From the NCBI GenBank assembly GCA_030447505.1, contig JAUJOT010000001.1, positions 476,295 through 540,294 on the forward strand: DNA of 64,000 nt. Reading direction: 5' to 3'. The position numbers were made by a program, and so were the translations under genes. This stretch comes from Solirubrobacteraceae bacterium (GTDB taxonomy: Bacteria; Actinomycetota; Thermoleophilia; Solirubrobacterales; Solirubrobacteraceae). Positions 1 to 64,000 of the stretch are shown one piece after another. The stretch's first letter is position 1, and each line of letters starts with the position of its first letter. Below the pieces are notes generated by a model. The model was not told the DNA's origin, made no database searches, and saw only the letters and a list, made by a program, of their open reading frames with translations.

Positions 1-739
1 GGCGACGCTGGCCTTCGGCTGGCGCGGCATGCTGAAGGTCAAGCACGTCCCCGAGCAGCTGCTCGACGTGACGATCACGCCGGTGATGTTCGTCCTGATG
101 TTCACCTACCTGTTCGGCGGCGCGATCGCCGGCTCGACCGGCGAGTACCTGGACTACATCCTGCCGGGCGTCCTCGTGATGTCGATCCTCTTCACGACGG
201 TGTACTCGGGCGTCGCGCTGAACACCGATCTGACGAAGGGGGTCGTCGACCGCTTCCGCTCGCTGCCGGTCTGGCGCCCGGCGCCGCTCGTCGGCGCGCT
301 GCTCGGCGACGCCGCGCGCTACCTCGTCGGCGGGACCGTGATCGTCGTGCTCGGCCTGGCGCTCGGGTTCCGCCCCGGCGCGGGGATCGGCGGCGTGCTC
401 GCGGCGATGGCGCTCGTGATCGTCTTCGCCTTTGGCCTGTCGTGGGTCTTCACGACCCTCGGCCTGCTGCTGCGCTCGCCCAGCGCCGTCATGAACGCCG
501 GCTTCATGGGGATCTTCCCGCTCACCTTCCTCAGCAACGTCTTCGTCGAGCCGGAGACGCTGCCCGCGGGCCTGCGCGCGTTCGTCGACGTCAACCCGAT
601 CTCGATCCTGGCGACCGCGTCGCGCGGACTCATGCACGGCAACGCCGACCCAACCGAGATCGTCATCGTCCTCGCGACGGCCGCCGCGCTGACCGCGATC
701 TTCGCGCCGCTGACGACGCGGCTGTACCGCCGCGGCTGA
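1..739 (+). CDS. ABC-2 type transporter permease, 5'-truncated by window edge
   Basis: Membrane subunit of an ABC exporter of the DrrB/daunorubicin-resistance type. The frame is open from base 2, and the residues before the first ATG (TLAFGWRGM) already look like the family's N-terminal segment, so the true start lies before the window; about 245 residues are visible. The segment PEQLLDVTITPVMF followed by a Leu/Phe/Gly-rich helix is the family hallmark, and six hydrophobic segments can be traced to the C-terminus. It would pair with an ATPase encoded upstream, outside the window. The substrate cannot be told from the sequence. Confidence 0.9.
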   Translation, partial: ATLAFGWRGMLKVKHVPEQLLDVTITPVMFVLMFTYLFGGAIAGSTGEYLDYILPGVLVMSILFTTVYSGVALNTDLTKGVVDRFRSLPVWRPAPLVGALLGDAARYLVGGTVIVVLGLALGFRPGAGIGGVLAAMALVIVFAFGLSWVFTTLGLLLRSPSAVMNAGFMGIFPLTFLSNVFVEPETLPAGLRAFVDVNPISILATASRGLMHGNADPTEIVIVLATAAALTAIFAPLTTRLYRRG

Positions 740-805
740 CGACTCTGGGGACGGGTAGCGCCGGCGGCGTGAGAGAGGCGCGCAGGCACCGCTTCAGTTT
801 CGTGT

Positions 806-832
806 TTGTATCGAGGCGAGAGGTGGTACAAT
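806..832 (+). promoter_or_regulatory. possible sigma70-like promoter of the LPFTG protein gene
   Basis: A good -10-like hexamer TACAAT lies at 827-832 and a weak -35-like TTGTAT at 806-811, with a short 15 bp spacer. It is in a locally AT-richer stretch about 75 bp before the GTG start at 907. Only the -10 match is convincing. Confidence 0.35.
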
Positions 833-906
833 CCCGCTGCGATCGATCTCGTTCGCACAAATTTCAGGTGCCCCGCGTGCGGGCGCTGCACGCAAGGAGG
901 CTGACT

Positions 907-1332
907 GTGAGCAGACATGACCTAAGAGACCGGATGTCTCGCTGCAATCGTTCGCTCAAGGCTCAGGTCGCGATCACGGCCCTGCTCGCCGGCGGCTTGG
1001 TCATGGGTAGCACCGGCGTTGCCATCGGCGCGTCTGCGCTTTCGACCGACACCAATTCCAGCTCGGTGCAGTACGGAACGCCAGGGAGCAACCAGGTGCT
1101 CAACGCCCCCGGGCCGCAGCAGGCGCCAGGGAGCAACCAGGTGCTGAACGCGCAGGCGGCGCCGGCCCAGGCGGCCCAGGCCCAGGCTCCGCGCCAGCTT
1201 GAGGTCTCGCAGAAGTCGGAGCTTCCGTTCACGGGCTACGCGCCGATCCCGATCCTGCTGATCGGACTGCTCGTGCTCGCCTGCGGTCTGGTGCTGCGCC
1301 GCGGCATCGCCTCCCAGTCCGTTCGACCGTAG
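907..1332 (+). CDS. small LPXTG-type (LPFTG) cell-wall-anchored surface protein
   Basis: A 141-residue secreted protein with a sortase sorting signal at its C-terminus: LPFTG, then a hydrophobic helix (PILLIGLLVLACGLVL), then an RR tail. The N-terminus is basic, followed by a signal-peptide-like hydrophobic stretch (ITALLAGGLVMG). The mature region is Gln/Ala/Pro-rich and holds two copies of PGSNQVLNA, encoded by a near-perfect DNA repeat at about 1081 and 1127. The GTG at 907 is chosen because AAGGAGG (894-900) sits 6 nt before it; the frame is open far upstream without coding character. No sortase is in the window. The function of the exposed part is unknown. Confidence 0.75.
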   Translation: MSRHDLRDRMSRCNRSLKAQVAITALLAGGLVMGSTGVAIGASALSTDTNSSSVQYGTPGSNQVLNAPGPQQAPGSNQVLNAQAAPAQAAQAQAPRQLEVSQKSELPFTGYAPIPILLIGLLVLACGLVLRRGIASQSVRP

Positions 1333-1458
1333 CTCGGGCCCGCAATCCAGCTGCTCGGCGGTGCCTTGCCGCGTCGCCGAGCCGCAGCGGCCGGTGCGTG
1401 GGGAGCTTGCCAGCTCGCCGCAGCATTCCCGGCGGTCCCGCTCCGGGTAGTCGCCGCG

Positions 1459-2511
1459 CGCGGCTGAGCCGCCTCCCTCCGCGTTGTCGTCGTCGGTGAC
1501 CTTGATGGCGTCCTTGAACTTCACGCTGGCGAGCACGTCGCGACGAGCTTCGCGGTCGCCTTGGGGTACTTGGCGTCGAACTGCTCGCGGAAGCGCTCGA
1601 GCGCGAGACGGGCGTCAGCGCGCGACGGGACCTCCATGATCTCGTGCAGCATTGTCTTCGCCGTCGGCTGCAGGCGCTTGGCAGGCTGTCGAGCACGCGG
1701 GCGATCGCGTGTACCCAGCACACCTGGCGCCGCGCGCCGGGAAACACGTCCCTGAGCGCCGCCCAAGTGCCCAGCGCGCCGTCGGCGATCACGAGCTTGG
1801 GCTCGTTGGCGCCGCCGGCCTTGAGATCGCGCATCACGGTCGCCCACGACTCGGTGCTCTCGGGTAGCCGTCCTCGACAGCGAGCAGCTCCTTGGTGCCG
1901 TCTTCGCGCACGCCGATCACGACCAGCAGGCACAGGCGGTCGTCCTCGCCGAGCCGGACCTGGACGTGGACGTGGACTGCGTCAACGAACCAGTAGGCGT
2001 ACTGGTGAAAGCGCAGCGAGCGGGTGCGGAAGCGCTCGTGCTCGGCCTCCCAGTCCTTGCACAGCCGGCTGATCGTCGACGGCGACAGCCCGGCGGCGTC
2101 CTCGCCGAGCAGCTGCTCAAGCGCCGGACGGAAGTCGCCCGTCGACAGGCCGCGCAGATACAGCACCGGCAGCACGTCGTTGACGTTCGGCGAGCGGCGC
2201 GCGTACGCCGGCAAGATCTTCGACGACAACCGCCGGCGCTCCCCGGTCTCGTCGTCGACGCGCTTGTCGTTCACGCGCGGCGCCCGGAGCGGCAAGGTCC
2301 CCGACCCGATCGTGATCTTGCGCTCCCGCGCGCGACCGTTGCGCACGACCAATCGCTTGGCGTTCTCATCGCGATCCTCGGCGAACCGCTCGACGTAGTC
2401 GGCGACCTCGGCCTCCAACGCCGTCGCGATCATCCGACGCGCGCCCTCGCGCGCAAGATCATCGAGCGTGACCGCGCTGGTCGTCCTCCCCGATCGGGAG
2501 CCTGCGAACAT
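1459..2511 (-). pseudogene. decayed IS256/mutator-family transposase
   Basis: The N-terminal two thirds read in one frame (2511 to about 1858; includes SPSTISRLCKDWE and the first catalytic Asp region YWFVDAVHVHVQVR). The match then jumps to a second frame (about 1865-1685; second catalytic Asp in LVIADGALG, then VCWVHAIARVLD). It continues in a third (about 1682-1545; AKTMLHEIMEVPSRADA, FDAKYPKATAKLV) and ends in a fourth (VLASVKFKDAIKVTDDDNAEGG, 1536-1468). The normal segment between the last two, which carries the third acidic residue (TTNPIES-type motif), is deleted. The gene cannot make active transposase. The upstream end has a plausible element edge near 2595-2617 (GAGCTATACCCAGAAGTTGT on the minus strand); the matching right end was not found. 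Confidence 0.8.
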
Positions 2512-2735
2512 CCACCACCGCGTGCCTTCCTGCCGGCCATCACCGGCATCGGTCTTGATCAACCGGGAAGGTACGCCGCCTTCTTCTTCATCGCGATCCA
2601 CAACTTCTGGGTATAGCTCCCCGCCGGCCGGCAAAGGGACCAGAGGGGTAGCCGTTCTGGTCCTGAAGGCAGTTGCGCCAGAACAGGCACCGCGAGCCCG
2701 ACGCCAACCCGGAGTGTTACCCCGCGGTCCGTTCC

Positions 2736-2741
2736 TATAGT
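2736..2741 (+). promoter_or_regulatory. -10-like element before the CAP-domain gene
   Basis: TATAGT at 2736-2741, with GGGGGAGG (2761-2768) as ribosome site and ATG at 2778 downstream, is well placed for a promoter with a 5' leader of about 30 nt. No good -35 element is visible. The site lies just outside the decayed IS256 copy. Confidence 0.35.
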
Positions 2742-2777
2742 CTCCGCGTCTCCAACGCTCGGGGGAGGTCTGTGGGG

Positions 2778-3392
2778 ATGTTGCGGAGAATGGCGATCGT
2801 TTGCGTGCTCGTAGTGCCAGCGTCCGGCCCGGCGGTAGCCGCTGGCGACACCAAGCACGGCTCGGCGAAGAAGCACGGCTCAAAGAAGCACGGCTCGGCG
2901 AAGCAGCACGCCTCCGCGACGCGCGAATGCGTCGGCGCGAGCTTGACGGCAGTCGACGAGGCCACTCGCCGGAAGGCGAGCAAGGTCGTGCTGTGCCTCG
3001 TCAACCGCGAGCGCAGGGCACACAGGGTCCGCCCGCTGCGGCGAAACAGGCCGCTCGCGAAGGCGGCACGGCGGCACAGTGCAGCGATGGTGATCGGGAA
3101 GTACTTCTCGCACGCCAGTCCCGGCGGTGACGTTCTCTCGCGCGCCACCCGCTCCGGCTACGTGCTGCGCAGAAGCAGGCATACGCTGCTGGGCGAGACG
3201 CTGTCTTGGGGCGCCGGCTCGGGTGCAACCCCCGCGCGGCTCGTCGCGTCGTTCATGAGCAGCCCCGCGCACCGTCGGACGCTGCTCAGCAGGCGCTTTC
3301 GCGACCTCGGCATCGGTTTGGCGCTCGGCGCTCCCGCGACGAACGTCGCCGACAGCGCCGCGACGCTGACGCTCAACTTCGGTCGCCGCTAA
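2778..3392 (+). CDS. secreted CAP-superfamily (SCP/PR1-like) protein
   Basis: A 204-residue protein with a signal peptide (LRRMAIVCVLVVPASGPAVAA), then a repetitive basic linker built from KHGSAK/KHGSK units (residues about 27-45), then a CAP domain. CAP hallmarks are visible: the N-terminal helix LVNRERRAHRVRPLRRN, the FSHASPGG motif, a GETLSWGAG stretch corresponding to the GEN(I/L)xxG motif, and SSPAHRRTLLS near the end. CAP proteins are extracellular; in bacteria the role is mostly unknown. The His/Lys-rich linker could bind the polyanionic wall or metal (inference). The ATG at 2778 is set by the strong GGGGGAGG site. Confidence 0.85.
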   Translation: MLRRMAIVCVLVVPASGPAVAAGDTKHGSAKKHGSKKHGSAKQHASATRECVGASLTAVDEATRRKASKVVLCLVNRERRAHRVRPLRRNRPLAKAARRHSAAMVIGKYFSHASPGGDVLSRATRSGYVLRRSRHTLLGETLSWGAGSGATPARLVASFMSSPAHRRTLLSRRFRDLGIGLALGAPATNVADSAATLTLNFGRR

Positions 3393-3419
3393 GGGCGCCG
3401 GCCTCGGCGCCATTCGCCG

Positions 3420-3665
3420 TTGCGAAACGGCCTAGGTGCGATCGTCGAACGCACGCGGATCGTGCTGCATGCCGCCGGCCGGTCGCTGACGCATCGTGAG
3501 GTGCGGGAGTTGTTGATCGCCATGCGTGCACGCGCCGGGCCGATACCGAGTCGGGCAGTGCCGCGAGCGCTGCGAGTAAACGCAATTACAGGACGCACCA
3601 CTAAGGACCATCGCCTCGGGGCGCGACCTCTAATCACTACCGATAGAGGAGGTCGCGGACTCTGA
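3420..3665 (+). CDS. hypothetical small protein, possible winged-helix fragment
   Basis: An 81-residue reading frame with a TTG start and no clear ribosome site. The segment TRIVLHAAGRSLTHREVRELL resembles the first helices of HARE-HTH/winged-helix domains, after which similarity fades. It sits in a 307 bp gap between the CAP gene and the IS21 left end. It may be a small gene, the stump of one cut by the insertion, or chance; the call is weak. Confidence 0.25.
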   Translation: MRNGLGAIVERTRIVLHAAGRSLTHREVRELLIAMRARAGPIPSRAVPRALRVNAITGRTTKDHRLGARPLITTDRGGRGL

Positions 3666-3699
3666 CGGGCACGTGAAGCGGGAGGTCTGGCCGCCGGCG

Positions 3700-3800
3700 T
3701 GTCAACGGCCATCGGTTTCTCCCCAGCTACGGCCATCGGTTCCCCCCATTGGCGGACACGTTGTCTCCCCACTGGTGGCCATCGGTTCTCCCCAGCGCGC
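3700..3800. repeat. IS21 left-end iterated repeats
   Basis: Three good copies of GGCCATCGGTTYTCCCC (about 3708, 3734 and 3778) and a weaker one near 3756 follow the TGTCAACGG tip. They are the inverted counterparts of the right-end set at 6429-6523 and are the presumed IstA binding sites. No coding capacity is seen. Confidence 0.7.
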
Positions 3801-3858
3801 TGTCGTCGCGAAGCCGAGCCCGTAGGGCGAGGCGAGCGGCGATAGCGCGCTGCGCGCG

Positions 3859-4641
3859 TCAGGTCAGGGGCCTCACCCCCTTGCCGGCGGTTGCTTGCGC
3901 CAAGCGGTAGGAGTCCGTCCCGTCGGTCAGCAGCACATGCGCGTGGTGCAGCAGCCGGTCGACGGTCGCCGCGGCGAGGGTCTTGGGCATCAGCTCGTCG
4001 AAGCCGGCGGGGTGGATGTTGCTGGTCAGGGCGATCGAGCGCTTCTCGTAGGCGGCGTCGACGACGCGGAACAACGCTTCAGCGGCGTCGGCGGCGACGG
4101 GAAGCATCCCGACGTCATCGATCAGGATCAGGTCGGCGCGGATCAGCCGGCCGATCGCCTTGTTCACGCTGTCGTCGGCGCGGTGGCGTCGCAGCAGCGT
4201 CGCGAGGCTCTCCAGTGTGTGCCACGCGACGGTCTTGCCCTCGTCGATCGCGGCGTGCCCGAGCGCTTCGGCGAGGTGGCTCTTGCCGGTCCCCGACGGT
4301 CCGCAGATGCAGAGGTTCTCCGCCCGGGCGACCCACTCCAGCGTCCTGAGCGCCTGCTGGGTGGCTTGTGGGATCGGTGAGGCGTTCTCCTTCCACGCGT
4401 CGAACGTCTTGCCGGCCGGCAACCCGCTCGCTCGGCGACGCATCCGGATCGTCGCGCGGTCACGACCGGCCGCCTCCTCGACCAGAAGGACGCGCAGGAC
4501 TTCGGCGGGATCCCAGCGCTGCGACTTGGCTGTCGCGAGGACCTCGGGGGCCGCGTGGCGAACGTAGGGCATCCGCAGCCGGCGCAGCAGCCGGTCGATC
4601 TCGGCGGGCAGCGGCGGAGCGATCGGCGTCTTGACGCTCAT
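3859..4641 (-). CDS. istB: IS21-like element helper ATPase IstB
   Basis: A 260-residue AAA+ ATPase of the IstB/DnaC type, which helps IstA choose the target and assemble the transposition complex. Walker A GPSGTGKS (residues about 112-119) and Walker B LILIDDVG are intact, and SNIHPAGFDELM and DRLLHHAHVL match the C-terminal family blocks. Length is normal. The ATG overlaps the stop of the small gene before it by 4 nt (ATGA), so translation is probably coupled. The protein looks functional. Confidence 0.95.
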   Translation of the reverse strand: MSVKTPIAPPLPAEIDRLLRRLRMPYVRHAAPEVLATAKSQRWDPAEVLRVLLVEEAAGRDRATIRMRRRASGLPAGKTFDAWKENASPIPQATQQALRTLEWVARAENLCICGPSGTGKSHLAEALGHAAIDEGKTVAWHTLESLATLLRRHRADDSVNKAIGRLIRADLILIDDVGMLPVAADAAEALFRVVDAAYEKRSIALTSNIHPAGFDELMPKTLAAATVDRLLHHAHVLLTDGTDSYRLAQATAGKGVRPLT

Positions 4642-4868
4642 CGCGGTGTCCTCATGCGGTCGGCGTGCTCGGCGACCTCGAGCAACTCGAACGCCAGTGC
4701 CCTGGCTTGGCAGACCAACAGCGCGACCGCCGCCGGGCGCAACGCCCGGTCGCCGCGCGAAGCGTCGGTGAGGATCACGCTGACATCTTGGCGGCGGCCC
4801 CCGTCGGGCAACGGGTCAGACTGCTCGGGATCGATCAGCACACGGATGCTGGAGTAGTAGTCGGTCAT
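4638..4868 (-). CDS. small IS21 middle protein of unknown function
   Basis: A 76-residue gene locked between istA and istB by two ATGA overlaps (4 nt each side), the arrangement expected of a translated, coupled gene. The protein starts MTDYYSSIRVLID, has an acidic, Pro/Gly-containing first half and an Ala/Leu-rich helical second half (AAVALLVCQARALAFELLEVAEHAD). I do not recognise a family. Standard IS21 elements have only istA and istB, so this is either an accessory factor or a lineage-specific regulator. Confidence 0.65.
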   Translation of the reverse strand: MTDYYSSIRVLIDPEQSDPLPDGGRRQDVSVILTDASRGDRALRPAAVALLVCQARALAFELLEVAEHADRMRTPR

Positions 4869-6358
4869 CGCCCGTAGCCCTCCCACGCCGCCGTGGAGCG
4901 CTGCAGCGACTGCTGCTCGCTGGCCTTGGCAGGAAACGCGATCACCTTCGCGCTGTCGTGGTGGGCGAGGATCGCGGCGAGATCGCCGTCAGCGAAGCGC
5001 CCGGCATCCGCCGCGGCCCGCAGCGCCTCGTCGACCTGGCCCGAGCCGTGGAGCTTGGCGAGGTCGACGGCTTCGGCGAGCTTGCGCCGCACCCGGCTCG
5101 CGCCGGCCGCGGCGGCGGCGATCAGCCACGCCTCCGCGCCCGATCCGATCGCAAGAAACGCCTCCTCGTCGGCGCTGCGCGCGCGCGGCTTGCGCTCGAT
5201 CGCGCCCGCAGGCCTGGGCGGGTAGTGGCGCTGGTCGATGCTCGGCTGGCCCGGCGTCGTCAACGCGTGCCGCGCGACCTCACGCGACCCCGCCTCGCCA
5301 TCGGCATAAACGACGACGAGCTTGCCACCCTCAGCGCGCGCCCACACCCGCTCGTCGACGAGCGTCGACGGGACGGAGTAAAGCGCGCCGCCGACACTGA
5401 TCGTCGACTGCCACGACACCCTGCGCGTCTCACCGAAGCAGACCGTGTGCGCCATCGTCGGCAGCCGGTGCAACCTGTCGCGTTCCTCGGCGAGCATCAC
5501 CGCCGGCGCGCGCCGCGTGATCCGGTGCTCGCGCGTGTTGACGCGCTCACAGAACACGGCGCACGCCTGCTCAAGCTCGCCGAAGGACGCGTAGGCGTCG
5601 CGCAGGTTGTGATCAGTCGGGACGAGGTCGGCCTTGGCGATCCGAACGGTCGCCTCCGAGCCACCCTTGCTCTCAGGGTCCGCCGGCACGCACGTCGCGA
5701 TCGTCAGACCGTAGTGGCGGCCAACCGCCACGATCGTCGCGTTGCGGACCGCGATCCCGCAGACATGATCAACCGACACCGTCTTCTCGTTGTCAGTCAG
5801 CGCGTACGTCGGCGCGCCACCGAACGCCCGCAACGAGCGGTCAAGCGCCATCACCACCGACGCCATCGTGCGATCACGCAACGCCAGCACGACGCGGTAG
5901 CGCGACCACGCAAGCCAGGCGCAGAACAACACCGTCGAGCGCCCCTCGACGACCGGCCCGTCGCCGTAGTCCCACTGCATCCACAAGCCCGGCTCGACGA
6001 CCCACGGCCTCGTGCGGCGCCCGTGCTCGGCGCGCCACCGTCGCTTCGCCTCAGCGACCGCGCGGCGCGTCGTGCGCTCCGAACCCATGTAGCCCATCGC
6101 GACCAGTCGCTGATGCGCCGCGTCCGCGCGGATCTTCCCGCGCGACCGGTCCACCCACTCCTCGATCTTCTCCGCGAACGCGTCGATGCGCGGCCGCGGC
6201 CGCGTCGGCACGGGCAGCCCGCCGCCGGCCTCGTCACGAGCGCGCACCCAGTGCGCGACCGTCTTGTGATCACAGCCCGCCAGCTCCGCAGCGCCACGCA
6301 GCGTGCCGGTCAAATCAAACGCCTCCAGGATCTCCATCACTTCCTCCGAGCTCTTCAA
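4865..6358 (-). CDS. istA: IS21-like element transposase IstA
   Basis: A 497-residue DDE transposase. The N-terminal helix-turn-helix region (LRGAAELAGCDHKTVAHWV) is followed by an rve-type catalytic core with D in QWDYGDG, D in ALTDNEKT and E in SKGGSEATV, all intact. A C-terminal Mu/IS21 domain (VGGALYSVPSTLVDERVWAR) follows. The TTG start is supported by GGGAGGG a few bases upstream; an ATG seven codons later is the alternative. The stop overlaps the next gene by 4 nt. It would bind the iterated end repeats at both element tips. Confidence 0.93.
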   Translation of the reverse strand: MKSSEEVMEILEAFDLTGTLRGAAELAGCDHKTVAHWVRARDEAGGGLPVPTRPRPRIDAFAEKIEEWVDRSRGKIRADAAHQRLVAMGYMGSERTTRRAVAEAKRRWRAEHGRRTRPWVVEPGLWMQWDYGDGPVVEGRSTVLFCAWLAWSRYRVVLALRDRTMASVVMALDRSLRAFGGAPTYALTDNEKTVSVDHVCGIAVRNATIVAVGRHYGLTIATCVPADPESKGGSEATVRIAKADLVPTDHNLRDAYASFGELEQACAVFCERVNTREHRITRRAPAVMLAEERDRLHRLPTMAHTVCFGETRRVSWQSTISVGGALYSVPSTLVDERVWARAEGGKLVVVYADGEAGSREVARHALTTPGQPSIDQRHYPPRPAGAIERKPRARSADEEAFLAIGSGAEAWLIAAAAAGASRVRRKLAEAVDLAKLHGSGQVDEALRAAADAGRFADGDLAAILAHHDSAKVIAFPAKASEQQSLQRSTAAWEGYGR

Positions 6359-6428
6359 GCCGGACCCTCCCGCACGCGCGTCGATGACAGGACGCGCCGG
6401 TCAGTACCGGCCGATCAGGACAGAATCG

Positions 6429-6523
6429 TGGGGAGAACCGATGGCCACGGGCGGGGAGATCCAGCGACCGCCAGCGGGGAGATCCGATGGCCGCCTACGG
6501 GGAGATTCCCATGGCCGCCGTCA
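6429..6523. repeat. IS21 right-end iterated repeats
   Basis: Copies of GGGGAGAACCGATGGCC (6429 onward) and diverging versions (GGGGAGATCC, GGGGAGATCCGATGGCC, GGGGAGATTCCCATGGCC) spaced about 22-28 bp, inverted relative to the left-end set. They lie between the istA start and the element boundary and probably also cover the istA promoter. Confidence 0.65.
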
Positions 6524-6560
6524 CGGCGATGCGCGGCGCCGCCGCGACCCTGAGGAGAAC

Positions 6561-6661
6561 GATGCGGAGATCCACGCTCTGGCGCGGAGAGACCGTTCCG
6601 GTGTCTGCGATCGTCCAGCACTGCGCGTGATCGCAAGACGGTCCGCAAGTACCTGACCGGG
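6561..6661 (+). pseudogene. relic of the N-terminus of a second IS21 IstA
   Basis: In one frame DAEIHALARRDRSGV and, after a frameshift, DRKTVRKYLTG (6629-6661) together rebuild the helix-turn-helix start of an IS21 transposase in the plus orientation, opposite to the intact istA. The rest of the gene is missing. It is followed by an IS21-like tip ending CCGTTGACA (6735-6743). This is probably the remains of an older IS21 copy, next to or into which the intact one moved. Confidence 0.55.
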
Positions 6662-6734
6662 TCGACGGCATCGCGGGGGCGACGCAGCCGATGCGCGAGG
6701 AATTCTCACAGTCGCAACTGGGGAACTCTCACGA

Positions 6735-6743
6735 CCGTTGACA
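6735..6743. repeat. IS21-type terminal tip, exact inverse of the left end
   Basis: CCGTTGACA is the exact reverse complement of TGTCAACGG at 3700-3708, and inward bases (GGGGAACTCTCACGA) still resemble the left end (CCCAGCTACGG region). It is either the real right end of the element or the end of the second, decayed copy. Confidence 0.5.
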
Positions 6744-7058
6744 CCCGAGCCGGCGGCCTCGCGCAACCAGACGTCAACGGCATGTCAGAGCCGCGGGCGA
6801 CGTTGCAGCTTCCTGCATCTACTCCTGCGGCAACGATCCTGGCTCTGGCCGAAAGCCGCTGTTATCGTGAGCGCGGGCTCCTCGACGATCAGAACCCGCC
6901 GCAGTCGGATGCAGCGGGGCCGGCCGAGCCGAGCCGGAAGGAGCTTCAGGCGGTCATCGACGGGCTGCCGCCGCAACCGGGGTCTGCTCGCGTGCGGGTA
7001 CGCTAAAAAGGGTAGTGGGATCTCGACGAATGGCGCACGGAGGTGACCGGGGAGCATC
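6744..7058. other. intergenic region without a supported gene
   Basis: 315 bp between the IS21 debris and the sugar transferase. A 74-codon frame here (6782-7006) has no ribosome site and no recognisable domain, so I do not call it. The last 30 bp contain GGAGGTGACC and GGGGAG, serving the gene at 7059. Confidence 0.5.
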
Positions 7059-7772
7059 ATGAGCATCGACGCAGGGACGCATTGCACCGAGCTGACGCTC
7101 CTCGATGCCAGGGGCCTGCCGCAGGGGATGCATGAGCAGGCGATCCCGACATCTCGCGAATGGGAATGCGCGAAGCGCGTATTCGACGTCATCCTGGCCA
7201 GCGTGGTGCTGGTGCTGCTCAGCCCGCTGCTCGCGCTGGTCGCGCTGGTCATCAGGCTCGACAGTTCGGGACCACTGCTCTTCCGTCAGGAACGCTACGG
7301 TCGCGGACGCAAGCCCTTTGTCGTCTTCAAGTTTCGCTCCATGCACGATGGTGTCTCGCCCGACGCCCACCGGCGCTACATCGCGCAGCTCGCGACGGCC
7401 GAGGACGAGGTCGGTCCAGGACTCAAGAAGCTCGTCGACGACCCACGCGTCACGCGCGTCGGCAGGTTACTGCGGCGCACGAGCCTGGACGAACTCCCCC
7501 AGCTGGTCAACGTCTTGCGCGGCGAGATGTCGATCGTCGGACCGCGGCCCGCACTGGCGTACGAGCTCGAGTTCTACGAGCGCGAGCACTACGCGCGCTT
7601 CCTCGTCCGTCCAGGGCTTACGGGTCTGTGGCAGGTCCGCGGACGCAGCGAGATCGGCTTTCACGGCATGCTGGCGCTCGACGCGGAGTATGCGCGAACC
7701 AGCGCGCCGCGCGTCGACGCGGTGATCCTGCTGCGCACGCCACTGGCGATCCTGCGCGGAAAAGCCGCCTGA
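7059..7772 (+). CDS. initiating sugar-phosphate transferase (WcaJ/RfbP C-terminal type)
   Basis: A 237-residue bacterial sugar transferase that moves a sugar-1-phosphate from a nucleotide sugar to undecaprenyl phosphate, the first step of lipid-linked glycan assembly. It has one hydrophobic membrane hairpin ([21 protein letters not shown]) and the family motifs [42 protein letters not shown] and [10 protein letters not shown]. It is the short form, without the N-terminal four-helix module. The ATG has GGGGAG upstream. A close paralogue is at 25989-26705. The next genes run the other way. Confidence 0.92.
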
Positions 7773-7841
7773 GCAGCGCTGAATGTGGCGTATGCCGCGA
7801 TGGCGATGGCCGTCCTCGCGGCCGGCGGCGCGTCACGCCGA

Positions 7842-8933
7842 TCAGATGTACCGGTAGAGGACGTCTCCGACTCGCGCCGTCACCGAGAGCGGAAGCCTCT
7901 GCCAGCCAGCACGTGCGATGCGCAGCGCCGGCGCCGCCGAACTCGCCACCCCTGCGGCGTCTTCTTCGAGCGGTGGGTCGTGATACCGATACAGCCGCTG
8001 AGGAACGGCCCCCCACTTCAGCTTGAACTGCGCCAAGCCGGGGTTCGCATCGGCGACCTCACCGAAGTCGTAGCGCCTGAAGCCGCGGCGCTGGGCCTCG
8101 TGGATCGCATGCCAATGCAGTGCATCGTTGGGCCGTAAGTGCAACTCGTCCTCGCGCCGCCCATTGAAGGCGAATACAACGGTCTGACTCGACATCAGAA
8201 AGATCGAGCCGGCGAGCAGATGCCGCGGCCGGCGCGCAGGCTGCTCCGCCAGCAACAGCTCCATCATCCCCGCTGGCTTCAGGACCTGCCACATCAGGCG
8301 GAAGAAGCGATATGGCCGCGGTGGCGCCACGTGATGGCGCATCGCCTCGAGGTAGAGCGGATACCAGGCGCGCAGGTCGTGCTCGTCCTGCGCGTGACGT
8401 ATCTCGACGCCGGACTTCGCTGCCTTGCCCACGGCGCGGCGGATGGTGCCGTGGTTGCGACTGCCGCCGAAGCGGAGCTCGGCTCTATCCTCCGGCAGCT
8501 CGAGCACGTATCCGGTGTCGCCCTCGACGCGTTGGAGGATGTCGTCAAGCACCTCGGCAGCGTCGGGCAGCGGCTTGAGCTGCAGCCGGATCCCGGCTGC
8601 GCGCGACCGCTCCGATGCCGCCAGGACCAGCGCGATGACGCCTTCGCGATGCGATGCGAGGGGTCCGCCGAGCGGTGAGCGGGGGAGTGACGCGAGCCGG
8701 GCCCCCGCGGCAACTCCCCCCAGCCTGAACGGCAGCCCTCGCGTGCGGCACAGCGGGAGGACGCCGACAACGTCGCCCCCGTCCTCGCACAGCAGGTTTA
8801 CGAAGCGGTCGCCGTAGTCGCTCGCCAGCACGCGCTGCCAGGCCGCGCGATGGTAGATCAGACCTTGGGGGTGGCCAGCGACGTATCGTTCCCAGCGTGC
8901 GTCGCTGGACGGATCGACCTCGATGACGCGCAT
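7842..8933 (-). CDS. FemAB/GNAT-like acyl- or aminoacyl-transferase (PF13480 type)
   Basis: A 363-residue protein of the double-GNAT FemAB-like group found in exopolysaccharide loci. Visible blocks are the N-terminal PQGLIYHRAAWQRVL, the mid-protein basic loop SRNHGTIRRAVGKAAKSG, and the C-terminal NDALHWHAIHEAQRRGFRRYDFGE followed by LAQFKLKWGAVP, which is the family's conserved last helix and strand. Family members transfer acyl or aminoacyl groups to sugar or peptide amines. ATG at 8933 is chosen by homology to the family start; the frame stays open to 9143 but that stretch is not protein-like. It is the last gene of the leftward operon, 190 bp after the decarboxylase-like gene. Confidence 0.8.
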   Translation of the reverse strand: MRVIEVDPSSDARWERYVAGHPQGLIYHRAAWQRVLASDYGDRFVNLLCEDGGDVVGVLPLCRTRGLPFRLGGVAAGARLASLPRSPLGGPLASHREGVIALVLAASERSRAAGIRLQLKPLPDAAEVLDDILQRVEGDTGYVLELPEDRAELRFGGSRNHGTIRRAVGKAAKSGVEIRHAQDEHDLRAWYPLYLEAMRHHVAPPRPYRFFRLMWQVLKPAGMMELLLAEQPARRPRHLLAGSIFLMSSQTVVFAFNGRREDELHLRPNDALHWHAIHEAQRRGFRRYDFGEVADANPGLAQFKLKWGAVPQRLYRYHDPPLEEDAAGVASSAAPALRIARAGWQRLPLSVTARVGDVLYRYI

Positions 8934-9123
8934 ATTTCTGCCGGTCTTGGTACCGCGGTGGTCGCCAGATTGGCGAGAGGCCGTCAGAGTACCGCGCTGC
9001 CCGTCCTGCGGCCGCGGCTGCCCGCGTTCTGCCACGCCTGGCGGCGTAGGATCTCCACCTTCAGTGGTGATCGTCGGTCCATTGCTTGCGCTCGCGCAAG
9101 GGGGCACATGCGGCTCGGCGCTC

Positions 9124-9963
9124 CTAGCTGCTGACCACCCCATAGGCAGGCGGTTCTGGCATCTCCCCCGGCGCGCGTTCGATCACCGCGACCACCGAGC
9201 CACCTGCGCGGACGCGATCGCCGGGAGCGACGAGCAGCCGCAGGTCCGGTCGCGCGGGCAGGACGAGGTCGACCTGAGAACCGAATCGGATCACGCCGAT
9301 TCGCTGCCCGAGCGCGACCTGTTCGCCCTCCTGCACGTAACTGAGAATCCTGCGCACCAGGCGCGACGCGATGAGGACGATGCCGACCTCGAGCGAGTCG
9401 TTACGTATCACCGTCGTCGCACGCTCGTTCCGTACGACGGCATCTTCACGCTTGAGCGACATGAACTGGCCGGCAAAGCGCCGTTGCAACGTCACCTCGC
9501 CCTCGACCGCGGCGCGGTTCACGTGCACGTCAAGAAAGCTGAGTGCGATACCGACCACGATCGCGTCGTCGCTCGATAGCCGCGTTCGGACCAGCTCCTC
9601 GAGCGAGAACTCGCGTCCGCCCTTGACGGAGGCCGGCAGGACGCCGCCGGACGACTGCTTCACGTAGATGACGGTTCCGTCAGCGGGGCTCACGACGACG
9701 TCGTCCCGATCGGGCGCCACGCGCTCGGGGTCGCGATAAAAGCGCCAGAGCACGATGAGCCCGGCAAGAGCGAGACCGCCGAAAAACACGAGCGATCCGG
9801 CGAGCAGCGGTGGCATTTCGATGGTGGCGAGCACGGCAGCAATCGTGACCGTCAGCGCGAGTACCACGAGCGCGCTGCGTCGGACGCCAAGCTCCCACTT
9901 CAAGGCCAGTAGCGACGCGGCCGTCACGGCCAGCGTTACGCCGAAAACGGCTGCGGCAAGCAC
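9124..9963 (-). CDS. phosphatidylserine decarboxylase-family protein (membrane-bound)
   Basis: A 279-residue pyruvoyl-type decarboxylase. Two or three N-terminal membrane helices (residues 1-22, 31-48, 52-72) are followed by the Psd core: SPADGTVI (92-99), DVHVNRAAVEG (145-155) with the conserved His, and RFGSQVDLVLP (226-236). The Gly-Ser pair at 228-229 is the expected self-cleavage site that creates the pyruvoyl group. GTG at 9963 begins 1 nt after the stop of the ATP-grasp gene. The family decarboxylates serine on phospholipids to ethanolamine; position inside a glycan operon suggests it may act on another seryl conjugate, or supply phosphatidylethanolamine as donor (inference). Confidence 0.85.
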   Translation of the reverse strand: MLAAAVFGVTLAVTAASLLALKWELGVRRSALVVLALTVTIAAVLATIEMPPLLAGSLVFFGGLALAGLIVLWRFYRDPERVAPDRDDVVVSPADGTVIYVKQSSGGVLPASVKGGREFSLEELVRTRLSSDDAIVVGIALSFLDVHVNRAAVEGEVTLQRRFAGQFMSLKREDAVVRNERATTVIRNDSLEVGIVLIASRLVRRILSYVQEGEQVALGQRIGVIRFGSQVDLVLPARPDLRLLVAPGDRVRAGGSVVAVIERAPGEMPEPPAYGVVSS

Positions 9964-9964
9964 C

Positions 9965-11143
9965 TCAGTACCCCTTTTGCACGATGAGGTAGGGCAGCAG
10001 CGCAGCTTCCGCGACGAACGGCAGCGGATCGTCGCGCGCCAGCACCGCCTCCGTGTCGAGACCGCGCAGCGATCGCAGATACGCCCGCAGGCCAAGCCTG
10101 CCGGCGGCGAGCTCGCGCAGGGCCGTCGGCGTGTCGGTCAGCAGCCTTATCCAGCGAACGCCGGCGCGCGCTCGCTGCGCCGGAGGGGGGGTCTCCCCCA
10201 TCTGGTCCGCGAACAGCAGCGCCGGAAAGTCGACTCCTGCGGCCGCCCCAAGCGAGTGATAGCCCCAGGTCCGGGCGTTGACGTCGAGCAACTTGTAGAT
10301 CCGGTCCCGCGGGTCGAACATGTACTCGAGCTCTACCAGCCCGTAATAGCCGATGTCCGAGAGGAACTTGGTCGACGGCTCCTCCAGCGCGGGGAGCTCG
10401 ACTGTCTCCACGAGCGTACTGGCCCGCCCGAACTGTGGCGGGTGTTGACGCAAACGGCGGACGGTCATGCTCGCCGCGGCACGACCGTCCTTGAAGAAGG
10501 CGCAGTAGGCGACGCGGTCGCGCCCCGTCCCGGGGATGAGCTCTTGGACGAGGATCTCCCCGGGATCGGTTATCGCGGCCGCCTCTCGGTAGGCCCGCAA
10601 GAGCTCATCGATCGTGTCGGCCCGCCAAGCCTTCGCTTTCGTCTCGTAGAAGAAGTGCTCCTTGATCGCTGGCTTGATCACGAGCGGCAGGTGCCGCGCG
10701 AGCGCGGGCAACTCAGAGGGATCGGACGGTTGCCACGTCCGGGGAGTGGGGATGCCAAGTGCTCGGGCACGGCCGTAGGTATTCCGCTTGTCCCAGGCCC
10801 ACTGGACCGCATCCCACTCCGGGGTCGGGATCCGGTACAGGCGCGAAAGCTCCGAGCGGTGACGGGAGCAGGCGGCGACGGTCTCCTCACGCGTGGGGAA
10901 GACCACCCATCCAGCGAGGCCCAGTCTACGACCCATCCCAAGCAAGGCTGCGACGCAATGCGACTCGTCGCGTAGATCGCGAACGCGGAGGTAGTGGGTG
11001 ACGTATCGCGAGAACCGCGCGATCGACGCCTCGTCATCGATCACGCAGACAGACGCGCCCCGCCGCCCGATGCTGCGCGCGATGGCGAGCCCCTGGTAGT
11101 CGCCCCCTACCACGACGGCGCCAGCTTGTCGGAGGTCCGTCAC
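9965..11143 (-). CDS. ATP-grasp ligase
   Basis: A 392-residue ATP-grasp enzyme of the carboxylate-amine/thiol ligase superfamily. The N-terminal pre-ATP domain (AVVVGGDYQGLAIARSIGRRG) is followed by the ATP-grasp fold with LPLVIKPAIKEHFF, EILVQELIPG, the acidic GLVELEYMFD and the metal-binding LLDVNARTWGYHSL. Substrates are not evident; the family joins a carboxylate to an amine at the cost of ATP. It lies 94 bp after a GT2 gene and 1 nt before the decarboxylase-like gene, so it is probably translated together with the latter. Confidence 0.85.
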   Translation of the reverse strand: MTDLRQAGAVVVGGDYQGLAIARSIGRRGASVCVIDDEASIARFSRYVTHYLRVRDLRDESHCVAALLGMGRRLGLAGWVVFPTREETVAACSRHRSELSRLYRIPTPEWDAVQWAWDKRNTYGRARALGIPTPRTWQPSDPSELPALARHLPLVIKPAIKEHFFYETKAKAWRADTIDELLRAYREAAAITDPGEILVQELIPGTGRDRVAYCAFFKDGRAAASMTVRRLRQHPPQFGRASTLVETVELPALEEPSTKFLSDIGYYGLVELEYMFDPRDRIYKLLDVNARTWGYHSLGAAAGVDFPALLFADQMGETPPPAQRARAGVRWIRLLTDTPTALRELAAGRLGLRAYLRSLRGLDTEAVLARDDPLPFVAEAALLPYLIVQKGY

Positions 11144-11237
11144 GATTGGCCTGATTGTATGGAGCGACGATCGGCTTGACCGCGGACACAGGCCGCCGGG
11201 TCATGTCGAGGAGGGCGACCGGACGACGCGCGCGACG

Positions 11238-12185
11238 TCAGCCGCGATCGGCGCTCCCGGTAGCGGTGAAGGCAGGACCGCCTCCCGGCAGCGGCGCCGC
11301 AGGCAGCGTGAGCCGCCCGCCGGCGAACGCACGGAGGCGCATTCGCTGCTCGTACTGAAGGAGCGCCGTCGCCCGTTCGTCCGCGAACTGCGGGCTGCCC
11401 TCGAGCCGCGCCTGTGCATAGCCTGCCAACAGAAGCAGGCCGCTCGCGACCGGGGGGCGCTCGACGAGCATGCGGTACACCGCGCGCACGAGCAGGAAGC
11501 TCGGCAGGTACCCCATGAAGTGGGTGCCACGCCCCTCCTCCAGCCGAGCCCGCCACCAAACCTGCTTCGATCCGCGCTGCTTGTAGTGCAGGAGGTGTAG
11601 CTCCGTCAGAACATGCACGCGCCAGCCGCGAGCGCGCGCCGCGTACTCATCGATCCCGTCCCACCCCATCGAGGCGGGCAGACCGCCGATGTCGTCCAGG
11701 CAGTCTGTACGGTACGCCTTGGCGACCCCGTTGACCGCGATCTGCTTGCCGGGATCGGTGCGCCACTGCTGGCCGTCATTGATCAGTGCGACGCCCCCGA
11801 CGACCCCCGCTTGCGGATCGTCAGCAAAGACGCGCGCCACCCACGCGAAGTAGTGGGCGGGAAGGAAGAGGTCGCCGTCGAGCTTGACCGTGACGTCCGG
11901 GCGTACGTCAAGGCGTCGGCGTCCGGCGTTGAAGGCGCGGACGATCGGGGCGCCTCGAGCGCGTGCGTGGTGCTCGTCGGAGTTGATGAGCTCGATCCAT
12001 TCGTGCTCCGCGGCGTACCGCGCTGCGATCTCGTGCGTGCCGTCGGTCGAGCCGTCGTCAACCACGATCCACTGCTGTGGACGGTGCGTCTGCGCGAGGA
12101 TCGATTCGGCGGTGCGCTCGAAGTCCGCTGCCTCGTCGCGTACAGGGGAGACAAGCGCGTACGTGGGCAGTGCTTCAGGCGACAT
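11238..12185 (-). CDS. glycosyltransferase family 2
   Basis: A 315-residue GT-A enzyme. The start YALVSPVRDEAADFERTAESIL leads into the nucleotide-binding IVVDDGSTDGTHEIA, then VTVKLDGDLFLP with the DxD metal site, and GWDGIDEYAARARGW. No membrane helices are clear except a weak C-terminal hydrophobic stretch. ATG at 12185 overlaps the upstream GT4 by 11 nt and has a GAGGAG-like site; an ATG-less extension to 12224 is less likely. It is part of the seven-gene leftward operon. It shows some likeness to the GT2 at 14207-15082 (both keep a KLDxDLxLP block), suggesting old duplication. Confidence 0.88.
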   Translation of the reverse strand: MSPEALPTYALVSPVRDEAADFERTAESILAQTHRPQQWIVVDDGSTDGTHEIAARYAAEHEWIELINSDEHHARARGAPIVRAFNAGRRRLDVRPDVTVKLDGDLFLPAHYFAWVARVFADDPQAGVVGGVALINDGQQWRTDPGKQIAVNGVAKAYRTDCLDDIGGLPASMGWDGIDEYAARARGWRVHVLTELHLLHYKQRGSKQVWWRARLEEGRGTHFMGYLPSFLLVRAVYRMLVERPPVASGLLLLAGYAQARLEGSPQFADERATALLQYEQRMRLRAFAGGRLTLPAAPLPGGGPAFTATGSADRG

Positions 12186-13383
12186 CCGCGATGAACTCCT
12201 CCGATCGGTCGAGATAGGCGTCAAGGGTGAACGACGCCGCCCGCGCCCGCGCCCTCACGGTTCGCGCGGCAGTCGCTGCTTGATCGGCGAAGACGGCGGC
12301 CACGGCGGCCGCGCACGCCGCCGCGTTCCCCGGCTCGAAGAGCAACGCGTGCTCGCCGTCGCGCAATCCTTCGGGGATCCCACCGGCGCGCGAGGCGACG
12401 ACGGGCACGCCGGCGAGGGCCGCTTCGAGAGCGACCAGCCCGAAGGTCTCGTGCTCGAGCGACGGCATCAACGCTACGCGCGCTCGAGAGAGGACGGCGG
12501 CCAGCCCCTCCGGAGAGAGGTGCCCCAAGTGCTCGACCTCCTGCGCGACGCCCAGCTCGCGCCCCACCGTGTCGAGCCTGCGGCGCATCGCCGGTGTGCA
12601 CGTGCCCGCGAACACGAGGCGGAGGTCCACGCCGTGGTCGCGCCGGACGTGGGCGAGCGTCTCCAGGGCGACCTCGGCGCCCTTGGCCGTCGTGACGCGG
12701 CCGATGTAGGCGGCCATCGGACGAGCGTCGGGTGCGTGCTGCACCGCGGCGAAGACGTCGGGACGCGGCGTTGCCGGATGGATGACGCGCTCGAGCATCG
12801 GATCGATCGCCGCCGGCACGCCGGCCTCCGTCCGTAGCGAGGCACTGGCCCACGAGATCGCGGCGGGGAACCGCAGGCCCGCGTCGATCCGCAGCGGCGG
12901 GAGGCGGTTCACCGCGCGGAGCAGGCGCGCCCACGCGCCGCGCGCGCCACACTCACCGGGCGTCAGGTGCCGAAGGAACCGATCTCCGCTCAGGAAGGCG
13001 CTGGCGTAGAAGAGCTCACTGAACCGGCAGATCACGGGCGCCCCGGCGGTGACGGCGATAGCGACGACTGATTGGGGCATCGACACGCCGTTGGAGACGT
13101 AGATGAGCTCTGGCCCGAAGCGCCCGAGGACGCGTCGCGCCTCCACCGCCCCCTGCAGCGCGGCGACGGGGGCCCGAAGGACCGCGCGATGTCGCCCGCC
13201 GCCCGCGAAGGGCAACGAGCGGAGAACGCCGGTATCAGGGGGGGCGGTGTCGCGCCGGAGGTCGGACGTCAGGACGAGAACGTCGTGGCGCAGCCGCAGG
13301 CGGTCGACGAGCGCCGCGCATTCGAGTTCGTAGCCGCCGAACGCGACCGGAGGGAAGAGGTCGGATAGCACGAGGATCCGCAT
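12175..13383 (-). CDS. glycosyltransferase family 4
   Basis: A 402-residue GT-B retaining glycosyltransferase. It starts with the typical MRILVLSDLFPPVAFGGYE, and has the sugar-nucleotide domain AYIGRVTTAKGAEVALETL and the E-x7-E-like block SLEHETFGLVALEAALAGVPVVAS. In thiol or glycolipid pathways (MshA, BshA, PimA) this family makes the first glycosidic bond, and here it sits next to a PIG-L deacetylase as in those pathways. Start is 2 nt after the PIG-L stop. Confidence 0.9.
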   Translation of the reverse strand: MRILVLSDLFPPVAFGGYELECAALVDRLRLRHDVLVLTSDLRRDTAPPDTGVLRSLPFAGGGRHRAVLRAPVAALQGAVEARRVLGRFGPELIYVSNGVSMPQSVVAIAVTAGAPVICRFSELFYASAFLSGDRFLRHLTPGECGARGAWARLLRAVNRLPPLRIDAGLRFPAAISWASASLRTEAGVPAAIDPMLERVIHPATPRPDVFAAVQHAPDARPMAAYIGRVTTAKGAEVALETLAHVRRDHGVDLRLVFAGTCTPAMRRRLDTVGRELGVAQEVEHLGHLSPEGLAAVLSRARVALMPSLEHETFGLVALEAALAGVPVVASRAGGIPEGLRDGEHALLFEPGNAAACAAAVAAVFADQAATAARTVRARARAASFTLDAYLDRSEEFIADVA

Positions 13384-13385
13384 GG

Positions 13386-14210
13386 CTACCTCGCCATCGG
13401 CCAGAAGACCTCGAAGCCGTGGATTCGCCGCTCGCTGAGCTGCCCGATCGGTCCCCGGTCGAGCATCGCGAACTGAGATCGGTACGTCCGCATCGCCGCG
13501 AGCTTCGCGGCAGCAACGCCGTCCTCGAGCGCGACCACCCGCGCGTGCGCGCCGTCGAGCGACGCTAGGTGCGCACCGCTGGCATGCCAGGAAACCTCCG
13601 GGTCCAGGCGGGGATGCGGCGGCTCGCCTGTGACCCAGTACGGCCATCCGAACTGGATCGCGTACGGCACATCGGCGTACAGCTCGACGGGGACGCCGGC
13701 GCCGCGCAGCGCAAGCGCGTAGGAGCGCACGAGCATGTGGTCGGGGTGCACGGTCCCGAGGACGGCCGGGGCCAGCACGAGCGACGCCGCCGGCAGTGCG
13801 GCGACCAGCGCCGCGTCAAACCGGCTCAGGCTCGGCGCCTGACGCGCCGAGCGGTAGGGATCGGCGGCGAAGGAGAGGGCGATCGACTGGCGCCCTGCCA
13901 ACGCGAGCGCCTGGCGGTCCTCGACCAGCCGCTCGGCCATCAGCGAGGCGGAGTCGTCGGCTCGGCACAGACGGTCCCAATGCGCCAACGTCCCTGCGGG
14001 GGGAGAGGCCGTGAAGACGTTGACCACCGTGACGTCGCGGTCGGCCGTCAGCAGTGACCAGCAATTGATCACGGCGTCGTCGAGGTGCGGGGAAAGGACG
14101 ACGGCGGGGGCCGCAGGATCGACCCGCAGGCGCGAGGTGAAGCCGCGGTCGCGAATCGCGCCCAGCGCCCTCCACGCATACCGCTCGAGCCGCTCGATCT
14201 GGCGCTTCAC
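13386..14210 (-). CDS. PIG-L family deacetylase
   Basis: A 274-residue zinc deacetylase of the PIG-L/MshB/BshB family, which removes the N-acetyl group from GlcNAc-containing conjugates. The zinc motif SPHLDDAV (Pro-His-x-Asp-Asp) is near residue 40, and the second metal ligand is probably in TVHPDHMLVR. GTG at 14210 overlaps the stop of the preceding GT2 by 4 nt (GTGA). A free amine made here would be the natural acceptor for the ATP-grasp or FemAB-like proteins coded downstream in the same operon (inference). Confidence 0.9.
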   Translation of the reverse strand: MKRQIERLERYAWRALGAIRDRGFTSRLRVDPAAPAVVLSPHLDDAVINCWSLLTADRDVTVVNVFTASPPAGTLAHWDRLCRADDSASLMAERLVEDRQALALAGRQSIALSFAADPYRSARQAPSLSRFDAALVAALPAASLVLAPAVLGTVHPDHMLVRSYALALRGAGVPVELYADVPYAIQFGWPYWVTGEPPHPRLDPEVSWHASGAHLASLDGAHARVVALEDGVAAAKLAAMRTYRSQFAMLDRGPIGQLSERRIHGFEVFWPMAR

Positions 14211-15082
14211 CGCGCGCGGCCCGCCAGGCGATCGCGCACCCGCCCGTACTGCGCGCGGCGCACGAACGCACGCACCTCGGTAGCGGCGCGGGGCTGGCGC
14301 CGCAGCGCGGCCGAGAGCCACCCCGCGACGTAGTTGACCGGTCCCAGGGGCGGCCTGCGATCGGCCAGCTCACGGCCGGCCAGCAGCATGGTCACCGGCA
14401 GCGGCTCGCCGAACGCGTAGGCGCACTCCCCCCAGCGACGGTGGGCACGCAGCAGGCCGTCGTATGCACCGCGAGGCCGCAGGTGCAGCGGGTCCCCGCC
14501 GGGAAGCGCGAAGCTCCGCGTCGTCCACCCGTGCAGCTGCGCGGTGAGCTCGTCGATCGTGTCCCATCCGAGGATCGGCGGGACGGGAGCGATCTGCTCG
14601 AAGCAGGCGCGGCGGTAGAACTTCGTCGCGCCGTGCACGTGGCACTCCCGCGCCGAGACGCGCCGTACGACGCCCGCCTCGTCGCGCTCAGAGAGGAAGG
14701 TGCCGGCGATACCGAGCGTCTGGTCCTCCTCCAGCCGTTCGAGCAGGTGACCCAGGGTGCACGGCGGCAACTCCAAGTCGGCGTCGAGCTTGGCGACAAC
14801 GTCCCACGCCAGATCCAGCCGCTCGACGCCCCACTGGAAGGCCAAGAACTCTGACGCACGCGCGAGCCGATCGCTGCTCCGGGCCTGTCGTGGGCGCTGC
14901 AGGACGCCGGCGTACGGGTGGTCTTCGGCGAAGGCGGCAGCGAGTCGGAACGAGTCGTCCTCTGAGCCGTCGTCGACGAGCAGCAGCCGATCCGGTCGGC
15001 GCTCCTGCGCCTCGATCGAGGACAGAAGCCGCCCGAGAACCTCCGCCTCGTTGAGGAAGGGAACGACGACAGCGAGTCGCAT
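14207..15082 (-). CDS. glycosyltransferase family 2, first gene of a leftward operon
   Basis: A 291-residue GT-A enzyme starting MRLAVVVPFLNEAEVLGRLL, with LLLVDDGSEDDS, VVAKLDADLELP (DxD) and ILGWDTIDELTAQ. ATG at 15082 is preferred over an upstream in-frame start at 15118, because the family begins at this motif. A C-terminal segment after residue 230 is hydrophobic and may associate with the membrane. The promoter should lie in the divergent gap 15083-15306. Confidence 0.87.
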   Translation of the reverse strand: MRLAVVVPFLNEAEVLGRLLSSIEAQERRPDRLLLVDDGSEDDSFRLAAAFAEDHPYAGVLQRPRQARSSDRLARASEFLAFQWGVERLDLAWDVVAKLDADLELPPCTLGHLLERLEEDQTLGIAGTFLSERDEAGVVRRVSARECHVHGATKFYRRACFEQIAPVPPILGWDTIDELTAQLHGWTTRSFALPGGDPLHLRPRGAYDGLLRAHRRWGECAYAFGEPLPVTMLLAGRELADRRPPLGPVNYVAGWLSAALRRQPRAATEVRAFVRRAQYGRVRDRLAGRAR

Positions 15083-15138
15083 CGAGCACGGAGCGTACTC
15101 AGGCGTAGCTCTGCCCAAGAGCCCGTCAACGGTCGGTC

Positions 15139-15185
15139 GACGTTCGTGCGACGCCCGCCAGCCGCAGGTGGACGTTCGTGCGACG
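15139..15185. repeat. 15-bp direct repeat in a divergent promoter region
   Basis: GACGTTCGTGCGACG occurs at 15139-15153 and again at 15171-15185, exactly 32 bp apart, which is about three helical turns. A third partial copy (GACGTTCTCG) follows at once. The repeats lie between the leftward GT2 operon and the rightward secreted protein and could be a regulator site. Confidence 0.45.
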
Positions 15186-15306
15186 TTCTCGCGAGGACAT
15201 CAAGAGCACGCCGACGCGGTCCGAATCACTGCCTCATAGGGGGCGCTGCCTCCACTTCAAGGACACGCCGCTGGCGCCCGCCCGGCGCCAAACGGGGAGG
15301 ACTCCG

Positions 15307-16623
15307 ATGTCGCCGAAGGCTCGACTTGGTGCTGCGCTGAAAGCCACTGTAATCGTGCTCGCCTGCGCCCCGGCTCACGGTGCCGTACGTTCCTCGGAGG
15401 CGGCGGCGGCATCGCCCGCGCGGAAGGCTGGAGTCGCGACGCCGCGAACGTCGGACAAGGGCTCCGCTGCCGCTCGACGCAGCGCCCGACGCGCGTGCAA
15501 GCATCACACTCGCCGTACAAACGGCTCCGCTGCCGCTCGACGCCGCGCCCGACGCGCGTGCGAGACGCGTCACATCCGTCGAGCCCGGCGCGCGCGCTCC
15601 ATCCGAATAGCGGCTCGTACGGCGGCCAGGAAGGACCGCACTGCGCCGCAGACCACGCTCCTGAACGGCCCGAGCGGGACGGTTGAGGGCACCAGCGCGA
15701 CGTTCACGTTCTCCTCCAACGAGGCCTCGAGCACCTTCGAGTGCAACGTCGACGGCAGGGGCTGGTACGGCTGCACGACGCCGAAGCAGCTCACCGGGCT
15801 GAGCGCGGGCCAGCATGTCTTCGGCGTGCGCGCTCGTGACCGGGCCGGCAACATCGACGCGACGCCCGTCTCACGGACCTGGACCGTCCGGCTGCCCGCG
15901 ACGAGCGATCCGACGGCGCCGACGACCTCTCCCACGACAGCGGACAGCGAGACGCCCGTGCAGCCCGCGCCCGCGCCGTCCACGAGCATGCTCTCGGCCA
16001 CGTTCGACGGCACCGACGCGCTCTTTGCGAGCGCCGGCGCCTTCTGGGACTTCCCGGACCTCGGGCTGAGCCAGAATCCGGACTGGTTCGCGGAGAGCGG
16101 CACGATGTACCGGCGCGCAGGCACCGGCTGGACCAATTCGCCGGTGTTCCGGATGTGGACTCGGCGCACGGATCTCGGCTTCACGAGGGCGGAGATGGAC
16201 GTCCGGTTCAACGGCTGGGCCGGCGGGACCGACGGTTGGCACGGGATCAACCTCTGGCTCAACCGTAAGCTCCAGACCCCGGGTCCGGGAGGGCGCATCG
16301 ATGACGGCGCGACCGAAGGCTATGTCCTGGACTTCCTCAACCGCGATGGCAACGTCTACATCATGAAGAAGGTCGGGGACACGTACCACATCCTCGCCAA
16401 GCGGCAGTGGACTCCGGCACGCGGGACGTGGTACCGCTGGGGCGGTCGTGTCGTCGACAACGGCAACGGCACGAGCACCCTCCAAGTGCTCGTCAACGGC
16501 CAGGTCGCCCAGCAGGTCACCGACAACGGCTCCGTCGGCGGGCCCCGGCTCATCGGTGGACGCGTGGGCGTCCGGTCCGACTACTCCGACGTCAACATCG
16601 ACAACCTCACGATCACGCGCTGA
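15307..16623 (+). CDS. secreted protein with basic repeats, Ig-like domain and lectin-like C-terminal domain
   Basis: A 438-residue exported protein. It has a signal peptide (LGAALKATVIVLACAPAHGA) and an Arg/Ala-rich linker with a repeated GSAAARR-ARRAC unit (residues about 55-105). A bacterial Ig-like domain of the type common in Solirubrobacterales follows (113-198; FECNVDGRGWYGC, LSAGQHVFGVRARDRAGN). After a Thr/Pro linker comes a 210-residue domain (226-438) that looks like a concanavalin-type beta-sandwich, with WHGINLWLNRKL and NVYIMKKVGD, perhaps polysaccharide-binding or lyase-like. That last domain is duplicated as the next gene. GGGGAGG just before the ATG fixes the start. It probably acts on or binds extracellular glycan (inference). 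Confidence 0.75.
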   Translation: MSPKARLGAALKATVIVLACAPAHGAVRSSEAAAASPARKAGVATPRTSDKGSAAARRSARRACKHHTRRTNGSAAARRRARRACETRHIRRARRARSIRIAARTAARKDRTAPQTTLLNGPSGTVEGTSATFTFSSNEASSTFECNVDGRGWYGCTTPKQLTGLSAGQHVFGVRARDRAGNIDATPVSRTWTVRLPATSDPTAPTTSPTTADSETPVQPAPAPSTSMLSATFDGTDALFASAGAFWDFPDLGLSQNPDWFAESGTMYRRAGTGWTNSPVFRMWTRRTDLGFTRAEMDVRFNGWAGGTDGWHGINLWLNRKLQTPGPGGRIDDGATEGYVLDFLNRDGNVYIMKKVGDTYHILAKRQWTPARGTWYRWGGRVVDNGNGTSTLQVLVNGQVAQQVTDNGSVGGPRLIGGRVGVRSDYSDVNIDNLTITR

Positions 16624-16752
16624 GACGCGGCGCCGTCCATCCGCCGCACCGCCTGCTCGCCCTGACTGCAGCCGGGGGCAGCGTCTGACCAGACAGGAGC
16701 CGAGCTGTCATCCCGCGACAGAGCAGAATCTCCGGGCACGGGCTCCTGTGCC

Positions 16753-17535
16753 ATGATCGCGCCCATCGCTGCCGTCCGACACTGGTTCATCGCGCTGCCG
16801 GCCGCGACGTTGGTCGCGGTGCTGCTCGTCGTACCGCTGGCGGGCGTCGGGTTGACCGCCCCGTCGGTCACGGCGTCGACGAAGAAATCGCGCGTCCTAT
16901 CTGCGACGTTCGGTGGCGGCGACGGGGTGTTCGCGAGCGCGCGCGCCTTCTGGGACTTCTCGGACCGAGGGCTGAGCCAGAACCGCGACTCGTTCGCGGA
17001 GGGCGGCACGATGTACCGGCGCTCATCGACCGGGTGGACGAACGCGCGGGTCTTTCGGATGTGGACCCGCCGGACCGATCTTGCGTTCACAAAGACCGAG
17101 ATGGATATCCGCTTCAACGGCTGGACCGGCGGCAGACGGGGCTGGAATGGGATCAACCTTTGGCTCAACCGCAAACTGCGGACGCCGGCAGACGGATCGC
17201 GCATCGCCGATGGCCGGCGGCAGGAGGGCTACACGGTGGACTTCGTGAACCGCGACGGCAAGCTCTACATCCAGAAGAAGGTGGGGAACGTCAACCACAT
17301 TCTCGCCCAGCGGCGCTGGAGCCCCAGGCGCGGGACGTGGTACCGCTGGGGCGGTCGTGTGATCGACAACGGCAACGGCACGAACAGGATCCAGGTCCTC
17401 GTCAACGGCCAGGTCATCCAGCAGGTCACCGACAACGGCTCGGTCGGCGGTCGGCGACTCGTAGGCGGACGCGTCGGGCTGCGAGGCGACTACGCGAACT
17501 TCAACGTCGACGACATCGCGATCACGCGCGGCTGA
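16753..17535 (+). CDS. secreted lectin-like protein, paralogue of the upstream C-terminal domain
   Basis: A 260-residue protein: an N-terminal signal/anchor helix (WFIALPAATLVAVLLVVPLAGVG) and then one copy of the domain seen at residues 226-438 of the gene before it. Shared blocks include GTMYRR, VFRMWTRRTDL, DxRFNGW, GINLWLNRKL, ARGTWYRWGGRV-type, IDNGNGT and VTDNGSVGG. The two domains differ mainly in charge (this copy has more Arg/Lys). It has lost the Ig-like domain and the repeats. It is the product of tandem duplication; the function is unknown, with a carbohydrate-binding or cleaving sandwich fold most likely. Confidence 0.72.
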   Translation: MIAPIAAVRHWFIALPAATLVAVLLVVPLAGVGLTAPSVTASTKKSRVLSATFGGGDGVFASARAFWDFSDRGLSQNRDSFAEGGTMYRRSSTGWTNARVFRMWTRRTDLAFTKTEMDIRFNGWTGGRRGWNGINLWLNRKLRTPADGSRIADGRRQEGYTVDFVNRDGKLYIQKKVGNVNHILAQRRWSPRRGTWYRWGGRVIDNGNGTNRIQVLVNGQVIQQVTDNGSVGGRRLVGGRVGLRGDYANFNVDDIAITRG

Positions 17536-17574
17536 GACGTGAGCGCCTTCGCTCGCACGCGAACTGACGGCTGT

Positions 17575-19056
17575 TCACGTCGAGGACGCGGCCGCCGGCT
17601 GCGGCGGTCGGGATCGCCCGAAAGCACGGCGCAGCTGGGCCAGCGCCTGCGATAGGAGCTTCGGGCTGAACAGTCGGACCGCGGCAAGGTACACGATGAG
17701 CGCGACGGCGGAGGCGGCGACGAGAGCGAGAAGCGGCGAGCCGTTCGCGAGCGCTCCGGCCGTCCAGTGCGTCGCCGCCCAACTGACGGCCGATGCCATG
17801 AAGAGCGGGTGCAGCGTCGCCCATTGTCGCGCCACGGAGACGCCGGTGACGCGCTGCACGTTGACCATCAGCAACGCGAACAGCAGGGCCATGTGAGCCA
17901 GAAGTACCCAGGCGACCGCCGTGATGCCCCCGCGGCTCGACGCGACAAAGAGGCCGACGACGAAGGGCACGAGCATCGCGACCGAGATGAGGCCGACGCG
18001 TCGCGCCTCGCCGATCGAGTTGAGCAGCCAGGCGAGGGTCACCTCGAGCGGTCGGGCGACCGCCCAGATCCCGAGGACGCTGAGCACGCCGATCATGGGC
18101 AGCCACTGCTCGCCGAAGAGGGCGCGGGTGAACGGCTCGGCCGCGGCGCTGAGGATCACCGCGAGGGGACACGTCGCCAGCGCCACGAGCCGCAGGCCGG
18201 ACAGGAACGACGGCATCACGTCCTCGCCGCGATGCCGCATTGCGGCGAAGCTCGGGAAGGTGACGCGAGCGACGGGGTCGGCGATCGCGTAGTGCGGCAG
18301 CTCGGCCTGTCGGTAGGCCATCGAGTAGAAGCCCAGCTGGGCTGTGGGGAGCACTCGGCCGATGACGATGTAGTCGGCGTTCTGCTGCAGGTATGCCGCT
18401 CCGTCCTGCAGCACGAAGCCGCTACCGGTGCGCAATGCGTCGCGGGCCAGTCGCCGGTCGAACGTCGGCCGGACCCGGTAGGGCGCGAGGCACAGCAGCG
18501 CGATCCCCCGCGACGTATGACCCGAGATGTGCGCGGCGACCAGCGCCCAGACGCCGGCACCCTGCAGGGCGAACGCGAGGGCGACCGCGGAGAAGACGAC
18601 CGTCGAGACGATCTGGGTGACGAAACGCCGCTTGAAGGCAAGCTCGCGCTGCAGAAGCGAGTCGTAGAACCAGTTGACCCCCGTGAAGGAAAGGATGCCG
18701 GCCATCGCCAGTAGCACGTCGACCAGCCGCGGCTCGTCGAACAGGTCGGCGGCCAGCGGAGTCAGCGCCGCCAGCAGAGCCGCGAACGCGATCCCCGTCA
18801 GGAGCAGGAGGCTCAGGATGGTGCCCTGGCCGCGCCGATCGAGATCCTGGCGCAGCACGAGCGTCGTGCCGAGCCCGAGGCCGCTGAACTGGCTGATGAA
18901 GCCGGTCCCCAGCATCGCCAGCGCGAAGAGCCCGAAGTCGGTCGGGACCAGCAGGCGAGCCAGGAGGATTGTCGTCGCCACCGACACGACCCGGTTGGCC
19001 GCGTACGACAGCATCGTCCACGGTATCCCCTTGACGGCGCGATCATCCACCGGCAC
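17575..19056 (-). CDS. polysaccharide flippase (Wzx/MOP superfamily)
   Basis: A 493-residue multi-pass membrane protein with about 12-14 hydrophobic helices. The N-terminal pattern GIPWTMLSYAANRVVSVATTILLARLL followed by DFGLFALAMLGTGFI is characteristic of the polysaccharide biosynthesis/MviN-type exporters, and the central ADYIVIGRVLPTAQLGFYSMAYR is also conserved. It would flip lipid-linked repeat units across the membrane. It starts ATG or GTG at 19056, 54 bp from the divergent asparagine-synthase-like gene. Confidence 0.9.
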   Translation of the reverse strand: MPVDDRAVKGIPWTMLSYAANRVVSVATTILLARLLVPTDFGLFALAMLGTGFISQFSGLGLGTTLVLRQDLDRRGQGTILSLLLLTGIAFAALLAALTPLAADLFDEPRLVDVLLAMAGILSFTGVNWFYDSLLQRELAFKRRFVTQIVSTVVFSAVALAFALQGAGVWALVAAHISGHTSRGIALLCLAPYRVRPTFDRRLARDALRTGSGFVLQDGAAYLQQNADYIVIGRVLPTAQLGFYSMAYRQAELPHYAIADPVARVTFPSFAAMRHRGEDVMPSFLSGLRLVALATCPLAVILSAAAEPFTRALFGEQWLPMIGVLSVLGIWAVARPLEVTLAWLLNSIGEARRVGLISVAMLVPFVVGLFVASSRGGITAVAWVLLAHMALLFALLMVNVQRVTGVSVARQWATLHPLFMASAVSWAATHWTAGALANGSPLLALVAASAVALIVYLAAVRLFSPKLLSQALAQLRRAFGRSRPPQPAAASST

Positions 19057-19110
19057 GCCAGCTTAGCGGCGAGATGGCGCGCAACTCGCGGGCGTCGCTA
19101 CGGTTCGTCG

Positions 19111-20928
19111 GTGCAGCTCTTCGCCGTCTTCCTGTCGTGCGACGACGGCGGCGCGCTGGACGTCGGCGCGGCGCTGCGGGCCGGTGCTCGGGGGACGCCG
19201 CAGCTTGATGCTGCGACCCTGACGACCGAGCGGTCGCGGTCCGGGCGTCTCTCGTACGCCCGGATCAGCCATGCTCAGGCGCAAACTGCACCGCGCCGCT
19301 ACGCCGCCGAGCGGGGGGCTGAGCGCGTCCTCTTCGACGGCTTCCCACTCGATCAGGACGGATCTTTCGCGGCCCACGACGCGGGGGCGCTGCTCGAGCG
19401 GTGGCAGGACCTGCCAGGCCGCCTGGACGGCATCTTCAGCGTAGTCCGTCTGGATCTGTCGACCGACGCGGTCGAGTGTCTGCTCGATCCGCTGGGCATG
19501 GCGCGGATCTTTGTGTCTCGAAACGGTCGCGGGCTGATGCTCTCAAACAGCGTGGAGGCGATCCGCGTCCAGCTACGCCTGGAGGCGCCGGATCCGCTGG
19601 GGGTCAGCTCGCTGCTCTCGCTGGGATACACCGCGGTCGGACGGACCCTACTGGCCGGCGTCGAGACGCTGCCGGGCGGGGCACGGCACCGCCTGACGAC
19701 GACGTCGACGGCCTCGGAGCCCTACTTCACCCCGCAGAGCGTCCGCGTCGCCCAGCCGCGGCTCGACGAGCTCAGCCGCCGCCTGCTCGCCCTCACCCGC
19801 AGCGCAGTCGACAGTGGTGCGCCGCTGCGCTGCGCGTTGACCTCGGGCCGGGACACGCGCGTGCTGCTCGCGCTGTTGCGCGCCGCCGGCGCCGCTGAGC
19901 AGGTCGAGTTCTACACCAGCGGCGAGCCGGCCGACCTCGACGTGCGTATCGCGCGACAGCTCGCCGAGCGGTTTCGGCTGACGCACCGGCTGCTGCAGCC
20001 GGTCGCTCCCGTCGGCGGGGCATGGGCGGAGCAGACCACCAGGTTCGTGGTCAGAACCGATGGAGTCGCCAACCTCGAGCTGGTCTCCGACTTCGTCGAT
20101 CACGAGGAGCCCGTCGAGCGGCTGGCGCTGGAATTCTGGGGAGCAGGTGGCGAGGTCGGCCGGACGCACAAGCACCTGCTGGGCCCCCTCATGGCCATGC
20201 TCCCCGTCCTGCGCGGGTCCTACCTCGGGCGCCGGCGTGTCCTCGCGAAGAGCGTCGGGGATCCCGCCGGGATGCTGCGCGGCGAGACGCTCGAGCTCGC
20301 CCACGAGCATCTGCGGGACTTTGTCGCACGGCGCCGTGAGGAGGACTGGCCTGCCGACACCGTGCACGAGGCGTTTTACGCCTTCGAGTTCCTCTCGGCG
20401 CGTCCGGCCATGGGCGTCCGTCGGGCGGCGGCAAGTAGTGACCTGTTCAGTCCGTTCGCGACACGCGCCTTCGTCGAGCACTGCTTGGCGGTTTCGCCAG
20501 CGGAGCGCTACCTCGAGCATCCGCATCACGTGCTGATCGAGCAACTCGCACCGGAGGTCGACGCGCTGCCCTACCAGGTTCCGTGGAAGTCGCAGCGGCC
20601 ATCGCTCGCTCTGCCGCTGGCCATCGACGACGGGCGACGTCGCGTCGGACGGAGGATCAGGGGCACGTCGCCGCCTCGCGAGTCCTTGGGCACGCCGTTC
20701 TACGTGTCCTGGTATGAGGCAGGCCTCGAGCAGCATCGCGAGCTCGCGCTCGCGGTCGGCGACTCACCGCTGTGGGACTTCGTCGACCGTCGGCGGTACG
20801 CGCAGCTGCTGGACACGACGCCGCAGGAGCGTGAGCCGTACGTGCGCGTCCTGTCTCGCGTGCTGTCGGCGTTGTGGTTCCTGCACGGCAGTCGCGGCCA
20901 GGTGTGCGACCCCGTGCGCGCCCTGTAG
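19111..20928 (+). CDS. asparagine-synthase-like protein lacking the N-terminal cysteine
   Basis: A 605-residue protein with the layout of class II asparagine synthetase: an Ntn-like glutaminase domain (residues 1 to about 190; DLPGRLDGIFSVV, CLLDPLGMARIFV) and a synthetase domain. The catalytic Cys2 of the glutaminase is absent (MQLFAVF), and the PP-loop SGGxDS is replaced by TSGRDTR (about 243-250), with Asp kept. Such proteins in capsule and sugar clusters are thought to amidate uronic acids or to have lost activity. It uses a GTG start, is divergent from the flippase, and is followed 59 bp later by an O-antigen ligase gene. Confidence 0.75.
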   Translation: MQLFAVFLSCDDGGALDVGAALRAGARGTPQLDAATLTTERSRSGRLSYARISHAQAQTAPRRYAAERGAERVLFDGFPLDQDGSFAAHDAGALLERWQDLPGRLDGIFSVVRLDLSTDAVECLLDPLGMARIFVSRNGRGLMLSNSVEAIRVQLRLEAPDPLGVSSLLSLGYTAVGRTLLAGVETLPGGARHRLTTTSTASEPYFTPQSVRVAQPRLDELSRRLLALTRSAVDSGAPLRCALTSGRDTRVLLALLRAAGAAEQVEFYTSGEPADLDVRIARQLAERFRLTHRLLQPVAPVGGAWAEQTTRFVVRTDGVANLELVSDFVDHEEPVERLALEFWGAGGEVGRTHKHLLGPLMAMLPVLRGSYLGRRRVLAKSVGDPAGMLRGETLELAHEHLRDFVARRREEDWPADTVHEAFYAFEFLSARPAMGVRRAAASSDLFSPFATRAFVEHCLAVSPAERYLEHPHHVLIEQLAPEVDALPYQVPWKSQRPSLALPLAIDDGRRRVGRRIRGTSPPRESLGTPFYVSWYEAGLEQHRELALAVGDSPLWDFVDRRRYAQLLDTTPQEREPYVRVLSRVLSALWFLHGSRGQVCDPVRAL

Positions 20929-20987
20929 AGGTGACGGCCCAGTAACGACAAGCGTCTCGGCCGCTCTGATCGCCGTGCCATCATGGC

Positions 20988-22463
20988 GTGATGTCGGCCG
21001 TCGCCGAACGTCAGCTCCTGGCGCTGCCTGCGGCGCTCGCCGCAGCGCTGCTGGGCGTGCTCATAGGGTTGCAGCCGCTCGCCGCCATCGCCCTCGCCGG
21101 CCTCGCCGGCCTGATGCTGCTCACGCTCGTCGCGCCGATCGCGCACCTGACACTGTTGATCATCCTCACGGCGATCGTGCCCCACCAGCTACAGAACGCG
21201 GTGGGAGGCGGCGGCGCCGGCCTCGTGGCCTCCGACGCCGTGCTGCTCACCGGGCTGGCGCGCGGCGCGTTCGTCCTTGCCCAGCGCCGGCTGAGGACGA
21301 GCGAGGTCGTCGGCATCGCGCTCACGCTGCTGGTCCTCGCGGCCGCTGCCCTCCAGTTCGTACACGGCGTCCGCGGCGGAGCTCCGCTCAACGTCGCAGG
21401 CGACGAACTGCGGACGCTGCTCGGCTTTGGGGTGGTGCTCGTCGCGTTGCCCATCCTGCAGGACGAGGAGCTGCGCCCGCGGCTCCTGAAGGCCCTGCTC
21501 GGCATCGGGCTGCTGCTCGGGCTCTGGGGGATCGCGCAGTGGTCGCTCAACCTCCCGTACTTCGCGGGCGCTGGCGTGCGTGAGGGGGTCGCGCTCACCA
21601 GTTCGGGGCGCGGCCAGCTGCAGGGCGGCCTGTACGCGTTCCCGGTCGCCATCACGCTGGCCTTCGCGGCGCTGATGTCGGGCGCTGTCCGGGCGACGCT
21701 GGGGCGGGTCGCGCTGGGCTTCTGCATCGCCCTCAACGCGATATGCGTCCTGCTCACGTTCGAGCGCACCTTCTGGGTGGTGACGATCGTCGCGTGCGCC
21801 TTCGTCGTCCTGCGTGCCGGTCGCGGACAGCGCGCGCGCGCGATCGCTTTGACCCCGGTGGTCGTCGTGGTCAGCATGATCCCGCTGGCGTTCCTCGCTC
21901 CTGACACGCTCACGACGGCTCGTGAACGCCTGCTGTCGCTCAACCAATACAGCAGCGACAGCTCGGTCGCCTACCGCCTGCGGGAGTCACAGCAGATGAT
22001 CGAGGAGATCCGTATGGCTCCACTCGTCGGCTCTGGTCTCGGAGCCTCGATCTGGTGGGGTCGCCCGGCGTCCGACGTGCCCCCGTCCGTCAACTACTTT
22101 GCTCACAACGGCTACCTCTGGTCGGCGTGGAAGCTCGGAATCCCACTTGCGATCCTGCTGTGGGGCTCGATCTTCCTGGCGATCCTGCGGCGAGGGCGGG
22201 TACCGGGAGACCGGGTCTTCGCGGGCGTCGCGCTGGGCGCGCAGGCATCCGTACTTGCGCTCGCGATCGCTGCGGTCACGTTCCCGAGCGTCGCGTCGAA
22301 GACCATCACTGCCACGATCGGCCTGCTGCTCGCATTCTGCGTGCTTCCGCGCAGCAGAGCGCCCGCTACCGGCGGATCTTCTGCTGAGATCCGCAGCGGT
22401 TTGGTTCAAGGGCCTCAGCCGCCCCGGCGACCGACCGCTGCCGCCCATCCGGGTCTTCATTGA
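20988..22463 (+). CDS. O-antigen ligase/polymerase (Wzy_C, WaaL-like) membrane protein
   Basis: A 491-residue protein with 11-12 hydrophobic helices. The large periplasmic loop includes RERLLSLNQYSSDSSVAYRLRES and the end pattern APLVGSGLGASIWW-, then NYFAHNGYLWSAWKLG, the family's conserved His-containing loop motif (His-N-x-Y-L). It polymerises or ligates lipid-linked glycan. GTG-ATG at 20988/20991 gives the start. It lies 24 bp before the end of the converging GT4-deacetylase fusion gene. Confidence 0.88.
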   Translation: MMSAVAERQLLALPAALAAALLGVLIGLQPLAAIALAGLAGLMLLTLVAPIAHLTLLIILTAIVPHQLQNAVGGGGAGLVASDAVLLTGLARGAFVLAQRRLRTSEVVGIALTLLVLAAAALQFVHGVRGGAPLNVAGDELRTLLGFGVVLVALPILQDEELRPRLLKALLGIGLLLGLWGIAQWSLNLPYFAGAGVREGVALTSSGRGQLQGGLYAFPVAITLAFAALMSGAVRATLGRVALGFCIALNAICVLLTFERTFWVVTIVACAFVVLRAGRGQRARAIALTPVVVVVSMIPLAFLAPDTLTTARERLLSLNQYSSDSSVAYRLRESQQMIEEIRMAPLVGSGLGASIWWGRPASDVPPSVNYFAHNGYLWSAWKLGIPLAILLWGSIFLAILRRGRVPGDRVFAGVALGAQASVLALAIAAVTFPSVASKTITATIGLLLAFCVLPRSRAPATGGSSAEIRSGLVQGPQPPRRPTAAAHPGLH

Positions 22464-22488
22464 GCGCGCGCCTCCCCTAGATACGCCA

Positions 22489-24777
22489 TCAAGTGCCACC
22501 GGTGTCGAACACGATGCGCCCGTCGCGCTCCTGAGCGTGGGCCACCGTTGGCACGTAATCGCAGGCACCGGCGACTTGTGGCCGCCCGTCACGGTCGTGG
22601 ATGACGCTCAGATCCTCGCGCTGGCGCCACCAGCGGGCGACGTCGCGCGGCAAAGCGTGCCAGCCGCCGGGCTGCGCCACGAGGAAGGCCAGGAAGCGGT
22701 CATAGAGCTCCAGTCGCGCCGAATCGACGACGTAGTCGGGATGGACGATGAGGTTGATGAGGCCGTGGTGGCGCATGATCCACTTGCTCTTCTGTAGCCA
22801 CCGGTCGATCCCCGGCTCGCGCAGGATCTCCCACATCGTGTGATCCTGGACGAGGGTGATCGGCAGCTCGACGACGTCTCCGAAGCGGAACGGCAGAATC
22901 GAGCAGCAGCCGCCGGACTGGGGCTCGAAGGGATCTGTGTCCGGGAACGAGCTGTCGTAGAGGACCGGCAGCTCGCGCATCCAATCGGGATTGCGGTGCG
23001 TCGCGGGCGAGCGGAAGCCGACGGCGTCCCACTCTGCGAGGTAGCGGCAGATGAGCGGCAGCTGGCGCTCGAACGACGCGCGGTCGCGGAACAGCGAGCC
23101 GTCGTGGTGAATTCCGTGCAGCCCGATCTCGCAGCCCTCGGCCCGTAGCGCCTCGAACAGCCCGTTGGGCAGCGGGTACCCCTCCGCGACGAAGTTCCAC
23201 GAGGACACGAAGCCGTGGCGGCGCTCGACCTCGCGCACGCGCTCGATGTTCGCGACGCCGCGCGGCCCCTCCACGTCGTGCGTGAGCGCTACTGCGTAGC
23301 GGCGACCCTCCGGCCAGAAGTTGACGAGCGGCACTCGGCCGTCGGGCGCGTCGGCGAGCTTGCGCCAAAGCTCGGCGTCGCGGAGCTCGACGAGAACCGG
23401 TTCGGCCGGCCACGCCGGGAACGCGCGGCGCGCCTGCACTCGAGCGTAGCCGCGGCGGACCGCGATCTGCAGCCGGCGCGGCAGCAGCGGCTTGACCGCA
23501 TAGTAGGCGCGAATCGCCGCGGAACGGCGGCGGGTGCCCTCGTAGCGCTCGTAGAGGAAGTGCTCCTCGCCGGTCTCCTCGGCGGCCGGCTGCGAGCGCA
23601 AGACGCCCTCGATGTAACCGCGGTAGACCTCTCGCTGTCGGGGCCAGCGGTAGGGCTCGAGCGCCTGCGTCGCGTGGCGCACGCGCGCGGAGCGCCGCGC
23701 GCCGTCGCCATGCAGGCGCACGATCGCGTCAGCCAGCGCAGTCGGGTCTTCGGAGTCGAAGTATTCGAAGCTCTCGTCGTCGAAGTAGGCCTCCACAGAG
23801 CGGGTGCGCGACATCAGTACCGGCCGGCGCATCGTGACCAGGTCGTACATCTTGTTGCAGTGGGTGAGGTCGCGGAACGCGTCACGCTTCATCGCCACCA
23901 AGCCGGCGTCGCAGCCGGCGATCGCATCCAGCAGCACCGGCAGCGCCACCCAGCGGCCGTTGATCTCGACTCGGTCAGCCACGCCGCGCTGCGCCGCCAA
24001 CGCGCGCGCCCCTTCGACATAGGAGCCATCCCCCATGATCTGCAACCGCAGGCCTGGGATCTCGTCGCGCAGCAGCGCGACCGCCTCGATCGCCGTGTCG
24101 ATCCCGTAGCGCTGCTCGACGGAGCCGTGACAGAGGATCACAAAGGCGCCGTCCTCGCTGCCGCGGGGCGGATGGCGCTCGACGTCGAAGACGTCCTCCT
24201 CGGAGGAGTTGAGCACGACGCCGATGCGATCCGGGTCCGCGCCACGCGCGATGAATGCCTCGCGCATCTCCTTTGTGCAGGTGAACGCGAAGTCCGCGAA
24301 GCGGATGCTCGCCTGCTCCGTCGCCGCCACCACGCGCCAGGGCACGCTGCCCGCCGCCGCACCGAACTTCGTCCCGAAGAACTCGGTCATCATCTCGTGC
24401 AGGTCGAGCACGACGCGTGCGCCGAGCGCCTTGGGGATCGCCGCCGCGAAGACGAGGAAGTCCGGCAGCGAGTGAACCTGGACCAGCGCGTAGCGGCGGC
24501 GCAGGTGAAGCGCGCCGCTGAGCAGTGCGGCGACGAGCAGGAAGAGGCCGTAGCGCAGCGTGTAGCCCGCGGGGGACCGACTGGGGCTCCTCATCGCGGC
24601 GGGGAGGCGGTAGACGGTGAGCGCAGCGGTGCGCTCGCGCCACCGCTCGCCGTCCTCGCGGACGCTGATCACGTCGACTTCGTGGCCGGCGTCGAGCAGT
24701 GCGGCCACCTCGCGCCGGACGCGGGGGTCGAAAGTAATCGAGTTCTGGCGGATGACGAGGATCCGGTCAGCCGCCAT
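22489..24777 (-). CDS. GT4 glycosyltransferase fused to a NodB-type polysaccharide deacetylase
   Basis: A 762-residue two-domain protein. Residues 1-~410 form a GT4 (start ILVIRQNSITFDPRVRREVAALL; LHEMMTEFFGTKFG, VILCHGSVEQRYGIDTAIEAV). After a linker, ~490-740 hold a carbohydrate-esterase-4 fold: ALTHDVEG (first catalytic Asp/zinc Asp), IGLHGIHHDG (His pair), GFRSPATHRN and LIVHPDY. Glycosyl transfer and deacetylation in one chain would modify the freshly added sugar. The zinc D-H-H set seems intact. ATG at 24777 is preferred; a TTG at 24801 would make a 4-nt overlap with the aminotransferase stop. Confidence 0.87.
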   Translation of the reverse strand: MAADRILVIRQNSITFDPRVRREVAALLDAGHEVDVISVREDGERWRERTAALTVYRLPAAMRSPSRSPAGYTLRYGLFLLVAALLSGALHLRRRYALVQVHSLPDFLVFAAAIPKALGARVVLDLHEMMTEFFGTKFGAAAGSVPWRVVAATEQASIRFADFAFTCTKEMREAFIARGADPDRIGVVLNSSEEDVFDVERHPPRGSEDGAFVILCHGSVEQRYGIDTAIEAVALLRDEIPGLRLQIMGDGSYVEGARALAAQRGVADRVEINGRWVALPVLLDAIAGCDAGLVAMKRDAFRDLTHCNKMYDLVTMRRPVLMSRTRSVEAYFDDESFEYFDSEDPTALADAIVRLHGDGARRSARVRHATQALEPYRWPRQREVYRGYIEGVLRSQPAAEETGEEHFLYERYEGTRRRSAAIRAYYAVKPLLPRRLQIAVRRGYARVQARRAFPAWPAEPVLVELRDAELWRKLADAPDGRVPLVNFWPEGRRYAVALTHDVEGPRGVANIERVREVERRHGFVSSWNFVAEGYPLPNGLFEALRAEGCEIGLHGIHHDGSLFRDRASFERQLPLICRYLAEWDAVGFRSPATHRNPDWMRELPVLYDSSFPDTDPFEPQSGGCCSILPFRFGDVVELPITLVQDHTMWEILREPGIDRWLQKSKWIMRHHGLINLIVHPDYVVDSARLELYDRFLAFLVAQPGGWHALPRDVARWWRQREDLSVIHDRDGRPQVAGACDYVPTVAHAQERDGRIVFDTGGT

Positions 24778-24797
24778 GACGGTGGAGCACCTCGTCT

Positions 24798-25952
24798 TCA
24801 AGCTCGATCCGCACGCCGCGTATCAGACGGCAGCAGCTCAAGCGCGCCCTCTAGGACGCCGCAGACGCGGTCGACCTCTGCCGGCCGTAGGCCCGGGAAG
24901 AGCGGCAGCGAGAGGACGCGTCGCGCCGTCCGCTCACAGGCGGGCAGGTCGCCGGGGCCGTAGCCGAGGTGCCGCCAGCCCGGCTGCAGATGCACCGGCG
25001 TCGGGTAGTGCACGCCGCTGGCGACGCCGGCCTGGTGCAGCCGAGCGCGCAGGGCATCGCGGCCGTCCAGCTCGACGACGAACAGGTGATGGACCGAGGT
25101 CATGTCGGGCGCGTCCGCGGGGGGCAGGGTGAGGGGCAGGTCGGCCAGGCGCTCACGATAGCGCGCGGCGAGCGCACGCCGTTCGGCGTTCTCGGCGTCG
25201 AGCACGGGCAGGCGCAGGCGCAGCAGTGCGGCCAGCAGGTTGTCCAGCCGCTCTGTGCGCCCGACGCGGTCGTGGATGTTCGCGTCGCCCGGCGCCGAGC
25301 CGTGGTGACGCAGCGAGCGCACGAGGGCGGCGACGTCGGCGTCGTCGGTCACGACCGCCCCGCCGTCGCCCATCGCGCCGAGGTTCTTCGTCGGGTAGAA
25401 CGAGAAGCAGCCGGCGCTGCCCAGCGACCCCGTCCGTCGCCCACCCAGCAGCGCGCCGTGTGCCTGCGCTGCGTCCTCGATCACGGCGACGCCGTGCGGC
25501 GCGCAGGCGGCGTGGATCGCGTCCATGTCCGCGGGGCGTCCGTAGAGGTGCACCGGCACGACGGCCGCCGTGTTCGGACCCAGCGCCGCCGCCAGCTTCG
25601 TCGGATCGATGCAGCGCGTCGCGGGGTCGATGTCGACGAGCACCGGCGTCGCCCCCGTCGCCGCGATCGCCTCGACCGTGGCCACGAACGTATGCGCGAC
25701 CGTGATCACTTCGCTGCCGGGCCCGGCGCCGCAGGCCCGCAGCGCGAGTTCCAGCGCGACGGTGCCGTTGGCGACGCCGACGCAGTGCGCGGTGCCGCAG
25801 AACGCCGCGAACTCGGCCTCGAAGGCCGCCAGGTCCTCCCCCAGGCTGAACGCACCGGCGGCCGCGATCCGCTCGAAGACCGCCAGCGCGGCCTCGCGCT
25901 CGGTCGACCAGCGGCGCGTCAGGTCGAACAGCGGCAGCGCGTCCGCGCTCAC
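24798..25952 (-). CDS. DegT/DnrJ/EryC1/StrS-type sugar aminotransferase
   Basis: A 384-residue PLP enzyme that makes amino sugars by transaminating a keto nucleotide sugar. Blocks: GVANGTVALELALRACG (PLP phosphate pocket), VHLYGRPADMDAI, VIEDAAQAHGA with the conserved Asp, and the Schiff-base lysine in FYPTKNLGAMGDGG. Residue length is typical. It is transcribed before the GT4-deacetylase fusion and 36 bp after the sugar transferase, so the three look like one operon. The dehydrogenase at 30418-31560 is a plausible partner in the same sugar pathway. Confidence 0.94.
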   Translation of the reverse strand: MSADALPLFDLTRRWSTEREAALAVFERIAAAGAFSLGEDLAAFEAEFAAFCGTAHCVGVANGTVALELALRACGAGPGSEVITVAHTFVATVEAIAATGATPVLVDIDPATRCIDPTKLAAALGPNTAAVVPVHLYGRPADMDAIHAACAPHGVAVIEDAAQAHGALLGGRRTGSLGSAGCFSFYPTKNLGAMGDGGAVVTDDADVAALVRSLRHHGSAPGDANIHDRVGRTERLDNLLAALLRLRLPVLDAENAERRALAARYRERLADLPLTLPPADAPDMTSVHHLFVVELDGRDALRARLHQAGVASGVHYPTPVHLQPGWRHLGYGPGDLPACERTARRVLSLPLFPGLRPAEVDRVCGVLEGALELLPSDTRRADRA

Positions 25953-25988
25953 GATCGCGGCTTCGCTGCCCCTCCGCCGCGCACGACG

Positions 25989-26705
25989 TCAGGCCGCGTT
26001 TCCGCGGACGAGCGCCAGCGGCGTGCGCAGCAGGATCATCGCGTCGACACGTGGGCTGGAGGTGCGGGCGTACTCCGCATCCAGCGACAGCATGTCAAGG
26101 AAGCTCACGCCGTTGCGCCCGCTGACCTGCCACAGCCCGGTGATGCCGGGGCGGACGTCGAAGCGCCTGAAGTGCTCTGACTGGTAGTGCTCGAGCTCGT
26201 AGGGCAGTGCCGGGCGCGGGCCGACGATCGACATCTGCCCTCGCAGGACGTTGACGAGCTGGGGCAGCTCGTCGAGGCTCGTCTTGCGCAGGAATCTGCC
26301 GACGCGCGTGATCCGCGGGTCCCCGGTGAGCTTCTTCAAGCCCGGACCGGCGTCGACTCCGGCGCTGACGAGGTGGGCGATGTAGCGCCGGTGGGCATCG
26401 GGCGACGCTCCGTCATGCATCGTGCGGAACTTCAGCACCATGAAAGGCCGCCGGCCGCGACCGCAGCGCTCCTGGCGAAACAGCACCGGCCCCCGCGTGT
26501 CGAGCCTGATGGCGACGGCGATCAGCGCGAGCAGCGGGGTCAGCACCACCAGCAGGACCGCGGCGAGGAGCACGTCGATGGTGCGTTTCGCGCCTTCCCA
26601 GCGATGCGAGATGGGGGTGCTCGTCGAAGCGTCCGGGCGCTGTGGCGGCGCCTGCGCGACGGGGCTAGGATCCAGCTGGACCGCCGTGCTCGCGTCAAGC
26701 CTCAT
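25989..26705 (-). CDS. initiating sugar-phosphate transferase, paralogue of 7059-7772
   Basis: A 238-residue short-form initiating glycosylphosphotransferase, very similar to the one at 7059. The same blocks are present: [23 protein letters not shown] hairpin, [52 protein letters not shown]. The extra N-terminus (about 35 residues, Pro/Ser rich) replaces the other paralogue's leader. It is the first gene of the leftward group with the aminotransferase and the GT4-deacetylase fusion. Confidence 0.92.
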
Positions 26706-26902
26706 AATGCTCTCATCGCAGCGTCCGAATGCACGGCTTTTCCGCGTATCCGTGTGGGGAGTTCGCTAAACATCTCTGTCCAGTCTTCGGCGCGAATCCC
26801 CCGCCAGCATCGCGAACGTGGCGCGACATCCTCTTTTCGTCCACGCGGAGCGTCCTGCCCCGAGCCGCCCTGCGTTCCCGCCCGAGATGTGAGGCACGTC
26901 CA
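26706..26902. other. divergent intergenic region
   Basis: 197 bp between the leftward sugar transferase and the rightward Wzz/BY-kinase. It is slightly richer in A/T than the genes and must hold both promoters. No confident -35/-10 pair or operator was identified. Confidence 0.4.
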
Positions 26903-28447
26903 ATGAATCCTCAGGGATCGGCCACAGCAGTCGACTATCTGCGCGCCGTACGCCGACGGTGGCGGCTGGTGGTGCTCGTCGTCGTGGTCTGCGCCGGCAC
27001 CGCGCTCGGCGTCAGCCTCTCCTCCGAGAAGCAGTACGACGCGACCGTCCAGCTGCTGCTGCGCGGGCAGGAGCCGATCGACGCGCTGTTCGATCCCGGC
27101 GGCAGCGCGTCTTCGCGCGACCCCGAGCGCGCACTCAACACCGAGGTGCAGCTGATCAAGATCGGACCGACGGCGAACCTCGTCCGGCGCCAGCTCGGCC
27201 TCGAACGGACGGCCGACGAACTGCTCGACCAGGTCGAGGTCACGACCAGCTCGACGTCGGACATCGTCGAGCTTTCAGTCCGCGACCCCGACCCCGTGCT
27301 CGCCGCGCGGATCGCAAACGCCCTCGCCGAGGCGTATGTGCAGTTCCGCGTCGACTCGGCGCGCCAGCGCTACCGGGAGGCGGCGGATCTGGCCCAGCAG
27401 CAGCTGCTGGCACTCGCGCCCGTCGAACGGCGTACGCCGCAGGGACGCGAGCTGCAGGCCCGGCGCCGCGACCTGCAGATCGCGGCGGGGCTGCAGACGG
27501 GAGGCGCAGAGCTCGTTCGTCGCGCAAGCGTTCCCGACAGCGCCGCACGGCCGCGCCCGAAGCTGGCCGCGGCGATCGGCATCGTCCTCGGCCTCCTCCT
27601 CGGCGTCGGCGCCGCCCTCGTCCTGAGCCTGATCGACCGGCGCTTGAAGGACGAGCACGAGGTCGAGGAGTTCTTCGGCCTGCCGGTCCTCGCGGCGATC
27701 CCGCGACCGGCGCGACGCGCGGCGGCCTTCGACGATCCGGCCCAGCGCGAGGCCTACGGCCTGCTCGCCGCGAACCTGCGCGCCGCGGAGATCGGAGACG
27801 CCAGCTCCGTGATCATGATCACCTCACCCAGCCCCGCCGACGGCAAGACGAGCGTGACGATCGGAGTCGCGCGCGCCTATGCGCGTCTCGGCCTGAGCGT
27901 CGTCGTGATCGAGGCCGACCTGCGCCGCCCGGCCTTCGGGCGCTACACCGACGTATCGTTCTCGGCAGGCGTGACCGGAGTGCTGGCCGGCGCCTCGCTC
28001 GCCAACGAGCTGCTCTCGCTCGACGCCGACACGCTGCTTGCGTCCGATGGCGACGCGGGCGACGCCGGCGCGCTCGCGATCCTGCCCGCCGGCGTCGTGC
28101 CGGACAACCCCCAGCGAACGCTGTCGAATCCGGCCATGCGGCGGCTGATCGAGGTTGCGCGCACGATGGCGGACGTCGTGCTGATCGACAGCGCACCGCT
28201 CGGCACGGTCAACGACGCGGCGGTGCTCGCGCCGTTCGTCGAGGGCATCGCGCTCGTGGCCCGTCTGAACCAGACGACGAAGGACGCCGCCCGCCGCGCG
28301 ATACGCACCGTCGGCAACCTGGACGCGAAAGCGCTCGGTGTCGTCGTGACCGACGCCGGCGGCGGCGAGCGGCACGTGTACTACGCGTCGAAGACCTCTC
28401 GGGGCGCGACCGCCGTTGCCGGGAGCGCGCGGAGCCGAGGCGGCTGA
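26903..28447 (+). CDS. chain-length determinant/BY-kinase (Wzz-CpsD fusion)
   Basis: A 514-residue protein. It has an N-terminal Wzz domain (helix VVLVVVVCAGTALGVSL after a basic YLRAVRRRWR), a periplasmic coiled region, a second membrane helix (AAIGIVLGLLLGVGAALVLSL) and a cytosolic kinase-like P-loop domain. The domain has Walker A ITSPSPADGKTSVT (residues about 306-319), Walker A' VIEADLRRP and Walker B VVLIDSAPLG. There is no Tyr-rich tail. Such proteins set polymer length by phosphorylation cycles with a Wzy partner, here the next gene. ATG at 26903 fits the family start. Confidence 0.9.
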   Translation: MNPQGSATAVDYLRAVRRRWRLVVLVVVVCAGTALGVSLSSEKQYDATVQLLLRGQEPIDALFDPGGSASSRDPERALNTEVQLIKIGPTANLVRRQLGLERTADELLDQVEVTTSSTSDIVELSVRDPDPVLAARIANALAEAYVQFRVDSARQRYREAADLAQQQLLALAPVERRTPQGRELQARRRDLQIAAGLQTGGAELVRRASVPDSAARPRPKLAAAIGIVLGLLLGVGAALVLSLIDRRLKDEHEVEEFFGLPVLAAIPRPARRAAAFDDPAQREAYGLLAANLRAAEIGDASSVIMITSPSPADGKTSVTIGVARAYARLGLSVVVIEADLRRPAFGRYTDVSFSAGVTGVLAGASLANELLSLDADTLLASDGDAGDAGALAILPAGVVPDNPQRTLSNPAMRRLIEVARTMADVVLIDSAPLGTVNDAAVLAPFVEGIALVARLNQTTKDAARRAIRTVGNLDAKALGVVVTDAGGGERHVYYASKTSRGATAVAGSARSRGG

Positions 28448-30417
28448 GCCACCGCGCCTCACGAGCCGGCGCCGCGCTGGTCCCCCTCCTGCCGGGCGTG
28501 TTCGTGCTCGGCTTCGCGTTCGCCTCCGGTGGCTTTCTGCCGGGGCCCGTCGCGCTCGGGGTGAGCGTTCTCGCGGCGCTCCTGATTCTACGGGTCGCGC
28601 TCGCGACACACCCATGGGGCTCGTTGAGCGCCGGATATGTCGCCGGCGCGACGGCCCTCGCGCTGCTGGCCGGCTGGACGCTTCTGTCCGAGCGCTGGTC
28701 GGGCGCGCCCGCCCGCGCGATCGTCGAGTACGACCGCGTCCTGCTCTACCTGCTGGGCTTTCTCCTGGTCGGCGCCGTGGGCCGCACCCCCGACCGCCTG
28801 CGGTGGGTCGTGCGCGGCATCGCTGCGGCAGCGTTCGCCGTCTGCCTGTGCGGCCTCGTCACCCGGCTGGCACCCGACGTCTGGCCGGTTGACCCCTCGC
28901 TGGAGGGCGACCGCCTGAGCTATCCCCTGGGCTACTGGAACGCGCTCGGCCTGCTGGCCGCGATCGGCAGCGTGATGACGTTCGCCCTGACCGCCGACGA
29001 TCGCGAGGCGCCGGTGGCGCGCGTGCTGGCGGCGGGAGCCCTGCCGGTGCTCGGCGCGACGCTGCTGCTCACGTTCTCGCGCGGCGCGATCGCCGCGGGG
29101 GCGGTCGGGCTGATCCTGCTTCTCGTCGCCGGGCGGCCGCGCGCGCTGCTCAGCGCGCTGCTCGTCGCCGTCCCCACGGTGGCCGCGGCGATGGCCTCCG
29201 CCTACGGCGCCGAGCTGCTGGCGACGCAGGACGCGACCAGTGCGGCGGCAATCGCCCAGGGTCACGACGTGGCGCTGGTCGTGGCCGTCGGCGCGCTGCT
29301 CGCGGCGGCCGCCCGCGCCGCCCTGCTGCCGCTCGATCGGCGAATGCAGCGGCTGGTGCTGCCTGCCACGCTGCGCCGGCCGGCGCTGCGATGGGGCGCG
29401 GCCGGCGCCGTGGCGGCGTCGGCCGTCGCGGTGTCGCTGGTCCTCGGCGTACCCGGCGCCGTCAGCCGCCAGTACGACCGCTTCGAAAGCGCTGACAGCG
29501 TCACGCAGGCGGACGATGACCTGCGCGGCCGCCTGACGAACCCGGGCAACAACGGCCGTACGCAGCAGTGGCAGGTGGCGCTGGGGGCCTTCGAACGCGA
29601 GCCGCTGCGCGGCGCGGGGGCGGGAACGTATCCACTGGAGTGGGATCGCCGGCGTCCTGCCGTCTATCAGGTCGAGGACGCGCACTCGCTCTACATCGAG
29701 ATCCTCGGTGAGTTGGGGATCGTGGGGCTCGTCCTCGTCCTGGCGGCGATCGTCCTGGTACTCGTGGGATTCCTGGCACGCGCTCGCGGCCCCGACCGCG
29801 TCGTCGGCGGCGCCCTGTTCGCCGCCGGCCTCGCCTGGGCCATGCACGCGGCGATCGACTGGGACTGGGAGATGCCGGCCATCACGTTCTGGCTGTTCGC
29901 GGCCGGCGGGCTCGCGCTGGCCGCCCCCGCCGGCGCGCAGCCGCGCCTGCCGGCCACGCCGATCGCGCGCATCGTCGTCGCGCTCGGCCTCCTGCTGCTC
30001 GCGATCGTCCCCGCGCGCGTCTTCCTCTCGGAGCGACCGCTGCGTGAGAGCGCGCGCGCGTTCGCGGCGCGCGATTGCGCGACGGCGGTCGACCGCGCCC
30101 TGGCTTCGAGCGCGGCGCTGGGGGTGCGTCCGGAGCCGTTCATCCTGCTCGGCTACTGCAACGTGCGCCTCGGTCAGAGCGAGCTCGCGGTGCGCGCGAT
30201 GCGCAACGCGGTCAGCAGGGACCCCGGCAACTGGGAGGGGCATTACGGCCTCGCGCTCGCGCGCGCGGCGGCGGGCGAAGATCCGCGGCCTTCGCTGCGC
30301 AGGGCGCGGCATCTGAACCCGGACGAGCCGCTCGTCGTGCAGACGACGCGGCTGCTCGCAGACGACCCCGACAGATGGAGGCAGCTGGCGCTGCGAGCCG
30401 GCCTTCCGGTCGGCTGA
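28444..30417 (+). CDS. O-antigen ligase/polymerase with C-terminal TPR-like repeats
   Basis: A protein of about 657 residues with 11-13 membrane helices, the Wzy_C loop (GRLTNPGNNGRTQQWQVAL, LRGAGAGTYPLEW, AHSLYIEILGELG) and a C-terminal soluble part with two TPR-like helix pairs (FILLGYCNVRLGQSELAVRAM, GHYGLALARAAAGEDPRP). No ATG/GTG/TTG precedes the first helix in frame. The likely start is CTG at 28444, overlapping the upstream stop by 4 nt (CTGA); GTG at 28498 is the alternative. Its stop abuts that of the dehydrogenase gene without a gap. Confidence 0.82.
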   Translation: MSHRASRAGAALVPLLPGVFVLGFAFASGGFLPGPVALGVSVLAALLILRVALATHPWGSLSAGYVAGATALALLAGWTLLSERWSGAPARAIVEYDRVLLYLLGFLLVGAVGRTPDRLRWVVRGIAAAAFAVCLCGLVTRLAPDVWPVDPSLEGDRLSYPLGYWNALGLLAAIGSVMTFALTADDREAPVARVLAAGALPVLGATLLLTFSRGAIAAGAVGLILLLVAGRPRALLSALLVAVPTVAAAMASAYGAELLATQDATSAAAIAQGHDVALVVAVGALLAAAARAALLPLDRRMQRLVLPATLRRPALRWGAAGAVAASAVAVSLVLGVPGAVSRQYDRFESADSVTQADDDLRGRLTNPGNNGRTQQWQVALGAFEREPLRGAGAGTYPLEWDRRRPAVYQVEDAHSLYIEILGELGIVGLVLVLAAIVLVLVGFLARARGPDRVVGGALFAAGLAWAMHAAIDWDWEMPAITFWLFAAGGLALAAPAGAQPRLPATPIARIVVALGLLLLAIVPARVFLSERPLRESARAFAARDCATAVDRALASSAALGVRPEPFILLGYCNVRLGQSELAVRAMRNAVSRDPGNWEGHYGLALARAAAGEDPRPSLRRARHLNPDEPLVVQTTRLLADDPDRWRQLALRAGLPVG

Positions 30418-31560
30418 TCAGCGGCCCGGCGCGGCCAGCCGGCCGATGACCGGCATCCCGCCGTCGCTGCGCCGCCGGTCGCCGGCGCGCCGCTGGTCGC
30501 CGGGGCGCGCGCCGAGGCCGCACGGCGAGCCGTTGAACGTCAGCGAGTTCTCCGCCGCTTCGATCATCTGCACGACGTCACGGCCCAGTGCGGCGCTCGA
30601 CAGGGGGGTTCTCCCGCTGGCGACGCACTCGACGAAGTCCTGCATCTCCAGCCTCAGTGGCTCGTCGGCGGCCAGACGCGGGCTGAGCACGTCGCCGGAG
30701 CGATAGGAGAGCTGGTACTCGCCGAAGCTCTGGGGCTCGATCACGTCGACGCCGCGGTCGAACACGCGGACCTGCTCCGGGCTCGTGTCCTCGTAGACCA
30801 CCATCTTGCCGCTGCCGACGAGCACCGTCCGACGCAGCTTGGTCGGGGCGAGCCACGAGAACTCCATGTGCACGAGCGCGCCGTTCTGAAGCCCCATGTC
30901 GACGAAGGCGACGTCGAGCTGCCCGGATCCCACCGCGTCGCGACCGATCGCGCGGACGAAGACCGGCTTCCCGAGCCAGTACAGGAGCATCGAGAAGTCG
31001 TGCGGGCCGAGGTCGCGCACGACGCTCACGTCGCTCTGGTGGATGCCGAGGTTGACGCGACTGAACGTCGCGAAGAAGAGCTCGCCCAGCTCGCCGTCAT
31101 CCAGCAGCTGCTTGATCCTGCGGACCGGAGGCGAGTACAGGAACGTGTGCCCCGGCATCAGCACCAGCGAGCGCTCGTCGGCCAGGCCGATCAGCTCGAG
31201 GCACTCCTCGCTGCGGGCGGCCATCGGCTTCTCGACGAAGACGTGCTTGCCGGCGAGCAGCGCTGCGCGGGCCATCGCGAAGTGCGTGTGGACCGGGGTC
31301 GCGATCGCGACGGCGTCGACGCCTTCGTCGGCGAGCAGATCCTCGTAGCGCTCGATGGCGCGTATGCTCGGATAGCGCCGGGCGATCGGCGCCAGCGCAC
31401 GGCGGTTGGGATCGCAGACCGCCGCCACCTGGACGCCCTCGGTCTCCCACAGGTTGCGCACCAGGTTCGGGCCCCAGTAGCCGAGTCCGACGACCGCGAC
31501 GTTGACGGGCGGTTGCGTCTGCGATGTCACCCTGTGCCAGATCCTTTCCGCTCCATCCAT
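30418..31560 (-). CDS. Gfo/Idh/MocA-family NAD(P)-dependent sugar dehydrogenase
   Basis: A 380-residue oxidoreductase. The Rossmann motif VAVVGLGYWGPNLVRN, the pyridine-nucleotide EKPM block (GKHVFVEKPMA) and the catalytic region with LGPHDFSMLLYW are visible. Members next to DegT aminotransferases oxidise the C3 hydroxyl of UDP-GlcNAcA-type sugars before transamination (WbpB/WlbA-like); that role is plausible here. The last 35 residues are Arg/Gly rich and not conserved. The start is ATG 31560; GTG 31530 (MTSQTQPPVN) is an equal alternative. Confidence 0.9.
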   Translation of the reverse strand: MDGAERIWHRVTSQTQPPVNVAVVGLGYWGPNLVRNLWETEGVQVAAVCDPNRRALAPIARRYPSIRAIERYEDLLADEGVDAVAIATPVHTHFAMARAALLAGKHVFVEKPMAARSEECLELIGLADERSLVLMPGHTFLYSPPVRRIKQLLDDGELGELFFATFSRVNLGIHQSDVSVVRDLGPHDFSMLLYWLGKPVFVRAIGRDAVGSGQLDVAFVDMGLQNGALVHMEFSWLAPTKLRRTVLVGSGKMVVYEDTSPEQVRVFDRGVDVIEPQSFGEYQLSYRSGDVLSPRLAADEPLRLEMQDFVECVASGRTPLSSAALGRDVVQMIEAAENSLTFNGSPCGLGARPGDQRRAGDRRRSDGGMPVIGRLAAPGR

Positions 31561-31633
31561 CGATCCGTGATCGACGGGATCATGCCGTTTGGTCGAGTGA
31601 AAGGCGAGCCTGAAGCTGGGGGCCAGCGCTGTC

Positions 31634-31668
31634 TGGACAAGAAATCTAAGTGAGCTACACTGAGATCC
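31634..31668 (+). promoter_or_regulatory. clpB promoter with overlapping inverted repeat
   Basis: TGGACA (31634-31639) and TACACT (31656-31661) form a -35/-10 pair with a 16 bp spacer. Transcription would begin about 7 nt after the -10, at or next to the ATG (31669), so the mRNA would be leaderless; no Shine-Dalgarno is seen. The imperfect inverted repeat CTAAGTG-AGCTA-CACTGAG (31646-31664, one mismatch) covers the -10 and is a likely repressor site. It does not match the HspR box CTTGAGT-N7-ACTCAAG well. Confidence 0.5.
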
Positions 31669-34215
<2,547 letters not shown>

Positions 34216-37200
34216 GGCGCCGCTTCTCGGGCGGCCCGGCGAGGTCCCACACGGGCTCCTCGCCGGGCGGCGGCTCGTAGACGCAGAACGTGCCGGTCTT
34301 GATCGCCGCGCCGAGCCGGCGCCCGAGCAGCGCGTCGTGTTCTGACAGGCGCTTCAGGGCAGTACGGATAGCGCGCGTGACGTTGACCCGCGCGCGCTCG
34401 GCGTCCGAGCCGGCTCTGCGATCGCGCCCGTGCAGGCCGACGGCGCCCGCCAGCTCGCGCGCGACGAAGGCCAGCTCGCCGCGCGCGCGGACCGCGCGCT
34501 CCGGGTCGTTGAAGGACTCCGCCTCGTCGATCTCCTCCTGCAGCTCGCGGATGCGCGCGCGGTAGGCGGCCTTGGCCTGGTTGTCGAGCACCGGACCGGC
34601 GTCGCCGCCGCCGCGCGCTCGGACCTCGATCCCCGCGCCGACCGCGAGCGCCGCCGCGGCGGCGGCGGCGCCACGATCGCCGGGCGACGCGCCGCCGACG
34701 AGATCGAGCGCATGAAACTCGACGTGCGGCGCTGCGAGCAGCCGCGCGATGTGCGTCAGGCCCTTCGCGTCGCGCAGCTGGATCTGCTTGCCCGGCGGGC
34801 CGATCGTCCAGATCTCTCCGCGGCGGTAGAACGCCGACGGCCCGAAGCCCGACAGCGCGGCGCCCGCTGCGTGCACGGGCGTCGACGCCAGCACGTCCGG
34901 CGCGGGCGCGACGACGGCGCCCGCCGGCTCCGCGCTCGCTCCCCAACGCTGCTCGAGACCGGCGAGCTCGAGCCGCCGTGCCGCCGCAAGCCCCTCGGCG
35001 CGCAGCTCGCGCGAGCGCTGCTCGAACTCCGCCGAGCTCGAGCCGCAGCGCTCGAGCACCTCGGCGAGCTCGAGTCGGATCGCGGCCACCATCGGCTCCG
35101 CGCCCCAGCAGCGCGCCGTCGCGAGCGCGCGCTCGAGCAGGTCGATCGCCTCCAGGTCGCGCCCCGCCGTCGCGGCCGCGATCCCGGCGAAGCGCGAGAC
35201 GGGGCCGAGGCAGATCGCGCCGCGCCCGGCGATCACGGCGCGCTCGCTGTAGGGCGCCAGCAGCTCGCCGAGCTCGCCGGTGCGGCGCGCGGCGCCGATC
35301 CGCGCGCCGGTGCGCACGAGCAGCGCGATCGTCGACAGCCACTCGCCGTCGCGCGGGACCTCGGCGAGGTGGCCCGCAGTCATGGCCTCGAACGCACGAC
35401 GGGCGTCCTCGGTACGGCCCAGCGTCGTCAGTGCGAACGCCGCCGCCGCGCGCCAGACCGGCGCCGCCGGATAGCGGCGGCCGAACTCCTCCAGCGACTG
35501 CTCGACCTCCGACAGCCGCCCCTGCTCGGCGCGCAGCGCCAACAGCTGGGTCGCGTAGAGCTGCGCGGCGTTCTGCGCCTGCGTCCGGCGGCCGACCGCA
35601 AAGGCCTCCCCTGCGAGGCGCTCGGCCTCCGCCAGGCGGCCCTCGAGCAGCGCGCGCGTCGCCTTGAAGAGCGGCACGTACCACAGGTGAAGCGGGTCGC
35701 GCAGCTCCTCGGCGAGGCGCGCGTGGAGGGCGAGCTCGATGTCGACGTCGACCCAGTCGCCGAGCTCCATCAGGGACAGGATCCGCCAGACGTGGCCGCG
35801 CAGCACGAGCTGGCGGTCGCGCACGTCCTCCCCCAGCGCGACGACATCGGTCGCGATCTGCAGGCGCTGGACGCAGTTCTCGGGGCCCCACAGCGTGAGA
35901 AAGCGCGCGCTCAGCGTCGACGCGAGCGTCGCGCGGTCCCCCAGCCGGCGTGCCATCGCGACCGCCTGCTCGGCGAGCGCGACGCGCTCCTCGCTGCGGT
36001 CGGAGTAGTACAGCTCGGTCGCAAGCCGTCCGAGGACGCGCGCGAGCAGCGGAGCGTCGTCCTCGCCGAGCGCCTCGCGCGCCTCGCTCAGCAGCGCGAC
36101 GAGCGCGTCGTCGACGCGCCCGAACTCAAAGCCGCCCATGCCCGCGCCGTAGCCGAGCGCAGCCTTCGCGAGGCGGTCGGGCGCGTCGAGCTTGCGCGCG
36201 AGTCCGGCGGCGCGCAGGAACGTCTCGCGGGCGGCGCACGAGTCGCCGGCGCGCGACTGCGCGCTGCCGAGCGCGAGCAGCAGGTCGCAGCGCCGCGGAA
36301 CGTCGGCGCGCTCCTGCAGCCCGTGGGCCTGCAGCGCGCGCTCGAAGTGGTCGGCGGCCTCCTCGTAGGCGACGAGCTTCAGCGCGCGCTCGCCGGCGCG
36401 CACCGAGTAGTCGATCGCCCTGGTCAGCTCGCCGGCGGTGGCGGCGACGAAGAAGTGATGCGCGAGCTCGGCGATGCGCGGCTCGGGGTCGGCCGCGTAG
36501 AGCTCCTCCAGTGCGAGGCCGACCTCGCGGTGAAGCCGGCTGCGGCGCTGCGGGCCGAGGTCGTCGTAGAGCGTCTCGCGGATCAGCCCATGCGAGAAGC
36601 TGTAGGCACCGAGCGCCGGCGGCCGCTCGACGATCACGCCGCCGGCGACCGCCTCGCCCAGCGCCTCGTCGAGCTCGGCGGACTCGCAGCCGCTGACGCG
36701 CTGCAGCGTGTCGATCCGAAACTCGCGCCCGATCACGGCGGCCGTGCACAGCAGCCGGCGGCTGCGGTCGGGCAGCGGCTCGAGGCGGTGGCGGATCGTC
36801 TCGCGCACGCCGTCGGGGATCCGCACGGCGGCGACCTGCGCGGCGTCGTCGAGCCGGCCCTCTGCGCTCAGCAGCCGCACGACCTCGTCGACGAAGAACG
36901 GGTTTCCCTCCGTTGCGTCGTGGATCGCGCGCACGACGCGGTCGGGCGGGCGGCGACCGGCCACGCGCTCGACGACCGCGGCTATATCGCGCTCGCGCAG
37001 CCCGCGCAGCGGCAGCCGCTGGCCGTGGCGGATGATGTCGCCGAGCGTCGCGGCGAGCTGCGCGTTGAGCCGCGCCTCGGCCTCGCGGTAGGTGCCGATG
37101 ACGAGGATCGGCGAGTCGCGCACGTGCACGGCGAGGAAGCCGAGCAGCAGCAGCGACGGGTGGTCGGCCCCGTGCAGGTCGTCGAGGATGAGCACGATCG

Positions 37201-37713
37201 GGCCCTGCGCGGCGGCCGCGCGCAGCAGCGAGGTGATCGCGTCGAAGAGCTGAAAGCGGGCCGCGTCGGACTCCCCGGGGTCGCCCGCGGAAGCGGGAGC
37301 GGCGACGCGAGCGGCGCCGTCCTCCCCGCCCACGAGGTCCTCGGGCGCCCGCGCCAGCGCGGGGATGAGCCGGGTCAGGCGGGCGATCGCCTCGGGGCCG
37401 AGCGCGGCGAGCGGGGCGCCGATCTCGCGCTCGATCGCGAGCCGGCGCAGGATCCGCAGCCAGGGCCAGTAGGAGGGCGCGCCGCCGCCGTCCCAGGCGC
37501 GACCCCACAGGACGGTCGCGCCGGCCGCGACGGCCTGCGCGCCGATCGCGTCCGCAAGCGCCGTCTTGCCGACGCCGGGGTCGCCGGCGACCATGAACAG
37601 CCGGCCGCGGCCGGCGAGCGCGTTGTCGAGGCCCTGGCGCAGCTCGGACAGCTCGCGATCACGACCGACGAGGCTCCCCGCAGCAACGTCCACGAGGAGA
37701 AGTGTAGGCCCGG

Positions 37714-38367
37714 CTAGGAGATCCTGACAGGCTTGCGGACCCACGGCGTGCGCCGCCTGCTCGTGGCGCGCTCGTACTGCCTGCGCGTGTCGAACTGCAG
37801 GATCCACCTGCCCCGCTGCGCTCTGAAGGGGAACAGGCGGCGCTTGCGCGTCCGTTCGATCCTGCCGCAGACACCCGTCGCGGTGCCGAGGCGAATCGTG
37901 CGCCGCTCCTTCCCGCGGGCATCGACGTAGTGCAGGTAGACCGGCGCACGGCGCCGGACGAGGCCGAAGCCGTTGATCGTGAAGCGGACCGCGAGCGTCT
38001 CCGGGTTGCCGCTGCTCGGCTTGAAGTTCGCGAAGACCTTCGTCGAGCGATACGTCGTCGCGGCGGTGGTGATCATGTCGCCGGCGCTGAGCCGGTAGAG
38101 CCGCTCGCGGACCTCGTTGGGCATCACCGGCGTCGGAAACTTGCCGACGAAGGCGCCGTTCGCGTCCGCCTGGGCGCTCGCGAAGACCTTGCCGTCGCGG
38201 GCGACGTTGACCGTCGCCAGCGGCGTGAAGCCTGCGCCGCGGACGACGACCTCCTGCTGCTCCTGATAGCAGCGCGTGTCGGTCTGGATCGTCGCCGCGC
38301 CGGCGGCGGGCGCGTTGGCGACCGCCGTCAGGAAGGTCACGAGAGCGAGGATCGAACGGCGGTTCAT
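37714..38367 (-). CDS. secreted protein with Ig-like beta fold (hypothetical)
   Basis: A 217-residue protein with a clear signal peptide (MNRRSILALVTFLTAVANAPAAGA) and then a region patterned like an IPT/TIG or bacterial Ig fold (VVVRGAGFTPLATVNVARDG). It ends with a basic segment (RTRKRRLFPFRAQRGRWILQF). Two Cys (TRCYQEQ and GVCGRIE) may form a disulfide. It starts at the ATG 38367. It is 20 bp upstream of the AAA regulator on the same strand, so the two may be co-transcribed. I know no specific function. Confidence 0.7.
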   Translation of the reverse strand: MNRRSILALVTFLTAVANAPAAGAATIQTDTRCYQEQQEVVVRGAGFTPLATVNVARDGKVFASAQADANGAFVGKFPTPVMPNEVRERLYRLSAGDMITTAATTYRSTKVFANFKPSSGNPETLAVRFTINGFGLVRRRAPVYLHYVDARGKERRTIRLGTATGVCGRIERTRKRRLFPFRAQRGRWILQFDTRRQYERATSRRRTPWVRKPVRIS

Positions 38368-38466
38368 CGCAGGCGAAGGTAGCGGATCGGGAGGCCTGTT
38401 CGCGCACGCTGCGGCAATCGGATACAACGAGTCCCCAAGCCTCGCTCGCCACCGATCGGAGCCGCC

Positions 38467-38748
38467 ATGCCGACGTACCTCATGCTCGCGACGCTGACGC
38501 CCGACGGCGTGCAGACCGTCAAGAACAACCCGCAGCGCATCAGGGAGGTCAACCGCGAGGTCGAGCAGCTGGGCGCGACGGTCAAGGCGCAGTGGAGCAC
38601 GCTCGGCCGCTTTGACTTCGTGAGCATCGTCGAGGCGCCCGACGAGCTGACGATGGCGCGGGTCTCACTCGAGCTCGGCTCGCGCGGCACGTCGCACTAC
38701 GAGACGCTGCCGGCGATCCCGATCGACGACTTCATCGCGTCGATCTAG
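38467..38748 (+). CDS. GYD-domain protein
   Basis: A 93-residue protein of the GYD family, small alpha/beta (ferredoxin-like) proteins with no proven activity. It matches the typical length and opening MPTYLMLATLTPDGVQTVKNNP and the middle GRFDFVSIVEAPDELTMARVSLEL. GGAG 7 nt upstream supports the ATG. The stop is separated from the purD TTG by a single base, so it seems to lead the purine operon. Confidence 0.88.
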   Translation: MPTYLMLATLTPDGVQTVKNNPQRIREVNREVEQLGATVKAQWSTLGRFDFVSIVEAPDELTMARVSLELGSRGTSHYETLPAIPIDDFIASI

Positions 38749-38749
38749 G

Positions 38750-40024
38750 TTGCCGCCGAAGATCCTCGTCGTCGGCGCCGGCGGTCGCGAGCACGCGCTC
38801 GTGCGCGCGCTCAAGCGCTCGGCCGCGGCGCCCGAGCTGCTGTGCGCGCCGGGCAACCCGGGCATCGCGGCGGACGCGCGACTTCTGCCGGTCGCCGTCG
38901 ACGACGTCGCCGCGCTCGCCGATGCGGCGCAGGGCGAGCGCTGCGACCTGGTCGTGGTCGGCCCCGAGGCCCCGTTGGTCGCCGGGCTCGCCGACGAGCT
39001 GGCGCAGCGCGCCATCGCCGTCTTCGGCCCGAGCAGGGCGGCCGCCCAGCTCGAGGGATCCAAGCAGTACGCCAAGCAGGTCATGGAGGCGGCGGGCGTG
39101 GCGACCGCGCGCTGGTGCGCCGTCGACGACGTCGAGGCGGGGATGGCGGCGATCGAGTCCTATCCGGTCGTGCTGAAGTTCGACGGGCTTGCGGCGGGCA
39201 AGGGGGTCGTCATCGCAGCCGACGAGGATGAGGCGCGCGCGGCGCTGGCCGGCTTTCTCGTGCAGCGCCGGTTCGGTCCGGGGCGCGTCGTCGTCGAGGA
39301 GTGCCTGCTGGGCGAGGAGCTGTCGCTGCTGGCTCTGTGCGACGGCGTTCGCGCGCTGCCGATGGCGCCGGCGCAGGACTACAAGCGGATCTTCGACGCC
39401 GACCAGGGGCCGAACACGGGCGGGATGGGCTCCTACTCGCCGGTGCCGGGCGTCGGCCCCGAGCAGCTGGCGGAGCTCGCGGTACGTGTTCACGGACCGA
39501 TCGTGGACCTGCTGCGCAGGCGCGGGACGCCGTTTCAGGGCGTCCTGTACGCGGGGATCATGCTCACCTCCGACGGTCCCAAGGTGCTCGAGTACAACGT
39601 GCGCTTCGGCGATCCCGAGACGCAGGCCGTGCTGCCGCGGCTGCGCTCGGATGCCCTCGAGGTGCTCAGCGCCGCGGCGCGGCCGGGGGGGCTGGAGAGC
39701 GTCGAGCTCGACTTCGCCGACGACTGGGCCGTGACCTTGGTGCTGGCGAGCGCGGGATACCCCGGCGCGCCGCGGACGGGCGACGTGATCACAGGGCTGG
39801 ACGACGTGCCGGACGCGATCGAGGTCACGCACGCGGGAACCAGGCGCCGCGACGACGGCGCGATCGTGACCGCGGGCGGACGCGTGCTGAACGTCACCGC
39901 GCTGGCCGCGACGCCGGCCCGCGCGCGTGACGCCGCCTATGCTGCGGCGCAGCGAATCAACTTCGCAGGGCGTCAGCTTCGCAGCGACATCGCCCTGCGC
40001 GCGGTGGAGAGGACGGGCGAATGA
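38750..40024 (+). CDS. purD: phosphoribosylamine-glycine ligase PurD
   Basis: A 424-residue ATP-grasp enzyme joining glycine to phosphoribosylamine in purine synthesis. VVGAGGREHALVRALKRS is the family start. PLVAGLADEL, the GSKQYAKQVM motif and FDGLAAGKGVV (ATP loop) are visible. So are FDADQGPNTGGMGSYSP (signature) and VLEYNVRFGDPETQ (metal site). It uses a TTG start; no other start fits. The stop overlaps purE by 4 nt (ATGA). Confidence 0.97.
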   Translation: MPPKILVVGAGGREHALVRALKRSAAAPELLCAPGNPGIAADARLLPVAVDDVAALADAAQGERCDLVVVGPEAPLVAGLADELAQRAIAVFGPSRAAAQLEGSKQYAKQVMEAAGVATARWCAVDDVEAGMAAIESYPVVLKFDGLAAGKGVVIAADEDEARAALAGFLVQRRFGPGRVVVEECLLGEELSLLALCDGVRALPMAPAQDYKRIFDADQGPNTGGMGSYSPVPGVGPEQLAELAVRVHGPIVDLLRRRGTPFQGVLYAGIMLTSDGPKVLEYNVRFGDPETQAVLPRLRSDALEVLSAAARPGGLESVELDFADDWAVTLVLASAGYPGAPRTGDVITGLDDVPDAIEVTHAGTRRRDDGAIVTAGGRVLNVTALAATPARARDAAYAAAQRINFAGRQLRSDIALRAVERTGE

Positions 40025-40491
40025 GCGAGCAGGCCGAACCGGCGACCCAGACCGACGTCGTCGTCGAACTGGAGGAGATCGAGGTCGACGCGCCGCGCGT
40101 CGGCATCATCATGGGCTCCAAGAGCGACATGGACGTCATGGACGGGGCCGCGAAGGTGCTGCGCGAGGCCGACGTGCACCACGAGGTCCGCGTCATGTCC
40201 GCCCACCGCGAGCCCGAGATCGTCGCCGAGTACTGCGCCAACGCGCGGATGCGCGGCCTGCGCGTGATCATCGCCGGTGCCGGTCTGTCGGCGGCGCTGC
40301 CGGGCGTCGCGGCGGCGCATACCGACCTGCCGGTGATCGGGGTGCCGCTGTCCAGTCGCCTGTCGGCGATCGGCGGCCTCGACGCGATCCTCAGCGTGCT
40401 GCAGATGCCGCCGGGCGTCCCCGTGGCGGGCGTCGGCCTCGACAACGCGAAGAACGCGGGTCATCTGGCGCTGCGGATCCTCACGAGCTGA
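40021..40491 (+). CDS. purE: 5-(carboxyamino)imidazole ribonucleotide mutase PurE
   Basis: A 156-residue class I PurE that moves the carboxyl of N5-CAIR to C4. Catalytic blocks are GIIMGSKSDMDVM, MSAHREPEI with the key His, AGAGLSAALPGVAAAHT and GVGLDNAKNAGHLALRIL. An acidic N-terminal extension of about 25 residues precedes the core. It is coupled to purD by an ATGA overlap. No purK is in the window. Confidence 0.97.
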   Translation: MSEQAEPATQTDVVVELEEIEVDAPRVGIIMGSKSDMDVMDGAAKVLREADVHHEVRVMSAHREPEIVAEYCANARMRGLRVIIAGAGLSAALPGVAAAHTDLPVIGVPLSSRLSAIGGLDAILSVLQMPPGVPVAGVGLDNAKNAGHLALRILTS

Positions 40492-40850
40492 GGCGCGCCC
40501 GCATCCGGCGCCGCGCGCCCGCGCGGGCGCCGGTTCTCGGCGGGGCGCGCGCCGCGCAGCACGCGCCGCATCGTGGCCGGCCGCAGGACGTGGCGCGGGC
40601 GCTCGCGCATCCCGATCACCTGCACGAGCGCCTCCGCCACCTGCGGATAGTGCTCGGCCCGGCGCGCAGCCGGCGCAGGTAGGCGTTGATCGCGCGCACG
40701 GGCACCGGCGCCTTCGCCTCGACCACCGGCAACGCGAGGTCGGCGCCGGTCGACAGCCTCCAGGCGTCGTCGTCACGAGCACGAGCTTGTCGCCGCGCAA
40801 CGCGCCTGCGGGCAGCCGCACGTAGCGGCTGGCGTAGCGCACGTCGATCG
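40492..40850 (-). pseudogene. frameshifted gene remnant of unknown family
   Basis: Starting near 40850 on the minus strand one frame reads RYASRYVRLPAGALRG then DKLVLVTTT. A second frame gives DAWRLSTGADLALPVVEAK and PVPVRAINAYLRRLRA. After another shift it reads EHYPQVAEALVQVIGMRERP and RHVLRPATMRRVL. The pieces are contiguous and protein-like, so at least two frameshifts broke one gene. I do not know the family. It overlaps nothing intact, and it lies between purE and purB. Confidence 0.5.
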
Positions 40851-41150
40851 CGCGACTACGAGGTCGGCGGCCGCCGCTACGGGGTCTTCGCACACGACGA
40901 CCGCCCGCAGCGCGGCGGCGCGACGTCGGTCCTCTGCGAGGCCGTGGAGGAGGCCGTCAACAGCCTGGCGGGCGATCCGCGCGACGCTGAAGCTCGCGCG
41001 CGCGCTCACCCGCGCCCGGCGCCCACGCAGGAGGCTGCGGCGGAGGTCCTCGGCCTTCCCTTCGGCACGTATCGCCGGCATCTGACGCGCGGCGTCGAGC
41101 GCGTCGTCGAGTGGCTCTGGCAGCGCGAGCTGTACGGGCCCGAGCGCTGA
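40851..41150 (+). pseudogene. C-terminal remnant of an ATP-binding or regulatory protein
   Basis: Beginning at DYEVGGRRYGVFAHDDRP the frame ends with PAPTQEAAAEVLGLPFGTYRRHLTRGVERVVEWLWQRELYG. The last part matches the helix-turn-helix-like C-terminus that closes some large actinobacterial proteins (TYRRHLxRGxxRVxEWLW). No start or N-terminal domain precedes it, so only the tail is left. It may be an independent small gene, but no ribosome site supports that. Confidence 0.4.
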
Positions 41151-41232
41151 CGCTCGGTAGGCCGTGAGCAGAAACCGACCTGGTGGGTGAGCAGCCGCGC
41201 GCGGGAGCTCGGCGTGTCAACCGAGGAGGTGC

Positions 41233-41321
41233 ATGATGCAGCGGGTCGGAGAGCATGCCGTCGTCGTCGGCGGGAGCATCGCGGGCTGCTGACCGCCGCC
41301 GCGATCGCAGACGCCTAGCGC
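41233..41321 (+). pseudogene. N-terminal relic of an FAD-dependent monooxygenase
   Basis: GAGGAGG (41223-41229) and ATGATG lead into MMQRVGEHAVVVGGSIAGC and a stop. Restoring one base gives GSIAGLLTAAAIADA, the FAD-binding GxGxxG-like start of aromatic-ring hydroxylases/halogenases. A stop codon follows soon and the rest of the gene is missing. The relic is too short to judge beyond the dinucleotide fold. Confidence 0.4.
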
Positions 41322-41336
41322 CGCGATAATGGCGGC

Positions 41337-42605
41337 GTGATCGCTCGCTACACGCGCCCGGAGATCGGCGCGCTCTGGACCGACGCGGCCCGCATGGAGG
41401 CGTGGCGGCGCGTCGAGGTCGCCGCCTGCGAGGCGATGGAGGGCCCGAGCGCAGAGGAGCTCGACGCGATCCGCAGGGCGACGTTCACCGTCGAGGCCGT
41501 CCACCAGCGAGAGGCGATCACCGACCACGACGTCGCGGCGTTCGTCGACGTGCTCAGCGCGTCGGCCGGCGACGCCGGGCGCTGGATCCACTTCGGCCTG
41601 ACCTCGAGCGACGTGCTCGACACCGCGCTCGCGCTGCAGATCCGGTCGGCGGGCGCGATCGTGCTGCGTGGCGCGCGCGACCTGCACGAGGCGCTGGCCC
41701 AGCGCGCGCGGGAGCACGCGGACACCGTCTGCGTCGGGCGCACGCACGGCGTCCACGCCGAGCCGACGACGTTCGGGGTGAAGCTCGCAGGCTTCGCGAT
41801 GGAGGCGCGGCGCAACGTCGACCGCCTCGAGCGCGCGTTCGCACAGGCCTCCGTCGGCGCGATCAGCGGCGCCGTCGGGACGTACGCCTCCACGTCGCCG
41901 GCGTTCGAGCTGCGCGTGCTCGAGCGCCTCGGCCTGGAGCGCGAGCCGGTCTCGACGCAGGTCGTCGCGCGCGACCGCCACGCCGAGCTGCTGCAGGCGA
42001 TCGCGCTCGCCGGCGCGGGCCTCGAGCGGCTCGCGACGGAGATCCGCCACCTGCAGCGCACCGAGGTGCGCGAGGTCGAGGAGCCGTTTCGCTCGGGGAA
42101 GCAGAAGGGCTCGAGCGCGATGCCGCACAAGCGAAACCCGATCACGACCGAGCGGATCACCGGCCTGGCGCGCGTGCTGCGCGGTAACGCCTCGGCAGCG
42201 GTCGAGAACGTCGCGCTGTGGCACGAGCGCGACATCTCGCATTCGGGCGCCGAGCGCGTGATCCTGCCCGACTCGACGATCCTGCTCGACTACCTGCAGT
42301 CGCTCGCGATCCGCGTCGTGCGCGGCATGGTCGTCCACGAGGACCGCATGCGCGAGAACGTCGAGCTGACCTATGGGGCCCTGTTCAGCCAGCGGGTGCT
42401 GCTGGCGCTGGTGGAGGGCGGGATGTCGCGCGACGAGGCGTACCGCGGGGTGCAGGAGGCCGCGCAGCGCGCGTGGGACGAGCGCACGCCGCTGCGCGAG
42501 CTGCTGGAGGCGCGGCCCGAGCTCGGGCTCGACCTCGACGCGGTCTTCGATCTCGGCGCGTACACGCGGCATGCGGCGGAGATCGTGGGACGGCTCGAGC
42601 GATGA
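41337..42605 (+). CDS. purB: adenylosuccinate lyase PurB
   Basis: A 422-residue fumarase-superfamily enzyme acting in purine synthesis (SAICAR to AICAR and adenylosuccinate to AMP). [14 protein letters not shown] is the family start; [26 protein letters not shown] (catalytic His) and the signature [17 protein letters not shown] with the flexible Ser loop are present. GTG at 41337 is the start. The C-terminus ([18 protein letters not shown]) is normal. It is separated from purE by the debris at 40492-41321. Confidence 0.97.
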
Positions 42606-43074
42606 GCAGCTGCGTTGGCGCCGCGTGTGCCGGGCAAGCGCGGCGGCAGCCCGCCGGTCTCGAGAAGGACCACTCGCAGAAGCGGGCGGCGAGCTAGGGT
42701 CGACCCGCTCTGGGAGTGGGCGTCGCGGCTGTGAGACAGCGTTACGCCGCCGAGGATGCCTCTTTGCAGAGGTTGCCGCGAATAGTCAGTGCTAATCGGC
42801 TCCGGATTGCTCTTTTGCGTGGCGCGGTACATGCGCCGCGATGCGATGCATGACGCCATATGCGAGGGAGCATTGACACGAAATGCGGTGACATCGAAGC
42901 TGCCGCATCACTGCCGAACACGCTTCTCAGCCGCAAGAGCCACCTGCTCACAAGCCGCAGCGCAGACCGCCGTGCCCGGCGCGACACCTTTCACTCGGCT
43001 CAGCGTGTTGCGTAAAGTGGTCGGCCGATGATGTCGCAAGGATCGGTCAGCGTCGGTTGGTCCGGACAGACCGC
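42606..43074. other. intergenic region without a supported gene
   Basis: 469 bp, less GC-rich than its surroundings, between purB and the initiating transferase. Two short hairpins are visible (CCTCT-TTGC-AGAGG at 42759-42772; GGCGC-GGTACAT-GCGCC at 42821-42837), neither followed by a T tract. TAAAGT (43013-43018) could be a -10 for the next operon but lacks a good -35. No tRNA or small protein was recognised. Confidence 0.45.
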
Positions 43075-44535
43075 ATGTTGAGTTCGGCGGTGCGCGGCGA
43101 CAAGCGCCGCATGCGCGGAGCCGGCCCCTCCGTCCCTGACCCGATCAGCGACGTCGGTCCGCGCGGCACCATCCGGGTCCGCGACGCGTTCGCCCGTCGT
43201 GCGCTCGCGACGGCCGACATCGCCGCAGCCGCCGGCGCCTACATGCTCGCGGTGGTCGTTGCAGCCGGCGGCGAGGCTCGCTGGGAAGCGCTCCTGGCGC
43301 TGCCGCTCGTCGTGGTCGCGAACAAGGTCGCCGGCCTCTACGACCGCGACGACCTGCTGATCTACAAGGCGACCTCGCTCGACGAGATGCCGGCGCTCTT
43401 CAACGTCGCGACGCTGGCCACGCTCCTGATGGCGCTCGGCGGCAACGCGGTCGCCGATGGCGACCTGACCCCGCTGCCGCTGCTCGTCCTCTGGCTGAGC
43501 CTCACGCTCCTCCTGGTGATCTTCCGCGCCGGCGCGCGCGCCTTCGCGCTGCGCCAGACGGCGACGGAACGATGCGTCGTGATCGGCGATGCCGACGCGA
43601 GCGCGCAGCTCGCGTCGAAGCTCGACGACAGCCCGCACATCAACAGCGAGGTCATCGGCTACGTCCCGCTGCGCGACCGCATCCGCTCGGACGACCCGTC
43701 GCCGCTGGGAGCCCTCGAGGAGCTCGGCGACCTGCTGGACGACCACGACATCCACCGCGTCATCGTCGCGCCTCGCGACACCGACTCCGACGCCCACCTG
43801 AACGTCGTGCGCACCGTCAAGGCGCTGGGCGTCAAGCTCAGCGTGCTGCCGCGGATCCTCGAGGTGGTGGGGTCGTCGTCGGAGTTCGACGACCTCGACG
43901 GGTTGATGGTGCTGGGCGTGCGGCGCTTCGGGCTGACCCGCTCCTCGCGGGTGACGAAGCGCGCGCTCGACGTGGTCGGTGCCACGGCGATGCTGCTCCT
44001 CGCAGCGCCCTTCATGCTGGCGATCATGGCGGCGATCAGGCTGGACTCCGCCGGACCTCCGTTCTTTCGCCAGAAGCGCGTCGGCCGCGACGACCAGGTC
44101 TTCGAGATCGTGAAGTTCCGCACGATGGCCGCCGATGCCGAGGCGCGCAAGCAAGAGCTGCTCGCCGACAACGAGACCGAGGGGCTGTTCAAGATGCGCG
44201 ACGACCCGCGGGTCACGCGCGTGGGCCGCCTGCTGCGGCGCTCGTCGCTGGACGAGCTGCCCCAGCTCCTCAACGTCCTGCAGGGCCATATGAGCCTCGT
44301 CGGTCCGCGTCCGCTCGTCCTCGACGAGGATCGTCGCATCGTCGGCTGGCATCGCCGGCGGCTGCAGCTCAAGCCGGGGATGACGGGGCCATGGCAGATT
44401 CTGGGGTCCGGCCGGATCCCGCTGTACGAGATGGTGAAGATCGACTATCTCTATGTCGCCAACTGGTCGATGTGGAGCGACCTCAAGCTGCTGATCCGGA
44501 CGATCCCGTATGTGCTGGCGCGGCGCGGCCTGTGA
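43075..44535 (+). CDS. polyprenyl glycosylphosphotransferase (WbaP/CpsE-like, long form)
   Basis: A 486-residue protein: N-terminal four to five hydrophobic helices (about 45-170, with AGLYDRDDL between them), a CoA-binding-like Rossmann region (RCVVIGDADASAQLAS, 180-290), and a C-terminal sugar transferase with [43 protein letters not shown] and KPGMTGPWQIL. It adds the first sugar-phosphate to undecaprenyl phosphate at the start of region 2. ATG at 43075 is chosen over a TTG at 43057. GTGA overlap with the next GT4. Confidence 0.93.
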   Translation: MLSSAVRGDKRRMRGAGPSVPDPISDVGPRGTIRVRDAFARRALATADIAAAAGAYMLAVVVAAGGEARWEALLALPLVVVANKVAGLYDRDDLLIYKATSLDEMPALFNVATLATLLMALGGNAVADGDLTPLPLLVLWLSLTLLLVIFRAGARAFALRQTATERCVVIGDADASAQLASKLDDSPHINSEVIGYVPLRDRIRSDDPSPLGALEELGDLLDDHDIHRVIVAPRDTDSDAHLNVVRTVKALGVKLSVLPRILEVVGSSSEFDDLDGLMVLGVRRFGLTRSSRVTKRALDVVGATAMLLLAAPFMLAIMAAIRLDSAGPPFFRQKRVGRDDQVFEIVKFRTMAADAEARKQELLADNETEGLFKMRDDPRVTRVGRLLRRSSLDELPQLLNVLQGHMSLVGPRPLVLDEDRRIVGWHRRRLQLKPGMTGPWQILGSGRIPLYEMVKIDYLYVANWSMWSDLKLLIRTIPYVLARRGL

Positions 44536-45764
44536 CGCCCGGAGCGCGCGCATGGCGGGGCGGCACGGCCTCCCGACAGCAGGCGTCCGCCGCTCCCCGC
44601 TCGGTGGCGGTGGTGCACGACTACCTCAACCAGCGCGGAGGAGCCGAGCGGGTTGCGCTGGAGATGGCGCGGCTGTGGCCTGAAGCGCCGATCTACACAT
44701 CGCTGTACCGGCCGGCCTCGACGTTCCCGGAGTTCGCGGAGCGCGAGGTGCTCACCTCGTTCCTCGGCCGCCTGCCCGTCGACAGCGGGTTTCGCAACCT
44801 CCTGCCCCTGTACCCCGCCGCGTTTCGAGGTTTCGGGAGCCTGCGCCAGGATCTCGTGGTCAGCAGCTCGGCGGGGTGGGCGCACGGCGTGCGCACCGGC
44901 CGCGACAGCACGCACGTCGTCTATTGCCACACACCCGCGCGCTGGCTGTACGGGGGCGAGCATCTGGGTGACCGTTCGGCGCGCGAGCGCGTCGCCCGTC
45001 CGCTGTTCGGCGCCCTGCGCGGCTGGGACCGTGCCGCCGCGCGGCGCGCCGATCGCTATGTCGCCAACTCGCAGAACGTCCGCCGGCGCATCCGCGCGAC
45101 GTACGGCATCGACGCCGATGTCGTCTACCCGCCGGTCGACGTGGATCGCTTTTGTCCGCGGCCGCGCGGAGACCGGTTGCTCGTCGTCTCCCGGCTGCTG
45201 CCGTACAAGCGCGTGCATCTCGCGGTCGAGGCTGCCAGCCGCGCGCGCCTGCCGCTGGACGTCATCGGATCCGGCCCGAGCTACCACGAGCTTGCGGCGA
45301 TGGCGGGGCCGACGGTGCGCTTCGATCGCCGCCTCGAGGACGCGGCGATCACCGAGCTGATGGAGAACTGCCGCGCGCTGCTGCTGCCCGGCGACGAGGA
45401 CTTCGGGATCACCCCGGTCGAAGCGCTGGCGGCGGGCAAGCCGGTCGTCGCGTTCGCCAGGGGAGGCGCGCTCGAGACGCTCGAAGACGGGGTCAGCGCC
45501 GCGATGTTCAGCGAGCCGACGGCGGAAGCGCTGCTGGCGGCGATCAAGCGCGTCGACACGATCGAGACATCGCCGGAGACGCTCGCCTCGCACGCGCGGC
45601 GCTTTTCGCCGCAGGCATTCCGCGAAGGTCTGCTGGCCGCCGTCGAGCGTGCTCGTCTCGGCACGTCACGAGCATCGCCGTGCCGCCGCTGCCGCTCGCC
45701 TCGCGCGTCCCGCCGGCGCTCGCGCCGGCGGTTCTCGGCACGACGCTCGTCCTGGTGCTCGTGA
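44532..45764 (+). CDS. glycosyltransferase family 4
   Basis: A 410-residue GT-B enzyme. SVAVVHDYLNQRGGAERVALEMARL is a typical start, and later come HVVYCHTPARWLYGG, ADRYVANSQNVRRRI, LVVSRLLPYKRVHLAVEA and the EDFGITPVEALAAGKPVVAF acidic block. GTG at 44532 overlaps the upstream stop by 4 nt. The last 35 residues (Arg/Ser-rich) overlap the next gene's beginning in another frame and are not conserved in GT4; the enzyme really ends near 45655, so a stop may have been lost. Confidence 0.9.
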   Translation: MTPGARAWRGGTASRQQASAAPRSVAVVHDYLNQRGGAERVALEMARLWPEAPIYTSLYRPASTFPEFAEREVLTSFLGRLPVDSGFRNLLPLYPAAFRGFGSLRQDLVVSSSAGWAHGVRTGRDSTHVVYCHTPARWLYGGEHLGDRSARERVARPLFGALRGWDRAAARRADRYVANSQNVRRRIRATYGIDADVVYPPVDVDRFCPRPRGDRLLVVSRLLPYKRVHLAVEAASRARLPLDVIGSGPSYHELAAMAGPTVRFDRRLEDAAITELMENCRALLLPGDEDFGITPVEALAAGKPVVAFARGGALETLEDGVSAAMFSEPTAEALLAAIKRVDTIETSPETLASHARRFSPQAFREGLLAAVERARLGTSRASPCRRCRSPRASRRRSRRRFSARRSSWCS

Positions 45765-48346
45765 CGCTGAGGGTGCCGCTGGAGGCCGGCACGGTCGCCA
45801 TCGCGGCGGCAGCGCTGCTCGTGGCGGCCGCGGTCTGGGCGCTCGTCGACCTGCAGCGCTTCGTCCTGATCGGCGTCCTCGGCGCGATGATCCTTCCGAT
45901 CTCGCTCGTGCAGCCAGCCGGTGCGAACGTCGCGCTCGCGGACGTGCTCCTGCTGATCGCGCTCGGCGGCTGGCTGGTCGCGGGAGCCGCCGGCGCCGCC
46001 TCGGCGCCGTGGACGGCGGGCAACCCGCTGCTCGTTCCGGCGCTCCTGTTCGTGACCGTCACGGCCGCATCGCTCGCCTGGTCGGTGAATCGCCTCGACA
46101 GCGTCCGCACGACGATCCAGATGCTCGAGATCGTCGTCGTCCTGCCGCTCGTGTTCGCCTCGCTGCCGCGCTCGCTGCGCGCGGTCCGCGGCGGGATGCT
46201 GTTCTACGTCGGGTTCACCTGCATCCTCGCGCTGGTGACCTTCGGCTCGTTTCTGCCGCGCGCGCTGAGCGGCGATCTGACGGGCCAGTATCTGCCGGGC
46301 CTGCACAAGAACGCGATCGGCAGCTTCCTCGCGGCCGGGCTCGTGCTGGCCTACGCGCTCTGGCTCGCCGAGGCGCGGCCGCGCGTGCGGAGCGCGCTCG
46401 GGATCGCCGCGCTCGTCGAGCTCGCGGGCCTGTTCGCGGCCTTGTCGCGTGGCTCGATGCTGGGAGCGCTGATCGCGATCGTGATCGTCAGCCTGCTGCT
46501 GCGCCGGCGCCGGCTGCTGAGCGCCGGGCTCGTCGCCTGCGCGGCAGCCGGCTTCCTGCTGGTGATCGGGCCGCCGACCGTCAGCGACTCGCTGGAGGGC
46601 GGCGGCTACGACAGCAGCGCCGTGCGCGCGTACTCGTTCGACAACGCGGTCGAGAAGATCGCCGAGCGTCCGCTGCTCGGCACCGGTGCGGGCACCTACC
46701 GCGACCACATCCGGGAGTTCAACATCGGGCTGCGCGATCCCAACAACCTGTTCCTGCTGACCTGGGCGGAGATCGGGGTCCTCGGAATGGCCGCCCTCAT
46801 CTTCCTGCTGTACCGCTTCGGCAGCCTGCTCCTCGCCGGCCGCCGCCTCCCGGCGACGGCGGCCGTACCGGCCGTCGCGGCGGGCGGCGTCACGATCTCC
46901 CTGCTCGTCCACTTCCAGGTCGACTCGACATGGAACCGCGGCAGCGCCTCGCTGGCCTTCGCGATGATGGGCCTGCTGCTGGCAGCCGGGCGGCTGGCGC
47001 GCGGGGCCGCGGAGGCGCACCCGCCGGCACGCGGCTCGTCTCGCGGCGCACGGGCGGTGCCGGCGCCTCCGGCAGCGCCAGCGCCAGCAGCTGCGCCAGC
47101 GCCAGCACCTGCGCCAGCGCCAGCACCTGCGCCAGCGCCAGCACCTGCGACAGAACCGCCGCATCCGGTCGTGCAGCCGCTCAGCGGCGCGAGCCGCGCC
47201 GCGGGCGCCGCCGCTCCTGATGAGCCACGGCCGCTGCGAGTACTGCATGTCGTCACCTCCGACGCGTACGCCGGCATCGAGCGGCACGTCATCCGCCTGG
47301 CACGCGAGCTGCGCGCGCTCGGATGCGCTGCCGAGCTCGCCTGCCCTCCATCCGCCGGTCGGCTCAGAGCCGAGGCGCGAGCGCTCGGGATCCCGCTGCA
47401 TCCGTCGGCCGGCGGCAGGCCGCGCACGTGGCTGAGCGACGTCGCCAGGCGTCTGGCCGCCCAGCCCGTCGACGTCATCCACCTGCACGACGGGCGCTCC
47501 GCACTGGCCGGCGTGCTGCTCGGACCGCTGGGGCGGGGTGTCGTCGTGCGCACCCAGCACTTCACCCACCCGGCGTCCGTCGGCCGAAGCGGCTGGCGGC
47601 GAGACGCGTCGCTGGGTCTGCACCGCGCGATCAACCGGCAGCTCGACGGATACGTCGCGGTCTCGCAGACAGTCGCCGACCGCGCGCTCGAGCGCCGCGA
47701 GACGGGCGCGGCAGAGCTCGCTGTCATCCCTCCGGGGATCGATCTTCCGAACGAGGAGGCGCTCGCTCGCGCGCGCGTCGCGCGGCGCGACGCGCCCGCG
47801 CCGGTGGTCGCGTTCATCGGTCGCCTGGAGGCAGAGAAGCGCGTCGACATGCTGCTGCGTGCCGCCCCCGACGTCCTCGAGCAGTTGCCTGGCTGCCGCT
47901 TCGTGATCGCCGGATCCGGCGCCGCGCAGCAGGGATGGCGCGAGCTGGCGTCCCAACTGCGCATCGAGCCGGCGGTCGTCTGGACGGGCGCGGTGGCCGA
48001 CCCGGCACCCGTGCTGCAGAGCGCGCACGTCTACGTCAATCCCTCGCCCGGCGAGGGGTTCGGGCTCGCGACGGCGGAGGCGATGGCGTTCGCGCTGCCG
48101 GTTGTGGCGGTCGCCGCCGGGGGCAGCGCCGAGATCGTGGAGGACGGTGTCACGGGGCTGCTCGTGCCGCCCGAGGACGCCGACGCGCTGTCGCGGGCGA
48201 TCGTCCGCCTGGCGAGTGATCGACCCTACGCCGCGGAGATCGGCGAGGCGGCGCGGCGGCGCGCGGCGGCGCGCTACGGAGCCGGCGGCACCGCAGCCGA
48301 GATGCTCGCGTTCTACCGGCGGCTGCGCGAGCGAGCCCTCCGATGA
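45680..48346 (+). CDS. O-antigen ligase/polymerase fused to a GT4 glycosyltransferase
   Basis: An 888-residue fusion. Residues 1 to about 445 form a multi-pass Wzy_C/O-antigen ligase domain (12 helices; SWSVNRLDSVRTT, KNAIGSFLAAGLVLAY, GTGAGTYRDHIREFN, DPNNLFLLTWAEIG). Residues 466-489 are an Ala-Pro linker coded by four 18-bp repeats. From about 515 comes a complete GT4 (LRVLHVVTSDAYAGIERHVIRLAREL; VAFIGRLEAEKRVDMLL; SPGEGFGLATAEAMAF). GTG at 45680 overlaps the previous gene by 85 nt, with no clear ribosome site. The cytosolic GT4 would sit at the polymerase's C-terminal face. No frameshift or stop separates the domains. Confidence 0.85.
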   Translation: MPPLPLASRVPPALAPAVLGTTLVLVLVTLRVPLEAGTVAIAAAALLVAAAVWALVDLQRFVLIGVLGAMILPISLVQPAGANVALADVLLLIALGGWLVAGAAGAASAPWTAGNPLLVPALLFVTVTAASLAWSVNRLDSVRTTIQMLEIVVVLPLVFASLPRSLRAVRGGMLFYVGFTCILALVTFGSFLPRALSGDLTGQYLPGLHKNAIGSFLAAGLVLAYALWLAEARPRVRSALGIAALVELAGLFAALSRGSMLGALIAIVIVSLLLRRRRLLSAGLVACAAAGFLLVIGPPTVSDSLEGGGYDSSAVRAYSFDNAVEKIAERPLLGTGAGTYRDHIREFNIGLRDPNNLFLLTWAEIGVLGMAALIFLLYRFGSLLLAGRRLPATAAVPAVAAGGVTISLLVHFQVDSTWNRGSASLAFAMMGLLLAAGRLARGAAEAHPPARGSSRGARAVPAPPAAPAPAAAPAPAPAPAPAPAPAPAPATEPPHPVVQPLSGASRAAGAAAPDEPRPLRVLHVVTSDAYAGIERHVIRLARELRALGCAAELACPPSAGRLRAEARALGIPLHPSAGGRPRTWLSDVARRLAAQPVDVIHLHDGRSALAGVLLGPLGRGVVVRTQHFTHPASVGRSGWRRDASLGLHRAINRQLDGYVAVSQTVADRALERRETGAAELAVIPPGIDLPNEEALARARVARRDAPAPVVAFIGRLEAEKRVDMLLRAAPDVLEQLPGCRFVIAGSGAAQQGWRELASQLRIEPAVVWTGAVADPAPVLQSAHVYVNPSPGEGFGLATAEAMAFALPVVAVAAGGSAEIVEDGVTGLLVPPEDADALSRAIVRLASDRPYAAEIGEAARRRAAARYGAGGTAAEMLAFYRRLRERALR
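47075..47146. repeat. four tandem 18-bp repeats coding an Ala-Pro linker
   Basis: Units start at 47075, 47093, 47111 and 47129 with the consensus GCGCCAGCGCCAGCACCT; the first unit differs by one base. Each unit codes (AP)3-like residues and is a multiple of three, so copy-number change would not shift the frame. Confidence 0.9.
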
Positions 48347-49458
48347 CGGCGGTCCGCGTTCTGCGCGTCTACCACAGCGCCGTCGTCGACGAGTACCGCG
48401 AGCGCGAGCGGCTGCTGCGCAGCCGCCACGGCTACGACGTCCACCTCGTCTGCCCGCCCGCGTGGCCGGAGGGAGCAAGCGTCGTGCAGGCGGCGCCGGA
48501 CGCCGAGATCCCGCTGCACGTCGTCGCTGTCCGCGGGCGCACGCATCCGATCCTGTTCTGGTACGCGAGCCGGGCGTTTCGCCGCGTGCTGCGCTCGGTG
48601 CGCCCCGACATCGTCGACCTGCACGAGGAGCCCTACAGCCTGGCCGCGGCCGCCGCGCTCCCCGCCGTCCGCCGCGAGGCGCCGCAGGCGCGCATCTGCA
48701 TGTACACGGCCCAGAACATCCTCAAGCGCTACCCGCCGCCGTTCCGCCAGCTCGAACGAAGGGCGCTGGCGGCGACCGCCGCCGCCTACCCCTGCTCGAG
48801 TGAGGCCGGCGAGGTGCTGCGCGCAAAGGGCTTCGCCGGTGCGCTGCACGTACTGCCGCTGGGGGTATCGCTGCCGCCCGCGCGGGGCAGCGAAAACGGC
48901 GGGTGCCTGCGCGTCGGGTTTCTCGGCCGCTTCGTGCCCGAGAAGGGCGCCGGCGTCGCCGTACGGGCGTTCGCCGCAGGCGCGGACGGGCTCGACGCCG
49001 AGCTCGAGCTGCTCGGCGCCGGGCCGCAGGAGGCCGAGCTGCGCGAGCTCTGCGGGCAGCTCGGCGTCGCGGAGCGCGTGAGCTTTCCAGGGGCGGTGTC
49101 CCAGGCCGAGGCGCTCGAGCGGATCTCCTCCTACGACGCCCTCCTCGTCCCGTCGCTGACGACCGCGGGCTGGAAGGAGCAGTTCGGGCGCGTCGCCGCG
49201 CAGGCGCTCGCCGCCGGCACGGCCGTCGTCGCCTCCGACTCCGGCTCGCTGCCCGAGGTGCTCGGAGGCTGCGGGGAGCTGGCGCGGGAGGGCGATCCCG
49301 AGGACTTCGCAGCGAAGCTCGCCGCGCTGCTGCGCGACCCGGCCCGCCGCGCGCAGCTGGGCGAGCGCGGGCGCCGCCGCGCCGCCGAGGAGCTGTCGTG
49401 GGAGCGCGTCGCCGACGGCTTCGATCGGATGTACCGGGAGGTGCTGGCCGGTGCCTGA
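48343..49458 (+). CDS. glycosyltransferase family 4
   Basis: A 371-residue GT-B enzyme. VRVLRVYHSAVVDEYRERERLL replaces the glycine-rich N-terminal loop seen in its neighbours, and DIVDLHEEPYSLAA, RICMYTAQNILKRY and RVGFLGRFVPEKGAG follow. The acidic block WKEQFGRVAAQALAAGTAVVASD is present, where the usual E-x7-E first acidic residue lies in KEQFGR. ATGA overlap with the previous gene couples translation. Specificity cannot be predicted. Confidence 0.9.
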   Translation: MTAVRVLRVYHSAVVDEYRERERLLRSRHGYDVHLVCPPAWPEGASVVQAAPDAEIPLHVVAVRGRTHPILFWYASRAFRRVLRSVRPDIVDLHEEPYSLAAAAALPAVRREAPQARICMYTAQNILKRYPPPFRQLERRALAATAAAYPCSSEAGEVLRAKGFAGALHVLPLGVSLPPARGSENGGCLRVGFLGRFVPEKGAGVAVRAFAAGADGLDAELELLGAGPQEAELRELCGQLGVAERVSFPGAVSQAEALERISSYDALLVPSLTTAGWKEQFGRVAAQALAAGTAVVASDSGSLPEVLGGCGELAREGDPEDFAAKLAALLRDPARRAQLGERGRRRAAEELSWERVADGFDRMYREVLAGA

Positions 49459-50668
49459 GCGCCCGCTGCGCGTTGCGCTCGTCAACCACACGGCACGGAT
49501 GGGCGGCGCAGAGATCGCGCTGCTGCGGATCGCCGAGCGACTCGATCGCGACGCCGTCGCGCCGGTGGCGGTGCTGGGCGAGGAGGGCCCGCTCGCCGAC
49601 CGCCTGCGCCGGGCAGGCGTCGAGGTCCTCGTCAGCCCGCTCGACGCCCGCGTCGCAGAGCAGCGCAAGGATGACCTCGGCCTCGCCGGGCTCGCCCGTC
49701 CGGCCCTGGCCGCCCGCACCGCGGCCGCTGCCGTCGGCTTCGCCAGGATCTTTCGCCGCCGGGGCATCGACGTCGTGCACACGAACTCGCTGAAGGCGCA
49801 TCTGCTCGCCGGGGCGGCAGGGCGACTCGCGGGCGCACGCGTCGTCTGGCACGTGCGCGACCACCTCGCCGAGCCCTACCTGCCGGCCGCGGCGGTACGC
49901 GCCGTGCGCCTCGCGGCACGGATCCTGCCGGACCGTGTGGTGGCGGTGTCCGCCAGCGCCGCGCGTACCGTCGGGCGCGCCGACGTCGCCGTCATCCATC
50001 AGGGCGTCGCGCTGCCCGATCTCGATGAGCGGCGGCGATCGGACGGCCCCCTGCGAGTGGGACTCGTCGGCCGGATCGCGCCCTGGAAGGGGCAGGACGT
50101 CTTCATCGACGCCGCGGCCCGCCTGGCGGGCGAGTTCCCCGAGGCCGAGTTCCTGATCGTGGGGGCGCCGCTGTTCGGCGAAGATGCCTTCGAGGCTTCG
50201 CTGCACCAGCGCGTAGCCGATGCCGGCGTCGCCGATCGCGTCCGCTTTCTCGGCTTCCGTGAAGACATCTGGCACGTCTACCGCGACCTCGACGTCGCGG
50301 TCCACGCCTCGACGCAGGCCGAGCCGTACGGGAACGTGATCCTGGAGGCGATGGCGAGCGCGACGCCGCTGGTGGCGGCGGGTGCGGGAGGCGTGCTGGA
50401 GCTCGTCGACGACGGACGCACCGGCCTGCTCGTGGAGCCCGGCGATGCGGATGCGCTGGCCGCTGCCGTCGGCGAGCTGCTGCGCTCGCCCGATCGGCGG
50501 CGCGCGCTCGGCGCGGCCGGCCGGCGCCACGTCGAGGAGCGCTTCTCGCGCGAGCGCGACGCGCGCGAGATCGAGCGGATCTGGCGGGAGGCCGCCGCTC
50601 AGCGGTCGCGCCGCACGGTCAGGCGCACGGCTGGGGCCGGGGCCGCGCCGAACGAGCCCGTGACGTAG
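49451..50668 (+). CDS. glycosyltransferase family 4, last gene of the rightward operon
   Basis: A 405-residue GT-B enzyme: LRVALVNHTARMGGAEIALLRIAE, VHTNSLKAHLLAGAAG, VVWHVRDHLAEPYLP, RVGLVGRIAPWKGQDVFIDAA and EPYGNVILEAMASATPLVAAG with the acidic catalytic Glu. GTG at 49451 overlaps its neighbour by 8 nt. The last 23 codons overlap, on the other strand, the end of the GT2 coding region at 50599-50668; the C-terminal 25 residues (RSRRTVRRTAGAG-) are not conserved in the family. Confidence 0.9.
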   Translation: MPERPLRVALVNHTARMGGAEIALLRIAERLDRDAVAPVAVLGEEGPLADRLRRAGVEVLVSPLDARVAEQRKDDLGLAGLARPALAARTAAAAVGFARIFRRRGIDVVHTNSLKAHLLAGAAGRLAGARVVWHVRDHLAEPYLPAAAVRAVRLAARILPDRVVAVSASAARTVGRADVAVIHQGVALPDLDERRRSDGPLRVGLVGRIAPWKGQDVFIDAAARLAGEFPEAEFLIVGAPLFGEDAFEASLHQRVADAGVADRVRFLGFREDIWHVYRDLDVAVHASTQAEPYGNVILEAMASATPLVAAGAGGVLELVDDGRTGLLVEPGDADALAAAVGELLRSPDRRRALGAAGRRHVEERFSRERDAREIERIWREAAAQRSRRTVRRTAGAGAAPNEPVT

Positions 50669-51546
50669 GCGAGCACGCCGGCCGCCCGCAACAGCGCCAT
50701 CCGCAGCCAGGCGCCCTCGCGCCGCCGGGCCTCGCGCAGCGACGGCCGCAGCGCCCACGCCGACAGGAAGCGCAGCGCCACGAGCGGATGGCGTGGGCCG
50801 TGCTTGCGAACGAACAGCAGCCCGTTGCGCACGAAGTAGAACGTGCCGAGCGTCGGCATGCCGCGCCGGAACGAGCGCGACACCTTGTGCCAGATCCGGC
50901 TCTCGGCGACGACGACGCCCGCGCGGCCGGCGCGGGTCGCCCGCAACGTCCAGTCAGAGTCCTCCCAGAACAAGAAGAAGCGCGGGTCGAAGAGGCCGAC
51001 CTGCTCCCAGGTGGCGCGCGCGGCGATCAGGCAGCAGCCGGTGGCGATCGGGGTGCTAGTGATGCCGTGCGTGGGCGCGACGCCGTCCGGCGGCTGGCGG
51101 TGGTGTGCCCAACCGGTCCGCCAATCGATCTCACCGCCGCAGAACCAGACGGCTTCTGGCTCGTCGGCATAGAGGATGACGGGGCTCGCGAACCCCACCG
51201 CCGGATCGCGGTCGAACGCCGCCACGAGCGGCTCGAGGAAGTGGGGATCCACCAGGGTGTCGTTGTTGAGCAGCATCACGTAGTCGGCGCCCGTCGAGAG
51301 CGCGTGTCGGATGCCGCGATTGTTGCCCTCGGCGAAACCGAGGTTGGCGCGGTTGTCGATGATCTCTACCTCCGGGAACTGCTCTCGGGCGCGCTCGACG
51401 CTATCGTCGGTGGAGCCGTTGTCGACGAGGATGATCCGACAGGGCGCAGTCACCGCTCGCAGCGACTGCAGGCATTCGCGGGTGTCCTCCCAGCCGTTCC
51501 AGTTGAGCAGGACGAGCGCGATGTCCGGCCGTCGGCTCGCGACCAC
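50599..51546 (-). CDS. glycosyltransferase family 2 (rhamnosyltransferase-like)
   Basis: A 315-residue GT-A enzyme: IALVLLNWNGWEDTRECLQSL, IILVDNGSTDDSVERA, ANLGFAEGNNRGIRHAL, YVMLLNNDTLVDPHFLEPL (catalytic DxD-like NDT), and FFLFWEDSDWTLRA. The C-terminal FVRNGLLFVRKH and two hydrophobic helices are usual for the WbbL-type group. GTG 51546 or TTG 51552 are both possible; the TTG would overlap the upstream stop by 4 nt. It is the last gene of the leftward operon and its 3' end overlaps the converging GT4. Confidence 0.9.
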   Translation of the reverse strand: MVASRRPDIALVLLNWNGWEDTRECLQSLRAVTAPCRIILVDNGSTDDSVERAREQFPEVEIIDNRANLGFAEGNNRGIRHALSTGADYVMLLNNDTLVDPHFLEPLVAAFDRDPAVGFASPVILYADEPEAVWFCGGEIDWRTGWAHHRQPPDGVAPTHGITSTPIATGCCLIAARATWEQVGLFDPRFFLFWEDSDWTLRATRAGRAGVVVAESRIWHKVSRSFRRGMPTLGTFYFVRNGLLFVRKHGPRHPLVALRFLSAWALRPSLREARRREGAWLRMALLRAAGVLAYVTGSFGAAPAPAVRLTVRRDR

Positions 51547-51548
51547 GG

Positions 51549-52412
51549 TCAACGTGCGGTGGGATCGTCGACTGCCACGTCCGAGATCTTGAGCGCCGGC
51601 CAGAGGCCTCCCGAGAAGGGATGGAAGTCGTGCATCCGGCGCCAGACGTACGGTGCCGGCCGCCAGCGCAGGTAGTAGAAGGCGCGCGTACGCAGGCCCT
51701 GGTTGTGGCCCCACGACGCGACCTTGGTGCGTATGCGCTCGGCCGAGCCGGCCCACGAGAAGTGCAGCGCGGCATCCTCCGACGCCAGCAGGTGGGCGCG
51801 AAGCTCGCCCGGCTCGGCCGCCCGCGTCACCTGAAGGCTGTGCTCGTCGCCCGCCACGACGACGCGCAGAAACGCTCCCGCCGCGCGGCGTGCCTGGACC
51901 AGCCGGGCACCGGCGCGGACGGCTATCGGCCCGGGATACTCGAAGTGGTCGGCACCGTCGGGGGCACATACCTCCAGGCAGCGTCCGTCGCGCAGCGATC
52001 GGAACAGCAGGCGCATCGGCCACTCGACGGCATCGACTTTGCGCTCGTCGGCATGCGCGAGCACGTCGCGCAGGCGTTGCGGCCGCGGCAGCACCTCGTC
52101 GGTGTCCACCTGGAGGACCCAGTCCGCTCCGCGCCCGGCTTCGGCCAGCGCGGCGCGGCGCTGCGCCGTCTCGGACTCGAGCGGCGTGGGGGCGGCGCGC
52201 GCGTAGTCGCCGCCGACATGTCTCATCTTGCCGTCGCGGTCCAGCGCCCTGAGACGCTCGAGCGCCTGATCGACGCGGATAGGAGCGCCCGTCCAGCCGC
52301 GACCGCTGCGGTCGTAGGAGACTACGATCTCGTCGACGAGGTCGTAGTAGGCGCCCACGCTGCGCTCGATCCAAGCCGGATCGGCCGCCAGCACGTAAGC
52401 ATGCAGCCTCAC
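51549..52412 (-). CDS. glycosyltransferase family 2-like protein
   Basis: A 287-residue protein with a GT-A-like start (LHAYVLAADPAWIERSVGAYYDLVDEIVVSYD) and DWVLQVDTDEVLPR as the likely DxD metal site. It lacks the second hydrophobic domain of the neighbour and may use an unusual donor. GTG at 52412 overlaps the stop of the FkbM gene by 4 nt (GTGA). Blocks such as FYYLRWRPAPYVWRRMHDFHPF at the end recur in GT2 enzymes acting on long glycan chains (inference). Confidence 0.8.
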   Translation of the reverse strand: MRLHAYVLAADPAWIERSVGAYYDLVDEIVVSYDRSGRGWTGAPIRVDQALERLRALDRDGKMRHVGGDYARAAPTPLESETAQRRAALAEAGRGADWVLQVDTDEVLPRPQRLRDVLAHADERKVDAVEWPMRLLFRSLRDGRCLEVCAPDGADHFEYPGPIAVRAGARLVQARRAAGAFLRVVVAGDEHSLQVTRAAEPGELRAHLLASEDAALHFSWAGSAERIRTKVASWGHNQGLRTRAFYYLRWRPAPYVWRRMHDFHPFSGGLWPALKISDVAVDDPTAR

Positions 52413-53230
52413 CGGCCGGATCGAGAGCCGCGTCGCGTCAGCCGGCGCGCCGCCTGCAGAAGACCGAGGCGACGCAGCGTTCTCTTGACCATGCGCCTGA
52501 GCGGTCCCCGCACGAGCGGCATGTACAGCGTCAGGTACCTGGGCAGGTAGTGCCGCGCGAGCAGCCATGCACGATAGCGCGGGCCGAGCGCCGCGGGATC
52601 CGAGCAGCGCACGTACCAGTCGTTGACCCCCGTCGTGCGCCGGAAGGCATAGCCGTGCGCGCGCATGTGGCCGAGCATCCTGCGGTCGGGGAGGTGCATC
52701 AGCCGCTCGACGATGACGACCTCGGGTCGCCAGCGCCCCAGCGTCAGACCTTGCAGGGTCTCCCATTCGTGCCCGTTGACGTCGATCGTCATGAAGTCGA
52801 TCTCGCTCGCGCCACCGGCTGTGAGGATCTCGTCGAGCGTCTTCGCGGGAACGGTGGTGCGCCGGATGCGCACCTGGTCGGCGATGTGGTCCACAGCACG
52901 CAGCTCGTCGCGACCGACCGCCAGCGAGGAGAGCCCGCGCGACCCCTCCACGATCTCGAACTGCACCTCCGCCGGCGCACCGGGACCGACGGCGGCACAG
53001 TTGAAAATCTGTGCGCGCGGCCGCACGTCGCGACAGCGCTCCGCGAGCTCCGGATCGGCCTCCACCAGGATCCCCTGCCACCCGATCCGCTCGAAGTAGG
53101 CCGTGGCGCTTCCCTCGACGCCGTCGTAGGCCCCGACCTCGACGTAGAACCCCTCGCGCCTGCCGGCGAAATGCTCGGCGAGGAGGCGATCCTCGCCGAA
53201 TTGAGCCGTGAAAGGCGGCTGGTCGATCAC
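52409..53230 (-). CDS. FkbM-family methyltransferase
   Basis: A 273-residue SAM-dependent O-methyltransferase of the FkbM type: FYVEVGAYDGVEGSATAYFERIGWQ (SAM motif I), GILVEADPELAERC, ASEIDFMTIDVNGHEWETLQGL and EVVIVERL. It probably methylates a sugar hydroxyl of the polymer. GTG at 53230. Gap of 40 bp to the upstream GT4 and 4 nt overlap with the downstream GT2; the C-terminal segment is basic (RMVKRTLRRLGLL). Confidence 0.9.
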   Translation of the reverse strand: MIDQPPFTAQFGEDRLLAEHFAGRREGFYVEVGAYDGVEGSATAYFERIGWQGILVEADPELAERCRDVRPRAQIFNCAAVGPGAPAEVQFEIVEGSRGLSSLAVGRDELRAVDHIADQVRIRRTTVPAKTLDEILTAGGASEIDFMTIDVNGHEWETLQGLTLGRWRPEVVIVERLMHLPDRRMLGHMRAHGYAFRRTTGVNDWYVRCSDPAALGPRYRAWLLARHYLPRYLTLYMPLVRGPLRRMVKRTLRRLGLLQAARRLTRRGSRSGR

Positions 53231-53270
53231 CTGCTGGCCCTACCCGGACATGCGTCGGTCCACCGCCAGC

Positions 53271-54392
53271 TCATCGTCGGGCGACCGTCGCGAGGGCATC
53301 GAGGATGGTTCTAGCGCTGTCCTGCCAGGAGAAGTCCTGTACCCGCTCGTGGCCGCGAGCGACCAGCCGCTCGCGCAGCAGATCGTCCGTGAGCAGTCGG
53401 TCGAGGGCCGCCGCCATCGCCTCCGTGTCGCCGAGCGCAACGAAGTAGGCCGCGTCCGCTCCGACCTCACGCAGGACCGGGATGTCGGAGGCGATGATCG
53501 GAAGCCCGTGCGCGAATGCCTCGAGCACCGGGATGCCGAAGCCTTCGTAGCGCGACGGGTACAGCGCGAGGCGGGCGCGCCGGTAGAGCCAGACGAGCTG
53601 CTCGTCCGGGACGTGGCCCAGGCACACGACGGCGGAGTTCAGCAGCGCGTCGCTGCGGACCGCCCGCTCGATGCGCTCCCGCTCAGACGCAAGGCCTCCG
53701 GCAAGGACGAGCAGCACCCGCTCGGCATCATCGCGCTCCCGAGCGAACCGCGCGAAGCCCGCGAGCGCGTCCTGCCAGTTCTTGTTCGCTCCGCCGGGGT
53801 TGACCATCAGCACGAACGGGCGCTCCGCGGCCAATGCCGGCGGTCGCTCGCCGGGCGCAGCGCCGGCGGGCGGATCGACGGCGCACGGCGCGACGACGAT
53901 GCGCTGCGGATCGACCGCGAACAGCTCGACGATCTCGCTCTTGACGGTCTGCGAGATCGTGATGATGAGGTCGAAGCACCGGATGTGCCGACGCGTCGCC
54001 CGCCGCAGCTCGGGCGCATCCGCGATCGCGTACTCGCGAGGGAACAGGTGGCGGCCGTTGTCCAGGACCAACGCTACGCGCGCGGACGGAATCGGAACGC
54101 GCAGCCGCGAGTCCTCGTTGTACATCCGGAAGTAGATCCGGCTGCGCGTCCGGACGATCTCCAGCGGCAGCGAGGCGTGCGAGCGGATGCGCCCCCGATG
54201 CTCATGGCACACCACGTTGGGCTTGACGATGAGGTCGTCGATCCGCGGGTGCCATTCGTCCCACCCGAAGTGAAGATGGAAGGTATCGCTGCGCCCGATG
54301 TCCGTCATCTCGTCGAGGATGCGGTGGACGTACAGCTGCTGGCCGCGCCATTGCCGCTTCTGCAGCGCCCTCGCGTCGATGTAGAGATTCAT
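53271..54392 (-). CDS. glycosyltransferase family 4
   Basis: A 373-residue GT-B enzyme: MNLYIDARALQKRQWRGQQLYVHRIL with the glycine loop, RYEGFGIPVLEAFAHGLPIIASD as the sugar-nucleotide acidic block, and ERPFVLMVNPGGANKNWQDAL. ATG at 54392 overlaps the upstream stop by 4 nt. The N-terminal half is of the group active on lipid-linked intermediates (inference). It is the eighth gene of the leftward operon. Confidence 0.9.
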   Translation of the reverse strand: MNLYIDARALQKRQWRGQQLYVHRILDEMTDIGRSDTFHLHFGWDEWHPRIDDLIVKPNVVCHEHRGRIRSHASLPLEIVRTRSRIYFRMYNEDSRLRVPIPSARVALVLDNGRHLFPREYAIADAPELRRATRRHIRCFDLIITISQTVKSEIVELFAVDPQRIVVAPCAVDPPAGAAPGERPPALAAERPFVLMVNPGGANKNWQDALAGFARFARERDDAERVLLVLAGGLASERERIERAVRSDALLNSAVVCLGHVPDEQLVWLYRRARLALYPSRYEGFGIPVLEAFAHGLPIIASDIPVLREVGADAAYFVALGDTEAMAAALDRLLTDDLLRERLVARGHERVQDFSWQDSARTILDALATVARR

Positions 54393-55567
54393 GCGGCTCC
54401 CTCCGCCAGGGCGCTGCGAAGCACGACATACTGCCGGTCCCAGGAGAACTCCTCCGCCCGCGCGCGGGCGCGTCGGCCCCACCGCCGGCGCTCCTGCGGC
54501 TCGTCGATCAGATGCGCCAGCAGCTCGGCGAGCACGTCGATGTCCGAAGAGTCGAACAGGAGCGCCGCATCCCGCGTCACGTCGGGGATGCCACCACGCC
54601 GCGACGCGATCGTCGGAAGGCCGCAGGCCAGGCCCTCGGCGAGCGTGAGCGGGCATGGATCGTCCCAGTTGGACGGTACGCAGAAGATCGAAGCGGCCTG
54701 GTACTCCGACAGGATCTGTCGGCGGTCGACGAAGGGCCGAAACTGGACCGCCTCTCCGAGCGGCTGAGCGAGCCGGCGCAGCCCGGTCTCGTAGTCGGAC
54801 AGCGGCGCATTCGCTGCGAACCCGCTGCTTCCGACGACGCGGACGATGAAACGTCGGCCTCCGCCGGAGATCTTCGCCGCGGCGCGCAGCAGCAGATCAG
54901 CGCCCTTCTCGGGAACGACTCGCCCGACGAACAGCACCACGGGGACGCCCTCCGGCGGACCGCCCTGCCGCGGGCGGAAGCGCTCGGTGTCGGCGCCGTT
55001 GTAGACGACGGCGATGTTCGCGCTCTCCCGACCCAGGCGGCTGGTGAGATCGTCGGCGATGAAGTCGCTGACGCAGATGACGCGGTGCGCGGCAGCGATC
55101 GTCCGCCGGGCCTCCCGGCGCCCGTAGGTCCGGAAGAGGCGGTTGTGGACGTACAGGCACACCTGAGCCTGCGGTCGCTGCGCGCTGAGAAAAGGCACGG
55201 GCGCGGGATTGTTGTGCAGGAAGACGGGCGTCCGCAGGTCGCGGTCGATCGCGGCGAGCGCGGGGCTGTACAGCGCCGTGGCGAAGCGGCGCGAAGCGCC
55301 CAGGCGACCGAGGCCGGCGTCCATCGCCTTCTTCATGCGTCCCGGTAGGGGCGGAAACTCCACCTCGAGACGCTCCCCGACGGGATACCCGCTGCGCGTC
55401 CCACGTCCGACGATCACCTCGGTCCGCCCGCCATGTTCGAGATGCCTCCGAGCGAGCTCGTAGACGATCGTCATCACGGCGCTGCCGGTTGCGGGCGAGT
55501 AGTGGTCGCCGGGAGTCGGGACGTGCACGTGGAGATCGCCGCCGGGCGGTGCGTCGCCGCGTCCCAT
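54389..55567 (-). CDS. glycosyltransferase family 4
   Basis: A 392-residue GT-B enzyme. PATGSAVMTIVYELARRHLEHGGRTEV is its opening loop; TPVFLHNNPAPVPFL, HRVICVSDFIADDL, VVLFVGRVVPEKGADLLLRAA and WDDPCPLTLAEGLACGLPTIAS follow, the last with the acidic pair. ATG at 55567 shares one base with the flippase stop (TAATG). Confidence 0.9.
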   Translation of the reverse strand: MGRGDAPPGGDLHVHVPTPGDHYSPATGSAVMTIVYELARRHLEHGGRTEVIVGRGTRSGYPVGERLEVEFPPLPGRMKKAMDAGLGRLGASRRFATALYSPALAAIDRDLRTPVFLHNNPAPVPFLSAQRPQAQVCLYVHNRLFRTYGRREARRTIAAAHRVICVSDFIADDLTSRLGRESANIAVVYNGADTERFRPRQGGPPEGVPVVLFVGRVVPEKGADLLLRAAAKISGGGRRFIVRVVGSSGFAANAPLSDYETGLRRLAQPLGEAVQFRPFVDRRQILSEYQAASIFCVPSNWDDPCPLTLAEGLACGLPTIASRRGGIPDVTRDAALLFDSSDIDVLAELLAHLIDEPQERRRWGRRARARAEEFSWDRQYVVLRSALAEGAA

Positions 55568-57102
55568 TAGGCCGCCTGAGTCGGAGCGAGGACGACGGGA
55601 CGCGCGACGCGCACGAGGCGCGCCGGCAGCAGATCGAAGAGCACGTCGGCGTCCGCGGCGGGCAGGAGTCCGCCGGAGAGCCTGGCCAGGACGACGAAGC
55701 AGGCGGTGCCGCCGGCGAACGCGGCCATGGCTCCTACGACGGCGTGGATCTCGCCGCCGCCCAGGCCCAGCCCGTAAGCGGCTGCGGACGACAGCAGGGC
55801 CAGGAGCGCGAGCCGCACGAACGGCACGTCGACCCGGCCGAGGTCGCTCGCAACGACCGTCGCGCGCACCGTCATCGCGATCGCGATCGCGCCGCCGACG
55901 GCATTCGCGATCACCGCTCCCCAAACCCCGAGCGGCGGGATCAGCGCGACCGCCAGGGCAACGTCGACCACGAGCGCGACGATGTTCGCCCGCAGCAGGA
56001 TTCCCGGCCTGCCGATGGCGTGGGCGAGCGCGAGGTATGGCTGCCCGGCGGCGCGCAGCAGCGACACGACGGCGAGCGCGGCGAAGGCCGTGCCGGTGCC
56101 GGCGTACTCCGGCCCGAACAGGACAGGCGCGATGAGCATCGTTCCGACGACGGCCGCGCCGGCGAGGAAGGCGACGGCGGTGGATGAGAGACGCAGCGCG
56201 CGGTCGAAGCCCGCCCGCATCCGATCCGGATGCGCGCCGGCGATCGCCGACAGCGCCGGCGTCAGCGGGCCGAGAATCGTGTCGACCGGCGTGGTCAGGC
56301 GCTGTGCCAGCCCGAACGCCAGGGCGAATACCGCCAGCGCCTGGTGCTCCCCGAGCAGTTCGAGGATGGCGACCTCCGAGCGGGAGAAGACCAGCGTCGA
56401 GAGCAGCGACAGCACGAGCGCCGTGATCGCGTAGCGCCAGAAGGCGTCCGGAAGCGCGCGCGGCATGCGCGGGATCATCGCGGCGCGACGCAGCGACGGG
56501 TTGGCGACGAGGATCCAGCAGGGGACTATCACGACACCGGCTACGAGATTGACGACGAAGACCGTCGTGCCCGAGGCGCCGGTCAGCGCCGCGACCATCG
56601 AGGAGATACCCGAGGTCACGGCCGCGAGGAAGGCCAGCTTGGCGCTGACGGCCCCGCGATTCTCAGCCTGGATCGAGAACAGCAGCCCCGAGCCGGCGTT
56701 GGACGCGACGATGGACCCGACGAGGATCGCGGCCAGGACCGGGTCGGGGCGTACCACCATGACCGTGATCGCCGACACGATCGGCAGCCGCAGCAGATTC
56801 CAGCCGAGGGCCTTGCCGATGAGATCGCGCGTGGCTGCCAGGTTCCCCGCCGCGAACGACTGGCTGGCGGCGCGCGTCATCGCCTGGCCGAAGCCCAGGT
56901 CGGTCACGGCGAACAGCAACGGAACCAGGAAGCTCAGAAAGGCGAACCGGGCGAACTCCTGGGGCCCGAGCGTCCGGGCGAGGACGACGCTGACCAGGAT
57001 CGCCAGTGGCAGCGCGATCACGCTCGACACCGTCGACCACGTCGCCCCGCGGATCGCGCGCCGCTGGAGCTCGCCCGCCGACAGCCCGCCGCCTTCACTC
57101 AT
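55567..57102 (-). CDS. polysaccharide flippase (Wzx/MOP superfamily)
   Basis: A 511-residue protein with about 14 hydrophobic helices. The opening ELQRRAIRGATWSTVSSVIALPLAIL with GPQEFARFAFLSFLVPLLF is typical of polysaccharide exporters, and GGAIAIAMTVRATVVASDLGR ends the second bundle. It moves lipid-linked units for region 2; a second flippase of low similarity is at 17575. ATG at 57102 overlaps the GT4 end by 8 nt. Confidence 0.9.
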   Translation of the reverse strand: MSEGGGLSAGELQRRAIRGATWSTVSSVIALPLAILVSVVLARTLGPQEFARFAFLSFLVPLLFAVTDLGFGQAMTRAASQSFAAGNLAATRDLIGKALGWNLLRLPIVSAITVMVVRPDPVLAAILVGSIVASNAGSGLLFSIQAENRGAVSAKLAFLAAVTSGISSMVAALTGASGTTVFVVNLVAGVVIVPCWILVANPSLRRAAMIPRMPRALPDAFWRYAITALVLSLLSTLVFSRSEVAILELLGEHQALAVFALAFGLAQRLTTPVDTILGPLTPALSAIAGAHPDRMRAGFDRALRLSSTAVAFLAGAAVVGTMLIAPVLFGPEYAGTGTAFAALAVVSLLRAAGQPYLALAHAIGRPGILLRANIVALVVDVALAVALIPPLGVWGAVIANAVGGAIAIAMTVRATVVASDLGRVDVPFVRLALLALLSSAAAYGLGLGGGEIHAVVGAMAAFAGGTACFVVLARLSGGLLPAADADVLFDLLPARLVRVARPVVLAPTQAA

Positions 57103-58186
57103 GTCCGCTGCGAGGGACAGCGTCGTCAGACGCAGCGACCGGGCCGCCGTCCAGCTCGCGGTAGACCGCGAGCAGCGCGTCGGCAGCGCGTTCCCAGCTG
57201 AAGCACTCCGCGCGCCGGAGGCCGGCCTCCACGAGCTGCTGTCGAAGCGCGGCGTCCTCGATGACGCGAACGAGCGAGTCGGCGAGCGCCTCGGGGTCGT
57301 TCTCGACCAGTACGGCGGCCGTCGCGCAGACCTCTTCGACGGCGCGTGACCGCACCGCGACCACCGGCGTACCGGCCGCCATGCTCTCGAGCGGCGGCAG
57401 GCCGAAGCCCTCGTACGTCGACGTCGACACCACGGCGCAGGCGGCGCGGATCAGGCGCGGCATCGTCGCCGCGGGGAGGTAGTCGAGCACCACTACGCCG
57501 TCGAGCGAGGCCGCTCGCGCCGCGTTCTCCGCCTGTGGGGGCGGGCCGGCCAGCGCCAGGCAGGCGGCGGTCCGCCGCCGGACCGCGGGCCATGCGGCCA
57601 ACAGCAGCGGGACGTTCTTGCGCTTGCTATGGCCGCCCATGCGCAGGAAGAACGGTCCGCGAATGCCCAACGCGGCAAGCTCGTCCTCCGACAGGGGCTC
57701 GACCGCAGGCGAGACCGGCTGACCCGGTCCGTTGGCCACCACGCGAATCCTCTCGGGCGGCACCCCGAGCAGCTCCTGCAGCTCGTGTGCTGTGAAGCGA
57801 GAGGGCGTCAGCAGCCTAGAGGCGCGCTGCACCAGATCGCTGGTCCATACCGGCAGCGTCCCCTCGTCGCGGAAGCGCATGGCGGCGAGATCATGGATCG
57901 TGGCGACGAACGGGCGCTCGGGCGGCGGCGGCCGCAGGTCCAGTCCGATCAGGTGGACCAGATCGGCCGAGCGCCACGCGCGGCGGGGCACGCGCCAGGG
58001 GCGGCCCGGATACCACCGCGCGCGCAACGACCGGGCATGACGGCGCCCCGCCCGCCCGCCCACCACACGCAGCTCGAGCGTGATCCCGTCGGGCTTGGCC
58101 TGCAGCGCTTCGAGCAGGCGCAACTCGGCCGACTCGAGCCCCATCGGCTGAGGGCTCCGCGCACCGGATACCACGGCGACCTTCAC
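57095..58186 (-). CDS. glycosyltransferase family 4
   Basis: A 363-residue GT-B enzyme, short at the N-terminus (KVAVVSGARSPQPMGLESAELRLLE). RPFVATIHDLAAMRF, ASRLLTPSRFTAHELQELLGVPPERIRVV, FFLRMGGHSKRKNVPLLLAAW and TYEGFGLPPLESMAAGTPVVAV are its GT4 blocks. GTG at 58186 overlaps the methyltransferase stop by 4 nt. Confidence 0.9.
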   Translation of the reverse strand: MKVAVVSGARSPQPMGLESAELRLLEALQAKPDGITLELRVVGGRAGRRHARSLRARWYPGRPWRVPRRAWRSADLVHLIGLDLRPPPPERPFVATIHDLAAMRFRDEGTLPVWTSDLVQRASRLLTPSRFTAHELQELLGVPPERIRVVANGPGQPVSPAVEPLSEDELAALGIRGPFFLRMGGHSKRKNVPLLLAAWPAVRRRTAACLALAGPPPQAENAARAASLDGVVVLDYLPAATMPRLIRAACAVVSTSTYEGFGLPPLESMAAGTPVVAVRSRAVEEVCATAAVLVENDPEALADSLVRVIEDAALRQQLVEAGLRRAECFSWERAADALLAVYRELDGGPVAASDDAVPRSGHE

Positions 58187-58854
58187 GCGCGCGCCTGGCG
58201 AAGCCGTAGCCGTGTCAGCGTGAAGTGCGTAAGCTCGACGAGCGCGGGCGGCAGCAGCCTGTGACGCAGTCGCCTGCGCCGGCTCGCCAGATACTGCGAG
58301 CTCAGCTCGGCATCTCCAAACAGCACGACGAGGCTGTCGCCTCGGGAGAGGACTGCCGTCGCGCCCGCCCGCGCGAGCTCGTGCTCCGGCCAGTGCGAGC
58401 GGTGCGTCTCGAACGGGTTCTCCTCATCGGCCTGTTCGAAGAACGTGCGCGGAGTCGCCACCGCCACCAGATCAGCGACCGCAAGGCACTGCCCAAGAAA
58501 CCGACGAGCCTCTTGCGGCGTGAAGTGCTCGAGGATGTCCGCCGCGATCGCCAGGTCGTAGCGCTGGTGCTCCGCTGCCATGCGCTCGAGCACCTCGACT
58601 GCATCGCCGATGAGCAGCCGGTCGTAGATCGACCGCTGCAGGTCCCCGATGTAGGGCTCGTAGCCCTCGATGCCGTGCACTTCGACGCCGTCGCCGCGCG
58701 CACGCGGATGCCACGGCTGGTGGCCGTACTCGCGCGCGAGGAACCCCATGCGGCCGTTGCCGACCCCGATGTCGAGGACCCGCTGAGGCTGCAGCCACTC
58801 GATCAGGGCGGCGATCGGCGTCAGCGAATCCGTGAATCCGGTCGGCACTCTCAC
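58183..58854 (-). CDS. SAM-dependent methyltransferase
   Basis: A 223-residue class I methyltransferase: RVLDIGVGNGRMGFLAREYG is SAM motif I, EVHGIEGYEPYIGDLQ motif II, YDLAIAADILEHFTPQEARRFL motif IV. GTGA overlap with the gene before it supports the GTG at 58854. It probably methylates a sugar or the lipid-linked intermediate; target unknown. The C-terminal 45 residues are basic. Confidence 0.88.
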   Translation of the reverse strand: MRVPTGFTDSLTPIAALIEWLQPQRVLDIGVGNGRMGFLAREYGHQPWHPRARGDGVEVHGIEGYEPYIGDLQRSIYDRLLIGDAVEVLERMAAEHQRYDLAIAADILEHFTPQEARRFLGQCLAVADLVAVATPRTFFEQADEENPFETHRSHWPEHELARAGATAVLSRGDSLVVLFGDAELSSQYLASRRRRLRHRLLPPALVELTHFTLTRLRLRQARA

Positions 58855-60848
58855 ACCCCCCGTCCGAGGGCGACGCGGGCCGCGCTCCAGCGCCCGCGCA
58901 GGACGGAGCCGATCAGCAGGGCGAGCCGGGCCAGCGGCCACGCCAGCGCTCCGCCGTGCTTTTTCAGGAAGCGCCGCTGCCCGGAGTAGAAGTGGCGCAG
59001 GCGGGTGGCGGATACCGTCGACGACGCCGAGCCGACGTGCGTCGCCGTCGTCGTCGGGGTGAAGACGACGTCCCAGCCGCACGCGAGGAGCCGCCGCTGC
59101 AGGTCCGCCTCCTCGCCGTACAGCCAGAACTCCTCGTCGAAGCCGCCGACCTCGTCCAGCGCCTCGCGGCGCAGCAGCAGGCAGGCGCCGATCAGGAAGT
59201 CGACCGTCCGCTCCTCGTCGTGCTGCCAGGTGCCGAGGTCCTCCAGCAGGCCGAGGCGCCGCAGCGGCCGGTGCAGCAGCAGCGCCTCCAGCCAGAGCCG
59301 CGCCGCATGCGGGAACGGCCAGGCCGATCGCTGCAGCGTGCCGTCGACGTTGAGCAGGCGCGGTCCGACCGCCCCCGCGCGCGGATGGCGCTCCGCCGCC
59401 GCGACGAGCTCGGCGACGGCTCCGGCCTGCAGGAAGGCATCGGAGTTCAGCAGCAGCACGTACGCGCCGCTGCAGCGCTCGAAGGCGATGTTGTTGGCGC
59501 GCCCGAAGCCGGCGTTCTGCTCGAGCTCGATCAGCTCCACGTCCGCGAACCGGTCGCGCACGAGCTCCACGCTGCCGTCGGTGGAAGCGTTGTCGACGAC
59601 GATCGTCTGAAGGTCGACGTCCGCCTGGTCGCGCAGGCACTGCAGGCAGCGCTCGAGCAGCTCGCGGGTGTTGTAGCTCACGATCACGACGCTCACCTCG
59701 CTCCCCGCGGCGGGGGCCGGGCGCACCCCGAGCACCCGCTCGATCTCCAGCGCGCGCGCCTGCCACGTCTCGTCCGCGACGGCCGCGCGGCGGGCTGCGG
59801 CCTGCTCGGCGTCGTCCTCGACGAGCAGGCGCTCGGCCTCGGCCACCAGCTCCTCGCAGGTAGCGGCGCACGTCACGTGCGTCTCGAGATCAGGCGCATT
59901 GCCGGTCGGGGTAGAGATGACGGGCCGGCCGGCGGCCAGGTACTCGTAGAGCTTGAGGGGGTCCAGGCTGCGGGTGAACTCCGTCACGCGGTGGGGCAGC
60001 AGGCAGACGTCGAACGCCTCGAGATATGCTCGCACGTCGGCGTGCGGGCGCACGCCGAGGTGCTGGACGTTGGGCAGCCCGAGCAGGCGCTCGCGGTCGG
60101 CGGGCTCGAGCTGGTCGGGCCCGAGCAGCACGAAGGCCCATGACGGGCGCAGCTCGGCCGCGCGCGCGAGCAGCTCGACGTCGAGCCGCGACGAGTGCAG
60201 CGTCCCGGCATAGCCGAGGCGCGGGCGCGGCAGGCGGTCGAGCTCGGCGGGCGCGGGCGCAGCGGCGGCCGGGGGCTCGACCGCGTTGGGCAGGTACGTG
60301 ACACGGTCGCTCCAGGCGCGCGCGTCGCGCTCCAGCGTGCGCGAGCACGCGAGCACGCGGTCGGCGCGGCCGCCGAGCGACTCGATCCGCCGCTGGACCG
60401 CGGCGCGCCGCACGGGGTCTGCCTCGAACGCGGCCCAGTCGTCGGTCAGGTCGTAGACGATGCGCCCGACGGGCAGCAGGTCGACGAGCGTCTCGACGCG
60501 CGGATCCTGCGTCCACAGTGCCGGCTGCCGGATCCCCAGCGTGTGCAGCGCGCGCCGAATCTGCGCGCACTCGACGCGGTCGCTGAGCCGGTCGAGCAGG
60601 CCGACCGCCGGGAGCGGGCGGATCGGGCACAGCCGCCAGATGTTCGGCGCGACCTGCTGCGGGCGGGGCGGCCGCCAGCGGCGCACGGCGCGCGGGCGCA
60701 GCGGCAGCTCGGCGAACAAAAAACGCGAGCTCCGGTGGCGCTCGGCGAGCGCGCGGACGAGCAGCTGGTTGCGCCGCTCGACCTGATCCCACTCCTCCTG
60801 GGCGATCACGAGCCAGTCGGGCGGTCGCGCGAGAGCGCCCTCAGGCAT
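58851..60848 (-). CDS. two-domain glycosyltransferase: GT4-like N-terminal half plus GT2
   Basis: A 665-residue fusion. Residues 1-370 form a GT-B/GT4-like module (WLVIAQEEWDQVERRNQLLVRAL, LGYAGTLHSSRLDVELLARAA, EFTRSLDPLKLYEYLAAGRPVIST). Residues about 382-665 are a GT-A/GT2 module (EVSVVIVSYNTRELLERCLQCL, TIVVDNASTDGSVELV, GRANNIAFERCSGAYVLLLNSD). ATG at 60848 overlaps the upstream stop. Two sugars may be added in turn by one chain. Confidence 0.88.
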   Translation of the reverse strand: MPEGALARPPDWLVIAQEEWDQVERRNQLLVRALAERHRSSRFLFAELPLRPRAVRRWRPPRPQQVAPNIWRLCPIRPLPAVGLLDRLSDRVECAQIRRALHTLGIRQPALWTQDPRVETLVDLLPVGRIVYDLTDDWAAFEADPVRRAAVQRRIESLGGRADRVLACSRTLERDARAWSDRVTYLPNAVEPPAAAAPAPAELDRLPRPRLGYAGTLHSSRLDVELLARAAELRPSWAFVLLGPDQLEPADRERLLGLPNVQHLGVRPHADVRAYLEAFDVCLLPHRVTEFTRSLDPLKLYEYLAAGRPVISTPTGNAPDLETHVTCAATCEELVAEAERLLVEDDAEQAAARRAAVADETWQARALEIERVLGVRPAPAAGSEVSVVIVSYNTRELLERCLQCLRDQADVDLQTIVVDNASTDGSVELVRDRFADVELIELEQNAGFGRANNIAFERCSGAYVLLLNSDAFLQAGAVAELVAAAERHPRAGAVGPRLLNVDGTLQRSAWPFPHAARLWLEALLLHRPLRRLGLLEDLGTWQHDEERTVDFLIGACLLLRREALDEVGGFDEEFWLYGEEADLQRRLLACGWDVVFTPTTTATHVGSASSTVSATRLRHFYSGQRRFLKKHGGALAWPLARLALLIGSVLRGRWSAARVALGRGV

Positions 60849-62001
60849 GCGCCACCCGCTGGTAGATCTCCTCATACAGCGGCACGACGCGGCTCCAGGA
60901 GAGCTGCTCGGCCTGCGCGCGGCCGCCGGCGACGAGCCGCTCGCGAAGCTCCGGGTCGCCCGTCAGCCGGACCAGCGCGGCAGCGAGGCCGTCGGCGTCC
61001 TCGGGACCGACGAGCAGCGCGTTGTCGCCGTCGCGGGCGAACTCGGGGATGCCGCCGACACGGGCGGCGACAGCCGGGGTGCCGGCCGCCATCGCCTCCA
61101 GCAGGGCGATCCCGAACGCCTCTTGGCGCGACGGGAACGCGAACGCGTCGGCGCCGCACATCAGCTCGGCGAGGCGTTCGCGACCGACGGCGCCGGCGAA
61201 CGAGACGTCGCCGTCCAGACCGAGCTCGGCCGCGAGGCGCGTCAGCGCCGCGCGCTCGGGGCCGTCGCCGGCGACGACCAGCCGGCGTCCGCCGAGCGAC
61301 TGCCTGGCCTGGGCGTAGGCGCGGAGGACGAGATCGACCCCCTTCTGGTGCACGAGGCGGCCCGCGCTGAAGATGTAGGGGTCCACTCGGTCGTCGCGCC
61401 GACGCGCGGTCTCGAACTCCGAGAGGTCGACGGCGTTGGGCAGCACGGTGACCGGCGCGAGAAGCTCGAGCTGCTCGCGCAGCTCCTCCAGCACGACCCG
61501 CGATGGCGTGGTGACGGCCGCGGCATCGCGCAGCAGGGTCTGCAGCGCCCAGCGCAGCGGCCGCGACCGTTCGAGGCTCGAGTGCGCATCGTTGCGCAGC
61601 TCGCCGTGCGCGCTGAAGACGATCGGCGCCCGGATGAGCCTGCGCAGCGCTGCGACGTAGACGGCGTTGGGCCCCGCTCCGTGGACGTGGACGACGTGCG
61701 GCGCGAAGGTGGATGTCAGCCGCAGCAGTGCGGCGGCCGACCGCGGGGCGACGACAGCGAAGCGCGCGACCGCACCGGTGCGTCGGGCCGGAAGCGCGAG
61801 GCGCAGCCGGCGTACCGGCAGGCCGTCCATCGTCTGCTTCGGGAGCGTGCGAGATGGCCACCGATTTGTCAGGATCATCGGCCGGTGGCCGCGCCGCTGG
61901 AGCTCCAGCGCCAGGCGCCGCGTCATCTCCTCGATCCCCCCGACGTGCGGGTAGTACGCGCTGGGCACGAGCAGCACGCGCAGCGCTCGCTCACTCGGCA
62001 A
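60841..62001 (-). CDS. glycosyltransferase family 4
   Basis: A 386-residue GT-B enzyme: LRVLLVPSAYYPHVGGIEEMTRRLALELQRRG has the glycine loop, VVHVHGAGPNAVYVAALRR and VFSAHGELRNDAHSS follow, with DPYIFSAGRLVHQKGVDLVLRA and SRQEAFGIALLEAMAAGTPAVAA at the donor site. TTG at 62001 is supported by GAGG 8 nt upstream; GTG at 61977 is possible. It overlaps the Wzz-like gene end by 11 nt. Confidence 0.9.
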   Translation of the reverse strand: MPSERALRVLLVPSAYYPHVGGIEEMTRRLALELQRRGHRPMILTNRWPSRTLPKQTMDGLPVRRLRLALPARRTGAVARFAVVAPRSAAALLRLTSTFAPHVVHVHGAGPNAVYVAALRRLIRAPIVFSAHGELRNDAHSSLERSRPLRWALQTLLRDAAAVTTPSRVVLEELREQLELLAPVTVLPNAVDLSEFETARRRDDRVDPYIFSAGRLVHQKGVDLVLRAYAQARQSLGGRRLVVAGDGPERAALTRLAAELGLDGDVSFAGAVGRERLAELMCGADAFAFPSRQEAFGIALLEAMAAGTPAVAARVGGIPEFARDGDNALLVGPEDADGLAAALVRLTGDPELRERLVAGGRAQAEQLSWSRVVPLYEEIYQRVAHA

Positions 62002-63511
62002 TGGCCGGCCTCGCCGCAGCCGACGGCCAGGGCCCGTAGCCCTCGGCCGCGAGCTCGCCCTTCGGGACGCCGGTGATGACCGTGCCGAGCAGCGAGCCTC
62101 CCGCCTCACAGATGACCTGCGCCGCGCGCGCGACGTCGCGGCGCTGCGTGCGAGAGTGCTGCACGACGAGGATCGCTCCCGAGGCCTGCGCCAGGAGCGC
62201 CAGCGCGTCGCCGACCGCCAGCAGCGGGGCGCATTGGACGATCACTATGTCGTGGTCGGCGGCGAGATCGTCGAGGACTCGCTCGACGCGCCCACCCGAC
62301 AGCAGCTCGCCGGCCTCATCCCCGCTCGCGCTGCCCGCGGTCACCACGCTGATCTGCACGGGCTGGCGGGGCCGGCTGCCGTTGACGGACTCCTCAGAGG
62401 GAACATCGAAGCTCTGGACGACCTGCTCGGCGGGCGTTCGCCGGATCGCGTCGGCCAGTCCCGGGGCCGCATCGTCGAGGCCGAACTGCGCCCCCAGGGC
62501 GGGGTGACGGAGGTCTGTGTCGACGACGGCCACGCGAAAGCCCTGTCTGGCGAGCGAGACGGCCAGATGCGCCGCGACGCTCGCATTGCCGTCGGTGCGG
62601 TCGGTCGCGCTCGTCACGAGGATCCGCCGCAGCGCGTCCGCTCCCCCGTTCAGCACGAGCAGAGCGGTGCGCAGCTGATCGAACGGCTCGCGGCTCGCGG
62701 CCAGCACGCGCGGCTTGCGGCCTCGCGGCCGGCGCAGCCTCGGCAACGCCGCGAGCTGCGGAGCGTCGACCAGGCGCCGCAACTCCGACAGCCGCCGCAC
62801 GCGCGGATCGAGCGCCTCGAGCGAGAACGCGAGGACGAGCCCGAGCAGGAGGCCGAGCGCTGCTCCGGCCGCGCCCCAGCGCAGCGGCGCCGCTTCCGCC
62901 TGCGTAGCTCCCGGGACCGCGCGCTCGATCAACTCGGCGTCGAAATCTCCGAGCAGCGCCGTCGTGCGAAGCTCGGCCAGCTCCGACGCGAGCACGGAGC
63001 GCTCGCGGGAGCCTCGCGGGAGATCCGCGAGCTGGCGCTCCAGGCTCGCGATCGCACGCCGCGCGCGATCGCGAGACCTCTCACCGCGCGCGGCGATGAA
63101 CTGCTCCGCGAAGGCGTTCGCGAGCTGCGCCGCCGCGCGAGGGCTCTCGTCACGAGCGGTGATGTCGATGAACGCCCGGCTTTCGTCGGGCTGCACCGAC
63201 ACAGCGTCGAGCAGCTCGCCGAGCGGACGCTGATCCCCGAGCTCTTCGCTGACCCGCTTCGCGACCGCGCGCGTACGGATCAGCCGCGCAGCGACGTCAG
63301 CGGAGAGGCCGCCGGGCGCGCTCGCGCCCGAGCCGGCTCCCGACGAGACCAAGACGGTGGCCGTGGCCGCCTCGGTCCGCGACACCGCGAGCGCGAACAG
63401 GATGCCCGCGACCGCCCCGATGACGACGAGCTGGATGAGCACCCATCGCCGTCGCGACAGGACGCGGCGTATCTGATCGAAGGAGATCGGCTCGGGGGGG
63501 GCGTCGTTCAT
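61991..63511 (-). CDS. Wzz/BY-kinase-like protein with a degenerate P-loop
   Basis: A 506-residue protein with the plan of the one at 26903: basic N-terminus, helix (WVLIQLVVIGAVAGILFAL, about 23-42), periplasmic coiled region, second helix (GAAGAALGLLLGLVLAFSLEAL, about 213-234) and a P-loop NTPase domain. Walker A is SATDRTDGNASV (301-312): the Lys of GK(S/T) is replaced by Asn. Walker A' VVDTDLRHP is kept, and Walker B is IVIVQCAPLL with the Asp replaced. ATP use is therefore doubtful. The chain-length role of the Wzz part may remain. It heads an eleven-gene leftward operon. Confidence 0.86.
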   Translation of the reverse strand: MNDAPPEPISFDQIRRVLSRRRWVLIQLVVIGAVAGILFALAVSRTEAATATVLVSSGAGSGASAPGGLSADVAARLIRTRAVAKRVSEELGDQRPLGELLDAVSVQPDESRAFIDITARDESPRAAAQLANAFAEQFIAARGERSRDRARRAIASLERQLADLPRGSRERSVLASELAELRTTALLGDFDAELIERAVPGATQAEAAPLRWGAAGAALGLLLGLVLAFSLEALDPRVRRLSELRRLVDAPQLAALPRLRRPRGRKPRVLAASREPFDQLRTALLVLNGGADALRRILVTSATDRTDGNASVAAHLAVSLARQGFRVAVVDTDLRHPALGAQFGLDDAAPGLADAIRRTPAEQVVQSFDVPSEESVNGSRPRQPVQISVVTAGSASGDEAGELLSGGRVERVLDDLAADHDIVIVQCAPLLAVGDALALLAQASGAILVVQHSRTQRRDVARAAQVICEAGGSLLGTVITGVPKGELAAEGYGPWPSAAARPAIAE

Positions 63512-63562
63512 GGCGGATTGTCGTTCGACCGGAAGCCGTGCCCCCTGCACGAGAAAAAGGGT

Positions 63563-63596
63563 GTAACGGACAGCAGGTCGCTGCGGGAACCGTTAC
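63563..63596. promoter_or_regulatory. inverted repeat upstream of the region 2 leftward operon
   Basis: GTAACGG (63563-63569) and CCGTTAC (63590-63596) form a 7-bp inverted repeat with 20 bp between, 52-85 bp before the Wzz-like start. It could be an operator; no reliable -35/-10 was found. Confidence 0.3.
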
Positions 63597-63779
63597 CCGT
63601 TCACGTGTCCGCCTAGCGACGTGCCGGCTACCGATTCAGCGGCTCGGACATAAGGGTCAGTTTGTCGTACTCGAGCGATCACCGTACCCTGCGGGTCGCG
63701 CGACTGACGGGCCGGCTGCTCAGCTGTGACGACAAGCCGAGCAAACGGGGACCGTTTCTCCCTCCGCTCTACGAGATTC

Positions 63780-63809
63780 GCGAGAGCCCGGCCGCGGCCG
63801 GGCTCTCGC
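63780..63809. terminator. perfect 30-nt palindrome, probable terminator hairpin
   Basis: GCGAGAGCCCGGCC followed by its exact complement gives a perfect stem (13 bp with a 4-nt loop). It lies just after the stop of the leftward gene that ends at 63819, so it may terminate that gene; no T run follows on either strand, so rho-independent action is uncertain. Confidence 0.5.
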
Positions 63810-63818
63810 CGTCTTCGG

Positions 63819-64000
63819 TCAGCCGGTGATGCAGCGGAACGGCGACGGCACCGTCTGCGCCGCGGTGCCGACCGCACCGGCATCGTTCACCGTCGCATAG
63901 CCCTGGACGATGACGCCCGTGACAAGCACCACCGACGCCGGCGTGATGTCGGCGCTCATCTCGCCGCCGCCGAGGTCGATGCCCTCCAGCGTGCGGGCGT
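63819..64000 (-). CDS. C-terminal end of an unidentified, probably secreted protein
   Basis: 60 residues in the open frame run off the window edge: TLEGIDLGGGEMSADITPASV, then VLVTGVIVQGYATVNDAGAVG and a PSPFRCITG tail. The single Cys and the Ser/Thr/Gly/Val pattern fit an exported beta-rich protein; I cannot name a family. No start is visible. Confidence 0.55.
   Translation of the reverse strand, partial: ARTLEGIDLGGGEMSADITPASVVLVTGVIVQGYATVNDAGAVGTAAQTVPSPFRCITG

Follow-up and report, generated by a model that had tools for sequence, protein, structure and literature searches.

The window, as we call the whole 64,000-nucleotide stretch of Solirubrobacteraceae DNA analysed here, carries within a glycan operon a gene resembling phosphatidylserine decarboxylase (Psd) next to one for an ATP-grasp ligase, which raises the question of what the two may do together in such a setting. 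The original prediction read them as parts of one seven-gene pathway, in which an amino sugar is deacetylated, joined to an amino acid and decarboxylated to an ethanolamine-like group. Open reading frame calls and Pfam families confirmed seven genes of the predicted families, all on the minus strand, at positions 7842-15082 (Table 1), with two assignments less secure in Pfam: the PIG-L protein scored just under the cut-off (26.8 vs. 28.2 bits) with its SPHLDD and HPDH motifs intact, and the ATP-grasp protein gave only weak matches of the ATPgrasp_Ter/CPSase_L_D2 type, but its AlphaFold2 model (pLDDT 80) has an ATP-grasp fold similar to 2pn1, RizA and PylC. The tight packing also held for most genes, with spacings from overlap to 94 bp and a single base pair between the ATP-grasp stop and the GTG start of the Psd-like gene, except that the gap between the Psd-like and FemAB-like genes is larger, about 190 bp with the FemAB start placed at 8933.

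Table 1. Genes of the seven-gene interval and of the surrounding polysaccharide locus (positions in the window).
Feature	Position	Strand	Evidence and remarks
Bac_transf sugar-phosphate transferase, second	7047..7772	+	PF02397 3.6e-58
FemAB-like/GNAT_6 transferase, downstream of Psd-like gene	7842..8933	-	PF13480 1.2e-16, FemAB 8.9e-9
Psd-like pyruvoyl decarboxylase, FGSQVD clade	9124..9963	-	PF02666 5.6e-39, GTG start at 9963, clade signature, tree
ATP-grasp ligase, distinct subfamily	9965..11143	-	Fold, subfamily tree, adjacency to Psd-like gene
GT2 glycosyltransferase	11238..12185	-	Pfam; local partner, no match in other pair loci
GT4 glycosyltransferase	12175..13383	-	Pfam; local partner
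PIG-L-like deacetylase	13386..14210	-	PF02585 8.1e-6; local partner, no homologue in other pair loci
GT2 glycosyltransferase	14207..15082	-	Pfam; local partner, no match in other pair loci
Wzx-type flippase	17575..19056	-	PF13440 1.5e-66
Wzy/O-antigen-ligase-like protein	20970..22463	+	PF04932 1.9e-12
GT4 fused to NodB-like deacetylase	22489..24801	-	Similarity to other pair loci, aligned motifs
DegT/DnrJ/EryC1 sugar aminotransferase	24798..25952	-	PF01041 7.6e-113; relatives in L067, L068, L069
Bac_transf sugar-phosphate transferase, initiating	25989..26705	-	PF02397 1.7e-61; homologues in most pair loci

The unit conserved across genomes is the ATP-grasp gene together with the Psd-like gene, and not the seven-gene pathway. 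In a survey of 1346 genome searches, complemented by a single pattern scan, the Psd-like clade was found in 12 genomes of three phyla, the window's own among them. The same ATP-grasp subfamily was encoded in the Psd-like locus of all 12, immediately upstream and on the same strand in 11; in the remaining genome (G121) the ATP-grasp gene has a disrupted frame and is separated by 2.7 kb from the Psd-like gene, which lies on the other strand. Within one phylum the Psd-like gene occurred in 8 of 82 genomes, and ATP-grasp matches of at least 478 bits were obtained in the same eight, the next best reaching 270 bits; ignoring phylogeny, the chance of hitting the identical eight is 1/C(82,8) = 2.8e-11. 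The trees of the two proteins have sub-groups in common, and their distances are correlated (r = 0.55, a value attained in 0 of 2000 permutations). The predicted functional link between these two genes was thus borne out in the form of a conserved and uncommon pair, and we regard it as highly probable that the two form a functional unit with a role other than phosphatidylserine decarboxylation.

The other genes of the interval did not travel with the pair. Neither the PIG-L gene nor either GT2 gene has a homologue in the 11 other pair loci, where matches to the GT4 were weak and generic, hence the seven-gene order expected at the outset is not conserved. The set is physically present in the window, but its reading as one GPI- or mycothiol-like route combining PIG-L deacetylation, ligation and decarboxylation was rejected for this lack of conservation and is in our judgement very improbable. 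The proposed likeness to mycothiol and bacillithiol synthesis also failed, since the GT4 scored far below the MshA (78.7 vs. 462.5 bits) and BshA (69 vs. 273.7 bits) cut-offs and the PIG-L protein matched no NCBIfam model at E ≤ 0.01, those of MshB/BshB type included; the GPI analogy rested on the same non-conserved PIG-L gene. The deacetylase that does recur beside the pair lies outside the seven-gene interval, as the NodB-like C-terminal half of the GT4-deacetylase fusion. This fusion aligned with its counterparts in loci L067, L068, L069 and L125 at 442, 291, 197 and 195 bits, respectively, and HxxxH and other motifs of its NodB-like half align, at a Pfam score below threshold.

The simplest alternative would be that the Psd-like gene encodes an ordinary phosphatidylserine decarboxylase, supplying phosphatidylethanolamine either to the membrane or to a phosphoethanolamine decoration step. 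It is the sole PF02666 gene of its genome, scores well over the family cut-off (134 vs. 22 bits) and retains the catalytic Asp, His and Ser, which in the alignment are near-universal (D102, H154, S236). Nonetheless, PF02666 genes were detected in only 9 of the 299 genomes of the window's class, and the Psd-like gene is absent from three genomes of the same genus. The search for PssA in the window's genome covered the PF01066 type, as distinct from the PLD type, and none was recognised: the PF01066 matches all fell below TIGR00473 and correspond to PgsA, a PgsA/Cls-like protein, phosphatidylinositol phosphate (PIP) synthase and one weak match. Around the Psd gene itself, pssA was found at 0 of 12 loci of the clade as against 36 of 37 canonical Psd genes. 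Four other carriers of the pair (G300, G301, G303, G347) also hold a separate canonical-type psd, which is adjacent to pssA in all three carriers for which the locus was read. A housekeeping role was therefore rejected, in line with what had been anticipated, and we consider the ordinary enzyme quite improbable.

Comparison with true Psd clades, proposed together with the prediction, pointed the same way. The protein remained under every NCBIfam Psd cut-off (at best 159.1 of 183 bits for NF003685, and 153.6 of 230 for TIGR00164) and grouped in a separate PF02666 clade with its own signature, the tree support being moderate (83/84). The clade is marked by Gln in place of the canonical Arg after the catalytic Ser and by an insert of about 20 residues, and in the alignment K121, L128, S176, L177, S207, R208, V210 and Q237 are fixed in it and unlike canonical Psd. 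Hydrophobic segments at the N-terminus usually number three in the clade, as in the window's protein, two in canonical Psd and none in the soluble GSQ_b group, and this enlarged hydrophobic region fits a membrane-anchored substrate. A sequence search of the PDB found nothing at a threshold as loose as E ≤ 1, the structure model was too poor for fold comparison, and Psd homologues retrieved in a plasmid search shared at most 38% identity, several of them being annotated next to pssA. Its partner likewise forms a separate subfamily in the tree of its family, while the fold search with the ATP-grasp model was unspecific, returning CPS-like proteins, RizA, PurK, PylC and biotin carboxylases.

The neighbourhood of the pair is a polysaccharide locus, in which Pfam identified two sugar-phosphate transferases, a flippase, a Wzy-like protein and a DegT aminotransferase besides the GT4-deacetylase fusion. 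IS elements were observed on its left flank. The Psd-containing loci that were read in other genomes are likewise of the polysaccharide type and encode initiating transferases or chain-length proteins, with the exception of L070, which was informative only in its downstream genes. These surroundings speak against the pair modifying some other target (a small metabolite, for instance, or the head group of a polar lipid) and simply accompanying glycan operons, an explanation to which the hydrophobic N-terminus and one genome holding the ATP-grasp subfamily without any PF02666 gene (G150) lend some weight, and which we deem improbable. The gene directly following psd encodes a formyltransferase in 7 of the 12 loci, a SAM methyltransferase in L125 and a FemAB-like protein in the window and L067; FemAB/GNAT_6 homologues were present in five other pair loci overall.

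The FemAB-like protein also bears on the possibility that the product of the pair is an amine, on a lipid or a sugar, that serves as nucleophile for protein sorting. Such a role has a precedent in haloarchaea, where HvPssA and HvPssD are needed for ArtA-dependent lipid anchoring (PMC7157517), and the FemAB-like protein resembles the XrtA/PEP-CTERM-associated FemAB (TIGR03019), although at 119.7 bits it stays below the cut-off of 260.35. The Psd-like protein likewise fell short of the archaeosortase-associated PssD model (NF038088, 108 vs. 240 bits), and none of the 12 genomes carrying the pair yielded an exosortase (PF09721) above the cut-off. An exosortase nucleophile was consequently rejected, and a sorting function appears extremely doubtful.

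Taken with its setting, the pair most likely adds an amine group to a surface sugar polymer. As to how, we tentatively favour, at somewhat short of even confidence, a ligase and a membrane decarboxylase that act as an amine installer of the exopolysaccharide with ligation preceding decarboxylation; slightly more guardedly, the ATP-grasp enzyme may load an amino acid on a lipid-linked sugar, which the pyruvoyl enzyme of the Psd family may decarboxylate in place. At the expense of ATP, the ligase would charge a glycan held in the membrane by undecaprenyl, or the carrier of that glycan, with the amino acid in such a way that both the alpha-amino and the alpha-carboxyl group stay free, and the membrane-anchored decarboxylase would then remove CO2 to yield a primary amine, comparable to the conversion of phosphatidylserine to phosphatidylethanolamine. 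A neighbouring transferase might tailor this amine, the FemAB-like/GNAT_6 protein being a candidate amine acylase in the window, with the formyltransferase or the SAM methyltransferase in its place elsewhere. The predicted joining of an amino acid and its decarboxylation to an ethanolamine-like group therefore stands, by inference, as the leading mechanism, without the PIG-L step, which is not conserved. A search of the literature collection available to us retrieved no paper joining phosphatidylserine decarboxylase to ATP-grasp in an exopolysaccharide or gene-cluster setting, or to polysaccharide deacetylase.

The two enzymes might instead work in the reverse order, the Psd-like protein decarboxylating a soluble amino acid (e.g., serine or phosphoserine) and the ATP-grasp coupling the amine to a glycan carboxylate. 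PsiD of Psilocybe, a PF02666 relative, indeed acts on a free amino acid. In Campylobacter jejuni, Cj1436 converts serine phosphate to ethanolamine phosphate, which is then attached to glucuronic acid as an amide by the ATP-grasp domain of Cj1438 (PMC12409886, PMC11800379), and the ATP-grasp of our pair could equally act after the decarboxylase. The membrane domain of the decarboxylase is, however, enlarged, no TupA-type ATP-grasp match was obtained in Pfam, and a UDP-sugar dehydrogenase homologue, which would make the uronate, was found in only 1 of the 12 loci (L125), so that a universal uronic-acid acceptor was rejected. We judge this order unlikely, if still worth serious consideration.

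Genes of PF02666 are routinely annotated as phosphatidylserine decarboxylase. Subfamilies with Gln after the catalytic Ser and the K121 insert differ in their gene partners and probably in their substrates as well, and this annotation is therefore likely wrong for them. Should the ligation-first model hold, a pyruvoyl enzyme would be added to the means of polysaccharide decoration, with a possible route to positively charged exopolysaccharides in some bacteria; it would represent a new enzyme function, producing amine-bearing exopolysaccharides in several phyla through phospholipid-type chemistry on glycans. The carriers of the pair include a named culture-collection strain, Geodermatophilus ruber DSM 45317, which makes the idea directly testable.

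Among described systems, the canonical short-type Psd of psd-pssA operons shares with the Psd-like clade the family, the FRDP membrane motif, SPADG, VHVNR and the GS autocleavage motif, while the clade differs in GSQ instead of GSR, the additional insert and a third hydrophobic segment, and has the ATP-grasp gene in place of pssA as genetic partner. In butirosin synthesis, BtrJ and BtrK follow a similar ligate-then-decarboxylate logic with an ATP-grasp enzyme, but the substrate is bound to a carrier protein, the decarboxylase is PLP-dependent and the product is an antibiotic rather than a polymer. To our knowledge, the ATP-grasp/Psd pair is not part of the HfsH/HfsK set described for the Caulobacter holdfast. 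That adhesin locus resembles ours in combining a polysaccharide deacetylase with a GNAT-family N-acyltransferase (PMC5362036). Haloarchaeal PssA/PssD with archaeosortase provides a PF02666 enzyme in cell-surface assembly (PMC7157517), whereas our pair has neither a PssA partner nor an exosortase. Mycothiol and bacillithiol synthesis (MshA-D, BshA-C) has the GT4 and PIG-L folds in common with the window, which differs in its decarboxylase and in scores far under the MshA and BshA cut-offs. Cj1436 of C. jejuni is PLP-dependent, unlike the membrane-bound pyruvoyl decarboxylase of the PF02666 family found here. In the HS:2 capsule cluster of that species (Cj1436, the Cj1438C amidoligase and the Cj1435 phosphatase) decarboxylation comes first and the ligase is TupA-like, of another ATP-grasp subfamily than ours; nonetheless, a decarboxylase and an ATP-grasp enzyme are likewise brought together in a polysaccharide cluster, in our case by family membership, and in C. 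jejuni an ethanolamine-type group is placed on the glycan (PMC12409886, PMC11800379).

The seven minus-strand genes of the original prediction (GT2, PIG-L deacetylase, GT4, GT2, ATP-grasp, Psd-like and FemAB-like) are present as described, within a longer polysaccharide locus that includes two Bac_transf initiating transferases, a flippase, a Wzy-like protein, a DegT aminotransferase and a GT4-deacetylase fusion. The source genome measures 3.84 Mb with a completeness of 97.65% (window, C3:476295-540294); among named sources, the locus has its closest relative in a Thermoleophilaceae MAG, with Geodermatophilus ruber close behind. An IS-rich flank, together with same-genus genomes that lack both Psd and ATP-grasp, fits a horizontal gain.

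Coordinates of the features discussed, by locus
Locus	Position	Strand	Feature
Window	1834-6358		IS-rich left flank directly adjoining the polysaccharide locus: Mutator-family transposase, IS21-type istA/istB pair
Window	7047-7772; 25989-26705	opposite strands	Stand-alone Bac_transf paralogues flanking the locus
Window	7842-15082	-	Seven predicted genes
Window	9124-9963	-	Psd-like decarboxylase
Window	9965-11143	-	ATP-grasp ligase
Window	15178-17535		Two tandem secreted proteins between operon and flippase; C-terminal domains alike, no Pfam match
Window	38651-42602		purD and purB-like lyase (purine genes), sandwiched by polysaccharide gene blocks
Window	42892-44532		Third, full-length Bac_transf
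L054 (Thermoleophilaceae MAG)	226-1125; 4627-5901; 5996-7336; 14176-15267		Secreted lysozyme-like ORF, four near-identical copies around the Psd cassette
L055 (G150)	8143-11228		Psd-less ATP-grasp with a flavin monooxygenase-like gene (Pyr_redox_3, Lys_Orn_oxgnase) preceding it

The set as a whole did not recur, since PIG-L and both GT2s have no homologue in the 11 other loci carrying the ATP-grasp/Psd pair and GT4 has weak, generic matches only; the conserved unit is the pair. Aligning the Psd-like protein of the window with its Thermoleophilaceae counterpart led to relatives in Geodermatophilus, Calditrichaceae and two 'bacterium' MAGs, and profile searches added six carrier genomes, all in the phylum of both MAGs. 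In this small clade (n = 12, gathered by a single pattern scan plus a few searches by taxon) the same ATP-grasp subfamily occurs in all 12 loci, immediately upstream of the Psd-like gene and on the same strand in 11; the ATP-grasp reading frame is broken in the MAG G121. Among 82 genomes of the MAGs' phylum, eight have the Psd-like gene (at least 242 bits, locally built profile), including G355, a 144-bit partial match in an earlier profile search, and exactly those eight have an ATP-grasp of at least 478 bits, the next-best scoring 270; the chance of identical sets is 2.8e-11, shared ancestry not being allowed for. Both trees contain the sub-groups window/Thermoleophilaceae/Geodermatophilus and Calditrichaceae/G347, and their pair distances correlate (r = 0.55; 0/2000 permutations as high). 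One genome, G150, has a subfamily member without any Psd, for which the flavin monooxygenase-like protein is possibly an alternative amine-modifying partner.

Two operon types recur around the pair. Type A (window, Thermoleophilaceae, Geodermatophilus, Calditrichaceae, G347) shares a NodB-like deacetylase, with recognisable motifs and a Pfam score under threshold, and several of its loci have DegT and FemAB. In Type B (seven loci) a Formyl_trans_N gene comes straight after Psd, accompanied by one for a B12-binding radical SAM protein; six have an upstream deacetylase-like protein, Wzc and an epimerase, the L070 contig bearing different upstream genes. Given these formyltransferases, the SAM methyltransferase directly after Psd in G347 and the FemAB/GNAT_6 homologues (window, L067, L069, L126, L127, L128), the gene after Psd mostly belongs to an enzyme class able to modify amines, a pattern rather than a proof.

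The original prediction counted it as a refutation if no standard psd lay elsewhere in the genome, the gene then simply being the housekeeping Psd. It is indeed the genome's only PF02666 match, which taken alone would fit that reading; against it, such matches are scarce throughout the class (9 of 299 sampled genomes), and no PssA was recognised. Three same-genus genomes likewise have no PF02666 match. The window's genome thus probably does not supply what a true Psd would act on: in a search covering PssA of the PF01066 type rather than the PLD type, none of its PF01066 enzymes (PgsA, a PgsA/cardiolipin-synthase-like protein, PIP synthase, one weak match) comes near the PssA cut-off. Four other carriers (G300, G301, G303, G347) have a second, canonical-type psd separate from the operon-linked one, adjoining pssA in all three of these genomes for which the locus was read.

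All 37 distinct canonical Psd sequences, mostly from two phyla, have Arg after the catalytic Ser; 36 of their genes adjoin pssA and none the ATP-grasp of the pair within the ~1.5 kb read on each side. The 12 clade members instead all have Gln there, with an insert of ~20 residues bearing an invariant Lys121, and none of their loci has pssA; positions 207-208 are Ser-Arg rather than Gly followed mostly by Leu/Ile, and hydrophobic N-terminal segments are usually three rather than two. This contrast is strong, though not a universal proof; the Psd-like fold model was of poor quality. Two further Gln-type PF02666 groups exist without this ATP-grasp, which suggests that Gln-type proteins have generally shifted to other substrates. 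One (L057, L058, L059, L060; G296 twice, G162, G132) precedes a dimethylargininase-like protein (PF19420), has zero hydrophobic N-terminal segments and is probably another amino acid decarboxylase; a MATE-like exporter lies near some of these genes. The other (FGSQCD; L121/L131 and L122/L132, in G590 and G489) adjoins NAD-epimerase/reductase-like and other biosynthetic genes.

Pyruvoyl enzymes require a free alpha-amino group adjacent to the carboxylate. As the ATP-grasp takes the place of pssA, it is suggested to make the decarboxylation substrate or to use the product. The membrane domain would favour a lipid-linked substrate for the Psd-like enzyme, and thus ligation first and decarboxylation second. 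A literature search found no description of a PS-decarboxylase-family enzyme in polysaccharide decoration paired with this ATP-grasp subfamily, a weak sign of novelty, and decoration of a polysaccharide by a decarboxylase and an ATP-grasp is in principle already known. Decarboxylation before ligation is a serious rival to the ligation-first order, being that of the C. jejuni capsule route, whose decarboxylase and ATP-grasp are of types unrelated to those of the pair (PMC12409886, PMC11800379).
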